Position numbers and translations under genes: made by a program | The notes under the pieces: generated by a model | Database searches by the model: none | What the model was told of the DNA's origin: nothing | The model's input: only the letters and a program-made list of their open reading frames with translations | Source of the DNA: Minisyncoccota bacterium | Lineage (GTDB): Bacteria > Patescibacteriota > Minisyncoccia > Phycocordibacterales > PALSA-1337 | NCBI GenBank assembly: GCA_028713005.1 | Contig: JAQTPC010000007.1 | Span: 1 to 46,281 of the forward strand | DNA length: 46,281 bases | Direction of reading: 5' to 3' | Part shown: positions 1 through 46,281 of the stretch, piece by piece | Layout of the letters: each line of letters opens with the position of its first letter | Position numbering within the stretch: position 1 is the stretch's first letter

Positions 1-275
1 GGTCACCCTCTCAGGTCCCCTAGGCGTCATAGCCTTGGTAAGCCATTACCTTACCAACTAGCTGATACCGATCAAGCCGCTCCCAGGGCGAAAAAACTTT
101 ACTCTTGCGAGACTATCGGGAATTACCTATCCTTTCGGATAGCTATGCCCGACCCCAGGGTGCGTACTTAATTATTACTACCTCGTCTGCCGGTTGCTCC
201 TTGCGGAGCCCCCTTGACTTGCATGCCTTATCCACGCCGCCAGCGTTCATCCTGAGCTAGAATCAAACTCTTAAC
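1..275 (-). rRNA. rrs: 16S rRNA, 5' end (truncated by window start)
   Basis: Reverse complement reads GAGTTTGATTCTAGCTCAGGATGAACGCTGGCGGCGTG...GCATGCAAGTCAAG, the canonical 16S 5' end. Confidence 0.97.
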
Positions 276-605
276 TAAAAGTGAACGGAACAAAATAAAG
301 AGTACTATTAATACTTTGTATTTTGAAATTCATATTTCGTTGGTAGGACTCTAACTCAAAAATATTCATACTATTTGCTGTTGTATGATTGTGTATATTT
401 GGAATTATTGTTCAAAAAATAAACTTGAACTTTACACTATCCTCCCTGCTCCGATAAGAGCGCAGGAGGACATTTACGTCCTACAAAGTGGAAAGCTTTG
501 TAGGATACGTTCTCAATATTTCAGATTTCAAAGGTCAAAGCCTCTATTTCAAGGCGTGGAGACTATCTTACAGGAAGCTATATATAAGTCAAGAGGTTTT
601 GTAAT

Positions 606-634
606 AAAAAGTCCGACTCCTAGGAATCGGACTT
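606..634 (-). terminator. Rho-independent terminator
   Basis: AAGTCCGA..TCGGACTT hairpin followed by a T tract on the minus strand. Confidence 0.75.
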
Positions 635-651
635 GTGACCATATAATATGG

Positions 652-1085
652 CTAGATTTTGACGATGGCCAAAGCTTCGACCAACTCATGATACAGGAGC
701 CAATGCTCTTCAGCGAAAGGTAAATAATACCGTCGCGTTTCTTGGACTTTCCTTCTGCGCTTCTCGATCGGGCAACTGCCGAGCGTCAGCACATTATGCA
801 AACGATCAGATAGTTTTATTTTGAAGAAGTCGCGAGGAGCAGCATGGAACCGGTCACGCGGAGATAGTCGATCAAGATCAACATCACCGCGCGGATGTGT
901 TCGAAATAGCGTTCACCTCCTTCGCGCCGCATATACCTGAATGCATCTTTGGCGTCATTGTAAGCTTTCTCGATCAATTTGTATCGATGATCGGAAGGCG
1001 GATATATCTGCGCGATGCGACGAAAGAAGCTCTCGCGATTTTCTGCCGCAGTGAGGAACGGGAATCTGTCTGTTATATTGTTCAT
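652..1085 (-). pseudogene. RelA/SpoT (RSH)-type HD-domain gene remnant, frameshifted with an internal deletion
   Basis: Frame 1 gives ..HRYKLIEKAYNDAKDAFRYMRREGGERYFEHIRAVMLILIDYLRVT; another frame (652-~855) gives HAAPRDFFKIKLSDRLHNVLTLGSCPIEKRRRKVQETRRYYLPFAEEHWLLYHELVEALAIVKI*, which resembles the RSH KLADRLHN...ET..YxPxA segment. Confidence 0.7.
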
Positions 1086-1127
1086 GCATTTCCTTTCTAT
1101 GTGTATGTGCGTTATATACTGATATAA

Positions 1128-1156
1128 ATATCAAAATAATTTGATGCATTTGTCAA
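1128..1156 (-). promoter_or_regulatory. sigma70-type promoter upstream of the RSH remnant
   Basis: TTGACA-17 nt-TGATAT on the minus strand, followed by AGAAAGGA SD before the ATG. Confidence 0.6.
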
Positions 1157-1186
1157 TACTTCGAAGAGCTAGGGATCCAGAAAATG

Positions 1187-1215
1187 AAAAACCCCGCCAA
1201 AAAGCTCTGGCGGGG
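1187..1215 (-). terminator. Rho-independent terminator after ABC importer genes
   Basis: CCCCGCCA-gagcttttt-TGGCGGGG type hairpin plus T tract (minus). Confidence 0.85.
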
Positions 1216-1233
1216 TGTGTTGGTGGGGAGTTA

Positions 1234-2232
1234 CTATCCCCCACGAATCATTTGCTCTTCCATTTTTTTCAGACGACCATTACCATTGCCGGTCTTATCT
1301 TCCAGCGCAGTGAGCGTCTGAAATGAATTTGAATGGGCGAGGTTGAAGTCTCGGACATGCTCTCGGTGGTCAGGCTTGAAGCCTGGACCTTCAGCGATAC
1401 TGCGCACGATCTCGATGAAAGATTTTTCTCCTTTCACCTTGGTCGGTAGGGCTGTTCCCGTAAGCGGAATATCGGTGATAATCTTTGCTCCGCGCCTGAG
1501 TGGGTTACCCTTCTCATCTACATCCCCTCGATCATCAACATAATATTGAGACAGGAGGATGAGGCGCGTGCCGAGATAGACCGCTTCGCCGATATCGTGG
1601 GTCACAAAAAATACGGTCATCTTGTGCTTCTCCCACAACTGGAGCATGAACACTTGCACACGTTCGCGCGTTGACTGATCGAGCGCCCCGAACGGCTCAT
1701 CCATAAAGACCATGCCGGGGCCAGTTACGAGAGTCTGTGCAATCGAGACGCGTTGCTGTTGTCCGCCCGAGAGCTGATACGGATATTTGTCCGCGTGCTC
1801 AGCGAGCTGAACGTCGTTTAGATACTCCATCGCTTGCGCGCGGAGCTCCTTCTTGTGCGTCATCCGATACCAGATCGGATACTTGAGCTCAAGACCGATC
1901 AGAACGTTTTTGAGAACGGTCAGATGCGGATAAACGCCGTATTTCTGAGGAACGAGGCCACGAGTGGAATCCGGAAACTGAACCGGCTTTCCATTGATGA
2001 TAACATTCCCTTCATACCCCAAATCTGCGCCGAGGCAGATGCGGAGCAGGGTCGATTTGCCACACCCCGAAGGCCCGATGATCGAGACGAATTCCCCTGG
2101 ATTTACTCGGAGGTCAACGTTCTCGAGAACCGTCTGCGGCAAACCGGTTTTTGGATCCGGGAAGCGCCGATAAAGGTTTTCGATGTAGAGCTGATTGGGT
2201 GTATGAATGCCCGGCAGTGCGATAGTTTCCAT
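1234..2232 (-). CDS. ABC transporter ATP-binding protein, NitT/TauT (SsuB/TauB) type
   Basis: Walker A GPSGCGKS, signature LSGGQQQR, Walker B MVFMDEPFGALD; start set at METIALPG rather than the longer 1234..2772 ORF, whose N-terminus overlaps the permease. Confidence 0.9.
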   Translation of the reverse strand: METIALPGIHTPNQLYIENLYRRFPDPKTGLPQTVLENVDLRVNPGEFVSIIGPSGCGKSTLLRICLGADLGYEGNVIINGKPVQFPDSTRGLVPQKYGVYPHLTVLKNVLIGLELKYPIWYRMTHKKELRAQAMEYLNDVQLAEHADKYPYQLSGGQQQRVSIAQTLVTGPGMVFMDEPFGALDQSTRERVQVFMLQLWEKHKMTVFFVTHDIGEAVYLGTRLILLSQYYVDDRGDVDEKGNPLRRGAKIITDIPLTGTALPTKVKGEKSFIEIVRSIAEGPGFKPDHREHVRDFNLAHSNSFQTLTALEDKTGNGNGRLKKMEEQMIRGG

Positions 2233-2234
2233 AA

Positions 2235-3083
2235 TCAATTTTCCTTTTGTTTTGAATACCACGGATAGCACTTGTCGAGGATGAGACCAAGAATATAATT
2301 CATAGCATATCCAAGAACAACTACCCAGAGTGCGTAAGGGATGATCACGTCCATCTGCGTAAAGCGGCGGACGAGATAGATACGATATCCGATACCCGAA
2401 GAAGCTGCGATCGCTTCTGCAAGGATGAGCGAATACCATGCCATACCGAGTGACGTCCGTAGGATCTCGATCAACCGAGGCAGAACCTGCGGCAACAAGA
2501 TCCGATAGATGACGTCGAGCTGAGTCGCACCGAGCGTAAACGAGCGAGTGATTTGTTCCCCTGCCATCTTTGAAACTGTGCCGTATACCGCAAGCGTCAT
2601 CGCCGGAGCGATACTGATCACGATGATGACCACCTTCGAAGCCTCCTCCACACCAACGGTGAGAAAGAGGACAGGCAGAAGGATGGGTGGCGGCACGAGG
2701 CTTGAGAATCGCAAGAGGGGCATGCAAAGAGCATTCATTCCTTTGAAGAGCGCCAAGTTCATACCAAACCATAATGCGAGAACCGAGGATATGATCGCTG
2801 CGTAGCCGAGGCGTCGCAGACTCACACCAGTGTCATGCCAGAAGATTGTATCTCCCGTTTTGACATCAGCCTTGAATGCCACCTGATTGAACGCGGTGAC
2901 AATTTTTGCTGGCGTCGGCATGAGTTTTTCGTCGGGATTCGACAAGTTTCGCTCATGTGACAAGTAGAGATATCCTGCGATGAGGATAATGAATGGGAGT
3001 GCACCGGCGCAGATGCTGAGCAACTGACCAGGTTCGGCATGCATGCCGAAGAATAGAGGGATACGTATTTTTTTTGTTTCCAT
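2235..3083 (-). CDS. ABC transporter permease, NitT/TauT (SsuC/TauC) type
   Basis: Multi-TM protein with BPD-type EAA-like region (LGMAWYSLILAEAIAASSGIGYRIY); adjacent to ATPase. Confidence 0.88.
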   Translation of the reverse strand: METKKIRIPLFFGMHAEPGQLLSICAGALPFIILIAGYLYLSHERNLSNPDEKLMPTPAKIVTAFNQVAFKADVKTGDTIFWHDTGVSLRRLGYAAIISSVLALWFGMNLALFKGMNALCMPLLRFSSLVPPPILLPVLFLTVGVEEASKVVIIVISIAPAMTLAVYGTVSKMAGEQITRSFTLGATQLDVIYRILLPQVLPRLIEILRTSLGMAWYSLILAEAIAASSGIGYRIYLVRRFTQMDVIIPYALWVVVLGYAMNYILGLILDKCYPWYSKQKEN

Positions 3084-3127
3084 AAGGTATATGTGGTTGT
3101 CGAAAAGCTATTACTATACTGAAATGT

Positions 3128-3155
3128 ATATTACATATTTTTTGAGATTTGTCAA
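3128..3155 (-). promoter_or_regulatory. Promoter of ABC importer unit
   Basis: TTGACA-16-TAATAT on the minus strand. Confidence 0.55.
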
Positions 3156-3194
3156 TATTTTCTCCACATCAGTATGGAGTCATTTTTTAGTAAT

Positions 3195-3231
3195 AAAAAA
3201 ACCGCGTCTCCCCTGTTATGAGGTGACGCGG
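3195..3231 (-). terminator. Rho-independent terminator
   Basis: CCGCGTCACC..GACGCGG-type hairpin followed by T tract (minus). Confidence 0.8.
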
Positions 3232-3255
3232 CTGAATTGGAAGCTTCAGGTTCGC

Positions 3256-4320
3256 TTAAAGTTTGCCGTCAGCAGCCAATTGCATGTAAGTGGTAGTGTA
3301 GCGTAATTTGACATTGCGCTTACTGCCGAGGATCGAACCGTCCGGAAACTGGATGCCAACACTGTCTTTGGACGAAGCACCGTTGTAGAGGCCGCGGTCA
3401 AAGCAGAACGTGCGGACATAGTCTGCGATCTCGCTCAATTTTTTGTCCTTGGTGAACTCGATGGCTTTCGCTGGATCATTGAACATGAAGGTGGTCTTGA
3501 GCTGAGCGTCAAATTCGGCACGAGTGCCACCGGCGCTCTTTGCCATGAATTCAAGTGCAGCATCAGTGTTCGCACCTTTGCCATACATGATCTTCATGAC
3601 CTCATACCATGTCGCAGTCAGGGCTTTCTTGACCCCTTCCGGCGCATCTGTCTTGACCACGAGCAAGTCCTGGATCTCTCCGGGAATTTTGCTCGAATCA
3701 AAGACTTCCGTTGCACCTTTCACTTGACGCACCGTCATGAGCGGAGGATTCCACGTCACGCAGGCAGCGTCGAGAGGAGCGGCGGTGAACACGGATGAAA
3801 TATCCGCATCCGACACGTTTTTTGTCTTCACGTCAGTGATGGGCATCTTGTGGATGCCGAGCCCGCGATACAGCAGATAATGCGATACCGAGTTCTCGAC
3901 AAGCATGAACGTCCGACCCTTGAGGTCTTCGATCGTCTTTGCATTTTTTGCCACGATACCGTCGTTGCCATTCGAGTAGTCCCCGACAACCACAACGGTA
4001 GTGTCCACGCCGCCGACACAAGGGCCGGTGAGCGCATCCATCTCGGTGATAGTAACCCCCACGACGGACTTGTCGGTCACGTAGCGGTTGATGCTTTCAC
4101 CATAGTCGTTGATGAGCTCGACCTTGATGTTCACACCGTATTTCTTGGAGTTCTTCGCAAGGATGCCGGAGGAGTCCGCATATGCCCAGGGTTCCCACCC
4201 AGTGTAATGCGACCAGACCATTTTATAGGTCGGACCTTCGGCCTGTGCACGAACTTGAGTGATTCCGCCCATCGCCAATGCGATGACTGCGGCCAACAGA
4301 ACTGACAATTTCATTTTCAT
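3256..4320 (-). CDS. Periplasmic-type ABC substrate-binding protein, NitT/TauT family (resembles SBPs annotated as urea-carboxylase-associated)
   Basis: Sec signal peptide without lipobox (..ITQVRA|QAEG); VWSHYTGWEPWAYADSSGIL, GVDTTVVVVGDYSNGNDGIV, CVTWNPPL motifs. Confidence 0.85.
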   Translation of the reverse strand: MKMKLSVLLAAVIALAMGGITQVRAQAEGPTYKMVWSHYTGWEPWAYADSSGILAKNSKKYGVNIKVELINDYGESINRYVTDKSVVGVTITEMDALTGPCVGGVDTTVVVVGDYSNGNDGIVAKNAKTIEDLKGRTFMLVENSVSHYLLYRGLGIHKMPITDVKTKNVSDADISSVFTAAPLDAACVTWNPPLMTVRQVKGATEVFDSSKIPGEIQDLLVVKTDAPEGVKKALTATWYEVMKIMYGKGANTDAALEFMAKSAGGTRAEFDAQLKTTFMFNDPAKAIEFTKDKKLSEIADYVRTFCFDRGLYNGASSKDSVGIQFPDGSILGSKRNVKLRYTTTYMQLAADGKL

Positions 4321-4430
4321 ATCTTCTAAACTTCCTTTCTTTTTGTTTTTTGTTTGATGTTATTGTTTCTACAAAGACTGTCCCACAGAGAGATAACGAT
4401 GTCTCTCCGTGGGCACTTGCCACAGTGGCT

Positions 4431-5657
4431 TTATTTGTTCGGGGCACCGGATGCTTCGAGGTCGAGGCTGATCGTCGGACGTTGCGCGTTGCCGCGTTCC
4501 ATCTTCGCGATAACCTTTTCGGTTTCCGTGGACATCCGATCCATTTCCAGAATCCGCCCGGCCATTTGAGGCAAGGCTTCCTGTTTGAAACGGCTGATGT
4601 CTTCCATCGCTTGGGTGAGATTGCCGAAGACTTGCTTCAGCGCATCCATGCTGATGTTCTGTCCAGCTGCCATCTTGTGGATTTCAACACCCTGCGTTTT
4701 GAGCATGATGGAATTCTGCACCATGAGGTCAGCCGTAGTCTTATCGACGGCTTGCACCGTCTTCAGCACGATTCGCTGATTGGCCAAGGCCATTGCAACG
4801 ACGACTGCGATTTCCAGCGCCTTAACGGTGACTTCTTCGCAGCGCCGAGCGCAACGAATGAGTTCGCGATTGTTACGAATGATGAGTTCGTAGGAAATCA
4901 CGCCCTGCTGGTTCACCGCCAGATTCGTCTGGCGATCGCTGATGGATTGGCGGAGAGTAAACAGCACTTCTTCTTCGAGGAATTTACGCTGTTCGCTGCC
5001 CTGTTCGAGCTTGTCGATTTCCGCCGCCAGCTTCGTATCCAAAAGCATCGCTGCTTGGATCGTTTTCTGGAGACGGAGCGTCAGATCACGCATTTCCACC
5101 TGATCATCGGCGAGGATGTCATTGTCACGGCGAAGCTGGTCTGCTCCGCTATGCAACTGCACCACAATCGAATCAATGACACTTCCCGCTGACTGCCAGC
5201 GAGTAAAGTATTGATTGAGCGTGGTGCCGACGCCGGGAATGATCGAGAAGAAACGTCCAACACTGCCCGGTTCAAGGAGCTTGAATTTGTTCGGGTTGAT
5301 GGTATCAACCTGAACCTTCAGGTTGACGAGGGCGTTTGCCACCGGACTGCTTTCGGCAGACTGGGACAACACAGAAATCTGCTTCTTGAGCATTGCGCTC
5401 TTGTTGGCAAGTTTCTGGACAAGCGGTGCTGCAATGTTTTCCACTGCATCACGCGTTTGACGCGTCTGTTCGGCATTGGTGACGTCGCACGCCATGACTT
5501 TTTTGAGCCATTCGTTTGCGACACGTTCGGTCTCGGGGTTAACCTTGACCGTAGCCAATTGTTCTCCCGGAATGATTCCCATGTCCTGCGCCACCTGGGC
5601 GGCATTTGCCACCTGAGGTGCAATAGTTTGTGCTGGCTGAACTTGCGTCTGTATCAT
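4431..5657 (-). CDS. TelA-family toxic anion resistance protein
   Basis: TelA-like core ALVNLKVQVDTINPNKFKL...IPGVGTTLNQYFTRWQSAGSVIDSIVVQLHSGADQLRRDNDILADDQ. Confidence 0.88.
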   Translation of the reverse strand: MIQTQVQPAQTIAPQVANAAQVAQDMGIIPGEQLATVKVNPETERVANEWLKKVMACDVTNAEQTRQTRDAVENIAAPLVQKLANKSAMLKKQISVLSQSAESSPVANALVNLKVQVDTINPNKFKLLEPGSVGRFFSIIPGVGTTLNQYFTRWQSAGSVIDSIVVQLHSGADQLRRDNDILADDQVEMRDLTLRLQKTIQAAMLLDTKLAAEIDKLEQGSEQRKFLEEEVLFTLRQSISDRQTNLAVNQQGVISYELIIRNNRELIRCARRCEEVTVKALEIAVVVAMALANQRIVLKTVQAVDKTTADLMVQNSIMLKTQGVEIHKMAAGQNISMDALKQVFGNLTQAMEDISRFKQEALPQMAGRILEMDRMSTETEKVIAKMERGNAQRPTISLDLEASGAPNK

Positions 5658-5699
5658 ATCTTTCTTTGACCTTTCTTTTTTTGGGTTAGTGTTTGAAGT

Positions 5700-6587
5700 T
5701 TATTTTTGAGCAACTGACTTCGAATCCACTTCCAGAAGATTTTCCGGAGCGATTTTCGACGTTTTTGACTTTGCGATCAACTGCTTGAGAAGCTCCGTTG
5801 CCTCTTCCATGGTTCGCTTCGGGGAATCCGTAGCCGACCGGTCTTTAAGCCGGACGACTGCGACTCCCGTCTGATCCATGGTCGCAAGCGCTTCTTCATT
5901 GGTCGCCAGAATATCTCTGACTTCCTGATGAGTTTGATCGTAAACGAGGGCTTGACTCTGCAGCGCTTGAAGCGTGCGTTCGTCAGATGCCGTCCGTTTT
6001 TGTTTTTTACCGAGCGCAATGATCCTGCTCTCGATATCATCCCGTTCAATGTCTGCGATGCTTGTAAGCTGCACGACAATACGTTCGAGATTTGCGAGAG
6101 CGGACGTATACGCCTGCTCGGCGGCATATTTAAGCCTGCTGTAGGTGAGCTCATTTTCAGAGAACACCCGTCCAAAAACATTGACCAGTGTTTGAAACTT
6201 GTCTTCGAATTGGGACACCTGCAGGCGACCTTCGTCACAGCCAAGCTTTTTTAAGTCCTTGGCGAGTTGCTCTGTCTTCTCTTCTTTCATCTTATCAAAT
6301 TCTTCGTGAAGCTTGGCGAAATACTTTTGGGTATACGCGTCGCGTCCGGCAAAAAATCTGATGGCCCAGTTGGTTGCACCAACAAGGAAGCCTCCGGCCG
6401 CGATGCCTGCGGCAAACGGACCGGTGATGATAGAAAAAACAGTAAGTCCGAATGCACCGACAAACCCGAGAGCGACTGGCCCAAGAGTCATAGGATGCTG
6501 AATGGTTTCAGAAAGTGCGGTCCGCCTGGCGGCCGACTCACTGAAATCCAGTGACTGCGGCTCGCCCTGTGGCGGTATATTTTTCAT
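5700..6587 (-). CDS. Membrane-anchored coiled-coil protein of unknown function, adjacent to telA
   Basis: Two hydrophobic Gly-rich segments (GPVALGFVGAFGLTVFSIITGPFAAGIAAGGFLVG) followed by a long charged helical region; SD AGAAAGGAAATAAATG. Confidence 0.7.
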   Translation of the reverse strand: MKNIPPQGEPQSLDFSESAARRTALSETIQHPMTLGPVALGFVGAFGLTVFSIITGPFAAGIAAGGFLVGATNWAIRFFAGRDAYTQKYFAKLHEEFDKMKEEKTEQLAKDLKKLGCDEGRLQVSQFEDKFQTLVNVFGRVFSENELTYSRLKYAAEQAYTSALANLERIVVQLTSIADIERDDIESRIIALGKKQKRTASDERTLQALQSQALVYDQTHQEVRDILATNEEALATMDQTGVAVVRLKDRSATDSPKRTMEEATELLKQLIAKSKTSKIAPENLLEVDSKSVAQK

Positions 6588-6697
6588 TTATTTCCTTTCT
6601 TTATAAGGTTTTTTGTTTTTGTTTAAATTTTCAACGACCAATCGATTGTCCTCTATTCTGCACAAATATACGTATTTGTCAAGGGTCTTCGATAAAT

Positions 6698-6730
6698 AAA
6701 AAACCGCGTTCTCCTTTCGGAAAACGCGGG
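6698..6730 (-). terminator. Rho-independent terminator
   Basis: CCCGCGTTTT..AACGCGG hairpin plus T tract (minus). Confidence 0.8.
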
Positions 6731-6747
6731 TGAATTGGTCACTGAAT

Positions 6748-8409
6748 TTACTGCAAGATTTGAATCCGTTTTGAACATGCAGTGATGTCCTTGGCATAAT
6801 CATGGACGAACTCATCGAGCGCTTCGCGGTGCTCGAGGCGGAAGTTTTGGCCGAAGATGATATCTACGGCACCGGTCACTTCCTCCAAACGAAGCCCGTC
6901 GAACTCCGTGCCGGAAGGAGCTTGCTTTAGACGGTTGAATGTCGCCCGCTTGGCTTCTTCTGCAATGACTGGGATCATGGCGCCACTCAGGATGTTGACG
7001 AAGGTGAACGGCATGGAAATATCCTTGTCGCCTTCCCTTCGGGTGATGTCATACATGACGCGCTTCGGAGAAAATACTTCCTCCACAAACGCATCAGCGA
7101 GAAGATCCACCGTCGTTGTCTTTGAGACCTCGACACCTTTCAGACGATCAAGGAATATGAGACGACTGGCTTCCCGCGTTGGACGCTTTACTTCGATCAT
7201 TATATCAAGGCGACCTGGGCGGGTAACTGCGGAATCAAGCGAATTTGGCTTGTTGGTCATCCCAACAACAATAGCTTTTGACACACGAACCCCCTGCCAC
7301 TCGGCGAGGAATGTCGGCACGATGCTTTTCAAGATGTCGCTACTGACGCCTGAATCACGCTTAGCGAGGAGAGCTTCACACTCGTCGATCACAATCATCG
7401 GACGGATGCTGGTTTCAGTATAGAACTTATTTGCTCTCGCAAAAATGTTCCGTATGAGGGCCTCTGCGCTGCCGATGTATTTGTCGAGGACCTCGGGACC
7501 GCTGATGAGGAAAAACCCCTTACGACCATCGACACCTTTTTCTTTACACATCGCCAAGAACTGGCTGAAAACCGCCTTCATCATCATCGTCTTTGAACAG
7601 CCCGGAGGGCCGAACACGAGGACTCCGTTAGGCGCTTCTTTTTTCAAACGTTTGTAAAGCTCAGGATACCGAAATGGCTCCTCAACGGCTTCAGTGAAAC
7701 GCTGACATGCATCATCTTGTCCATGGACATTACTCCATGTCACCGAACTTTCGGCAACAGTAAACGAATCGTCATTCAAACCATAATTCTCAAGAATGAC
7801 GGTCCCCGTTACATCAAGAACCACGCGTCCGCTTTCTTGGAGCTTGCCGGAAAATTTTCCGGCAAATATTGTTTTTTTATTTCCTTGGAAATCAACGATG
7901 ACAAAAGTATCGTCAATAACGCGGGAAACAAACGCAATGAACCCCGAAGGAATGGCCTTTGTAACAGAAACAATGCGCTCGGCTTTTCGGTCGATCAAGA
8001 CCGTATCACCAGGAGACAGCGTGAAGCTTGAGACCGGAAATTCCATCAGTTGGCCTGCGTAGGTCACTGTGACAAATGTTTCCTGTTCCAACTTTTCATC
8101 AACATCCAAGTCGCAGGTGCCATTATCTACCGAGGGCATCCCGATGCGGAAGAAGTTTTTGTAACCAGAAGGAGCAAACAATACGCATACCCACCCTTCC
8201 CGCTTAGGATCAGGTCCAATGATTTGACCGGACTCTTCAGGGTTCGGATGAAGCGCGTAAAATTTACTTTCCTTTTTAAGCTTCACGATGCGGTTCATCA
8301 CAAACTTCGATGAAGTCATCGGAGTCGGTTTTGAACTCACAAGAAGCGCAGTCGTCTGGACCAAAGGGTATGAAACCTTTGATTCCGGACTCGATTGATT
8401 TTCACTCAT
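6748..8409 (-). CDS. AAA+ ATPase, CDC48/proteasome-activating ATPase-like, with N-terminal beta-rich region
   Basis: Walker A GPPGCSKT, Walker B MIVIDECEALLA, arginine-finger region RPGRLDIMI. Confidence 0.88.
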   Translation of the reverse strand: MSENQSSPESKVSYPLVQTTALLVSSKPTPMTSSKFVMNRIVKLKKESKFYALHPNPEESGQIIGPDPKREGWVCVLFAPSGYKNFFRIGMPSVDNGTCDLDVDEKLEQETFVTVTYAGQLMEFPVSSFTLSPGDTVLIDRKAERIVSVTKAIPSGFIAFVSRVIDDTFVIVDFQGNKKTIFAGKFSGKLQESGRVVLDVTGTVILENYGLNDDSFTVAESSVTWSNVHGQDDACQRFTEAVEEPFRYPELYKRLKKEAPNGVLVFGPPGCSKTMMMKAVFSQFLAMCKEKGVDGRKGFFLISGPEVLDKYIGSAEALIRNIFARANKFYTETSIRPMIVIDECEALLAKRDSGVSSDILKSIVPTFLAEWQGVRVSKAIVVGMTNKPNSLDSAVTRPGRLDIMIEVKRPTREASRLIFLDRLKGVEVSKTTTVDLLADAFVEEVFSPKRVMYDITRREGDKDISMPFTFVNILSGAMIPVIAEEAKRATFNRLKQAPSGTEFDGLRLEEVTGAVDIIFGQNFRLEHREALDEFVHDYAKDITACSKRIQILQ

Positions 8410-8507
8410 AATTAGTTCCTTTCAATTTTCAATTTGTTTATTAAAGACCACGAAATACTGAAATATCTTTATCATGTAAAAGGACTTGTGTCAATGTATC
8501 TTGTAAA

Positions 8508-8536
8508 ATAAAAACCCCGCTCTTTTCAAAGCGGGG
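8508..8536 (-). terminator. Rho-independent terminator
   Basis: CCCCGC-ttt...-GCGGGG hairpin plus T tract (minus). Confidence 0.8.
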
Positions 8537-8566
8537 CTGCTCACATTAAAAATATGAGCGTTGTAT

Positions 8567-10132
8567 TCAATACGTGTCCATAAGCAGGACAACTTCAACT
8601 CGCGGGAGGCGATACCCGTATGCACGATCAGTCTCGCCAGGAATGCGCGGGAGCGGCTTGGTTCCTCCCAGGCCCTCAGCATGGATACGATTTTCATCGA
8701 TACCATACGTGACCGCAAGGTAACGCGCCACTGATTGCGCACGTGCGAGGGATAATTCCCTGTTTGCATCTGTGTCTCCACGAATGTCAGAGTGTCCTCG
8801 AACGCCAATCCGGAAGTTGGGATACCGTTTCATCTTATCTGCAATCTGATCGATTGCTTCCTTGCCTTCGAGGGTGAGCTCGTCGGTGCCAGACTGGAAC
8901 TTGATCGGCTCCACCTTCAGCGTTCCAACGTCTCGCAAACGAGCCCATTGAGCATCAGATAGAACTACGAATTGCGTCGCGGCCGTCGTTGCAGCACCGG
9001 TCGAAACGTCAAACCCTACTCTCGTAGCGCTTGCGAACAGATCGACGATGAAGTCGCTCTTGGTGAGCATGAGCGGATTTTCATCCGGGATCGGATTGCG
9101 ATCCACATCGCCCACCTGACGGAGTATGCCAACCACCCCCTCAATCGTATCAGTCAGCGCATGATGAGGTATCGTGCCTGCGGTTTGCGCAGACTCGACA
9201 CCGAACCATTCACGGGCATTGTCCGTGAGATTGACCCACGACACACCCTTGATCATTTGAGCCGCAGAGGATTGATCCACATGAAGCTCATCCGAAAGCT
9301 CTTTCTCAAGATCGCTCGGATTGTCCGAATAATACTTAAGCACATGGAAGTAAGTCCGAAGCAGCTGTTGGACCACTTCTGGATGTGACATCATCGTGTC
9401 TCTGTTCACCAGAAGGACATCCACGATGACATGCGACGTTCTCTCACTTCCCAGGAGCTTGCCGATACCGGGCATCGCTAAAGCTTTTGAGACTTGCGGT
9501 TCCCAGAGAGTCGCAATGGAGACTTCGTGGCGCTTGAGCTTGTCGAGCGCATCGTCAGATCCATTTGCAAAAACCTTCAGAGTTGATGTTTTCGTTCGAA
9601 GAAACGGGATGTCAAAGTCGACGCCGGCCACCTTCACGAGATGCGCCGAGGGCGAATCTGGAGTAAAGGCGATCTTCTTGGTCACATTGTTCCGCAATGC
9701 ATCGAGCGAAGCGATCTCATTCGTATAGGCGACGATTGCATCGCCACCTTTCGATTCATCGATCACACAAGCGATGACAGCAGGATAACTGACGGCTGCT
9801 CCATTGAGGACGTAGGCATCCACCGTGCACACCGCCAGATTGACAGTGTTTTCGGACAGATGCTTCATGCGAGCAGAATAATCCGCTCCATCATTTTGAC
9901 AGTCCACGAGATACCCTTGTTCGAGCATCTCTTTTTTGAGCCGTTGCGAGCGAAGCGGAAAATATCCGACCCAGTCGTCAACAGCGATAGTGATCTTGCC
10001 TTTCGTTGCTTTCGCATCCGACATCTTTTTTTGGAAATACTTCGTCACATGAGGACGGACAAATTTCCAGCCACCGATGCCGAGCAGGGACAGAACTACA
10101 AGCCATATAATAAGCTTGGTTGTGGTTTTCAT
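8567..10132 (-). CDS. Substrate-binding protein (NMT1/NitT-like) fused to C-terminal OmpA peptidoglycan-binding domain, N-terminal TM anchor
   Basis: TM MKTTTKLIIWLVVLSLLGIGGW; SBP-like AVDDWVGYFPLRSQRLKKEM..; OmpA-like IGVRGHSDIRGDTDANRELSLARAQSVARYL.. Confidence 0.85.
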   Translation of the reverse strand: MKTTTKLIIWLVVLSLLGIGGWKFVRPHVTKYFQKKMSDAKATKGKITIAVDDWVGYFPLRSQRLKKEMLEQGYLVDCQNDGADYSARMKHLSENTVNLAVCTVDAYVLNGAAVSYPAVIACVIDESKGGDAIVAYTNEIASLDALRNNVTKKIAFTPDSPSAHLVKVAGVDFDIPFLRTKTSTLKVFANGSDDALDKLKRHEVSIATLWEPQVSKALAMPGIGKLLGSERTSHVIVDVLLVNRDTMMSHPEVVQQLLRTYFHVLKYYSDNPSDLEKELSDELHVDQSSAAQMIKGVSWVNLTDNAREWFGVESAQTAGTIPHHALTDTIEGVVGILRQVGDVDRNPIPDENPLMLTKSDFIVDLFASATRVGFDVSTGAATTAATQFVVLSDAQWARLRDVGTLKVEPIKFQSGTDELTLEGKEAIDQIADKMKRYPNFRIGVRGHSDIRGDTDANRELSLARAQSVARYLAVTYGIDENRIHAEGLGGTKPLPRIPGETDRAYGYRLPRVEVVLLMDTY

Positions 10133-10253
10133 AGGATAGTAAGCCTTTCTATTTTTGAGTTGAATTGTTGTCGAGGTGCACAAAATATACTGGTGTATGA
10201 ATAACATATTAAAATTGAAAAGTCAAGTATGTGCTTACGGTGCTCTAGAAAAT

Positions 10254-10283
10254 AAAAAAGCCCCTTCGCTTTCGCAAAGGGGC
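10254..10283 (-). terminator. Rho-independent terminator
   Basis: GCCCCTTTGCGAAAGCGAAGGGGC hairpin followed by T tract (minus). Confidence 0.85.
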
Positions 10284-10309
10284 AATAAACGTACCGTTGC
10301 CGGTGTCGC

Positions 10310-11041
10310 TTATTTATCGAACTTTTCTGATTCTGCCGTAACAGCCTTGAAGCCTTTTTTCACTTCTTCTGGGCTTTGAGCATCGGTGTAGTAAGTCTTA
10401 CCCCGCTGGTTCAGACTGTGTCCTTCGCCGATACAGAAGCCGATCGTATGGATAACGACAGGCGTCTTATTGACCTGCGCGATCAGTCCATTTTCAGAGT
10501 CACTCGCCTCGCCATCGGTGATGATGACGATATGGTATTCTCCGTAGCCCAGCTGCTTTGCGCGTTGCTCCTCGAGGCGGCCAAATGCGAACTTAACACA
10601 TTCATACAATGGCGTGCCATTATTAGCGCGCACTGCATTGACTTGATCTTCGAAACCGCGCCGATTGCTTGTCCCAAGAACAGCGCGCTCTGAAATGCCA
10701 GCATTATCGAACACAACCAACCCGATGTTATCGGATGCATTCAAGCTTCGCTCAAAATCGATCACCGCTTTTTTAGCGACTTCAATCTTGGTCGAATTTC
10801 CTGAACACTGGATTTCGTTCATCGAACCGCTTCCGTCGAGCACAATATAGAAATTGCGCCGAAGAAGGTTTGACTCCACTTGAGGTGCTCCGCTGGTAGA
10901 AGCTGTTGCTTGTCCCGCCTGCTCCGGAGGAGCTTGCGGGGATGAGGGCGGAGGCGCTGTCTGAACGGTCGTCGGTTCACATCCCACAATAAAGATCGTG
11001 AGAGCCAACACCAGTAATGAATAAGGTTTGAACTTTTTCAT
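10310..11041 (-). CDS. VWA-domain lipoprotein
   Basis: Lipobox IVGC; MIDAS motif VLDGSGSMNE, later T and D motifs (NNGTPLYE, IITDGEASDS). Confidence 0.88.
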   Translation of the reverse strand: MKKFKPYSLLVLALTIFIVGCEPTTVQTAPPPSSPQAPPEQAGQATASTSGAPQVESNLLRRNFYIVLDGSGSMNEIQCSGNSTKIEVAKKAVIDFERSLNASDNIGLVVFDNAGISERAVLGTSNRRGFEDQVNAVRANNGTPLYECVKFAFGRLEEQRAKQLGYGEYHIVIITDGEASDSENGLIAQVNKTPVVIHTIGFCIGEGHSLNQRGKTYYTDAQSPEEVKKGFKAVTAESEKFDK

Positions 11042-11059
11042 AATATGTAATGTTGGAGT

Positions 11060-12787
11060 TTACTTCACCGGAGTGAACAGCTCTGATTCAGCTTCCACGT
11101 TGGCGACACGGAATACAACGCGCATGTTTGCGCGCCATTCCGCTTCATTCAGTGATGGGAGTGGCTGACCTTTGAACGGGCCGGTTTTCTCCACGCCCTT
11201 CTTCGGCTTCATGCACCCTTGGCCCACGGTCGTGATTTGACTCTCGTCAAGCTTCACACCTTGACTAGTGGCGAACGCAACTAACTCCTCCTTTACGCGG
11301 TTCGCGCGTTTGAGAGAAGTGTTTATATTCACCTGCATGATCTGTTTGAGCTCAAGCTGCGGCGTATTTTCACTGCGTAGTGCCGACAAGTATTTGTTCG
11401 GGTCAGTGTGACCCTCGACCGTTAGGATGGCGCCGCTATACGTGGACACCATCTCTATCACCTTGGTGAACTGATCAGCATACTTTGACGAATCAAAGTC
11501 CGCCATGTTCGGTTCAAATTGGATCTCGAAGGTGAACACGCTATTAAGCGCATCGCCCTTCTTTGCAACGAGAGCCGCAACGGCACCTGCATCGAACCGC
11601 GGACTTTCAGCCTCAACGGCCGTATTCCGCAATCCTTGCTTGATCTTGCTGTAGTCGAACCCTGCGCTGGCAAGCGTCGTCTTGCTCGAAAGCAAGCCAA
11701 GCGCGATGAGCGCAGTCTGATTTTCAGATGAGATCTTGTCGAAACGCCGTGGATAGCTCGAGTCACTGAAGAACTTGATGTTCCCCTGATACCCGACGAA
11801 CGTGCAGCCATCCAAGAGACCCTTGGCATCATTGACCGCATCCTTGCTATCCAAATACACGAACGCTGCCTGCGTCATGAACTTGTCGTATTCTGCCTTG
11901 CGGGCAGAACTTTTCGACAGGTCAGCGAGCTGTTCCTGCGCATTCATCAATGCATTCACAAACGCCTCGACTTCCGCAGGATGAGCCGCGAGGTAGTCAG
12001 AGCGAACCGCATACACATCAGCGATGACGTGGTCAGCAGTTTTTGTGGACATCAAGTAATGCGCACCCTTCACAGATTTTTCCGCACCAGTGCCAACCTT
12101 TCCAGGTCCGCCAGTGAGATTATCTGCGTCAGGCGAGATGCAAAATACCGCATCAACAGAAGGGTCAGCACGGAAGGCGGCATCCGGACTATCGTCCGTG
12201 CCAGTGATATCCTTCACATATTTGATCGTGACATCTTTGACGTCCACACCTGCATCCTTCAGGGTTTGCACCATGAAGTCCACATGCGGTCCATATGCTT
12301 GCACGACGATTGTCTTCCCTCTCAGGTCCGACGCATCCTTGACGGATGGACGGACAACGAGCACATCTCCACCAGACGACCATGTCATCTGGTATACGAC
12401 CACCGGACGAAGCCTCGGGTCCTTGAGGGCCGAGAGCGACTGATTGATCATACCGAGCGTGCCGCGAATGTAAGGGGTAGTGCCGGCGATGTAGTCCTTG
12501 ACCTGATCAGCAAAAACGTCCTTGCGGATGATTTTGAAATCAAGTTTTTGGGCAGCAAACAAACTGTTCGGCTGTGTCTTCACATCACCACCATTTGCCA
12601 GCAAAGTTGCCACGTCGCCACCCCAGGTAATGACCGGGAGCGGAATCGTGCCAGACTTCACATCACCAACTTTCGCTGTCACCACTTGTGACAACTGCTT
12701 GTTCTCGACGTATTGAGCCGCGTTCACACGCAGTGCAACCGTCGCCAGTAGAAGGAGCGCCGCAAAGGACGCCATCATTTTTTTCAT
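11060..12787 (-). CDS. Second substrate-binding protein/OmpA fusion
   Basis: Signal peptide; SBP-like domain (GMINQSLSALKDPRLRPVVVYQMTWSSGGDVLVV); C-terminal FTFEIQFEPNMADF...LTVEGHTDPN...NTSLKRANRVKEEL OmpA-type. Confidence 0.85.
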   Translation of the reverse strand: MKKMMASFAALLLLATVALRVNAAQYVENKQLSQVVTAKVGDVKSGTIPLPVITWGGDVATLLANGGDVKTQPNSLFAAQKLDFKIIRKDVFADQVKDYIAGTTPYIRGTLGMINQSLSALKDPRLRPVVVYQMTWSSGGDVLVVRPSVKDASDLRGKTIVVQAYGPHVDFMVQTLKDAGVDVKDVTIKYVKDITGTDDSPDAAFRADPSVDAVFCISPDADNLTGGPGKVGTGAEKSVKGAHYLMSTKTADHVIADVYAVRSDYLAAHPAEVEAFVNALMNAQEQLADLSKSSARKAEYDKFMTQAAFVYLDSKDAVNDAKGLLDGCTFVGYQGNIKFFSDSSYPRRFDKISSENQTALIALGLLSSKTTLASAGFDYSKIKQGLRNTAVEAESPRFDAGAVAALVAKKGDALNSVFTFEIQFEPNMADFDSSKYADQFTKVIEMVSTYSGAILTVEGHTDPNKYLSALRSENTPQLELKQIMQVNINTSLKRANRVKEELVAFATSQGVKLDESQITTVGQGCMKPKKGVEKTGPFKGQPLPSLNEAEWRANMRVVFRVANVEAESELFTPVK

Positions 12788-12999
12788 ATCGATCGTTACC
12801 TTTCTTTTTTGCTTAGTTATGGTTGATTGTTCTCTGTGTCTTGACAGAATTGTATGAAGTTGTCAACGAACACACTTGAAAAGCAAACTAACAAAGAAAT
12901 GACGATTTGTCAAGTTCATCTATTTGACCAACTTGACATAAGTGTAGTCATGTATAAGTATATGGTCTGAGTTCAACTTGAACATTACCAATACAAACT

Positions 13000-13539
13000 A
13001 TGAAAGCCCTTGTCCTCACTCGACGGACGCGCCTACCAGCGTCAATCCGTCTTTCTCTCAATGCGACCTCGATTCAGTTCGTGGTAGGCGAAATCACCAA
13101 TGCTAAACCGGCTGATGCGGTGATGTCATTGCAAAAGCTGATCAACAGCAGTTCCCCTGACATCATTGCGATTGATGGTGACTATGGTTCCGACGATGCG
13201 CGTCTGTGGCGCGAGCTGTCAGAGCTCACCATCGCAAAACTCCGTCTGCGGATCTTGTCGGGAATCGGGTTACCGGAAAGCCTTAAACTTCTCAGGCTGG
13301 CCAATGCAGTCAAAGATGAAACCTACAACATTGTCATCTTCATTGAACAGCCCAGCGACGGCCTTCGTGCAGAACTCCGTCAACTAGGCGCCTTATGGGT
13401 CTGGCCGACGCTGCACAAGCCATCGGGACTGGAGACTTCATTCCACAAGACCATCACGGGGGCACGCAGCGTTGCAGCTGGCCTATGTGATCTTGTCGCC
13501 GCCGGATTGAAGGCTTTTGAAAAAGTCGGCGCCAAATAA
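13000..13539 (+). CDS. Hypothetical protein, possibly receiver-like fold
   Basis: Divergent from the 11060-12787 gene, TTGACA motif upstream; PDIIAIDGDYGSDD..; followed by terminator. Confidence 0.65.
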   Translation: MKALVLTRRTRLPASIRLSLNATSIQFVVGEITNAKPADAVMSLQKLINSSSPDIIAIDGDYGSDDARLWRELSELTIAKLRLRILSGIGLPESLKLLRLANAVKDETYNIVIFIEQPSDGLRAELRQLGALWVWPTLHKPSGLETSFHKTITGARSVAAGLCDLVAAGLKAFEKVGAK

Positions 13540-13554
13540 TCTGTTTCACTCACA

Positions 13555-13580
13555 TCTCCCTAGATTCGTCTGGGGAGATT
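13555..13580 (+). terminator. Rho-independent terminator
   Basis: TCTCCCTAGATTCGTCTGGGGAGATTTTTAT. Confidence 0.75.
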
Positions 13581-13585
13581 TTTAT

Positions 13586-13616
13586 ATAAAAACCCCGCCA
13601 AAAAGATCTGGCGGGG
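13586..13616 (-). terminator. Rho-independent terminator, near-identical to that at 1187-1215
   Basis: CCCCGCCAGATCTTTTTGGCGGGG plus T tract (minus). Confidence 0.8.
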
Positions 13617-13626
13617 GCTGAAGGAA

Positions 13627-15456
13627 CTAGGTTTTTTTATCACGCTTTTTATTGCGCGGCGGCGTATGCTTCCGAGCAATCACATTGATCGTGCGATAGT
13701 CAGTAGTGTGGCATTTGTCATGCCGCACACGCTCAGCGAAGTTGTTCGAGAAACAATACGATTCACCAGGATACCATGAATGGAGTCCGGCGACATACGA
13801 ACATGTTCCCCACTTCAAGTTGAACACCTTCACCTCGAGGATGAGGGGCGTTGCAAGTGATACGAGGAACTGCGGTTTCTTGAGCCGGTTGCTCCGCTCT
13901 TTGACCTCACCTGCGATCGAGAAGTAATTCTTAAACTTCTTCTTCCGTGCTTCATCGAGCACATCAATGGTTTTGAAGAACTCGACCTTGCTGTGGATGA
14001 ACTTACGCACGATGGTGTCGTGCTTCATTTCGCGAGCAAGATACAGTTCACGGTCTTTGACGAACACTTGATACAGTCGCCAGAGATCGTAGCCACGCGG
14101 AATATTTTCGAGGATGTCCGCGATGCTGTGGTCATATGCATGCGATGGATAGGCTTTAGTCAGATACGGAAGCATACTTTCGCCAACCATGAGATAGGCC
14201 TCGTGGAGCGAATGAATGTATTCGTCTGCTGAGACATTGCCCTGTCGATCATGAACGATGCGAGCAATCTCGAGACGTAATGTCGTGGACCGGTCGGACT
14301 GCCCTTCAGTCTTGATCTGCACACCATCAGGGTCAAGGTTGACTCTGGTCGCCGGAACATATGTTTTGAGCGACGTATCGTAGAGACCCATGAGTGCACC
14401 GGTGATATTTTCTGCCACCGGTCCAAGTGCCGTATCATTGAGATACAAACCAAGCACTGCCATATCGACGGTCTCATACTCTTTGAGCTTAGCACCGTGG
14501 GGAGCCAAGACTGAATGTCCCGACTCATTCCACCGCGACTGGACGACGCACACACCCTCTTCGCCTGCCTGGCGCTTGAGAGCGACATACGCATCCAGCT
14601 CAGCAGGATTATTGACGATCTGCTTTTCAGCAACCGTTGCCTGCAATCCACGCTCAGTCATATATGCACTGAGCTCAGCGAGTAACTCGTCGATGATGCG
14701 ATAGTTTATCGGCAGCTTCGAGAGCGTGATCATCCGTTGCATCTGGAGGATGCGAGGCTCGCCCCATGTCTTGGGATGAGCGATCGCAAAGAGTCCATGG
14801 AATGCAAGCATGAGCTCGAGATGCGGATGAGGAGCGCCAGCCAGATCAAAGATGATCGGGTTGGCCAGATACGCAGCAAGTTTTTCCGGATCGAGACGGT
14901 TCGTGCCCGGCTTGGGCCACGACGACGGACCCGATAGACGGATGTCCTGCAATGCATTGAGTGCTGCATTGTGTTTGAGCAGTTTGGGGATGAGCTCAGT
15001 GTCTCCGATCATACACGGCAACTGTTTGAAGGTGTCCGTGAGCTCAGGGAACATCCGCGGATCATATGGCGTGAACTGACGACTGAATGCCGCCGTGATG
15101 CCGGGACCCCGATGCATCTGCAAACGGAACCCATTGAGTTTGACCGATGCCCGCGTGTAGCGAACATCTTTTTCGTGGCCCTTTCCGGAGCCGAAGAATA
15201 ACTCATTGGCCGAATCGATGAACATCGGATTGAGCGAAGCGATCGGACGACCGACTGTAGGGATGATGCCATCAATATACACCGCGCGCTGATAGGCAAA
15301 GAAGTTGACGATGTCCGTCTCACTCTTGCCTGCCAGGTCTGGGATATACCGACTGATCTCGTCTTGCAAGAACTGCTCAGGAGCAGTGTTGCCGAGAAGA
15401 CCGAGCATGTATCCGCTGACGCGGTCATGCATTTCCTGACTGATGAATTTTGACAT
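13627..15456 (-). CDS. Divergent ATP-dependent DNA ligase-like protein
   Basis: Ligase-like order: VKLNGFRLQMHR (motif I), FSRQFTPYDPRMFPEL..GDTELI (motif III), LAFHGLFAIAHP (IIIa), EEGVCVV (IV), KLKEYETVDMAVLGLY (V), C-terminal ERVRHDK OB-like segment. Confidence 0.72.
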   Translation of the reverse strand: MSKFISQEMHDRVSGYMLGLLGNTAPEQFLQDEISRYIPDLAGKSETDIVNFFAYQRAVYIDGIIPTVGRPIASLNPMFIDSANELFFGSGKGHEKDVRYTRASVKLNGFRLQMHRGPGITAAFSRQFTPYDPRMFPELTDTFKQLPCMIGDTELIPKLLKHNAALNALQDIRLSGPSSWPKPGTNRLDPEKLAAYLANPIIFDLAGAPHPHLELMLAFHGLFAIAHPKTWGEPRILQMQRMITLSKLPINYRIIDELLAELSAYMTERGLQATVAEKQIVNNPAELDAYVALKRQAGEEGVCVVQSRWNESGHSVLAPHGAKLKEYETVDMAVLGLYLNDTALGPVAENITGALMGLYDTSLKTYVPATRVNLDPDGVQIKTEGQSDRSTTLRLEIARIVHDRQGNVSADEYIHSLHEAYLMVGESMLPYLTKAYPSHAYDHSIADILENIPRGYDLWRLYQVFVKDRELYLAREMKHDTIVRKFIHSKVEFFKTIDVLDEARKKKFKNYFSIAGEVKERSNRLKKPQFLVSLATPLILEVKVFNLKWGTCSYVAGLHSWYPGESYCFSNNFAERVRHDKCHTTDYRTINVIARKHTPPRNKKRDKKT

Positions 15457-15572
15457 AGGTAGCCTCTTTTTCTTTCGTTTGTTTCGTTGTTTCTTGTTGT
15501 AAATATTTCAGATATTCTAAAAATAAACTACCATAAAAATAGAGTCGTGTCAAAACATTATTCACGAGTCTT

Positions 15573-16007
15573 TTATAACTCACCCTGCCCCACTCTCCTG
15601 AGCTCAGCTCGGAGCTTCTTCCACTCAGGGATAGTTTCGCCTACCAGATTCCAAAAAGACTTTGCATGATTGAATTCTTTTACATGGCAGATCTCATGCA
15701 CGATGACATAGTCCTGCTGGGCTGGCGCGAGAAAGACGAGCTTATAATTAAAATTCAAATTCCCCTTTCTCGAACATGAGCCCCAACGACTGCGTTGATT
15801 GCGGATAGCGATTTTACCAACTGAAATACCGTGACGTGAACCATAGTACTGCATGAAATGAGCGATGCGTGCATGTACGAGTGCACGTGCCGCTTCTTTG
15901 TTAGCGAGATAGAGCTTGTGGCTACGAGTATGGAAAATAGATCGGCGGAGGATGATCGGACGTGGACGAGTAATTCGAAAAAATGACCGCGTAGAAAAAA
16001 ATTTCAT
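15573..16007 (-). CDS. YgjP-like metallopeptidase (DUF45/M48-type)
   Basis: IRNQRSRWGSCSRKGNLNFNYKLVFLAPAQQDYVIVHEICHVKEFNHAKSFW. Confidence 0.9.
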   Translation of the reverse strand: MKFFSTRSFFRITRPRPIILRRSIFHTRSHKLYLANKEAARALVHARIAHFMQYYGSRHGISVGKIAIRNQRSRWGSCSRKGNLNFNYKLVFLAPAQQDYVIVHEICHVKEFNHAKSFWNLVGETIPEWKKLRAELRRVGQGEL

Positions 16008-16091
16008 GCGATGATTATAGCATTTGACAATCAATATATAAGCGCGTAATTTAAAATCAGAAACAAACAACAAAGAAAGGACATTGTAATT

Positions 16092-16904
16092 ATGGGAATG
16101 CCAAATAACCTTATTCTGGTTCGCCACGGTGAATCAGAAGGAAACATCGCAGTAGCACGTTCAAAACGTGGCGACCACAGTGCTTATGAAAGCGAGTTCA
16201 AAAAACGCCACAGTTCACTCTGGCGCCTGTCAAAAGAGGGCCAGCGTCAAGCAATGCAAACTGGCGAATGGATCAAGCAAAATCTTGGTCTTACGTTTGA
16301 CCGCTTCTATGCATCAGAATATCTACGCGCCATGGAAACTGCCGCACTTCTGGATATTCCTGAAGCAAAATGGTTCACGGAATTTTATCTTCGTGAACGC
16401 AGTTGGGGTTCGCTCGACCGAGCCTCAGTTCTGGAACGCACTGAACGCTTTCAAGAATCCCTTGAGGAACGTGAAATCGATCCGTTCTACTGGACTCCAC
16501 CAAATGGCGAATCGCTCGCAGAACTCTGCATTCGGATCGATCGAGTGATTAACACCCTGCATCGCGAATGCAACGGCAAAAATGTCATCATCGTTTGCCA
16601 TGGCGAAGTCATGTGGGCATTTCGTGTCAGGCTCGAACGCATGCCTCAGGAAACTTTCCGCTTGCTTGATGGCTCGAAAAATCCAGCTCATCGGATCCAC
16701 AATTGCCAGGTGATTCACTATACGCGAATCAATCCCAAAGCATCCGGCGTAAGCCCATCGAGACACCTCGATTGGGTGCGCTCCGTGTGTCCGTGGGACA
16801 ATGCGCTCACTGATGCTCCTTGGCAACATATCCATCGTCCCAGTTATACCAACCAGAACCTCCTCGATCGAGTCGAAAAAACAAAACCTCTCATCATCGA
16901 GTGA
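16092..16904 (+). CDS. Histidine phosphatase family protein (phosphoglycerate mutase-like)
   Basis: LILVRHGESEGN and IIVCHGEVM motifs; SD AAAGAAAGGA. Confidence 0.9.
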   Translation: MGMPNNLILVRHGESEGNIAVARSKRGDHSAYESEFKKRHSSLWRLSKEGQRQAMQTGEWIKQNLGLTFDRFYASEYLRAMETAALLDIPEAKWFTEFYLRERSWGSLDRASVLERTERFQESLEEREIDPFYWTPPNGESLAELCIRIDRVINTLHRECNGKNVIIVCHGEVMWAFRVRLERMPQETFRLLDGSKNPAHRIHNCQVIHYTRINPKASGVSPSRHLDWVRSVCPWDNALTDAPWQHIHRPSYTNQNLLDRVEKTKPLIIE

Positions 16905-16917
16905 GATCAAAATCACC

Positions 16918-16946
16918 AGCCGAAGGTTTTTCCTTCGGCTTTTTTA
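16918..16946 (+). terminator. Rho-independent terminator
   Basis: AGCCGAAGGTTTTTCCTTCGGCTTTTTT. Confidence 0.9.
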
Positions 16947-17177
16947 TTTCTATATAAAATGAGACCCATACAAATGTATGGGTCGGGGTGAAAGAGCTAA
17001 AGAGCAGAAAGAAAATGAAGAGGGTGATGGGATGTGAGATATATCGGGGCAAAAATGCGGCTGAGAGGACGTGAGTTGGTTAAAGTCATGGGAAAGCCGA
17101 TATATACACAGACCAGAGCACCGTTCAAATTCTTTTTAAAAGATCAATCAAACCTACACTCGTAGTATAGGCTAAAA

Positions 17178-17456
17178 TTATTGAAAAGTCAAGAGCTCCA
17201 TCTTCTCTTTTCGCGTAAGCGCCTTGAGCTCACCTTCCCTTTTTCGTGCGAGCGCATAACTGCGGCATTTCTTACTCCAGACCAGCACCACTGGCCTGCG
17301 AATCTTTGTATAGTGTGCGCCTGATTTCAAATGATTGTGCTTGTGCAACCGATTTTCCATATCATTGGTCGAACCGACATAGAGGGTATCATCGGCACAT
17401 TTCAATATGTAAACGTGGTATGCCCCTGGCCGTTTGATCACTGATCTCTTTTTCAT
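17178..17456 (-). CDS. GIY-YIG nuclease family protein (UPF0213/YhbQ-like)
   Basis: YHVYILKCADDTLYVGSTNDMENRLHKHNHLKSGAHYTKIRRPVVLV. Confidence 0.92.
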   Translation of the reverse strand: MKKRSVIKRPGAYHVYILKCADDTLYVGSTNDMENRLHKHNHLKSGAHYTKIRRPVVLVWSKKCRSYALARKREGELKALTRKEKMELLTFQ

Positions 17457-17478
17457 TACTTAATTATAGTACAAAAAA

Positions 17479-17509
17479 ACTGCGGCCACCGTTTCGGTAA
17501 TGCCGCAGT
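17479..17509 (-). terminator. Rho-independent terminator
   Basis: ACTGCGGC..GCCGCAGT followed by T7 (minus). Confidence 0.8.
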
Positions 17510-17522
17510 ATGTTGGAGTAAC

Positions 17523-17669
17523 CTAGTCGTATTCGAGGATGGGAGCGATGGGCTCCCGCGCTTGATGAGTCGTAAACATATTCGTCCCAGCTTTCAAATG
17601 AAGCTGATCGCACCGAACATGCTCACCGTGCTCAGGAAGCAAATCCTCTTCTCGCCAGTCATTATTCAT
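17523..17669 (-). CDS. Small protein of unknown function (48 aa)
   Basis: Promoter TTGACA-16-TATAAT, SD AAGAAAGGAG before ATG (MNNDWREEDLLPEHGEH..), dedicated terminator. Confidence 0.55.
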   Translation of the reverse strand: MNNDWREEDLLPEHGEHVRCDQLHLKAGTNMFTTHQAREPIAPILEYD

Positions 17670-17756
17670 GGCAGAGGGCTCCTTTCTTCGTTTGTGCTCC
17701 AGAGGGACGTCCTCCAGAGCGGTTATGGTTTGCAAATGAACTATACTAACAGGAGT

Positions 17757-17784
17757 ATTATAGCATAGTTAGTATATTTGTCAA
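17757..17784 (-). promoter_or_regulatory. Consensus sigma70-type promoter
   Basis: TTGACA-16-TATAAT on minus strand. Confidence 0.75.
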
Positions 17785-17811
17785 GTACCCCATAAAAGCC
17801 TCGGTTGAGGG

Positions 17812-19098
17812 CTACAAAAACAACAGATTCCTATCAGGACTATCCGCATCTGTTCCCTTGCCTTCATCTCGATCACGAACACGTGCTTTGTGGGTAGAGG
17901 CGAGATAGACGATATTTCTACCAAACTTTTCTTCGAGCTCATCTATCTGTTTGTGGATGATCTCGTACTTTTCCCCCTTCTTCGTCGACTCTGTCTTGAG
18001 ACCACCACCAAAGAGATCGCCTTGGATAGCAACACTCTCTTTTGAGACCAGTCCATGCAAGGTTACACCAGCGGTTCGATACAAGACTTGTTTGCGAAAT
18101 ACTTTATGAAAATGTTTTTCGATCAGATCCGTGATGATCTCTGGTGCATTGGTCGGTGCATCGAGGGTGAATCGGTAGTTGTGGTATTCGAACGTGCGTG
18201 TCTTCAAGAAAATAGAAACGTGACTGGACATGAGGTCGAAGTGGCGAGCTTTGGCACAGGCATCTTCGATATGTTTTGAAAGTTGAGAAAGGAGGAATAC
18301 CGGATCGTTAGTGGCAGGATAAAATGAACGGGTCTTTTGGACCGAGTCATAGCTCGTCTTTGGATTGGGATCGACGGGCATGACTGATGTGCCATTGAGC
18401 TCGAACCACAGAGCTTCGTGAGGCTTGGAGAGATTGTCATTGATCCAGTTACGACTCTTACCAGCAAAGTCGAGTGCAGTGATGAGCCCCTTCTTTTTGA
18501 GGAAAATAGTCGTCTGTGTACCGATACCCCAGATCTTACCGATAGGTGTTTCAGCGAGAATGTTTCTGGATGAATGTGCATCAGTACCCACATCAATCAT
18601 AGTGAAGCCGTTTGGCTTTTTATATTTTGACGCAACCTTTGCAAGAACTTTCGTTGGTCCCACACCAACTGATATAGACAGGCCGAGTTCTGCGGTGATC
18701 TCACGCTGAATACGCTGGGCAATCTCTCTGTATGACATCTTGAGCGGACGATCAAGGCCAGTGAGTTCGGCGAAGCATTCATCGATACTGTACTCCTCCA
18801 CGTCATCAGCATACCGGCGGACAATGTTGAACATCATCTCTGAATAGCGGGCGTAGCTGGCATAGTCGCCAGGTAATATGATGACCTGCGGAAATTCTTT
18901 TTTGACGCGGAAGATGGGCAGACCACGGACGATGCCGAGCGCTTTGGCTTCATAGGAAAAGGCTGAGACGATACCGCGCTCTTCTCCGGTCACCACTGGT
19001 AGACCTTTGAGCTTTGGGTTCTTGGCCACTTCGCAGGCAACAAAAAAGGCATCACCGTCCATGTGCATGATCACTTTTTGTTTTGCATGAATGTCCAT
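17812..19098 (-). CDS. dinB: DNA polymerase IV (Y-family)
   Basis: IMHMDGDAFFVACEVA, YSIDECFAELTG, GVGPTKVLAKVASKYKKPNG. Confidence 0.93.
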   Translation of the reverse strand: MDIHAKQKVIMHMDGDAFFVACEVAKNPKLKGLPVVTGEERGIVSAFSYEAKALGIVRGLPIFRVKKEFPQVIILPGDYASYARYSEMMFNIVRRYADDVEEYSIDECFAELTGLDRPLKMSYREIAQRIQREITAELGLSISVGVGPTKVLAKVASKYKKPNGFTMIDVGTDAHSSRNILAETPIGKIWGIGTQTTIFLKKKGLITALDFAGKSRNWINDNLSKPHEALWFELNGTSVMPVDPNPKTSYDSVQKTRSFYPATNDPVFLLSQLSKHIEDACAKARHFDLMSSHVSIFLKTRTFEYHNYRFTLDAPTNAPEIITDLIEKHFHKVFRKQVLYRTAGVTLHGLVSKESVAIQGDLFGGGLKTESTKKGEKYEIIHKQIDELEEKFGRNIVYLASTHKARVRDRDEGKGTDADSPDRNLLFL

Positions 19099-19104
19099 GC
19101 ATAC

Positions 19105-19127
19105 ATTATAGGTGAACGGAGGTTCAC
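19105..19127 (-). promoter_or_regulatory. dinB promoter -10 with overlapping GAAC-N4-GTTC palindrome (DinR/LexA-like SOS box)
   Basis: GTGAACCTCCGTTCAC directly upstream of TATAAT, which lies 6 nt before the dinB ATG. Confidence 0.6.
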
Positions 19128-19140
19128 TGGGTAGGGGTGC

Positions 19141-19221
19141 GTTCCATTTTGGAACATACCACTTAAGCAATATGCATTTTGTGCATATTGCCTTTGAACT
19201 GTTGCATTATTTGCAACAGTT
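19141..19221. repeat. Three tandem perfect inverted repeats
   Basis: GTTCCATTTTGGAAC; GCAATATGCATTTTGTGCATATTGC; AACTGTTGCATTATTTGCAACAGTT. Confidence 0.85.
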
Positions 19222-19224
19222 GAA

Positions 19225-19614
19225 CTATTTCGTCACACACCCATCATAGGTAGTCGTCCCCTGTTCGGTCACAAAGGCACCATTCCCCTTATTCCAAAAG
19301 ACGATTGATTCATCAGTGTTTACATATCGTGCACCATCAGCAGAGAGAGCGTGTGGCAACGTCATCCGACGACCATCAGAAAATGTCAGGCCCACGCGAT
19401 CCTTGTAGAAGACACTCGAGATGAATGAATTCGCTGGCGTCGTACAACGAAAGACCGCAGCGTTGACCACTCCTGTCAGTGGCGCATCTGTACCCATTCG
19501 TCCTGGTGATACCCAATATCTGCCCACGCAAAAGCCCACGTACCAGACGAGGATAAAGAGAATGATAGCGGCGAGTTGGGAGTACCAGGTGACGGTTTTG
19601 TAGGATATTTTCAT
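19225..19614 (-). CDS. Hypothetical membrane protein
   Basis: N-terminal TM (LAAIILFILVWYVGFCVGRYW); abuts ftsK-like gene. Confidence 0.65.
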   Translation of the reverse strand: MKISYKTVTWYSQLAAIILFILVWYVGFCVGRYWVSPGRMGTDAPLTGVVNAAVFRCTTPANSFISSVFYKDRVGLTFSDGRRMTLPHALSADGARYVNTDESIVFWNKGNGAFVTEQGTTTYDGCVTK

Positions 19615-20619
19615 TTAGTGAACTGTTTTGGTCTGAATAACCTCTCTTGGCTTGTCTCCACGTGCCGGACCGATCACACCTCTTTCCTCGAGCATATCTA
19701 TGATCTTTGCAGAACGTGAATATCCAATACCCAGCTTTCGTTGAAGAAAGGCCGTTGAAGCTTTGCCAGAAGCTATGACCGCTTCCTTTGCAGGTTCATA
19801 CATATCGTCATTTTCATATTCGCCCATATCAGACTCAGATGTTTGCAGTTCAGGTACAACGATATCTGAGTACCTCTCAACTAAAGCAGATACTAATTTC
19901 TTGATATCATGTTCCCCAATTTCTCTCACCTGCGCGCGAATGACGTATTTCATCCCCATACGGAAAAGTATATCTCCTGATCCACGCAATATGACTGCAG
20001 CATCTGTACCTACGATTAATTTAGAATCAGCTGTTGATCCCATCTGTAGTCCAACTCGTGATGTAAATACTTCCTGCATAGCCTTTGTGTATACCTTTGT
20101 ACTTGGTCGTGATGTTGAAACTATAAGATGTATTCCAACTATATGTCCCATAGAAGCCAACTTTACAACTGCGGGTTCGATCTCCTTTGGATACGTTTGC
20201 ATCAGATCAGAGAATTCATCAATGACGATGACGATACGTGGCATGAATTCTTCATCGCTCTGGTATGTACTTATATCAGTACAGTCGGCTTTCTTAAGAG
20301 TGTCATATCGTCTACCCATCTCTTTGACCATATGCTTTAGTGCGAGTACCGCTTGTTTTGGATCAATGATCGTTGGCGTAAGTAGATAAGGGATCTTGTC
20401 GTACATCGTAAGTTCTACCCTCTTTGGGTCAATGAGTATGAACCTGAGATCTTCAGGAGAGTTGTTTGAGATAAATGTCGTGATGATTCTATGTATCAAC
20501 GTTGATTTACCTGAGCCTGTTGAGCCAGCCACGAGGAGATGCTTGGCTTCTACAAGGTCTATGGTGAGATCTTTACCATATTCGTCTTTACCTATGTTTA
20601 TTGAGAGGTTTGTGTTCAT
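19615..20619 (-). CDS. Short FtsK/SpoIIIE-type DNA translocase with C-terminal gamma-like winged helix
   Basis: AGSTGSGKST Walker A, IVIDEFSDLM Walker B, C-terminal FLQRKLGIGYSRSAKIIDMLEERGVIGPA. Confidence 0.92.
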   Translation of the reverse strand: MNTNLSINIGKDEYGKDLTIDLVEAKHLLVAGSTGSGKSTLIHRIITTFISNNSPEDLRFILIDPKRVELTMYDKIPYLLTPTIIDPKQAVLALKHMVKEMGRRYDTLKKADCTDISTYQSDEEFMPRIVIVIDEFSDLMQTYPKEIEPAVVKLASMGHIVGIHLIVSTSRPSTKVYTKAMQEVFTSRVGLQMGSTADSKLIVGTDAAVILRGSGDILFRMGMKYVIRAQVREIGEHDIKKLVSALVERYSDIVVPELQTSESDMGEYENDDMYEPAKEAVIASGKASTAFLQRKLGIGYSRSAKIIDMLEERGVIGPARGDKPREVIQTKTVH

Positions 20620-20637
20620 GGGGTAATTATAGCAAAT

Positions 20638-20795
20638 AAAAAGGCCAAGGTTTTACACTTGGTTTCTTTCCATTTTAAATTGAATTAGAGATGTATGGTT
20701 CATTACACCATGGCCGGATTACTCCTTAGCCCTTCCCCAATTCATGGCGCCGGGAAGCTAGAGGCTGGTGAGGCGTTCTAGGGTTCTATTTTAAC
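20638..20795 (-). ncRNA. Candidate structured small RNA ending in an intrinsic terminator
   Basis: Non-coding interval with CTAGA..TCTAG and CGCCATG..CATGGTG stems and CCAAG..CTTGG-CCTTTTTAT terminator; family not recognised. Confidence 0.35.
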
Positions 20796-20843
20796 ATGTT
20801 AGTTTAAAAGTTTGTACACATCAGAAGTACTTCCTCCTATGGA

Positions 20844-21281
20844 TCATCTTTTATACACAACAAAATATGGCAATTTATCTATACCTACATAATTGAACAT
20901 CTTGTAGTTCGCTCGACGTGCAGTTGGCGAAAGTTTGTGCATCTTGAGATTAGCTTTAGGGATAAACGGATAGAAACGAATCTCTTGATGATCTCCTGCA
21001 ATATCTTTCCAAATAAAATTGGTAATGAGTGGCGGTGTTATAAAACCTGATTTCAAGACTTTCTCCATGATATCCCAACCGGCACCAAAGATAACTGATT
21101 TTGGCTTGGAATTATTTGTCTTCACTTGAGCGCGAAAACTACAACCGATACATTGAATGTCGTATAGTGGATAATTCTTTGGGAGCTTCATAAGTTTCTT
21201 GCCACAATTAGGACATGAGACTTTTTCGACTACATCTAGTTCCCCATTTTCTCCAGATTCCTGAGATTTAGACATGATCAT
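20844..21281 (-). CDS. DRP/DpnI-like (dam-replacing family) PD-(D/E)XK protein
   Basis: SCPNCGKKLMKLPKNYPLYDIQCIGCSFRAQVKTNN resembles the DpnI/DRP Zn-binding nuclease domain. Confidence 0.6.
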   Translation of the reverse strand: MIMSKSQESGENGELDVVEKVSCPNCGKKLMKLPKNYPLYDIQCIGCSFRAQVKTNNSKPKSVIFGAGWDIMEKVLKSGFITPPLITNFIWKDIAGDHQEIRFYPFIPKANLKMHKLSPTARRANYKMFNYVGIDKLPYFVVYKR

Positions 21282-21313
21282 ATTAGATCATGAGTAGATC
21301 TTGAGTGCAATGG

Positions 21314-21538
21314 TTATATCTTCAGATCAGGCATAAATGGTCCAGCAACTTCAATTGCTTTTTCTTTCGCTGGATTTATTTGTTCATTCCAACAAACTTT
21401 AACATCCCAACGTATTGGCCATTCAAAAATACAATTAGCAACAAAGTTGTACGCGAACTGAAGAATAAATACTATAGTTAGTAATACAAAGAAAAATATC
21501 CACCAAAATCGCTTAAATGTTAGTCTAAATTTAGGCAT
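21314..21538 (-). CDS. Small single-TM membrane protein
   Basis: MPKFRLTFKRFWWIFFFVLLTIVFILQFAYNFVANCIFEWP; start overlaps hsdR end. Confidence 0.5.
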   Translation of the reverse strand: MPKFRLTFKRFWWIFFFVLLTIVFILQFAYNFVANCIFEWPIRWDVKVCWNEQINPAKEKAIEVAGPFMPDLKI

Positions 21539-23834
21539 ACAATCTCTTCTGGAACGCAAAGAAGTTTGATCTTATCAACTCAACTCCGCCAAGAGCTTTC
21601 TCAGCATCTGAGATAGCATGATACTTAAGGTTGAGCAACTGTGGCAGTTTTTCTTCATCCAATTCTTCAACACCTCTTTCTTGATACTTAGCTAACACAA
21701 ATTCAATAAACTCACGATGCTTTTCATCCAAGCCATCCAAGATGTCGTACTTTGTATTTTGAATTCTTTCTGCACGAGTAATAGGTTGTAGTGCAAATGC
21801 AATGTAACCGAGCACATCAAACAGATCGCTGTTCTCAGCGTTTATTATTTTCTGCACTGATTCGAGTTGATTTTTACCGTATCCAAGTTCACCGAGCTTA
21901 TCGAGAAACACCTTTCTTGTTTGAGGATTGGACCATATAGCCCTAAGTTCGTTCTCATCTTTGAAAAGTGACGGTAGTACACCGAACATGTTTTGTAAGA
22001 ATTCTTCAGCAGAAATGGGTTTACCATCAGCCCTCCAAAATGAAGTCTGGACCATGTGCTGTATTTCTCTTTCTTTACCATCACGAAGTTTAATTTTTAA
22101 CTTCCTTGGCTGTTCTTCTGGTTCAGGTGTTGGTCCGGGTTCTCTGGGTTCCTTAGGCTCTTTGGGTTCCTTTGGCTCAACTTCTTCAGTAGTCTGATCA
22201 ATTGGCTCACCATCCCATTCAGGATCGAGGAAATGATGATAAGCATCTACGAAATCTATAATGGTGAAATATTCCTTACCGTCAAAAAGTCTTGTACCAC
22301 GTCCAACTATCTGTTTAAACTCAATCATTGAATTTACAGGGCGCATAAGCACGATGTTTCGGATATTTCGTGCATCTACTCCTGTAGAAAGTTTCTGTGA
22401 GGTCGTCAAAATTGTTGGGATAGCTTTTTCGTTATCTTGAAATTCTCGTAGATATTGTTCACCGAGAAAACCGTCATTTGCAGTAACACGCTGACAATAG
22501 TTTGGATCCTTACTTTCCTTGTGTTTATTTATCAAATCACGAACAAGAAGTGCATGACCTTGTGTAGCGCAAAATACGATAGTCTTCTCATTTTGATTAA
22601 TCTCTTTCAAAAAGATTTTTACTCGAGCTTCCTCACGTTCAATGATCTTGATATTCCCTCGAGCAAAATCGTCCTCTTTATAAACCTTTCCTTCTTCAAC
22701 TTCACCTTCAATAATCATGTCATCAGAGGTGTAAATGTATTCATCAAGAGTTGTCTTGATCCTTTTGACCTTGAATGGAGTTAGGAAACCGTCATTGATG
22801 CCTTCTTTAAGTGAGTAGACATAGACTGGCTCACCAAAATACTTATAGGTATCTGTATTATCTTTTCGCTTTGGAGTAGCAGTGAGACCTAGTTGGACTG
22901 CAGGAGAAAAATATTCAAGAATGCCTCGCCAGTTAGATTCATCATTTGCACCACCTCGGTGACATTCATCAATGATGATGAAATCAAAATAGTCTGAAGG
23001 ATAATCTCCGTAGTATGGGGTTTCATTTGGACCACTCATAAAAGTCTGGAAAATAGCAAAGAAAATACTGCCGTTCATTGGTACTGCACCTTTTTTCTTA
23101 ATATCACTTGGAGTTATACGTACCAAAGCATCTTCTGGAAATGCACCGAATCCGTTAAAGGCTTGATCGGCAAGTATATTTCTATCTGCTAAAAATAATA
23201 TACGGGGCCTACGTACACTAAGTGGTGAACCGTCCCAACGAGATTGGAATAATTTCCATGCGATTTGGAAAGCAATAAACGTTTTACCTGTACCAGTTGC
23301 CAACGTAAGAAGGATGCGTTTCTTTTTCTCTGCAATAGCGTCCATGACTCGATTTACCGCAATCTCCTGATAGTAACGAGCACTTTTACTACCGTTCACA
23401 TCTTCAAACGGAACATTCGCAAACTTTTCTTTCCATAGGTTTTGGTCTGAGTACGTCTTGTCCCATAGCTCATCTGGTGTAGGAAATTTAGTGACGGTAC
23501 CCTCAATACCAGTCGTCATTCCAATCTCATAGATCTCATGCCCATTTGTAGAGTAAGTGTAGGCAGTCTGCAATTTCCCAGCGTATGTTTTTGCCTGTGC
23601 AACACCTTCAGTTGGTGATAGCGACTCTTTCTTAGCTTCAATAACTGCGAGCTTACGATTCTTGTATACCAAGACATAGTCTGCAATTTCAGGCTTTGGT
23701 GTCACACCTCCAATAACAATCTTTCCAGGAGTTATGCGAAATTCTCGAAGGACTTTGGACCCTTCGATAACACCCCAACCAGATTCCTTTAGCTTTGGAT
23801 CGATATATTCAGCTCTAGTCTCAGATTCGTTCAT
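21531..23834 (-). CDS. hsdR: Type I restriction enzyme R subunit
   Basis: N-terminal nuclease (VLVYKNRKLAVIEAKKE), LATGTGKT, IIIDECHRGG, QIVGRGTRL motifs. Confidence 0.93.
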   Translation of the reverse strand: MNESETRAEYIDPKLKESGWGVIEGSKVLREFRITPGKIVIGGVTPKPEIADYVLVYKNRKLAVIEAKKESLSPTEGVAQAKTYAGKLQTAYTYSTNGHEIYEIGMTTGIEGTVTKFPTPDELWDKTYSDQNLWKEKFANVPFEDVNGSKSARYYQEIAVNRVMDAIAEKKKRILLTLATGTGKTFIAFQIAWKLFQSRWDGSPLSVRRPRILFLADRNILADQAFNGFGAFPEDALVRITPSDIKKKGAVPMNGSIFFAIFQTFMSGPNETPYYGDYPSDYFDFIIIDECHRGGANDESNWRGILEYFSPAVQLGLTATPKRKDNTDTYKYFGEPVYVYSLKEGINDGFLTPFKVKRIKTTLDEYIYTSDDMIIEGEVEEGKVYKEDDFARGNIKIIEREEARVKIFLKEINQNEKTIVFCATQGHALLVRDLINKHKESKDPNYCQRVTANDGFLGEQYLREFQDNEKAIPTILTTSQKLSTGVDARNIRNIVLMRPVNSMIEFKQIVGRGTRLFDGKEYFTIIDFVDAYHHFLDPEWDGEPIDQTTEEVEPKEPKEPKEPREPGPTPEPEEQPRKLKIKLRDGKEREIQHMVQTSFWRADGKPISAEEFLQNMFGVLPSLFKDENELRAIWSNPQTRKVFLDKLGELGYGKNQLESVQKIINAENSDLFDVLGYIAFALQPITRAERIQNTKYDILDGLDEKHREFIEFVLAKYQERGVEELDEEKLPQLLNLKYHAISDAEKALGGVELIRSNFFAFQKRLYA

Positions 23835-23853
23835 GTATTGACATTATACAATA

Positions 23854-24921
23854 TTATAGTCCTTTTGAGAAGGCTTTTCTCAGGATAGATTTCTTGAGTT
23901 CTTCGATTGTAGAAAGCTTCTTTTGATAAATAGATTCTAGCTTTTTTGTTTGTTCAGAAAGTTGGTCGAGTTTTTTGACGATGGCTTTTTGTTTTTTTAA
24001 AGATGGATACGGAATTAAGATAGAATTTAGCATTTTTTGATTTAATTTTGGTTGAGCCATTCCACTAACAAAATCATCAAGCTTTATCGAATTTAAATAG
24101 TACTCAACAAACTTTTGCGTATCTATTTCTTTAAATTTTAAAACGTGCGCATGATTATTTACCCATGTTTTACCTGAAATCGAAAATGCTATCGGATAAG
24201 TGCGTGCTAAAAGATTTGCCCCATCTTCTGATACTAGAAGTAAGTTTTCGTCAAAAATATATTCCCCTACATAATCTACTATTCCCGAGGCACCGTAATA
24301 CGGATACTCACCAGAACTTCGGACTCGTTTTGTGATTGGAATTCTTTTATTATCCAGATTCTGAGATATGTTATTTAAATTCTCTTGGTTAAATTTTGTT
24401 TTTTTAAATACATTCTTTGTGTAAGATTCAAAAAGCTCTTTTGAGTTACTCAGATTATTTTCTGCATTTTGCTTTGCTTTTTCTAGTTTTTCAAATGCTT
24501 CATCGAGAATCTTAATAATTCGTTCTTGTTCTGGAAGTGGCGGTACATTTACTTCAATAGCATAAACTTCATTTCTATTTATCCCAGGCTTTACACCTTT
24601 GGCAAGTTTTGTTAGTTCCAATGTCTCCAGTAGATGGTATAGAAATGTCAGATCATATTTTTTATCATCAAAAGTCACAAAATATGTGACGTCTAGAGGC
24701 CAAAATTTTTCTTTTACTAAGGTCAATTCTCCAGCAGAGCCTTTGCGGCCAACTATGATACTTGGTTTATCAAAATAGAAATCATTCGATCTATCCTTTT
24801 CTCCATTCGCACCATAAACAGGGTGCTTGCCTTCTAAACTGCGTTTTTCCTTGGGTAGCGGTTTACCGTATTCCAGTTTTAGAATCTCACCAATTTTTTT
24901 TGTTTGCCAGTTAGTTTTCAT
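23854..24921 (-). CDS. hsdS: Type I restriction enzyme specificity subunit
   Basis: Two half-domains with target-recognition pattern (PLPEQERIIKILDEAFEKLEKAK; PYPSLKKQKAIVKKLDQLSEQTKKL). Confidence 0.93.
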   Translation of the reverse strand: MKTNWQTKKIGEILKLEYGKPLPKEKRSLEGKHPVYGANGEKDRSNDFYFDKPSIIVGRKGSAGELTLVKEKFWPLDVTYFVTFDDKKYDLTFLYHLLETLELTKLAKGVKPGINRNEVYAIEVNVPPLPEQERIIKILDEAFEKLEKAKQNAENNLSNSKELFESYTKNVFKKTKFNQENLNNISQNLDNKRIPITKRVRSSGEYPYYGASGIVDYVGEYIFDENLLLVSEDGANLLARTYPIAFSISGKTWVNNHAHVLKFKEIDTQKFVEYYLNSIKLDDFVSGMAQPKLNQKMLNSILIPYPSLKKQKAIVKKLDQLSEQTKKLESIYQKKLSTIEELKKSILRKAFSKGL

Positions 24922-24923
24922 AA

Positions 24924-26375
24924 TTATTTACTAGGAGAGTCATATACCAGACCATCTATAATAATAACTTCAGGTGTTTTAATGCCATTTTTTATATTCT
25001 CCTTGTACTTATTTTCCAACTCTTCAATGTTGGTTACTAGTTTTAATTTTGAAGTTTTCTCTTCTTTTACTTTTAAAACTACATAAAATGAATAACAAGA
25101 TAATTCTCCTTTCTCATATTTTGAAAGTTGTCTCGTGTAGCCTCTAATCAAATTATTCGTGGATTTCTTAATCTCTACCAAAACCTTACTATCGCGTGCC
25201 TTTGCAAACCAAAAATCAATTGGGCCTGTACTTAATTTTGATTCTCTTGCATGAGGAATATTGGTGTATGAACAGTGGACATCAGCGATACCATTAAATA
25301 TCATTTGGGGTACATCCTCTCTGTGTGGCTTATCCTTTTTAGGGGCATGATTTTTTGTACGATGATAAAGAAGGTTTGAATTCCCCATATCCTCAATATG
25401 TCTCTTAAAACTTAAAATTACATCCCGAACAAAATCTTTCATTTCATCAACCGATGAAATATTTTTTTGCTGAGCACTAAATTTGTTCGCGTAGTTTTCA
25501 ATAGCTGATTTTGAAACATAATATCCTCTTTCGTCGATATCTGTATCATAGGACTCAAGCTTTTTATCTTTATAGATCTTTAAAAGTTTTTTGAATGTTT
25601 CTTTAAATTTGTTTTTCTCTTCTGAACTTAAAGAAGTTAATTTTTTTATCTGTTCTTTTATAACAGGTAGAATTATTCCACTAAAATCTTTTCTTAGTTT
25701 ATCATTATAGGCCGCCGCATCCTGAACACTATTCCAATCATAAGCTAACGGGAGTGCTGAAACATAATCAAGTGGAACAAAGACAATTTGATGTTGTTTA
25801 AATGGGTGTTTCGGCAAAAAATAAACCGCATTATTAATGGAGTACTCCTTTGTCTCAATATTTAAATCATTACAAACCTCTTGCGTAAATTTACACAAAT
25901 CGTCGTATAAAATATAAGAAACTAGATCACTAATACTATCAGGACCATATCCATCAATAAAAAGAACCATAATTTCAACCAGCTCAGGGTCATCGATGCC
26001 AACTTTTATCAATTCTGCAATAGTAAAAACTATCTTTCTTGCAACAGATTCAGGTACAGCGGGACCTGTGTCAGTCTTATTTCCATAACCAATAGAGAGA
26101 CCTTTCGGCTCTTTCGCTGCCACCATCTCTATCGCTTTCTTTTGCAATTGAGGAGAATCTTCCGAGTTCTTAATAACCCTAATCAAATCAGAGAAATAAC
26201 ACTCAATCTTCTTACTAGCATTTAAGAAAATACCTTTTTTATCTTTTAAGAAAACTAATCGTGGGTCAATAAAATAAGGTGTGTCTACACCTAAAATTAC
26301 ATCTAAAATACCTTTATCCTTAAGCACTTCAGGGTCAATTTCAACATGAGCACTTAAGGCAATTGTTTGTCTCAT
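24924..26375 (-). CDS. Hypothetical protein with C-terminal PD-(D/E)XK-like nuclease motif, embedded in hsd operon
   Basis: STGPIDFWFAKARDSKVLVEIKKSTNNLIRGYTRQLSKYE; sits between hsdM and hsdS with a 4-nt overlap with hsdM. Confidence 0.65.
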   Translation of the reverse strand: MRQTIALSAHVEIDPEVLKDKGILDVILGVDTPYFIDPRLVFLKDKKGIFLNASKKIECYFSDLIRVIKNSEDSPQLQKKAIEMVAAKEPKGLSIGYGNKTDTGPAVPESVARKIVFTIAELIKVGIDDPELVEIMVLFIDGYGPDSISDLVSYILYDDLCKFTQEVCNDLNIETKEYSINNAVYFLPKHPFKQHQIVFVPLDYVSALPLAYDWNSVQDAAAYNDKLRKDFSGIILPVIKEQIKKLTSLSSEEKNKFKETFKKLLKIYKDKKLESYDTDIDERGYYVSKSAIENYANKFSAQQKNISSVDEMKDFVRDVILSFKRHIEDMGNSNLLYHRTKNHAPKKDKPHREDVPQMIFNGIADVHCSYTNIPHARESKLSTGPIDFWFAKARDSKVLVEIKKSTNNLIRGYTRQLSKYEKGELSCYSFYVVLKVKEEKTSKLKLVTNIEELENKYKENIKNGIKTPEVIIIDGLVYDSPSK

Positions 26376-27826
26376 ATATTCTTCAAAATACCTTTTAAAA
26401 TCCCTTCACTTTCTATATCCAACTTGACCATTTCTTTCAAAATATCCTTTGGATCACGTAAAGCAACCTCACCACCCTTATTTGGATTCTTCACAGACAA
26501 GTCAAAAGTCTTCTGATTAATATCAGCCGCATCTACGGACCAAGAATTTTCTGAATTAGCCTTAGTTTTTTGGAGTGTTACAAATGAAGCTAGATCCTTT
26601 TCATTCAAAGGATTTGTCTTACCTAGGTTTCTATCAAGACCAAGTTGGTAATACCAGATCTTCTTTGTTGGAGAACCCTTCTCAAAAAATAGAATCACTG
26701 TCTTTACTCCTGCACCTGTAAATGTCCCGCCTGGAAGATCGAGGACTGTATGTAGGTTACAGCTTTCAAGTAACTGTTTACGTAGTGATACTGAGGCATT
26801 GTCCGTATTCGAGAGAAATGTATTTTTAATAACAATACCTGCCTTACCGTCAGCTTTGAGTATTTTTATAAAGTGTTGGAGGAATAAGAAAGCTGTCTCA
26901 CCAGTTTTGATTGGGAAATTTTGTTGCACCTCAGCACGTTCTTTGCCACCAAATGGAGGGTTCGCTAGGACCACGTCATAACGATCTTTTTCTTGTATAT
27001 CTGCTAGATTTTCTCCGAGAGTATTCGTATGAATAATATTTGGTGCATCGATGCCATGAAGAATCATATTCATGATACCGATAATATAGGCGAGGGATTT
27101 CTTTTCCTTACCGTAGAATGTCTTCTTTTGTAGGATCTCCAGGTCCTTGGTAGACAGGTCCTTGCTTTGCTTTAGGTATTCAAAAGCCTCAACTAGAAAC
27201 CCTGCTGAACCGACAGCACCATCGTAGATCTTATCTCCGATCTTTGGACCAACAACCTTTATTATAGTTTTAATGAGAGGGCGAGGTGTGTAATATTCAC
27301 CACCATTTCGTCCGGCATTGCCCATATTCTTGATCTTGCCTTCATAGAGGTGTGAGAGTTCGTGCTTTTCTTCTTGTGATCGGAAATGCATACCATCTAC
27401 GATATTCAAAATCTCACGAAGATTGTAGCCACTCTGAATCTTATTCTTTATCTCGCTAAAAATCTCACCGATTTTATATTCGATAGTGTCCGCACTTTCA
27501 GCATCAGTTTTAAACTTCTTGAGAAATGGAAATAACTTTTGATCAACAAAATCCTTCAGATCATCTCCTGACAAAGCCTTGTTGTGATCTAGCTTGCCAT
27601 CTTTAGTCTTTGGACACGCCCAAGTCTCCCATGTGTATTGAGGTGGCAGTATATGTGAGTAGTCTCTACTTGCTAGGCGGGCAGAAAGTACACGATCCTT
27701 TTCTAGGTCATCAAGATACTTCAGGAATAGTATCCATGAGGTTTGCTCGACATAATCAAGCTCACTGGATGCACCAGCGTCTTTATGTAGGATATCGTCT
27801 ATGTTTTTGAATGCTTGTTCGAACAT
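26372..27826 (-). CDS. hsdM: Type I restriction enzyme M subunit
   Basis: NAGRNGGEYYTPRPLIKTI, DGAVGSAGFLVEA, VVLANPPFGGKE (NPPF). Confidence 0.94.
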   Translation of the reverse strand: MFEQAFKNIDDILHKDAGASSELDYVEQTSWILFLKYLDDLEKDRVLSARLASRDYSHILPPQYTWETWACPKTKDGKLDHNKALSGDDLKDFVDQKLFPFLKKFKTDAESADTIEYKIGEIFSEIKNKIQSGYNLREILNIVDGMHFRSQEEKHELSHLYEGKIKNMGNAGRNGGEYYTPRPLIKTIIKVVGPKIGDKIYDGAVGSAGFLVEAFEYLKQSKDLSTKDLEILQKKTFYGKEKKSLAYIIGIMNMILHGIDAPNIIHTNTLGENLADIQEKDRYDVVLANPPFGGKERAEVQQNFPIKTGETAFLFLQHFIKILKADGKAGIVIKNTFLSNTDNASVSLRKQLLESCNLHTVLDLPGGTFTGAGVKTVILFFEKGSPTKKIWYYQLGLDRNLGKTNPLNEKDLASFVTLQKTKANSENSWSVDAADINQKTFDLSVKNPNKGGEVALRDPKDILKEMVKLDIESEGILKGILKNI

Positions 27827-27887
27827 AGGAAAATCCTACCATTTTTCAACGTTTTTTTGAAGTAAAGAGAAGCTGTAAGTCTTAATT

Positions 27888-28493
27888 TTAATGCCCCTCC
27901 CCTTGCCAGGCCTTGATCGCCTGACTTGGGTACACCAACTGCAATACATTCAATGTCAGATTGTCCCTCACCCACCAGAGCGTACCCAACTCAAAGACGA
28001 TGATAATAGCGACGAGCACCCATACCTTGAAAAATCTGGCCCAGAGGAAACCAAGCGCCATCATGAGGACATCACAGGTAGAGTTCATGACGGAGTCACC
28101 AAAGTAGCCGAGCGCGATCGTTGCTTCACGATATCTGTTGATGATGAGTGGTGAATTTTCCAACAACTCCCAGCCACCTTCAATCAACAACGCAATCAAG
28201 AACCACCACTTACGGGGAAACTTATCCTGCAGACGTTTAGGCAACTTACTCCAGATGAACCACAGAAAACCATAGAAGAGTATGCCGTGAATAATATGTG
28301 AAAACGAATAGACGTCAGCGACACGCTGAGATGTTTCATTACCCCAGATGTTGTTATCCCACCAACCGAAGGCACCATCAGGACCGAGGAGTGACCTTCC
28401 TTCTGACCATTCAATACCAGCAACGAGCCCACACACGATAACGGCGCTCAGGATAATAAAGCGATGCTTCTTGATGAAAGAAATAATATTCAT
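27888..28493 (-). CDS. DUF2585/UPF0314-like membrane protein
   Basis: SFSHIIHGILFYGFLWF, NSPLIINRYREATIALGYFGDSVMNS. Confidence 0.8.
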   Translation of the reverse strand: MNIISFIKKHRFIILSAVIVCGLVAGIEWSEGRSLLGPDGAFGWWDNNIWGNETSQRVADVYSFSHIIHGILFYGFLWFIWSKLPKRLQDKFPRKWWFLIALLIEGGWELLENSPLIINRYREATIALGYFGDSVMNSTCDVLMMALGFLWARFFKVWVLVAIIIVFELGTLWWVRDNLTLNVLQLVYPSQAIKAWQGEGH

Positions 28494-28522
28494 GGCTCTA
28501 GTATAGCACCGAAAAAACCTCA

Positions 28523-28558
28523 TTGACTCAGCTTTTATCCTCATTCATAATGTGTCAT
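28523..28558 (+). promoter_or_regulatory. Promoter giving an apparently leaderless doxX transcript
   Basis: TTGACT-17-CATAAT, then 7 nt, then ATG. Confidence 0.6.
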
Positions 28559-28969
28559 ATGACTAAAATACAAAAAATCATTTATTACACCTTACTCACC
28601 TTGATGAGTCTCGGCTTTATCGCTGCAGGTATCCCAAAGGTTACTGCTGACGCTATGGCTGTCGCTGGCTTTGCTCAGGCCCACTTGCCTCTCTGGTTCC
28701 TCTACTTCATCGGAGTAGCAGAACTTGCGGGTGCTATCGGCCTTTGGATCCCACGCCTCTTCAAGTATGCAGCATATGGTCTCTGGATCATCCTCGCTGG
28801 TGCAGTCGTTACGACTCTCATCTTTACCCCTACACCAGGTATTGCTATCGTCCCTGCAGTCTATGCCATCATCCTTGGCATCATCTACTGGCTCCATGGC
28901 AAGCGTGGAGTAGCTCCAGTAGCACCTGTTGCACCAACTGAGACTCCTACTCAAAACCCAGTTGCGTAA
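28559..28969 (+). CDS. DoxX-family membrane protein
   Basis: LGFIAAGIPKV...PLWFLYFIGVAELAGAIGLWIPRLFKYAA. Confidence 0.85.
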   Translation: MTKIQKIIYYTLLTLMSLGFIAAGIPKVTADAMAVAGFAQAHLPLWFLYFIGVAELAGAIGLWIPRLFKYAAYGLWIILAGAVVTTLIFTPTPGIAIVPAVYAIILGIIYWLHGKRGVAPVAPVAPTETPTQNPVA

Positions 28970-29110
28970 TTATTAAAATAAATAAAATGCCGCTCACTAC
29001 ATGGTGGGCGGTTTTTTATTTGTTTGACGTGTTTGTATGTTTGTGTTATATTATTTGCAGAGTGGTGAACGTTAAGTAACCACCTGAACCAACAAAATGA
29101 AAGGATAGTT

Positions 29111-29563
29111 ATGCAGAAAATGAATGTGGTATTCAGATCAGCCCAAGGCTTTTGGCGTTTCCAGTCAAAGCAGTGGTGGCGAGAAAATGGATTCACCGGC
29201 CAATTCTGTGGAATATACAATTCGGGTATGCATTTGTATGTATGGCCTGAAGACAAACCCCCGGGATCATTCATCGAACCGCCGACCATTCTCAAATTGT
29301 TCCCATTCAACATACCAGACCAGTTTGGTATCAAGTCTCGTGATGTCAGATTCATTCACAAAGGTCACGAATTTGGTTCAATGGGAGGCAAAGCTACTGT
29401 ATTCGCCTACCGTGGAGAAAATCCACAGAAGGTTGCGAATACATGTAACATTGTAATCCCCGCACATCACATTGCATTTGTTATCAGTGCTTCGGGCGAC
29501 CGTGGACTCATAACAAGATTGCAACCTGCAGTCATGTCATCGTTTGTTCTTGAGTGGCCGTAA
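29111..29563 (+). CDS. Hypothetical protein
   Basis: TTGACG-17-TATATT promoter at 29024-29052, SD GAAAGGA. Confidence 0.6.
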   Translation: MQKMNVVFRSAQGFWRFQSKQWWRENGFTGQFCGIYNSGMHLYVWPEDKPPGSFIEPPTILKLFPFNIPDQFGIKSRDVRFIHKGHEFGSMGGKATVFAYRGENPQKVANTCNIVIPAHHIAFVISASGDRGLITRLQPAVMSSFVLEWP

Positions 29564-29791
29564 TATCAGAGTCCCCTGTTCTTTATAGGCAGTAGAAGCC
29601 GAGAATTCTATAAAATAAAATGCGGAGCGTATCTAAACCGATATTAACTCTACATATAAATATAATTTCGAATCTAATTAATTGTAATAATAACAATAAG
29701 AAGATTCAAAAGGGCGATGCACATACATGCATCGCCTCATTTATTTTGTATTACTGTACATCCACCTCTCAACGTGTTACAGTTCGTCCCT

Positions 29792-30745
29792 ATGGCTAGA
29801 CCATTTTCTCCCTCACCAAAGTTTGGCAATCGCCCAAACAACAGACCAAACAAAGCTCCTTTTACAAAAAAGGGTCCTTTCGGCGCACGAAATGGGGCTC
29901 GGCCAACCTCAGCTGGAACCCCTATCCGCTCAACGAGTGTTCCTGGTATGTCTATCGGTCAAATCACAAGTAAGTTAAACCCCTCTTCTCGAACCATTCA
30001 CAAGCCATCAAAGCCTGCTCGTGGCCCTTCACCCATCCCAAAGAAAGCAGCTGGCGAGTTCCCTATGCGCATCAACAAATACCTCGGCTTCAAAGGTTAC
30101 TCAACCCGCCGTGGTGCCGATGATCTCATCCTACGTCACATGGTCACCATCAATGGAAAGTTTGCTGCTCTCGGCGATCAGGTCAATGAACATGACACGG
30201 TCGAAGTCCGCAACATGCGCAAGCCTGAGTCATATAGTTATTATGCGTACAACAAACCTCGTGGCGTCAGCACTGATCCTACCCGCAAAGGTACACTCGA
30301 TATCAGTCAGTCTATTCCTCTCACCAACGTCTTTCCTGTCGGCGGTCTCGATGTCAATGCCGAAGGTCTCGTCATCCTAACCAATGATCGCCGTATCACT
30401 GACCGTCTTCTCAATCCTGCTCATGAGCATATGAAAGAGTTCATCATCCAGACTATCACTCCCCTCCGTGCCAACTTCAAAGAAAAGATGGAGTCAGGTG
30501 TGGTCATCAACGGTTCAAAGCCCCTCCACTACAGTACAAAAATCATCAACGATCACCTCTTTACAGTGCGCCTCAGTGATAGCGGTAGTCACCTCCGTCA
30601 GATGTGTTCGATGTTCTTCGCCGAGATCGAAAGCCTCAAGCGCACACAGATCATGAATGTCACCCTTGGTAAACTTTCACCAAATGAATTTCGTAGGATT
30701 GAGGGTGAGGAACTTACGGGATTTTTGAGAGCGCTTGGATTGTAG
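29792..30745 (+). CDS. Pseudouridine synthase, RsuA/RluB family
   Basis: S4-like MRINKYLGFKGYSTRRGADDLI; YNKPRGVSTD; FPVGGLDVNAEGLVILTND. Confidence 0.92.
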   Translation: MARPFSPSPKFGNRPNNRPNKAPFTKKGPFGARNGARPTSAGTPIRSTSVPGMSIGQITSKLNPSSRTIHKPSKPARGPSPIPKKAAGEFPMRINKYLGFKGYSTRRGADDLILRHMVTINGKFAALGDQVNEHDTVEVRNMRKPESYSYYAYNKPRGVSTDPTRKGTLDISQSIPLTNVFPVGGLDVNAEGLVILTNDRRITDRLLNPAHEHMKEFIIQTITPLRANFKEKMESGVVINGSKPLHYSTKIINDHLFTVRLSDSGSHLRQMCSMFFAEIESLKRTQIMNVTLGKLSPNEFRRIEGEELTGFLRALGL

Positions 30746-30747
30746 GT

Positions 30748-32430
30748 TTATTTACCCATCTCCAAGGTCTGATCTATCTTGATCTGACTGACGAAATCAT
30801 GCACGTGTGAGACCATGATGAGGGCGCCTTCATAGGCATCGAGCGCCTTGGCGATAACGGGGATATGGCGGAAATTGATATGGTTGGTTGGCTCATCCAT
30901 GATAAGGAGTCCGGGACGGAGCAAGACCAGACGAGCAAAGGCCACAAGACCCTTTTGTCCTTCTGACAGCGAACCGATCTTTTTGTGAACCATCTCACCG
31001 GTGATAAGAAATGCTGCAGCAGTAGCGCGCAACTCTGTTTCGAGGAAACGACCGTCGACTGAGCGAATGATCTTTTCGAGTGATTGATAGACAGTATCAT
31101 TGAAATCCATCATGGAGAAATCTTGACGATAGTAGCCAACACGGACACCATCCATGATCTTTATGCCTTCCACAGGTGTTGCAGGATTTGAAGCTGCGTA
31201 AATCTTTTCTATGAGGGTACTCTTACCTATGCCGTTTGGACCTGAGATGAGGAGATGATTTCTCTTTCGTAATGCCACTTTTGCATTGTGCTTGACTGGC
31301 TTATGCGTTTTGAGATCAAGCGCTGTATATGATGAGATGTTGATGATCTCACCGATCAAATCTGGCTGTGAAGGGATGGTGAACTGCTTGATCGTCTTAT
31401 CTTCTCTACGCACATCGACGATCTCCTCTTCGAGTTCTTCTGCTTTCTCGCGCATACGCTTTGCAACCAGACGCATCTGACCACCTTTGTTCGCAAAGAC
31501 ATTGGCCTGATCCTTGTTGGCTTGAATCTGCTTTTCCAACTGCGCATTTTTCATATTTTCTTTTTCAATGCGGGCAGTGATCTGGTCTATCACGTCCTTA
31601 TAGTCACCCACGTACTGCTCAATCTTTTTTGTATGAATATCAAGATACAAGACACCATGGGTAAAGGCATTCAAGAAATCCGCATCGTGAGAAATGACGA
31701 TACAAGTCTTTTTATAATTAATCAAAAAATCCGTCAGATGTTCGATACCAGCTTTGTCGAGATTGTTGGTTGGCTCATCGAGGAGGAGGATATCAGGATC
31801 TTGGATGAGAGCAGAAGCGAGGAGGAGACGTGCCTGCTGACCACCTGAAAATGTTTTGACCTGGCGATCTTTGACGTCGATAAGTGCCGCGGAATCAGAA
31901 AGGGATTTTGAAGGACGTTTCGGAACGCGACTGGCGTGAGAACCAGCCGCTGAGTCAGCAGACTCAGACGGCGTGTCCTTCAAAACCTTTTCTGATTTTG
32001 CGGTTTTGTGGACGTTCAAATTGACCACTTCAAGAACTGCATCGATACGTGGATCAAGATCATACACTTTATCTGCAAAACAGTTTGCAAAGAAATCACG
32101 CACAGTGAGCTCAAGGTCAGGACGTGGGATGACCTGACGTGCAGTAGCAACGGTACATCCGTTGGTGATATAGATAGAGCCTGATTCTGGCTTGTGCCCT
32201 TCAGTCGTATTGCCCGCATGCTCTGCTCCGAGGATGAGACCAAAGATAGTACTCTTACCTGCGCCATTTTGACCCATCAGGGTTACTTTGGTACCACGAC
32301 GAACAGTAAAGTTGACCTCGTCCAATATAAAATGATTGTGACCATGCTCAAAAGACACATCCTCAAAGCGGAGGACGGTATCGCCGGTGAAAGCGCCAAC
32401 AGTTGAGCGGGATTGTGAGTTCTTTGCCAT
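30748..32430 (-). CDS. ABC-F family ATP-binding protein
   Basis: Two NBDs: GQNGAGKST, FSGGQQARLLLASALIQDPDILLLDEPTNNLD, and GPNGIGKST, LSEGQKGLVAFARLVLLRPGLLIMDEPTNHI. Confidence 0.93.
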   Translation of the reverse strand: MAKNSQSRSTVGAFTGDTVLRFEDVSFEHGHNHFILDEVNFTVRRGTKVTLMGQNGAGKSTIFGLILGAEHAGNTTEGHKPESGSIYITNGCTVATARQVIPRPDLELTVRDFFANCFADKVYDLDPRIDAVLEVVNLNVHKTAKSEKVLKDTPSESADSAAGSHASRVPKRPSKSLSDSAALIDVKDRQVKTFSGGQQARLLLASALIQDPDILLLDEPTNNLDKAGIEHLTDFLINYKKTCIVISHDADFLNAFTHGVLYLDIHTKKIEQYVGDYKDVIDQITARIEKENMKNAQLEKQIQANKDQANVFANKGGQMRLVAKRMREKAEELEEEIVDVRREDKTIKQFTIPSQPDLIGEIINISSYTALDLKTHKPVKHNAKVALRKRNHLLISGPNGIGKSTLIEKIYAASNPATPVEGIKIMDGVRVGYYRQDFSMMDFNDTVYQSLEKIIRSVDGRFLETELRATAAAFLITGEMVHKKIGSLSEGQKGLVAFARLVLLRPGLLIMDEPTNHINFRHIPVIAKALDAYEGALIMVSHVHDFVSQIKIDQTLEMGK

Positions 32431-32596
32431 AGGGATATAGAGTACGATATTTTGAGCGTTATAGCTAGTCTTTGTATGGTATTGATGGACAAAATGGCTT
32501 ATTTATGCTATATTTGTGGATGAAGCTCTTTCGCTAACCAAAATGGAGGTTGGCAAAACAAAGCAATAACAATGTAGTTGGAGAAAATTGTAAATT

Positions 32597-32956
32597 ATGG
32601 ATGAGGAAATTATTCCAGACGAGACTCGTTTCAGTGCAGGCAATGTGACGTTCGTTACCAAAGGAAAGGTGTTGGGCAAAGAGGATATGTATCACGTCCT
32701 TCAGTCGATCACCGGTGCGGCCGTCAAACCCAAAATGACTGAGATGAAAGGTGCTCGTGTTCGTCAACTTATCGAGGAACATGCGGCAACAAAGGCGCTT
32801 GGCGACATGCAAACACGTAGCAATGGTGGCAGTCGCGGTGGAAGCACTCGCTTAACCGCAGCTGAAAGCTATCGTGCTCGTGAGCGTCGAAAAGGTCTCC
32901 TGATTCAAATTCACAAAAGGGTCACTGCTCGTCACCTGTCACTAAGCACTGCATAA
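32597..32956 (+). CDS. Hypothetical protein
   Basis: ORF with own upstream promoter-like region and downstream terminator. Confidence 0.55.
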   Translation: MDEEIIPDETRFSAGNVTFVTKGKVLGKEDMYHVLQSITGAAVKPKMTEMKGARVRQLIEEHAATKALGDMQTRSNGGSRGGSTRLTAAESYRARERRKGLLIQIHKRVTARHLSLSTA

Positions 32957-32969
32957 TTCTTTACCACAA

Positions 32970-33005
32970 ACATGCCGGATTCCAAGAGGAATCCGGCATT
33001 TACTT
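32970..33005 (+). terminator. Rho-independent terminator
   Basis: TGCCGGATTCCAAGAGGAATCCGGCATTTACTTTT. Confidence 0.8.
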
Positions 33006-33018
33006 TTACACAATTATT

Positions 33019-33387
33019 TTACTTACTCTTCCTTCTATGAATCATGATCTGGTTGCCATCAGGATCTTCGATGATAACCATGTTGCACGCTGGACCATCA
33101 TATGGATCCATCACTATTTTTATATTTTTTGCTTTAAGTTCAGCAAGTGCAGCATCAAAATTTTCTGCTTCAAGAGCGACAGTACCACCTGTCTTTCCAG
33201 GTTTAAAATTTGGCGCACCTTTGCCAATAGCGAGCGTATCAGGACCGATCTCATACTCGATAAATACCATTTCCTCCCCTATCCACTCTGAACTAGCCTT
33301 GAGACCGAGTACACCTTCGTAAAAAGAACGTGCTTTGGCAACATCAATGATGGGGTACGAAACAAATGAGAATGAGGTAAATTTCAT
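33019..33387 (-). CDS. VOC (glyoxalase/bleomycin resistance) family protein
   Basis: ARSFYEGVLGLKASSEW...VIIEDPDGNQIMIH. Confidence 0.88.
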   Translation of the reverse strand: MKFTSFSFVSYPIIDVAKARSFYEGVLGLKASSEWIGEEMVFIEYEIGPDTLAIGKGAPNFKPGKTGGTVALEAENFDAALAELKAKNIKIVMDPYDGPACNMVIIEDPDGNQIMIHRRKSK

Positions 33388-33530
33388 AAGATAATTTAAT
33401 ATAGATTAATTGATTACAATGAGTCTATTATAGCAACAATCATGCTTACAAACTGATTGACAAATGACTGATTTTAAACGAATATTCTATGGAATGTCCG
33501 CCCTTTAAACACCCAGGAGAAAGGAATCAC

Positions 33531-34028
33531 ATGCACTCGACAAACCTTATAGTCATTGCTATTGCAGTTCTAACTTTTAGTATCGTTGCATGGCTCCACT
33601 TCCGAAGACATGCAAAGGTTGAACTCAACGATTACGTTGAGATTCTCGACTACGAAGAGTGGAGGTCCTGGGATTCTATCCAGACCCAAATGGAAGAAGA
33701 GCACCATGGATGGCTTGATACACTTGAAGTAATTTGCTCACTCATAATCCTTGAAAATAAAGGATTGATCATGCACCGCAGCGTTCCACACGTCACGGCC
33801 TTCGGCGTAAAAGAAGTTCACGAATTCAGGCGTGGTAATAATGAAGGTGGCGAGGAAACCCCTCAAACAATTATTCCACCTCCACCCACTCACGGACTCA
33901 AACTTGTCACCGTGGTCAACGAACAAAAACCCCGCATTTCGGTGCGGGATTTTTTATTTTGCAGAGCTCAATACTATGTGAAAAACCTATTTCTTTTTTG
34001 TCCAAAGCTCAAAGGTAACGAGGAGTGA
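33531..34028 (+). CDS. Hypothetical membrane-anchored protein; 3' end runs through a terminator
   Basis: SD AGAAAGGA, MHSTNLIVIAIAVLTFSIVAWLHF TM; TTGACA promoter upstream. Confidence 0.55.
   Translation: MHSTNLIVIAIAVLTFSIVAWLHFRRHAKVELNDYVEILDYEEWRSWDSIQTQMEEEHHGWLDTLEVICSLIILENKGLIMHRSVPHVTAFGVKEVHEFRRGNNEGGEETPQTIIPPPPTHGLKLVTVVNEQKPRISVRDFLFCRAQYYVKNLFLFCPKLKGNEE
33925..33956. terminator. Intrinsic terminator (possibly bidirectional)
   Basis: AAAAACCCCGCATTTCGGTGCGGGATTTTTTA. Confidence 0.8.
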
Positions 34029-34919
34029 CGAACCAAAAGCAACAGATGAATACGTACCTGCGAGAATACCGATAATGAGAGCAAGTGTGAAATGCTGTGT
34101 CGCTTCCCCACCAAAGATATAGAGCGCAAAGAGGGCGATGAGTACCGTAAGTGATGTATTGATCGAACGAGTAAGTGTTTGATTGACTGATTCACCAACA
34201 ACATTAGCAAATGGCTTATTTGCACTTGCATGTGAGAGATTTTCACGAACACGGTCGAACACGACGATAGTATTGTGAATTGAGAAACCAAGAATGACGA
34301 GAAGTGCAGTAACGAACAGTGTATCAACCTCGTAGCCCGCATAGTGACCGAGGATAGCAAATGCACCGAGAGGAATGATGATGTCATGAACGAGAGAAAT
34401 GATAGCGATCAAACCATATTTCCATGACTTAACTGGCTCTGATACTTTGCGGAATGCGAATGTGATATAGAGAACGATACCAAGTATAACGAGGATGATA
34501 GATACAATAGCCTTACGAAGAGACTCGGCACCAAGGATAGGACCAATAGAGTCAAAACTCTTGATCGTCGAAGGTGCTGTACCATGCGCAGACAATACAC
34601 TGATAACCTCAGCTTTTTCAGCTTGAGTTACTGCCTTCATACGAACAAAGAAACCATTTGTACCACTTGGGCGAACTGAGACAGCAGGATCGATAGCTGA
34701 AATGCCACCAATGAGCGCGGTCTGTGTTGGCACCGTCGTCATGAGAGTCGTTGTCGAAAGTGAGATAGTTGGCTTGCTATCATATGACACTTCGATGAGG
34801 GTTCCACCAGCAAAATCAATGCCTGGCTTCAAACCCCAGAGCGCAAGAGCGACCATTGAAACGCCGATGAGGACAGCAGTGAAAACGTATAGAATGTTAC
34901 GGTTGTTGATGATCCACAT
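33987..34919 (-). CDS. secF: Protein translocase subunit SecF
   Basis: GIDFAGGTLIEV; GFSIHNTIVVFDRVREN. Confidence 0.95.
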   Translation of the reverse strand: MWIINNRNILYVFTAVLIGVSMVALALWGLKPGIDFAGGTLIEVSYDSKPTISLSTTTLMTTVPTQTALIGGISAIDPAVSVRPSGTNGFFVRMKAVTQAEKAEVISVLSAHGTAPSTIKSFDSIGPILGAESLRKAIVSIILVILGIVLYITFAFRKVSEPVKSWKYGLIAIISLVHDIIIPLGAFAILGHYAGYEVDTLFVTALLVILGFSIHNTIVVFDRVRENLSHASANKPFANVVGESVNQTLTRSINTSLTVLIALFALYIFGGEATQHFTLALIIGILAGTYSSVAFGSSLLVTFELWTKKK

Positions 34920-34920
34920 G

Positions 34921-36282
34921 TTATTTAATGAAGCCGTTACTAATAAGGAAGGTACTAAGTGCAGTCGTCTTGCGAGGTGCTACTGCGTACAAGAACATAC
35001 GTGATGCAGTGATAGCAGTGAACATTGATACACCCACACCAACGACGAATACGAGAGCGAAACCGGTGATGATAGCTGTAGAACCAAAGTAATACAAGAT
35101 AACACCAGTGATGATACTTGAGATGTTCGAATCACGGATAGATGTCCATGCACGTGCAAATCCTTCGTGCATAGCGTCTGATATGCCGCGGCCACGACGG
35201 AGTTCTTCTTTCATACGTTCAAAGATAAGGATGTTCGCATCTACTGCCATACCGATAGTGATGATAAATCCAGCGATACCTGCTGCAGAAAGAGTGACTG
35301 GAATCATCTTGAAGAGAGCGAGCATAAGTGCTGTATATACACCGAGTGCTACTACGGCTACAAGGCCAGGGAGACGATACCACAGTACGAGGAAAATACT
35401 GATGATAATGAAAGCGACGACACCCGCATATATACCACCGTTGACCGCTGCCTGTCCGAGTGATGGACCAATAGTCTGAGTTGAGATGAGTGAAATAGGA
35501 ACTGGCAATGCGCCGAAGTTGAGATCACGAACTACCTTTTGAACTTCAGGTAGAGTAAATGAACCACTGATTTGAGCCTGACCGCCAGTGATCTCTGACT
35601 GAACAACTGGAGCAGAAACAAGAGCACCATCGAGGAATATGCCGATGTAGTTGCCTATGTTGTTTTTTGTTATGTCACCAAAGAGTTTTGCACCGTCACT
35701 CGTGAATTGAAGTCCGACCTGTGGAGCATTTGTTGTATTGTTGAACTGAACTGAAGCACGGCTAACCATTGCTCCTGTGAGACCTGTCTCTTTGAAGAGT
35801 TTGATGTATTCGAGAGCTTGAGTAGTCGTTGACTGGCTCAAGATAGTTGTTGATGCCTGGAAAGCTTTGATATCTGCAGCGGTAGCGAGGCGGAATTCAA
35901 GAACTGGCGTTTGACCAATCTCAGCAGCTGCTTTGTCAGCATCAGTAATACCAGGGAGCTCGACGATAAGTTTGTAAGCATTACCCTCTCCTGCAAGCGC
36001 GCCACCGAGCTGAGTCTGCACTATAGGTTCACTGACACCGAGTGTATTGACACGACGTTCAACGACGTCACGGAGTGAAGCCATCGATGAAGTGATATCG
36101 TCGCCTGACATCTTTGATACGTCAGCTGAATAGACGAGGTGAGTACCACCAGAGAGATCGAGACCAAGATGAAATGGATGAAAACCAGCCCATGTACCAG
36201 CGACCTGTGAAGCATAGACGAAATAGCCAATAAGTAATGCGAAAATGAGTACGTAGACAGCCTTTATTCGTTGTTTAAACAT
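34921..36282 (-). CDS. secD: Protein translocase subunit SecD
   Basis: HLGLDLSGGTHLVY; GMAVDANILIFERMKEELRRG. Confidence 0.95.
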   Translation of the reverse strand: MFKQRIKAVYVLIFALLIGYFVYASQVAGTWAGFHPFHLGLDLSGGTHLVYSADVSKMSGDDITSSMASLRDVVERRVNTLGVSEPIVQTQLGGALAGEGNAYKLIVELPGITDADKAAAEIGQTPVLEFRLATAADIKAFQASTTILSQSTTTQALEYIKLFKETGLTGAMVSRASVQFNNTTNAPQVGLQFTSDGAKLFGDITKNNIGNYIGIFLDGALVSAPVVQSEITGGQAQISGSFTLPEVQKVVRDLNFGALPVPISLISTQTIGPSLGQAAVNGGIYAGVVAFIIISIFLVLWYRLPGLVAVVALGVYTALMLALFKMIPVTLSAAGIAGFIITIGMAVDANILIFERMKEELRRGRGISDAMHEGFARAWTSIRDSNISSIITGVILYYFGSTAIITGFALVFVVGVGVSMFTAITASRMFLYAVAPRKTTALSTFLISNGFIK

Positions 36283-36330
36283 AGGGCGTATTGTATAGAT
36301 TTAGTGGCTATATTGCAACGTTGACGGAAT

Positions 36331-36360
36331 CAAAAAAAAGCCACGTCATTGCTGATGTGG
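36331..36360 (-). terminator. Rho-independent terminator after aroD
   Basis: CCACATCAGCAATGACGTGGCTTTTTTTT (minus). Confidence 0.75.
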
Positions 36361-36374
36361 TTTGTGAAGAAACG

Positions 36375-37085
36375 TTACTGTTCAAGTTCTTTGAGGAGAC
36401 GATGTATATCGGAAGCTTTTGGCTGACCAGGAACGACTTCGTCTGAGAGATACCCGTAAATAAAAGGTCCTCCTGTAATCGCGTCCAGGAACCGTGAGAT
36501 CTTTCCATACGGTTCACCAATGGCCATAGCGGACACCTTGAAATCAAAAAGATGACCTAGGGTGGATACAGAATCTTCCAATTCGACCAAATCGCCGAGA
36601 GTCAGAACTTTGACGGCGATTTTGAGGATGTCCCCTCCCATACTGCGACATATCTGCCCCTGGCAGATGAGTTCTGCATATGAAGGCGTCGTCTCAAGGT
36701 TATGGTAAGAAATAATCACTCCCACACCAGCTTTTTTTGCTTCATCAATGACATCAACCAGTTCGTGAGCAGTGCTTGCTTCGATGTCGATGAATGCAAC
36801 GTGAGGTATGTATGCACGATACAGCTCGGCCCGATCTGCGATTGTCCACGATTTATTTTTACCTCCTTCATGAACATTACGGGCAGTAAAAATAACCGGG
36901 AACTGCGAACTGAGAAGATCTTGGGTAGATCGATCGTTAAATCGAAATGGCCACAAGTCTGCCCTGAGCTCCAAGATATTGATCTGCCCCAGAGGGCTGG
37001 AACGTGCGGTTTGAAAATCAGTGTAATTCGTCACCACACCGACAACATTCGTTCGGTTCAATAATTCAGCGTATTCAATTTTCAT
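36375..37085 (-). CDS. aroD: Type I 3-dehydroquinate dehydratase
   Basis: ILELRADLWPF, PVIFTARNVHEGG, FIDIEAS, VIISYHNLETTP, GDILKIAVKV. Confidence 0.85.
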   Translation of the reverse strand: MKIEYAELLNRTNVVGVVTNYTDFQTARSSPLGQINILELRADLWPFRFNDRSTQDLLSSQFPVIFTARNVHEGGKNKSWTIADRAELYRAYIPHVAFIDIEASTAHELVDVIDEAKKAGVGVIISYHNLETTPSYAELICQGQICRSMGGDILKIAVKVLTLGDLVELEDSVSTLGHLFDFKVSAMAIGEPYGKISRFLDAITGGPFIYGYLSDEVVPGQPKASDIHRLLKELEQ

Positions 37086-37169
37086 ATGTTCTATAGTTCT
37101 AGGTTCGTTTACCTAAACTTATAAAAGCATAGAAATGCTTATTTGTAAATAGCTTGTGTATACCGAAAC

Positions 37170-38228
37170 TTACTTCACATACTTCATATATCTTCCCTCT
37201 TTTTTGACGAAAGCTTCCTTTGAAGGCCACTTATACTGATATCCGTACATGCGAGTGAGCTTGGTACCATCGACAGCAATCGGGTATGAATACGACTTCC
37301 AACCCCCTTTTGAAGTTGGGACGCGACCTCGACTGATATTCCACATCACAAAAAATGCAAAACGAATAAGCCAGGGGTGTATTGGGACAGCTCTTTTGTG
37401 CACTGCTGCTGCCATATCCTTTCCTGTCACTACTGGTCCTGGCGGACAAGCATTGAAAGCCTCATAACTGCTCTTGAGTGGTTCAAAAGCGAACAATGTG
37501 ACGATATCAGCAATATCATCTTCGTGTATGAACTGACGACACCAGCGCTTGGTGACAGGCACAAAAGAAACCATGAGTGAGATCAAGCGATGTATAAATG
37601 ACTCTTTGAGCTGACCGGAGAGAGCTGACTGAAGACCAAAACGAATACGCATATAGCGACCACGGGGACCGGTGATGGCTGCAGGACGAATGATGGCTAC
37701 CTGAACACCTTGGCCAGACTTTTTGTATCTCTCTTCTAAATGTTCTTCACATATACGCTTCTCTTCTGCATAGAGATAGTCAGCCTTACGGAACCCTTCT
37801 GCTTCTGTGAAAAGATGTTCAATAGTGTTGCTTGGATATGCTCCATATGAAGCAACAGTTGAGAAATGAATGAGCTTTTTTACTGAAGGTGTAGAAAAAG
37901 CAAAATCAAAGATTGCATCTGAACCATCGATATTCCACTTCCATTGTGTTTTTTTGTCACCATACATCTCACGGATCTGCCATGCGGTATGAATGACGAC
38001 ATCAGGGCGATATTTTCTAACCTGTTCTTGCCAGCCCGCATCACAAGTAAGCGACTGAATATACACGAGATTCTTCACTCCTTTTATCAATTCAGGTAGA
38101 GGCTCTTTGTCTATAGCGACGATAGTTTCGATATCAGTTCTCGTTGAGAAAAGATCGATGAGCATTGCACCTACATAGCCTGCTCCGCCGGTGATGAAGA
38201 TTGTGTGTTTAGTAGAGTTTGGTTGCAT
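37170..38228 (-). CDS. NAD-dependent epimerase/dehydratase
   Basis: IFITGGAGYVGAMLIDLF (Rossmann), LYAEEKRICEEH (YxxxK-like). Confidence 0.9.
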   Translation of the reverse strand: MQPNSTKHTIFITGGAGYVGAMLIDLFSTRTDIETIVAIDKEPLPELIKGVKNLVYIQSLTCDAGWQEQVRKYRPDVVIHTAWQIREMYGDKKTQWKWNIDGSDAIFDFAFSTPSVKKLIHFSTVASYGAYPSNTIEHLFTEAEGFRKADYLYAEEKRICEEHLEERYKKSGQGVQVAIIRPAAITGPRGRYMRIRFGLQSALSGQLKESFIHRLISLMVSFVPVTKRWCRQFIHEDDIADIVTLFAFEPLKSSYEAFNACPPGPVVTGKDMAAAVHKRAVPIHPWLIRFAFFVMWNISRGRVPTSKGGWKSYSYPIAVDGTKLTRMYGYQYKWPSKEAFVKKEGRYMKYVK

Positions 38229-38244
38229 AGGTACTAATCTTACT

Positions 38245-39585
38245 TTACATTCCCTCCCTCGACAATAACGTCTTGAATGTTTTTAGCACAATCTGAGTCT
38301 CAAGATTGACTGAACGATGCTTTATATAATAGAGGTCATAGGACAAGCGAACTTTGGTTTCTTCTACTGATTGAGGTGGTTTATTTTGGTTAACCTGAGC
38401 CCATCCAGTAAGACCTGGTTTGACTATGGTGCGTACAGAATAGTATGGTATCTCATTTTGTAGACGTTCTCCGAGACCGGCAATGTCGGAACGTGGACCA
38501 ATGAGAGACATATCCCCTTTGAGGACAGCGAGTCCTTGTGGCAATTCATCGATACGCGTCTTGCGAATGAAATGGCCAACACGAGTGACTTTATTTTCGC
38601 TTTGAGCGCTTTCTGCAACCCACTTACCAGAATCATTTCTCTGCATACTTCTGAACTTATAATAATGCATCGGCACACCGCCCTTTCCAGTACGCTCCTG
38701 GCGGATGAACACTGGGCCACGATCTTCTATCTTGATAGCGAGTGCAACAAATGGATATACAAGTATCGTCGTAATCGAAATGATGATGCCAAAGAATATA
38801 TCTGAACCCCTCTTGATAGCATCGAACATACTCGGCGAAACTGAGCTGACATGACTCATGATCCATGCGTAGTTCATGCGTGACAATGGAATGCGATTGA
38901 AAACCTGTTCGTATAGATCATGGATATCAATAATCTGTGTCTTTGGGAAAAAGCGCTTATAGAGCTCCGGAAGCAACGCTTCGATATGGGGATTATTGAC
39001 GTCAGCGACGATATACTGGAATGTAGATCCGTTATGTTCCATTGTTGAGATCAATTCAGTTGCAGAAGCTTCGGGATCAATACGCTTTTGGCAAAAAATA
39101 CCGATACGTGAATTGGCTGACATTTCAGTGATAAGCTCATCTACTTCTACCCCACTACCAATAACGAGTGCGGGATGTTTACGGCGCATCGAGAAAAGCG
39201 AGTATGTTCCCATGCGCCACATGATAAGAAGAGCAGATGAAAGTAAAATATACGCAAAGAGTGTCACCTTTGGTGTGACAGTGAAACTAGGTATGAAATA
39301 AAATAATGCAACGGCAACGAGACCATTGATTACTTGTGCTTTGATAACAATACTTGGAATCGACGATCGGGCCATGAAGACAGTACGACCATACAATCCT
39401 GATATATAGAAAACGAGTATTGAATATAAGAAAATAATGCTAAATGGCACTTGGTGCACATGTACTAGACCATCACTTGGAAACGTATGGTAGCGTAGGG
39501 CTAAAGTCAGGTATAATGAACCTATCAATATACATATGTCTATAAGACCAAGCAAAATAGGCTCCTTTTTATTGACTATTGTCAT
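38245..39585 (-). CDS. Undecaprenyl-phosphate sugar phosphotransferase (bacterial sugar transferase family)
   Basis: IRQERTGKGGVPMHYYKFRSM, IRKTRIDELPQGLAVLKGDMSLIGPRSD, KPGLTGWAQVN. Confidence 0.94.
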   Translation of the reverse strand: MTIVNKKEPILLGLIDICILIGSLYLTLALRYHTFPSDGLVHVHQVPFSIIFLYSILVFYISGLYGRTVFMARSSIPSIVIKAQVINGLVAVALFYFIPSFTVTPKVTLFAYILLSSALLIMWRMGTYSLFSMRRKHPALVIGSGVEVDELITEMSANSRIGIFCQKRIDPEASATELISTMEHNGSTFQYIVADVNNPHIEALLPELYKRFFPKTQIIDIHDLYEQVFNRIPLSRMNYAWIMSHVSSVSPSMFDAIKRGSDIFFGIIISITTILVYPFVALAIKIEDRGPVFIRQERTGKGGVPMHYYKFRSMQRNDSGKWVAESAQSENKVTRVGHFIRKTRIDELPQGLAVLKGDMSLIGPRSDIAGLGERLQNEIPYYSVRTIVKPGLTGWAQVNQNKPPQSVEETKVRLSYDLYYIKHRSVNLETQIVLKTFKTLLSREGM

Positions 39586-39617
39586 AGTATGCTCTACTCT
39601 ACAATAAAATGACTAAT

Positions 39618-40784
39618 ATGAAAATAGTCTATCTCATAACCAAATCAAACTGGGGCGGAGCTCAAAAATACGTATACGAGCTTGCAACGAACATATCTCG
39701 TACTCAATTTGAGCCAAGAGTCATTGTTGGTGGCAATGGCCCCCTCATCGAACGACTCGAATCAGAGAGTATCAAGGTCATACCGATCGACAATCTTGGT
39801 CGCGATGTAGATACACGCAAAGATTTTGATGCATTCAAAGAATTGTGGAGTATCATCCGCCGCGAGCGCCCTGACATACTCCATATCAATAGTTCAAAAG
39901 CAGGCATCATGGGTGCACTCATCGGACGTATGACTGGTGTACCAAAAATCATATTTACCGCACATGGCTGGGCCTTCAACGAGGACCGTCCTATCCAGCA
40001 AAAGATAATCATTAAGATATTGCACTGGATCACCATACTGCTCTGCCATCAAACAATTGCAGTCTCACACAATATCGCTTCAGCATTTCATGGATGGCCT
40101 GGCACAGCTGGAAAAATCACTGTTATATACAATGGAATAAAACCAGGTACAGGTTATGCAAAAAACGGGGCGCGCGTCGCCTTGTGTAACATGTTCCCTG
40201 AGCTCAAGAAAGCCCTCGAGAACAAACGCTCATATCTCATCGGTACTGTTGCCGAACTTCATCCGATCAAGAACCTCGACGGTGCTTTGGAAGCACTTAG
40301 GGAGCTCGTTCTTGAAAGCAAAAATAATCCACAAAAACCTTACTACGTATATCTCATCATGGGCGAAGGAAGTGAACGTGCTCATCTCGAATCACTCGTT
40401 GAAAAATACGAGTTAAAAGAGCATATATTCCTCGTAGGACATATACCTGAAGCATATCAATACATCAAAGCATTCGATGTCTTTCTTCTCCCTTCAAAAT
40501 CAGAAGCCTTGGCATATGTACTTCTCGAAGCGGGATACCAAGAAGCTTCGGTAGTATCGACCGCAGTTGGCGGCATCCCTGAGATCATCGAGGATATGAA
40601 GTCTGGTATTTTGATACAACCTCGTAAATCAACTGAGATAGCTCATGCCCTCTCCTTCTATGCCGAACATCCTGATATTGCTCGCCAACATGCACGCAAC
40701 TTGCATGAGTCAGTTAAAAATAAGTTTACTCTCGAAAAGATGGTTGCAGAAACAGTGAAAGTATACGAAACTAAAGCTAGTTAG
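39618..40784 (+). CDS. Glycosyltransferase family 4 protein
   Basis: KSNWGGAQKYVYELA, HINSSKAGIMGALIGR, LLPSKSEALAYVLLEAG. Confidence 0.92.
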   Translation: MKIVYLITKSNWGGAQKYVYELATNISRTQFEPRVIVGGNGPLIERLESESIKVIPIDNLGRDVDTRKDFDAFKELWSIIRRERPDILHINSSKAGIMGALIGRMTGVPKIIFTAHGWAFNEDRPIQQKIIIKILHWITILLCHQTIAVSHNIASAFHGWPGTAGKITVIYNGIKPGTGYAKNGARVALCNMFPELKKALENKRSYLIGTVAELHPIKNLDGALEALRELVLESKNNPQKPYYVYLIMGEGSERAHLESLVEKYELKEHIFLVGHIPEAYQYIKAFDVFLLPSKSEALAYVLLEAGYQEASVVSTAVGGIPEIIEDMKSGILIQPRKSTEIAHALSFYAEHPDIARQHARNLHESVKNKFTLEKMVAETVKVYETKAS

Positions 40785-40810
40785 TTCACCTTCAATACAA
40801 AGGACGTTCA

Positions 40811-41365
40811 ATGAAAATCTATGTTTCGTTGGTTTTACTTGTGGTGGCTTTATGTTTTGTCGGCTGTTCAACTATTCCGAATTCAAAACAAAGCTCTGTT
40901 TTAGGAACAAATACACCAGCACGCTGGCATACAGTATTCGTGCCCGCAAAGACAAATCACCCACCCATTCACTGGTATAATAAAATAAATCCAGTCTGGT
41001 GGGCAGGTAATGTTGATGAGCCCATCGCACCATCATGGTATGAGCCGAGTAACAGTTGGCGCACAGTGAAGTGGCATTTCAGAAATCCATTTCACAACTT
41101 CAACTACTACGTCATCGGTGTGGCTGACAAAGACACATACCGTAGCGGTCGTTACCCACGATCGCTCGGCAACCCAAATGGTGGCGTGAACTTTGCAGTC
41201 ACCCGAAGGAAGTTCCTTTTTCTACCTTTCCTCGACATTAAAATCGGTAGTTTCGAAACGTATTTCGGCTGGAGGGAAAAAGGAAACCCAGGCGGAGCGT
41301 TTCGTATATCAAGCAAAAAAGAACCGGAGAAAAAAACTCCACCCACATCAACCCCCGCTCAGTAG
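40811..41365 (+). CDS. Hypothetical lipoprotein
   Basis: Signal with lipobox VGCS; SD AAAGGA; terminator CCCCCGCTCAGTAGTGCGGGGGTTTTTA downstream. Confidence 0.7.
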   Translation: MKIYVSLVLLVVALCFVGCSTIPNSKQSSVLGTNTPARWHTVFVPAKTNHPPIHWYNKINPVWWAGNVDEPIAPSWYEPSNSWRTVKWHFRNPFHNFNYYVIGVADKDTYRSGRYPRSLGNPNGGVNFAVTRRKFLFLPFLDIKIGSFETYFGWREKGNPGGAFRISSKKEPEKKTPPTSTPAQ

Positions 41366-41382
41366 TGCGGGGGTTTTTAATA
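41353..41382 (+). terminator. Rho-independent terminator
   Basis: CCCCCGCTCAGTAGTGCGGGGGTTTTTA. Confidence 0.85.
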
Positions 41383-41392
41383 CAATTATTCT

Positions 41393-42523
41393 TTACTGTG
41401 GTCCCAAAAACTCATTCTTAACTGCATCCTTATGCGCTGGACGAGCATACCTACGCATAGCCATGAGCGTACCGAGAGCGATGAACTCAGTCATAACGTG
41501 CGTACCACCATAACTCATGAGCGGTAGAGGCGTACCAGTCACCGGCAACAAGTGAATATTCATGCCCACATTGATGATGAGATGCACAATAAAGAACACT
41601 GCTACACCAGCTCCATAAAGTATTTCAAAGTTTGTTGCGCCCCGCGATGCATTAACTATAATGCGCCATATCAATACGCCATAGAGCGTGAAGAAAATAA
41701 CTACACCGACAAATCCCCACTCTTCTGAGAATGCGGCAAAAATAAAGTCAGTCTGATATTCAGGAAGGAATTTCAAACGAGATTGAGTGCCATACCCTAC
41801 CCCTTTACCGAACCACTCTCCTGAGCCAACAGCCACAGTGGATTGGTATGAGTTATAACCCGACCCACGTACATCAGTCAGCGGATGGACGAAGTTGATG
41901 ATGCGCTGCTTCTGATAATCACGAAATGCAAAGAACCAAAGCAAGGTAAAGCCAATGGCCACTAGAGCAACAAGTGCAAACAAGTGTTTTTTTGATATAC
42001 CCGAGACCATAACCATACCTACCCAGATTAAAAAGACGATAATGGAAGAACCGAGGTCAGGATGTAGCAAGATGAGCGCAAAAAATATAAAAGCATATGC
42101 ACCAGAGACTATGATGTGTCTGATATTTGCTATCTCTATATGTCTTCGTGAAAAGTATTTTGCCAGAATAACGATCAAAGCCAATTTCGCAAAATCTGAT
42201 GGTTGAAAAGAAAATAATCCAAGGTCAATCCAATTTGCTGCACCATGCGATACTTTACCAATAACAAATACAGTGGAAAGAATACCCATTGAACCGACAA
42301 ATAAGAATATTGAGGTTGCGCGAGAACGCAAAAATCTCATATCAACCATACTGAGGGTGAAAAACACAATGATTGATGCCGTGATCCATAACAGCTGACG
42401 AAAGGCAAAAGCATTATCGCCCGTGAAGGAATACATTGTTGAAAGACCCGCTGCCAGTATAGGAACGGTCGCTAGAAAAAGAACCCAATCAATTTTTTTA
42501 AATACTGAAGGAATATATTTCAT
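41393..42523 (-). CDS. RodA/FtsW/SpoVE family (SEDS) protein
   Basis: GSGEWFGKGVGYGTQSRLKFLPEYQTDFIFAAFSEEWGF; PLPLMSYGGT. Confidence 0.94.
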   Translation of the reverse strand: MKYIPSVFKKIDWVLFLATVPILAAGLSTMYSFTGDNAFAFRQLLWITASIIVFFTLSMVDMRFLRSRATSIFLFVGSMGILSTVFVIGKVSHGAANWIDLGLFSFQPSDFAKLALIVILAKYFSRRHIEIANIRHIIVSGAYAFIFFALILLHPDLGSSIIVFLIWVGMVMVSGISKKHLFALVALVAIGFTLLWFFAFRDYQKQRIINFVHPLTDVRGSGYNSYQSTVAVGSGEWFGKGVGYGTQSRLKFLPEYQTDFIFAAFSEEWGFVGVVIFFTLYGVLIWRIIVNASRGATNFEILYGAGVAVFFIVHLIINVGMNIHLLPVTGTPLPLMSYGGTHVMTEFIALGTLMAMRRYARPAHKDAVKNEFLGPQ

Positions 42524-42592
42524 ATCTTAACCCTTCGATTTTGGCACGAAAGCACTTTTAGCGCCACATATCGAGACATATAACGTAATTCC

Positions 42593-43348
42593 CTATTCTG
42601 CTACAGGTAGGACTTCTATCGAAATAACCTTTCCATCAAATGATACAGGCCACGTAAAAGGAGCAAGTGTCGAACCATATGCAGGTATACTATCAAGAAT
42701 AGTTTTTGAGAAGCCAAGAGCATTGCCATCCTGATCGTACAGTACGGCATAAACATCAGTCGTGCCGATCTGATTGACACTGGTATTATTTATCGGTACC
42801 GACAATGATGCACCCGAACCATCCTCTGCATACTTTTTTGCACCAACAGTGACTGCTGCAAGAGGGTCAACTTGGATTTTCCATTCTGGCGTCTTAGTAA
42901 ATTCGAATGACGCTTTTGCTGGTATACGCTTTCCCATATCTACTGCGCCTTTGAAAGCCAGGACATTTCTATGTGGAGGCATATTGACGACACCAGTATA
43001 CTCGGTGATTTGTACACCCTGATCGTCATACACGATGACATGATATGGCACCGCATGCGCGCTCGCATTTGGGTTTGGGTTGATAATATACGTTGCAACA
43101 TTGTATAGACCAGGTGCCACATTTTGGAGACGCGTCCATGCAACTGATGGCACAAAGAAAGCGTTTGCACAGAGCTTCTGACAGCCACCTCCGCAGTCTA
43201 CGCCCTGTTCTCCGCCGTTTTGGATACCATCAGAGCATGTGGGTGCCTTGTAGAAAAATAAGAACGTAGGAATGCCTACAGCCCCTATAAGAAAAATAAG
43301 GATGATACTGCTATATAATGATTTTCTGCGTTGTGACCAAGATGACAT
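42593..43348 (-). CDS. Membrane-anchored protein with Cys-rich CSDGIQNGGEQGVDCGGGCQKLC motif
   Basis: N-terminal TM plus motif of a type I associate with CPR surface proteins. Confidence 0.75.
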   Translation of the reverse strand: MSSWSQRRKSLYSSIILIFLIGAVGIPTFLFFYKAPTCSDGIQNGGEQGVDCGGGCQKLCANAFFVPSVAWTRLQNVAPGLYNVATYIINPNPNASAHAVPYHVIVYDDQGVQITEYTGVVNMPPHRNVLAFKGAVDMGKRIPAKASFEFTKTPEWKIQVDPLAAVTVGAKKYAEDGSGASLSVPINNTSVNQIGTTDVYAVLYDQDGNALGFSKTILDSIPAYGSTLAPFTWPVSFDGKVISIEVLPVAE

Positions 43349-43356
43349 GATGGGTA

Positions 43357-44331
43357 TTATTTTTTGATTTGAACAGTCGGCGTTGTGCTTGCAGCTTGTT
43401 TGATTAGTTCTTGGAGTTGAGCTTGGAATTGAGGAGAACTAATCATGCGCTGACTGTCTGAGGCCTGACGAGTAGCTTGCAGTCCAACTAGAGCAACAGT
43501 AGAGACAACAAAAAGAAGAAAGAAGATTGGACCGATAATCATAAACGCAACTATCCAACGCTTAAATGCGGTAACTGATACATCTTGAGAACGAGTAACT
43601 TTGAGTGATTCGTACAAATAATATGTATAGATAACTGCCATCGGACCAACTATAACCTGTACCGCCAAATTGAATACGAATCCAATCAAAGTAATCAATA
43701 CTGGTATTTGCTGATGAGCCGCGGCGAGCGAGTATATATTGACTCCAAACATGAGGGCGACTAGGAAATAAATTCCTGACAATAGTATCTGTACAATAAC
43801 CGCTACTGCTGTGATGACTAACAAACGCCCAAATACTGCTAACCAACGATTATAAACGAGTGAATAACTTTCAGTAAGAGCAGAAAATCCTTTTTTACCA
43901 TCGATAATAAGTGCGTATGCGTAAAGGCCGCCATACACACTCATGATAATGCCCGGAACAATGAGAAGCATGAAAGCACCCATTGCTGCCAGACTACTAA
44001 TGATTCCGACTAATATAAGAGGCCAGAAATACTTAAAACCAATTTTATATTGATCCTTTACTGATATTATTTTTGTTGGCTCACCTGAAAGCATTTGTAC
44101 CGAACGAACCAATGCTGCAGCCATCGCAAAAGACAAGATTATTGCAATAATCGAAACAAATACACCGAGAAAAACCGCTGCAATCTTACCTGTTTGCAAC
44201 AGTAAACTCGCAACGTAATTTAAGACATTTGGCACAATAACTATACTTACCAATATCTGCCAGTGGGTCTTAAAAAATACCCATGATGATTTGAGTAGCT
44301 CAACAGGTCCAACAAGTACTTGAGGGTTCAT
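43357..44331 (-). CDS. Multi-TM membrane protein
   Basis: Six or more hydrophobic segments; VELLKSSWVFFKTHWQILVSI. Confidence 0.75.
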   Translation of the reverse strand: MNPQVLVGPVELLKSSWVFFKTHWQILVSIVIVPNVLNYVASLLLQTGKIAAVFLGVFVSIIAIILSFAMAAALVRSVQMLSGEPTKIISVKDQYKIGFKYFWPLILVGIISSLAAMGAFMLLIVPGIIMSVYGGLYAYALIIDGKKGFSALTESYSLVYNRWLAVFGRLLVITAVAVIVQILLSGIYFLVALMFGVNIYSLAAAHQQIPVLITLIGFVFNLAVQVIVGPMAVIYTYYLYESLKVTRSQDVSVTAFKRWIVAFMIIGPIFFLLFVVSTVALVGLQATRQASDSQRMISSPQFQAQLQELIKQAASTTPTVQIKK

Positions 44332-44394
44332 AAGGATAAAGTAACAAATAAGGGATTAATACGACCTAACTATTATAGCGTAAAGTTTGGTAAA

Positions 44395-44418
44395 CAAAAA
44401 ACGGCCTAAAGCCGTTTT
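44395..44418 (-). terminator. Terminator of rRNA operon
   Basis: AAAACGGCTTTAGGCCGTTTTTT on minus strand. Confidence 0.8.
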
Positions 44419-44434
44419 AAACATTGAATACTCT

Positions 44435-44545
44435 GTTCTGGCGACAAGCTACTTTCGCCCCGAAGGACTATCATCGCCGCTACTGCGTTTCACTTCCGTG
44501 TTCGGAATGAGAACGGGTGGTGCCACAGCGCCAAATCACCAGAAC
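44435..44545 (-). rRNA. rrf: 5S rRNA
   Basis: Reverse complement ...CACCACCCGTTCTCATTCCGAACACGGAAGTGAAACGCAGTAGCGGCGATGATAGTCC... Confidence 0.95.
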
Positions 44546-45062
44546 ATAACATTCAATACATGAATCCAAAATCTCTTTTGGATTCACAATCACATAGCCC
44601 CATACCTCAAAGTAATGCAAACAATAGTTAGATGCAAATAATAAGTGCGATTCTTAAATTTCCTGATGAGATCGACGGATTAGTACGTCACGGCTCAACA
44701 CCTTGCGATGCTTACACCTAACGCCTATCAACGTGATCATCTCTCACGGGTCTAAACGATACCTAATCTTGGGGCCGGCTTCCCGCTTATATGCCTTCAG
44801 CGGTTATCCGATCCGAACTTAGCTGCCCTGCGGTGCCGTTGGCACGACAGCAGGTAGACCAGAGGTTCGTTCAACTCGGTCCTCTCGTACTAGAGTCAAA
44901 TCCCCTCAAGTATCAACGACTGCAGTAGATAGGAGACCAACCTGTCTCACGCTTGTTACCACAGATTACTCTGTGCAATGGACTATAGCTTAATCCGCTC
45001 ATATTATTGAGTGAGGATCGTCGATGTTTAGTCTCTACGGGCATTCATGAATTTCATTGGAA

Positions 45063-45084
45063 AGGCAAATCACACGATTTGCCT
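45063..45084 (-). other. Hairpin immediately downstream of the tRNA-like element (processing or terminator-like)
   Basis: AGGCAAATCGTGTGATTTGCCT followed by TT. Confidence 0.6.
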
Positions 45085-45094
45085 GATAAAGGAC

Positions 45095-45229
45095 GAGCCT
45101 CACAGGGATTCGAACCCTGGCATTCAAGTTTACTGAGCCATCAAATCTCGCGAGAGATCCTTTGAAACATTCGTTTGACACTCGCGCATCAAACTAACTT
45201 GATCGTGCTAACCACTACACCATGAGGCT
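45095..45229 (-). tRNA. tRNA-like gene with an interrupted anticodon arm, located inside the group I intron
   Basis: Acceptor AGCCTCA/TGAGGCT (7 bp), D-arm GTGTAGTGGTTAGCAC, T-arm CAGGGTTCGAATCCCTG; about 50-60 extra nt between D- and T-arms; isotype not assignable by eye. Confidence 0.75.
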
Positions 45230-45601
45230 ATCCAAAAGAACTATAATTTCCCAATGAAATTCACGAACTTCCCTCGGTACCGCCCTCTTTAAAAGGGTTC
45301 CACCGATACTAATCGACTTCGTCATCACATATTACTATGTGCGACCGCCGTGGTTGATTGATCAATTCCAATATATCTCAGCTCTTTTCTGAGAGCAAAG
45401 ACACATTTTTTATCTTACTTTGTAAAGGACTTTTTTCCTTTACTCATTTTAAACGAAAAATTCTCGAAGTGATTCAGACTGTCAAATATTCAATTTGAAC
45501 AGTGCTTAATACTTCATGTTTTTCCCTATTTGAGTGCTTTAAACTCAAATATATAGACAACATTCCGATATGTCAGATCCCATTCGAGCATTTGAATGCT
45601 T

Positions 45602-45634
<33 letters not shown>

Positions 45635-46281
45635 TTGGCGAACAGCCAAACCTTTGGGAGCTTCTCCACCCCCAGGATGTGGTGAGCCGACATCGAGGTG
45701 CCGAACTCCGCCGTCGATATGAACTCTTAGGCGGAACTAGCCTGTTATCCCTAGAGTAGCTTTTGTCCGATAATCTTCCCCAGCATCTAATGCCTAGGGT
45801 CGGTTCACTTGGCTCCGCTTTCGCGTCTGCTTGACACGTACGTCTCGCAGTCAGGCCAGCTTGTGCCCATACACTATCGCCACGGTTTCCATTCGCGGCT
45901 AGCTGACCTTAATAGGCTCCTCCGTTACTCTTTAGGAGGATAGCGCCCCACTAAAACTGTCCATCATATACTGTCTCCCGCCGTTTATGCCGGCGAGGTT
46001 AGAACATACAAAATTCAAGAATGGTGTTTCATCGACGGATCAATATCACCCGAAAGCGACACATCAAATCCTCCCATCTACGCTACGCATGAATCACGTA
46101 TGGTCAATACAAAATTACAGTAAAGCTTCTAGGGTCTTTTCGTCTAACTGCAGTTAACCGGCATCTTCACCGGTACTGTATTTTCACCGAGCAAGTCTCC
46201 GAGACAGTTCTCCAGTCATTACACTATTCAACGCGTCAGAACTTACCTGACAAGGAATTGCGCTACCTTAGGATCGTTATA

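Follow-up and report, generated by a model that had tools for sequence, protein, structure and literature searches.

ATP-dependent DNA ligases of the archaeal and eukaryotic LIG1 type (PF04675 + PF01068 + PF04679; e.g., L010/P0002 from the phylum studied here, phrog_114, and the Thermococcus ligase 3rr5) carry motifs I, Ia, III, IIIa, IV, V, and VI in that order. The Asp of motif I (KxDG) is treated as a signature of ATP-dependent DNA ligases because it helps to hold the catalytic metal; in the Prochlorococcus ligase, the waters of this metal are held by the motif I Asp, the motif III Glu, and the motif IV Glu (PMC6698739). Minimal ligases of bacteria and viruses (Lig E and those of the Chlorella virus and phage type) are far smaller proteins that comprise nothing beyond the catalytic core; the bacterial ones are accessory to LigA (PMC6144786, PMC8455567). 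They grip the duplex through loops and latches, and in the Chlorella-virus-type ligase a DNA-binding latch is appended to the catalytic core (PMC6144786, PMC8455567). Asn is accepted in motif I in the wider superfamily, including its tRNA-ligase branch: the structure paper on the fungal/plant tRNA ligase Trl1, compared here through its adenylyltransferase domain, writes the motif as Kx(D/H/N)G (PMC6592678).

We analyzed a stretch of 46,281 nt from a Minisyncoccota bacterium (hereafter, the window), in which an open reading frame (ORF) at 13627–15456 on the minus strand encodes a divergent ATP-dependent DNA ligase-like protein of 609 residues. With LIG1-type ligases, this protein shares the order of all seven motifs, the catalytic Lys/Arg/Glu/Lys set, and a nucleotidyltransferase (NTase) domain followed by an OB domain. 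Unlike them, it has KxNG instead of KxDG and FHGLF instead of FDxLY, has lost the motif IV Lys, is only about 20% identical in sequence, lacks the 220-residue DNA-binding domain, and has a helical module of ~140 residues in the OB domain. Minimal ligases likewise lack an N-terminal DNA-binding domain, whereas the window protein gains a large helical module plus an N-terminal helical domain and has KxNG as its motif I. Trl1 resembles it in the Kx(D/H/N)G form of motif I and in having an extra all-helical specificity domain, but is similar to T4 Rnl1, with the helical domain located C-terminally, whereas the window protein has a DNA-ligase motif Ia, motif VI, and an OB domain (PMC6592678). The NAD-dependent LigA (TIGR00575) shares the superfamily chemistry and co-occurs in the same genomes. 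Judging from its sequence, the ORF is a member of the DNA-ligase branch of covalent nucleotidyltransferases. By strict criteria, its product is outside the canonical PF01068 family, as KxDG, the motif IV Lys, and the DNA-binding domain are absent.

Gene, Motifs, and Domain Layout

The ORF starts with ATG and contains all the motifs quoted in an earlier note on this DNA, which had given the bounds of the gene correctly. Whole-genome searches identified three homologues (G005:C26, G108:C113, and G365:C9), which together with the window protein form a family of four with pairwise identities of 43–63%. The gene is free of stops, and third-position differences exceeded second-position differences ~2-fold across these proteins, as expected of a maintained protein. 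The family was compared to a canonical set of 30 ATP-dependent ligases from the same phylum. As MAFFT misplaced canonical ligases that had been cut in pieces, contiguous fragments ending mid-OB were aligned instead. The alignment of 31 sequences contained 16 invariant columns: P71, K106, G109, R111, H115, R126, P137, E154, R235, G298, E300, G301, K323, K325, D331, and G336.

Motif I, KLNGFR (residues 106–111, including K106, N108, and R111; 15124–15141, minus strand, as are all features below), had its K, G, and R invariant in the 31 sequences. It reads K[LE]NG[FY]R in all four family members and KxDGxR in 30/30 canonical ligases; the replacement of KxDG by KxNG, reported in the earlier note, is thus real, and Asn108 is kept throughout the family. 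The motif Ia region, FSRQFTPYDPRMFPEL (15040–15087), is of the DNA-ligase type, with R126 and P137 invariant in the 31 sequences and the SRQFT..FPEL stretch of residues 125–139 as in LIG1-type ligases (PF01068). In motif III, IGDTEL (14992–15009; GDTELI at residues 151–156), E154 was invariant and the D-x-E form is usual in relatives. DTE, previously taken for a substitution, turned out to be ordinary, since canonical relatives carry LDGE, LDSE, LDTE, LDCE, or LDAE. Motif IIIa, FHGLF (F219, H220; 14788–14802), was invariant in the four members and corresponds to canonical FD[ILV][LM]Y, a pairing made by eye, as MAFFT offsets that stretch.

Motif IV, EGVCVVQS (14536–14559; EEGVCVV at residues 299–305), retains E300 and G301, invariant in the 31 sequences, while its +5 position, Lys in 29/30 canonical ligases, is Val305 in 4/4 family members. 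The position two residues before the motif I Lys (K-2) is Ser104 in the family versus Glu or Gln in 30/30 canonical ligases. The K-2 residue and the motif IV Lys are among the positions described as contacting the adenine base (PMC6698739). Both K323 and K325 of motif V, KLK (14482–14490), were invariant in the 31 sequences; this motif opens the stretch KLKEYETVDMAVLG (residues 323–336), as quoted in the earlier note. Motif VI, RVRHDK (residues 576–581, 13714–13731; ERVRHDK at 575–581), lies in a low-confidence region of the structure model and aligned with canonical R-x-R-x-D/E-K; R578, D580, and K581 were invariant in the family of four. The protein therefore has the hallmarks of the covalent nucleotidyltransferase superfamily, namely the motif I Lys in Kx(D/H/N)G and motifs III, IV, and V in order. 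It also has the OB domain and motif VI of LIG1-type ligases, the OB strands being modelled and the motif VI region being of low confidence.

Four parts could be delineated. An N-terminal helical domain (residues 1–62, 15271–15456) comprises three helices in the AlphaFold2 model (H7–18, H25–41, and H46–60). The NTase domain (residues 98–325, 14482–15165) was delimited by alignment to canonical ligases. The first half of the OB domain (residues 327–373, 14338–14478) aligned to the canonical OB and has model strands E327–339, E351–360, and E365–373. A module of ~140 residues (about 386–524, 13885–14301) within the OB domain was helical in both models described below. An insert of roughly 150 residues had been proposed earlier between the adenylation part and the OB region. 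The insert exists, but it is placed differently: the OB strands start right after motif V, at residue 327, with the module inside the OB domain. Catalytic Lys106 is preceded by 105 residues, compared to about 242–286 (usually ~245) in canonical ligases, and the N-terminal DNA-binding domain PF04675 gave no Pfam match in the window protein.

Assignment to the Ligase Branch

When searched alone against Pfam, the window protein matched PF01068 (DNA_ligase_A_M) with 19.7 bits (E 7e-4), under the gathering cut-off of 26.2 bits, and it was unmatched in the genome-wide PF01068 search at E ≤ 1e-3. It also matched phrog_114 (E 3.3e-6) and NCBIfam PRK03180 (E 0.002), and all its informative library matches were to models of ATP-dependent DNA ligases. 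No RNA ligase or mRNA capping family was matched: Pfam at E ≤ 10 returned DNA_ligase_A_M only, within the reach that HMMER filters allow. The window protein was not among the matches of TIGR00575. Sequence searches of the PDB, with the protein alone or a four-row profile, yielded either nothing or chance matches, mostly to DARPin/ankyrin chains.

Comparison of a four-member profile to the 30 canonical ligases using hhalign gave a probability of 97.5 and an E-value of 7.9e-12, versus E-values of 0.25 for the reversed profile and 0.04 for the best of 30 column shuffles. These controls weigh more than the E-values themselves, which refer to a single profile pair. The signal came from the core (E 1.2e-12 for the core alone). 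No significant match was obtained for the N-terminal part, the insert, or the isolated C-terminus, so that neither a relation of residues 1–62 to the ligase DNA-binding domain nor a match of module 386–524 to canonical ligases was detectable by hhalign. Profile searches thus returned ligases for a gene that the earlier note had called a divergent ligase on the basis of its motifs. The ligase/nucleotidyltransferase fold is supported by the library matches, hhalign, the invariant columns, and the Foldseek results below.

Structure Models

An AlphaFold2 model based on the four-member alignment had a mean pLDDT of 40.8 and was confident for the insert helices only. Adding 27 canonical core fragments to the alignment raised pLDDT to 75.1, with a pTM of 0.74. 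The second model consists of the N-terminal helical domain, the NTase domain, OB strands right after motif V, and the helical module, in that order. pLDDT was mostly 73–97 in the NTase domain (98–325), except around residues 160–190, and the C-terminus was poorly resolved (546–609 under pLDDT 50). Compared to the PDB with Foldseek, the second model had 100 matches with E ≤ 0.001; the 50 best, which were listed, were all DNA ligases or ligase complexes. TM-scores normalized by query length were low (0.2–0.36), which mobile domains may account for. Importantly, as canonical ligases were present in the alignment, the ligase fold of the second model is partly built in, and the Foldseek result is supportive rather than independent. 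Predicted viral structures matched by the model were mostly DNA ligases.

Distribution and Co-Occurrence with LigA

The ligase-like gene was detected in four of roughly 1100 distinct genomes, the denominator being an estimate. It was present in 2/34 genomes of the genus and 3/397 genomes sampled in the order, the window's own included. The class and phylum samples yielded no homologue beyond the window's own and returned one canonical ligase. The homologues are located at L003:718–2523 (G005:C26, also returned as CAIQCA010000026.1 of an uncultured bacterium), L008:4084–5874 (G108:C113), and L009:7977–9743 (G365:C9). Among the genomes searched, the helical module occurred in the window genome and these three others only. 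The G005 gene is 56% identical to genes of other families, but only 43% identical to the window gene of its own genus. Such closer kinship outside the genus fits horizontal transfer or patchy loss; mis-binning of the G005 contig is also possible, as the bin is 74% complete. In G005, a tRNA gene is located at the contig start (L003:8–79; L003:496–568), and the ligase-like gene begins 150 bases past it. IMG/VR scans for close relatives and tblastn searches in phages and plasmids found no relatives, leaving a viral or plasmid source without direct support.

LigA, scoring above the curated cut-off, was intact in 4/4 hosts; in the window genome, it is a separate gene on another contig (C7). The enzyme is therefore accessory, as the earlier note had suggested, and replacement of LigA by the ligase-like enzyme was rejected. 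The accompanying premise, that CPR bacteria (Patescibacteria) normally depend on LigA, is valid within this order but not across the phylum. DNA_ligase_A_M was above the cut-off in 80/287 sampled genomes of the phylum, compared to 8/173 genomes of the order, where about four matches were clear ATP-dependent ligases. The other above-cut-off matches in the order were weak and fell in frames of 673–683 residues, which is the length of LigA.

Proposed Function and Alternatives

Taken together, the sequence evidence points to a real, conserved, and sporadic DNA-ligase variant that is built like the canonical enzyme and most likely works like one. We favor, with some reservation, an accessory enzyme of the DNA-ligase branch, a polynucleotide ligase spread by horizontal transfer that would seal nicks and hold its substrate with a non-standard clamp. 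We infer its activity, ATP as its cofactor, DNA as its substrate, and the role of the insert as follows. Aided by motif VI of the OB domain, Lys106 would attack a nucleotide (most likely ATP) at its alpha-phosphate, yielding lysyl-AMP. Where a nucleic acid duplex is broken, the 5'-phosphate would then receive the AMP, and the nick would be closed by the 3'-OH. The retained residues fit this three-step ligase reaction. Asn108 would stand in for the motif I Asp, with Glu154 and Glu300 remaining as acidic residues of the metal shell. The helical module in the OB domain, and perhaps also the short N-terminal helical domain, probably grips the substrate instead of the missing DNA-binding domain.

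This nick-sealing reading is weakened by the absence of KxDG, by the replacement of two base-reading residues of known ligases (by Ser104 and Val305), and by the single-sequence Pfam score under the gathering cut-off. The partly built-in ligase fold of the second model and the poor quality of the family-only model also count against it. The motif I Asn would suit an RNA-joining or RNA-repair ligase acting on nicked RNA, an RNA–DNA hybrid, or tRNA from a DNA-ligase scaffold, given that KxNG is accepted in the tRNA-ligase branch, that Trl1, too, carries a unique all-helical domain believed to set substrate specificity (PMC6592678), and that a motif IIIa histidine is present in RLIG1 (His195, PMC11494293). 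We consider this unlikely: the Arg at motif I +5, SRQ..FPEL, and the OB domain with R-x-D-K are traits of DNA ligases, the matches were to models of DNA ligases and none to RNA ligases, and the four copies have no RNA-repair gene (kinase, phosphatase, or RtcB) as a conserved neighbor. Loss of the motif I Asp in all members would also fit a catalytically dead ligase-like protein whose role is limited to binding nicks or ends of DNA, yet Lys106, R111, R126, E154, E300, K323, K325, and R-x-D-K are invariant despite identities of 43–63%, and Asn is accepted at this position in the wider superfamily (PMC6592678), making a dead ligase improbable.

The changes at the adenine-contact positions, from Glu/Gln to Ser104 at K-2 and from Lys to Val305 in motif IV (contacts per PMC6698739), could instead indicate an active nucleotidyltransferase with another cofactor (e.g., GTP) or with an end reaction other than ligation, such as capping or tagging of 5' ends. 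This is improbable, as the DNA-ligase-specific motif Ia sequence and motif VI are kept, and recognition of adenine could still be provided by Gln306 or Ser104. More tentatively than the nick-sealing ligase itself, and with considerable doubt, we suggest that the four proteins may represent a distinct clade of mobile Patescibacteria polynucleotide ligases, defined by KxNG, changed base-reading residues (possibly reflecting another cofactor or an RNA-containing substrate), and an OB-inserted helical module replacing the DNA-binding domain. A natural, conserved KxNG enzyme on a DNA-ligase scaffold would test how essential the motif I Asp is. The OB-inserted module would be another way to grip DNA without the usual binding domain, which would be useful for understanding and engineering ligases.

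Genomic Setting

The gene is carried by an inserted segment of about 15 kb (601–15560) located upstream of the rRNA operon; the beginning of the 16S rRNA occupies bases 1–278 of the window. In two genomes of the same genus (G001 and G024), the segment is absent: the 16S leader is followed within about 1.2–1.8 kb by YgjP and then by GIY-YIG and a Y-family polymerase, the same genes as those at 15573–19170 of the window. The segment encodes NMT1-type/ABC transporter genes, TelA, an AAA ATPase, OmpA-fused binding proteins, a VWA protein, an ORF of unknown function, and the ligase-like protein. Its G+C content is 0.50, compared to 0.425 for the rest of the window, and in the other three hosts the ligase-like gene ranked 2 of 7, 1 of 9, and 3 of 24 in G+C within its locus. 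Because of the absence of the segment from G001 and G024, its higher G+C content, and the G+C richness of the gene in other hosts, we conclude that the ligase-like gene is probably on acquired DNA. This adds to the evidence that inserted segments bring accessory genes for DNA processing into Patescibacteria. The search for an integrase or a clear target duplication at the segment was negative; the only repeats detected were a chance match of 13 bases and an A/C-rich match of 18 bases (1187 and 13588), the latter not convincing as a target-site duplication.

Neighboring genes differed across the four genomes, with no conserved operon partner. The association with a TelA cluster noted earlier amounts to one shared inserted segment, as TelA was not nearby in the three other members. 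A role in anti-phage defence was considered and not retained, the ligase-like protein having no PADLOC match.

Several other features of the window were recorded. The AAA ATPase beside TelA (6748–8409, minus strand) is weakly similar to the PADLOC models for IetA and TRIP13-type AAA proteins (E 1e-12 to 1e-6). In two minus-strand ORFs next to TelA (8567–10207 and 11060–12787), a substrate-binding-like region, NMT1/THI5-like in the second, is unusually joined to an OmpA domain at the C-terminus. The VWA ORF of the inserted segment is lipoprotein-like. A histidine phosphatase gene (16092–16904, plus strand) lies between YgjP and GIY-YIG and is not there in G001 and G024, which suggests a second small insertion. 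By sequence, the region 21531–27826 (minus strand, G+C 0.39–0.40) resembles a type I restriction-modification system (helicase/HsdR-like, HsdS-like, and HsdM-like). Both ends of the contig carry parts of an rRNA operon, all on the minus strand: the 16S 5' end (1–278), 5S (44436–44543), and the 23S 3' end (45510–46281).
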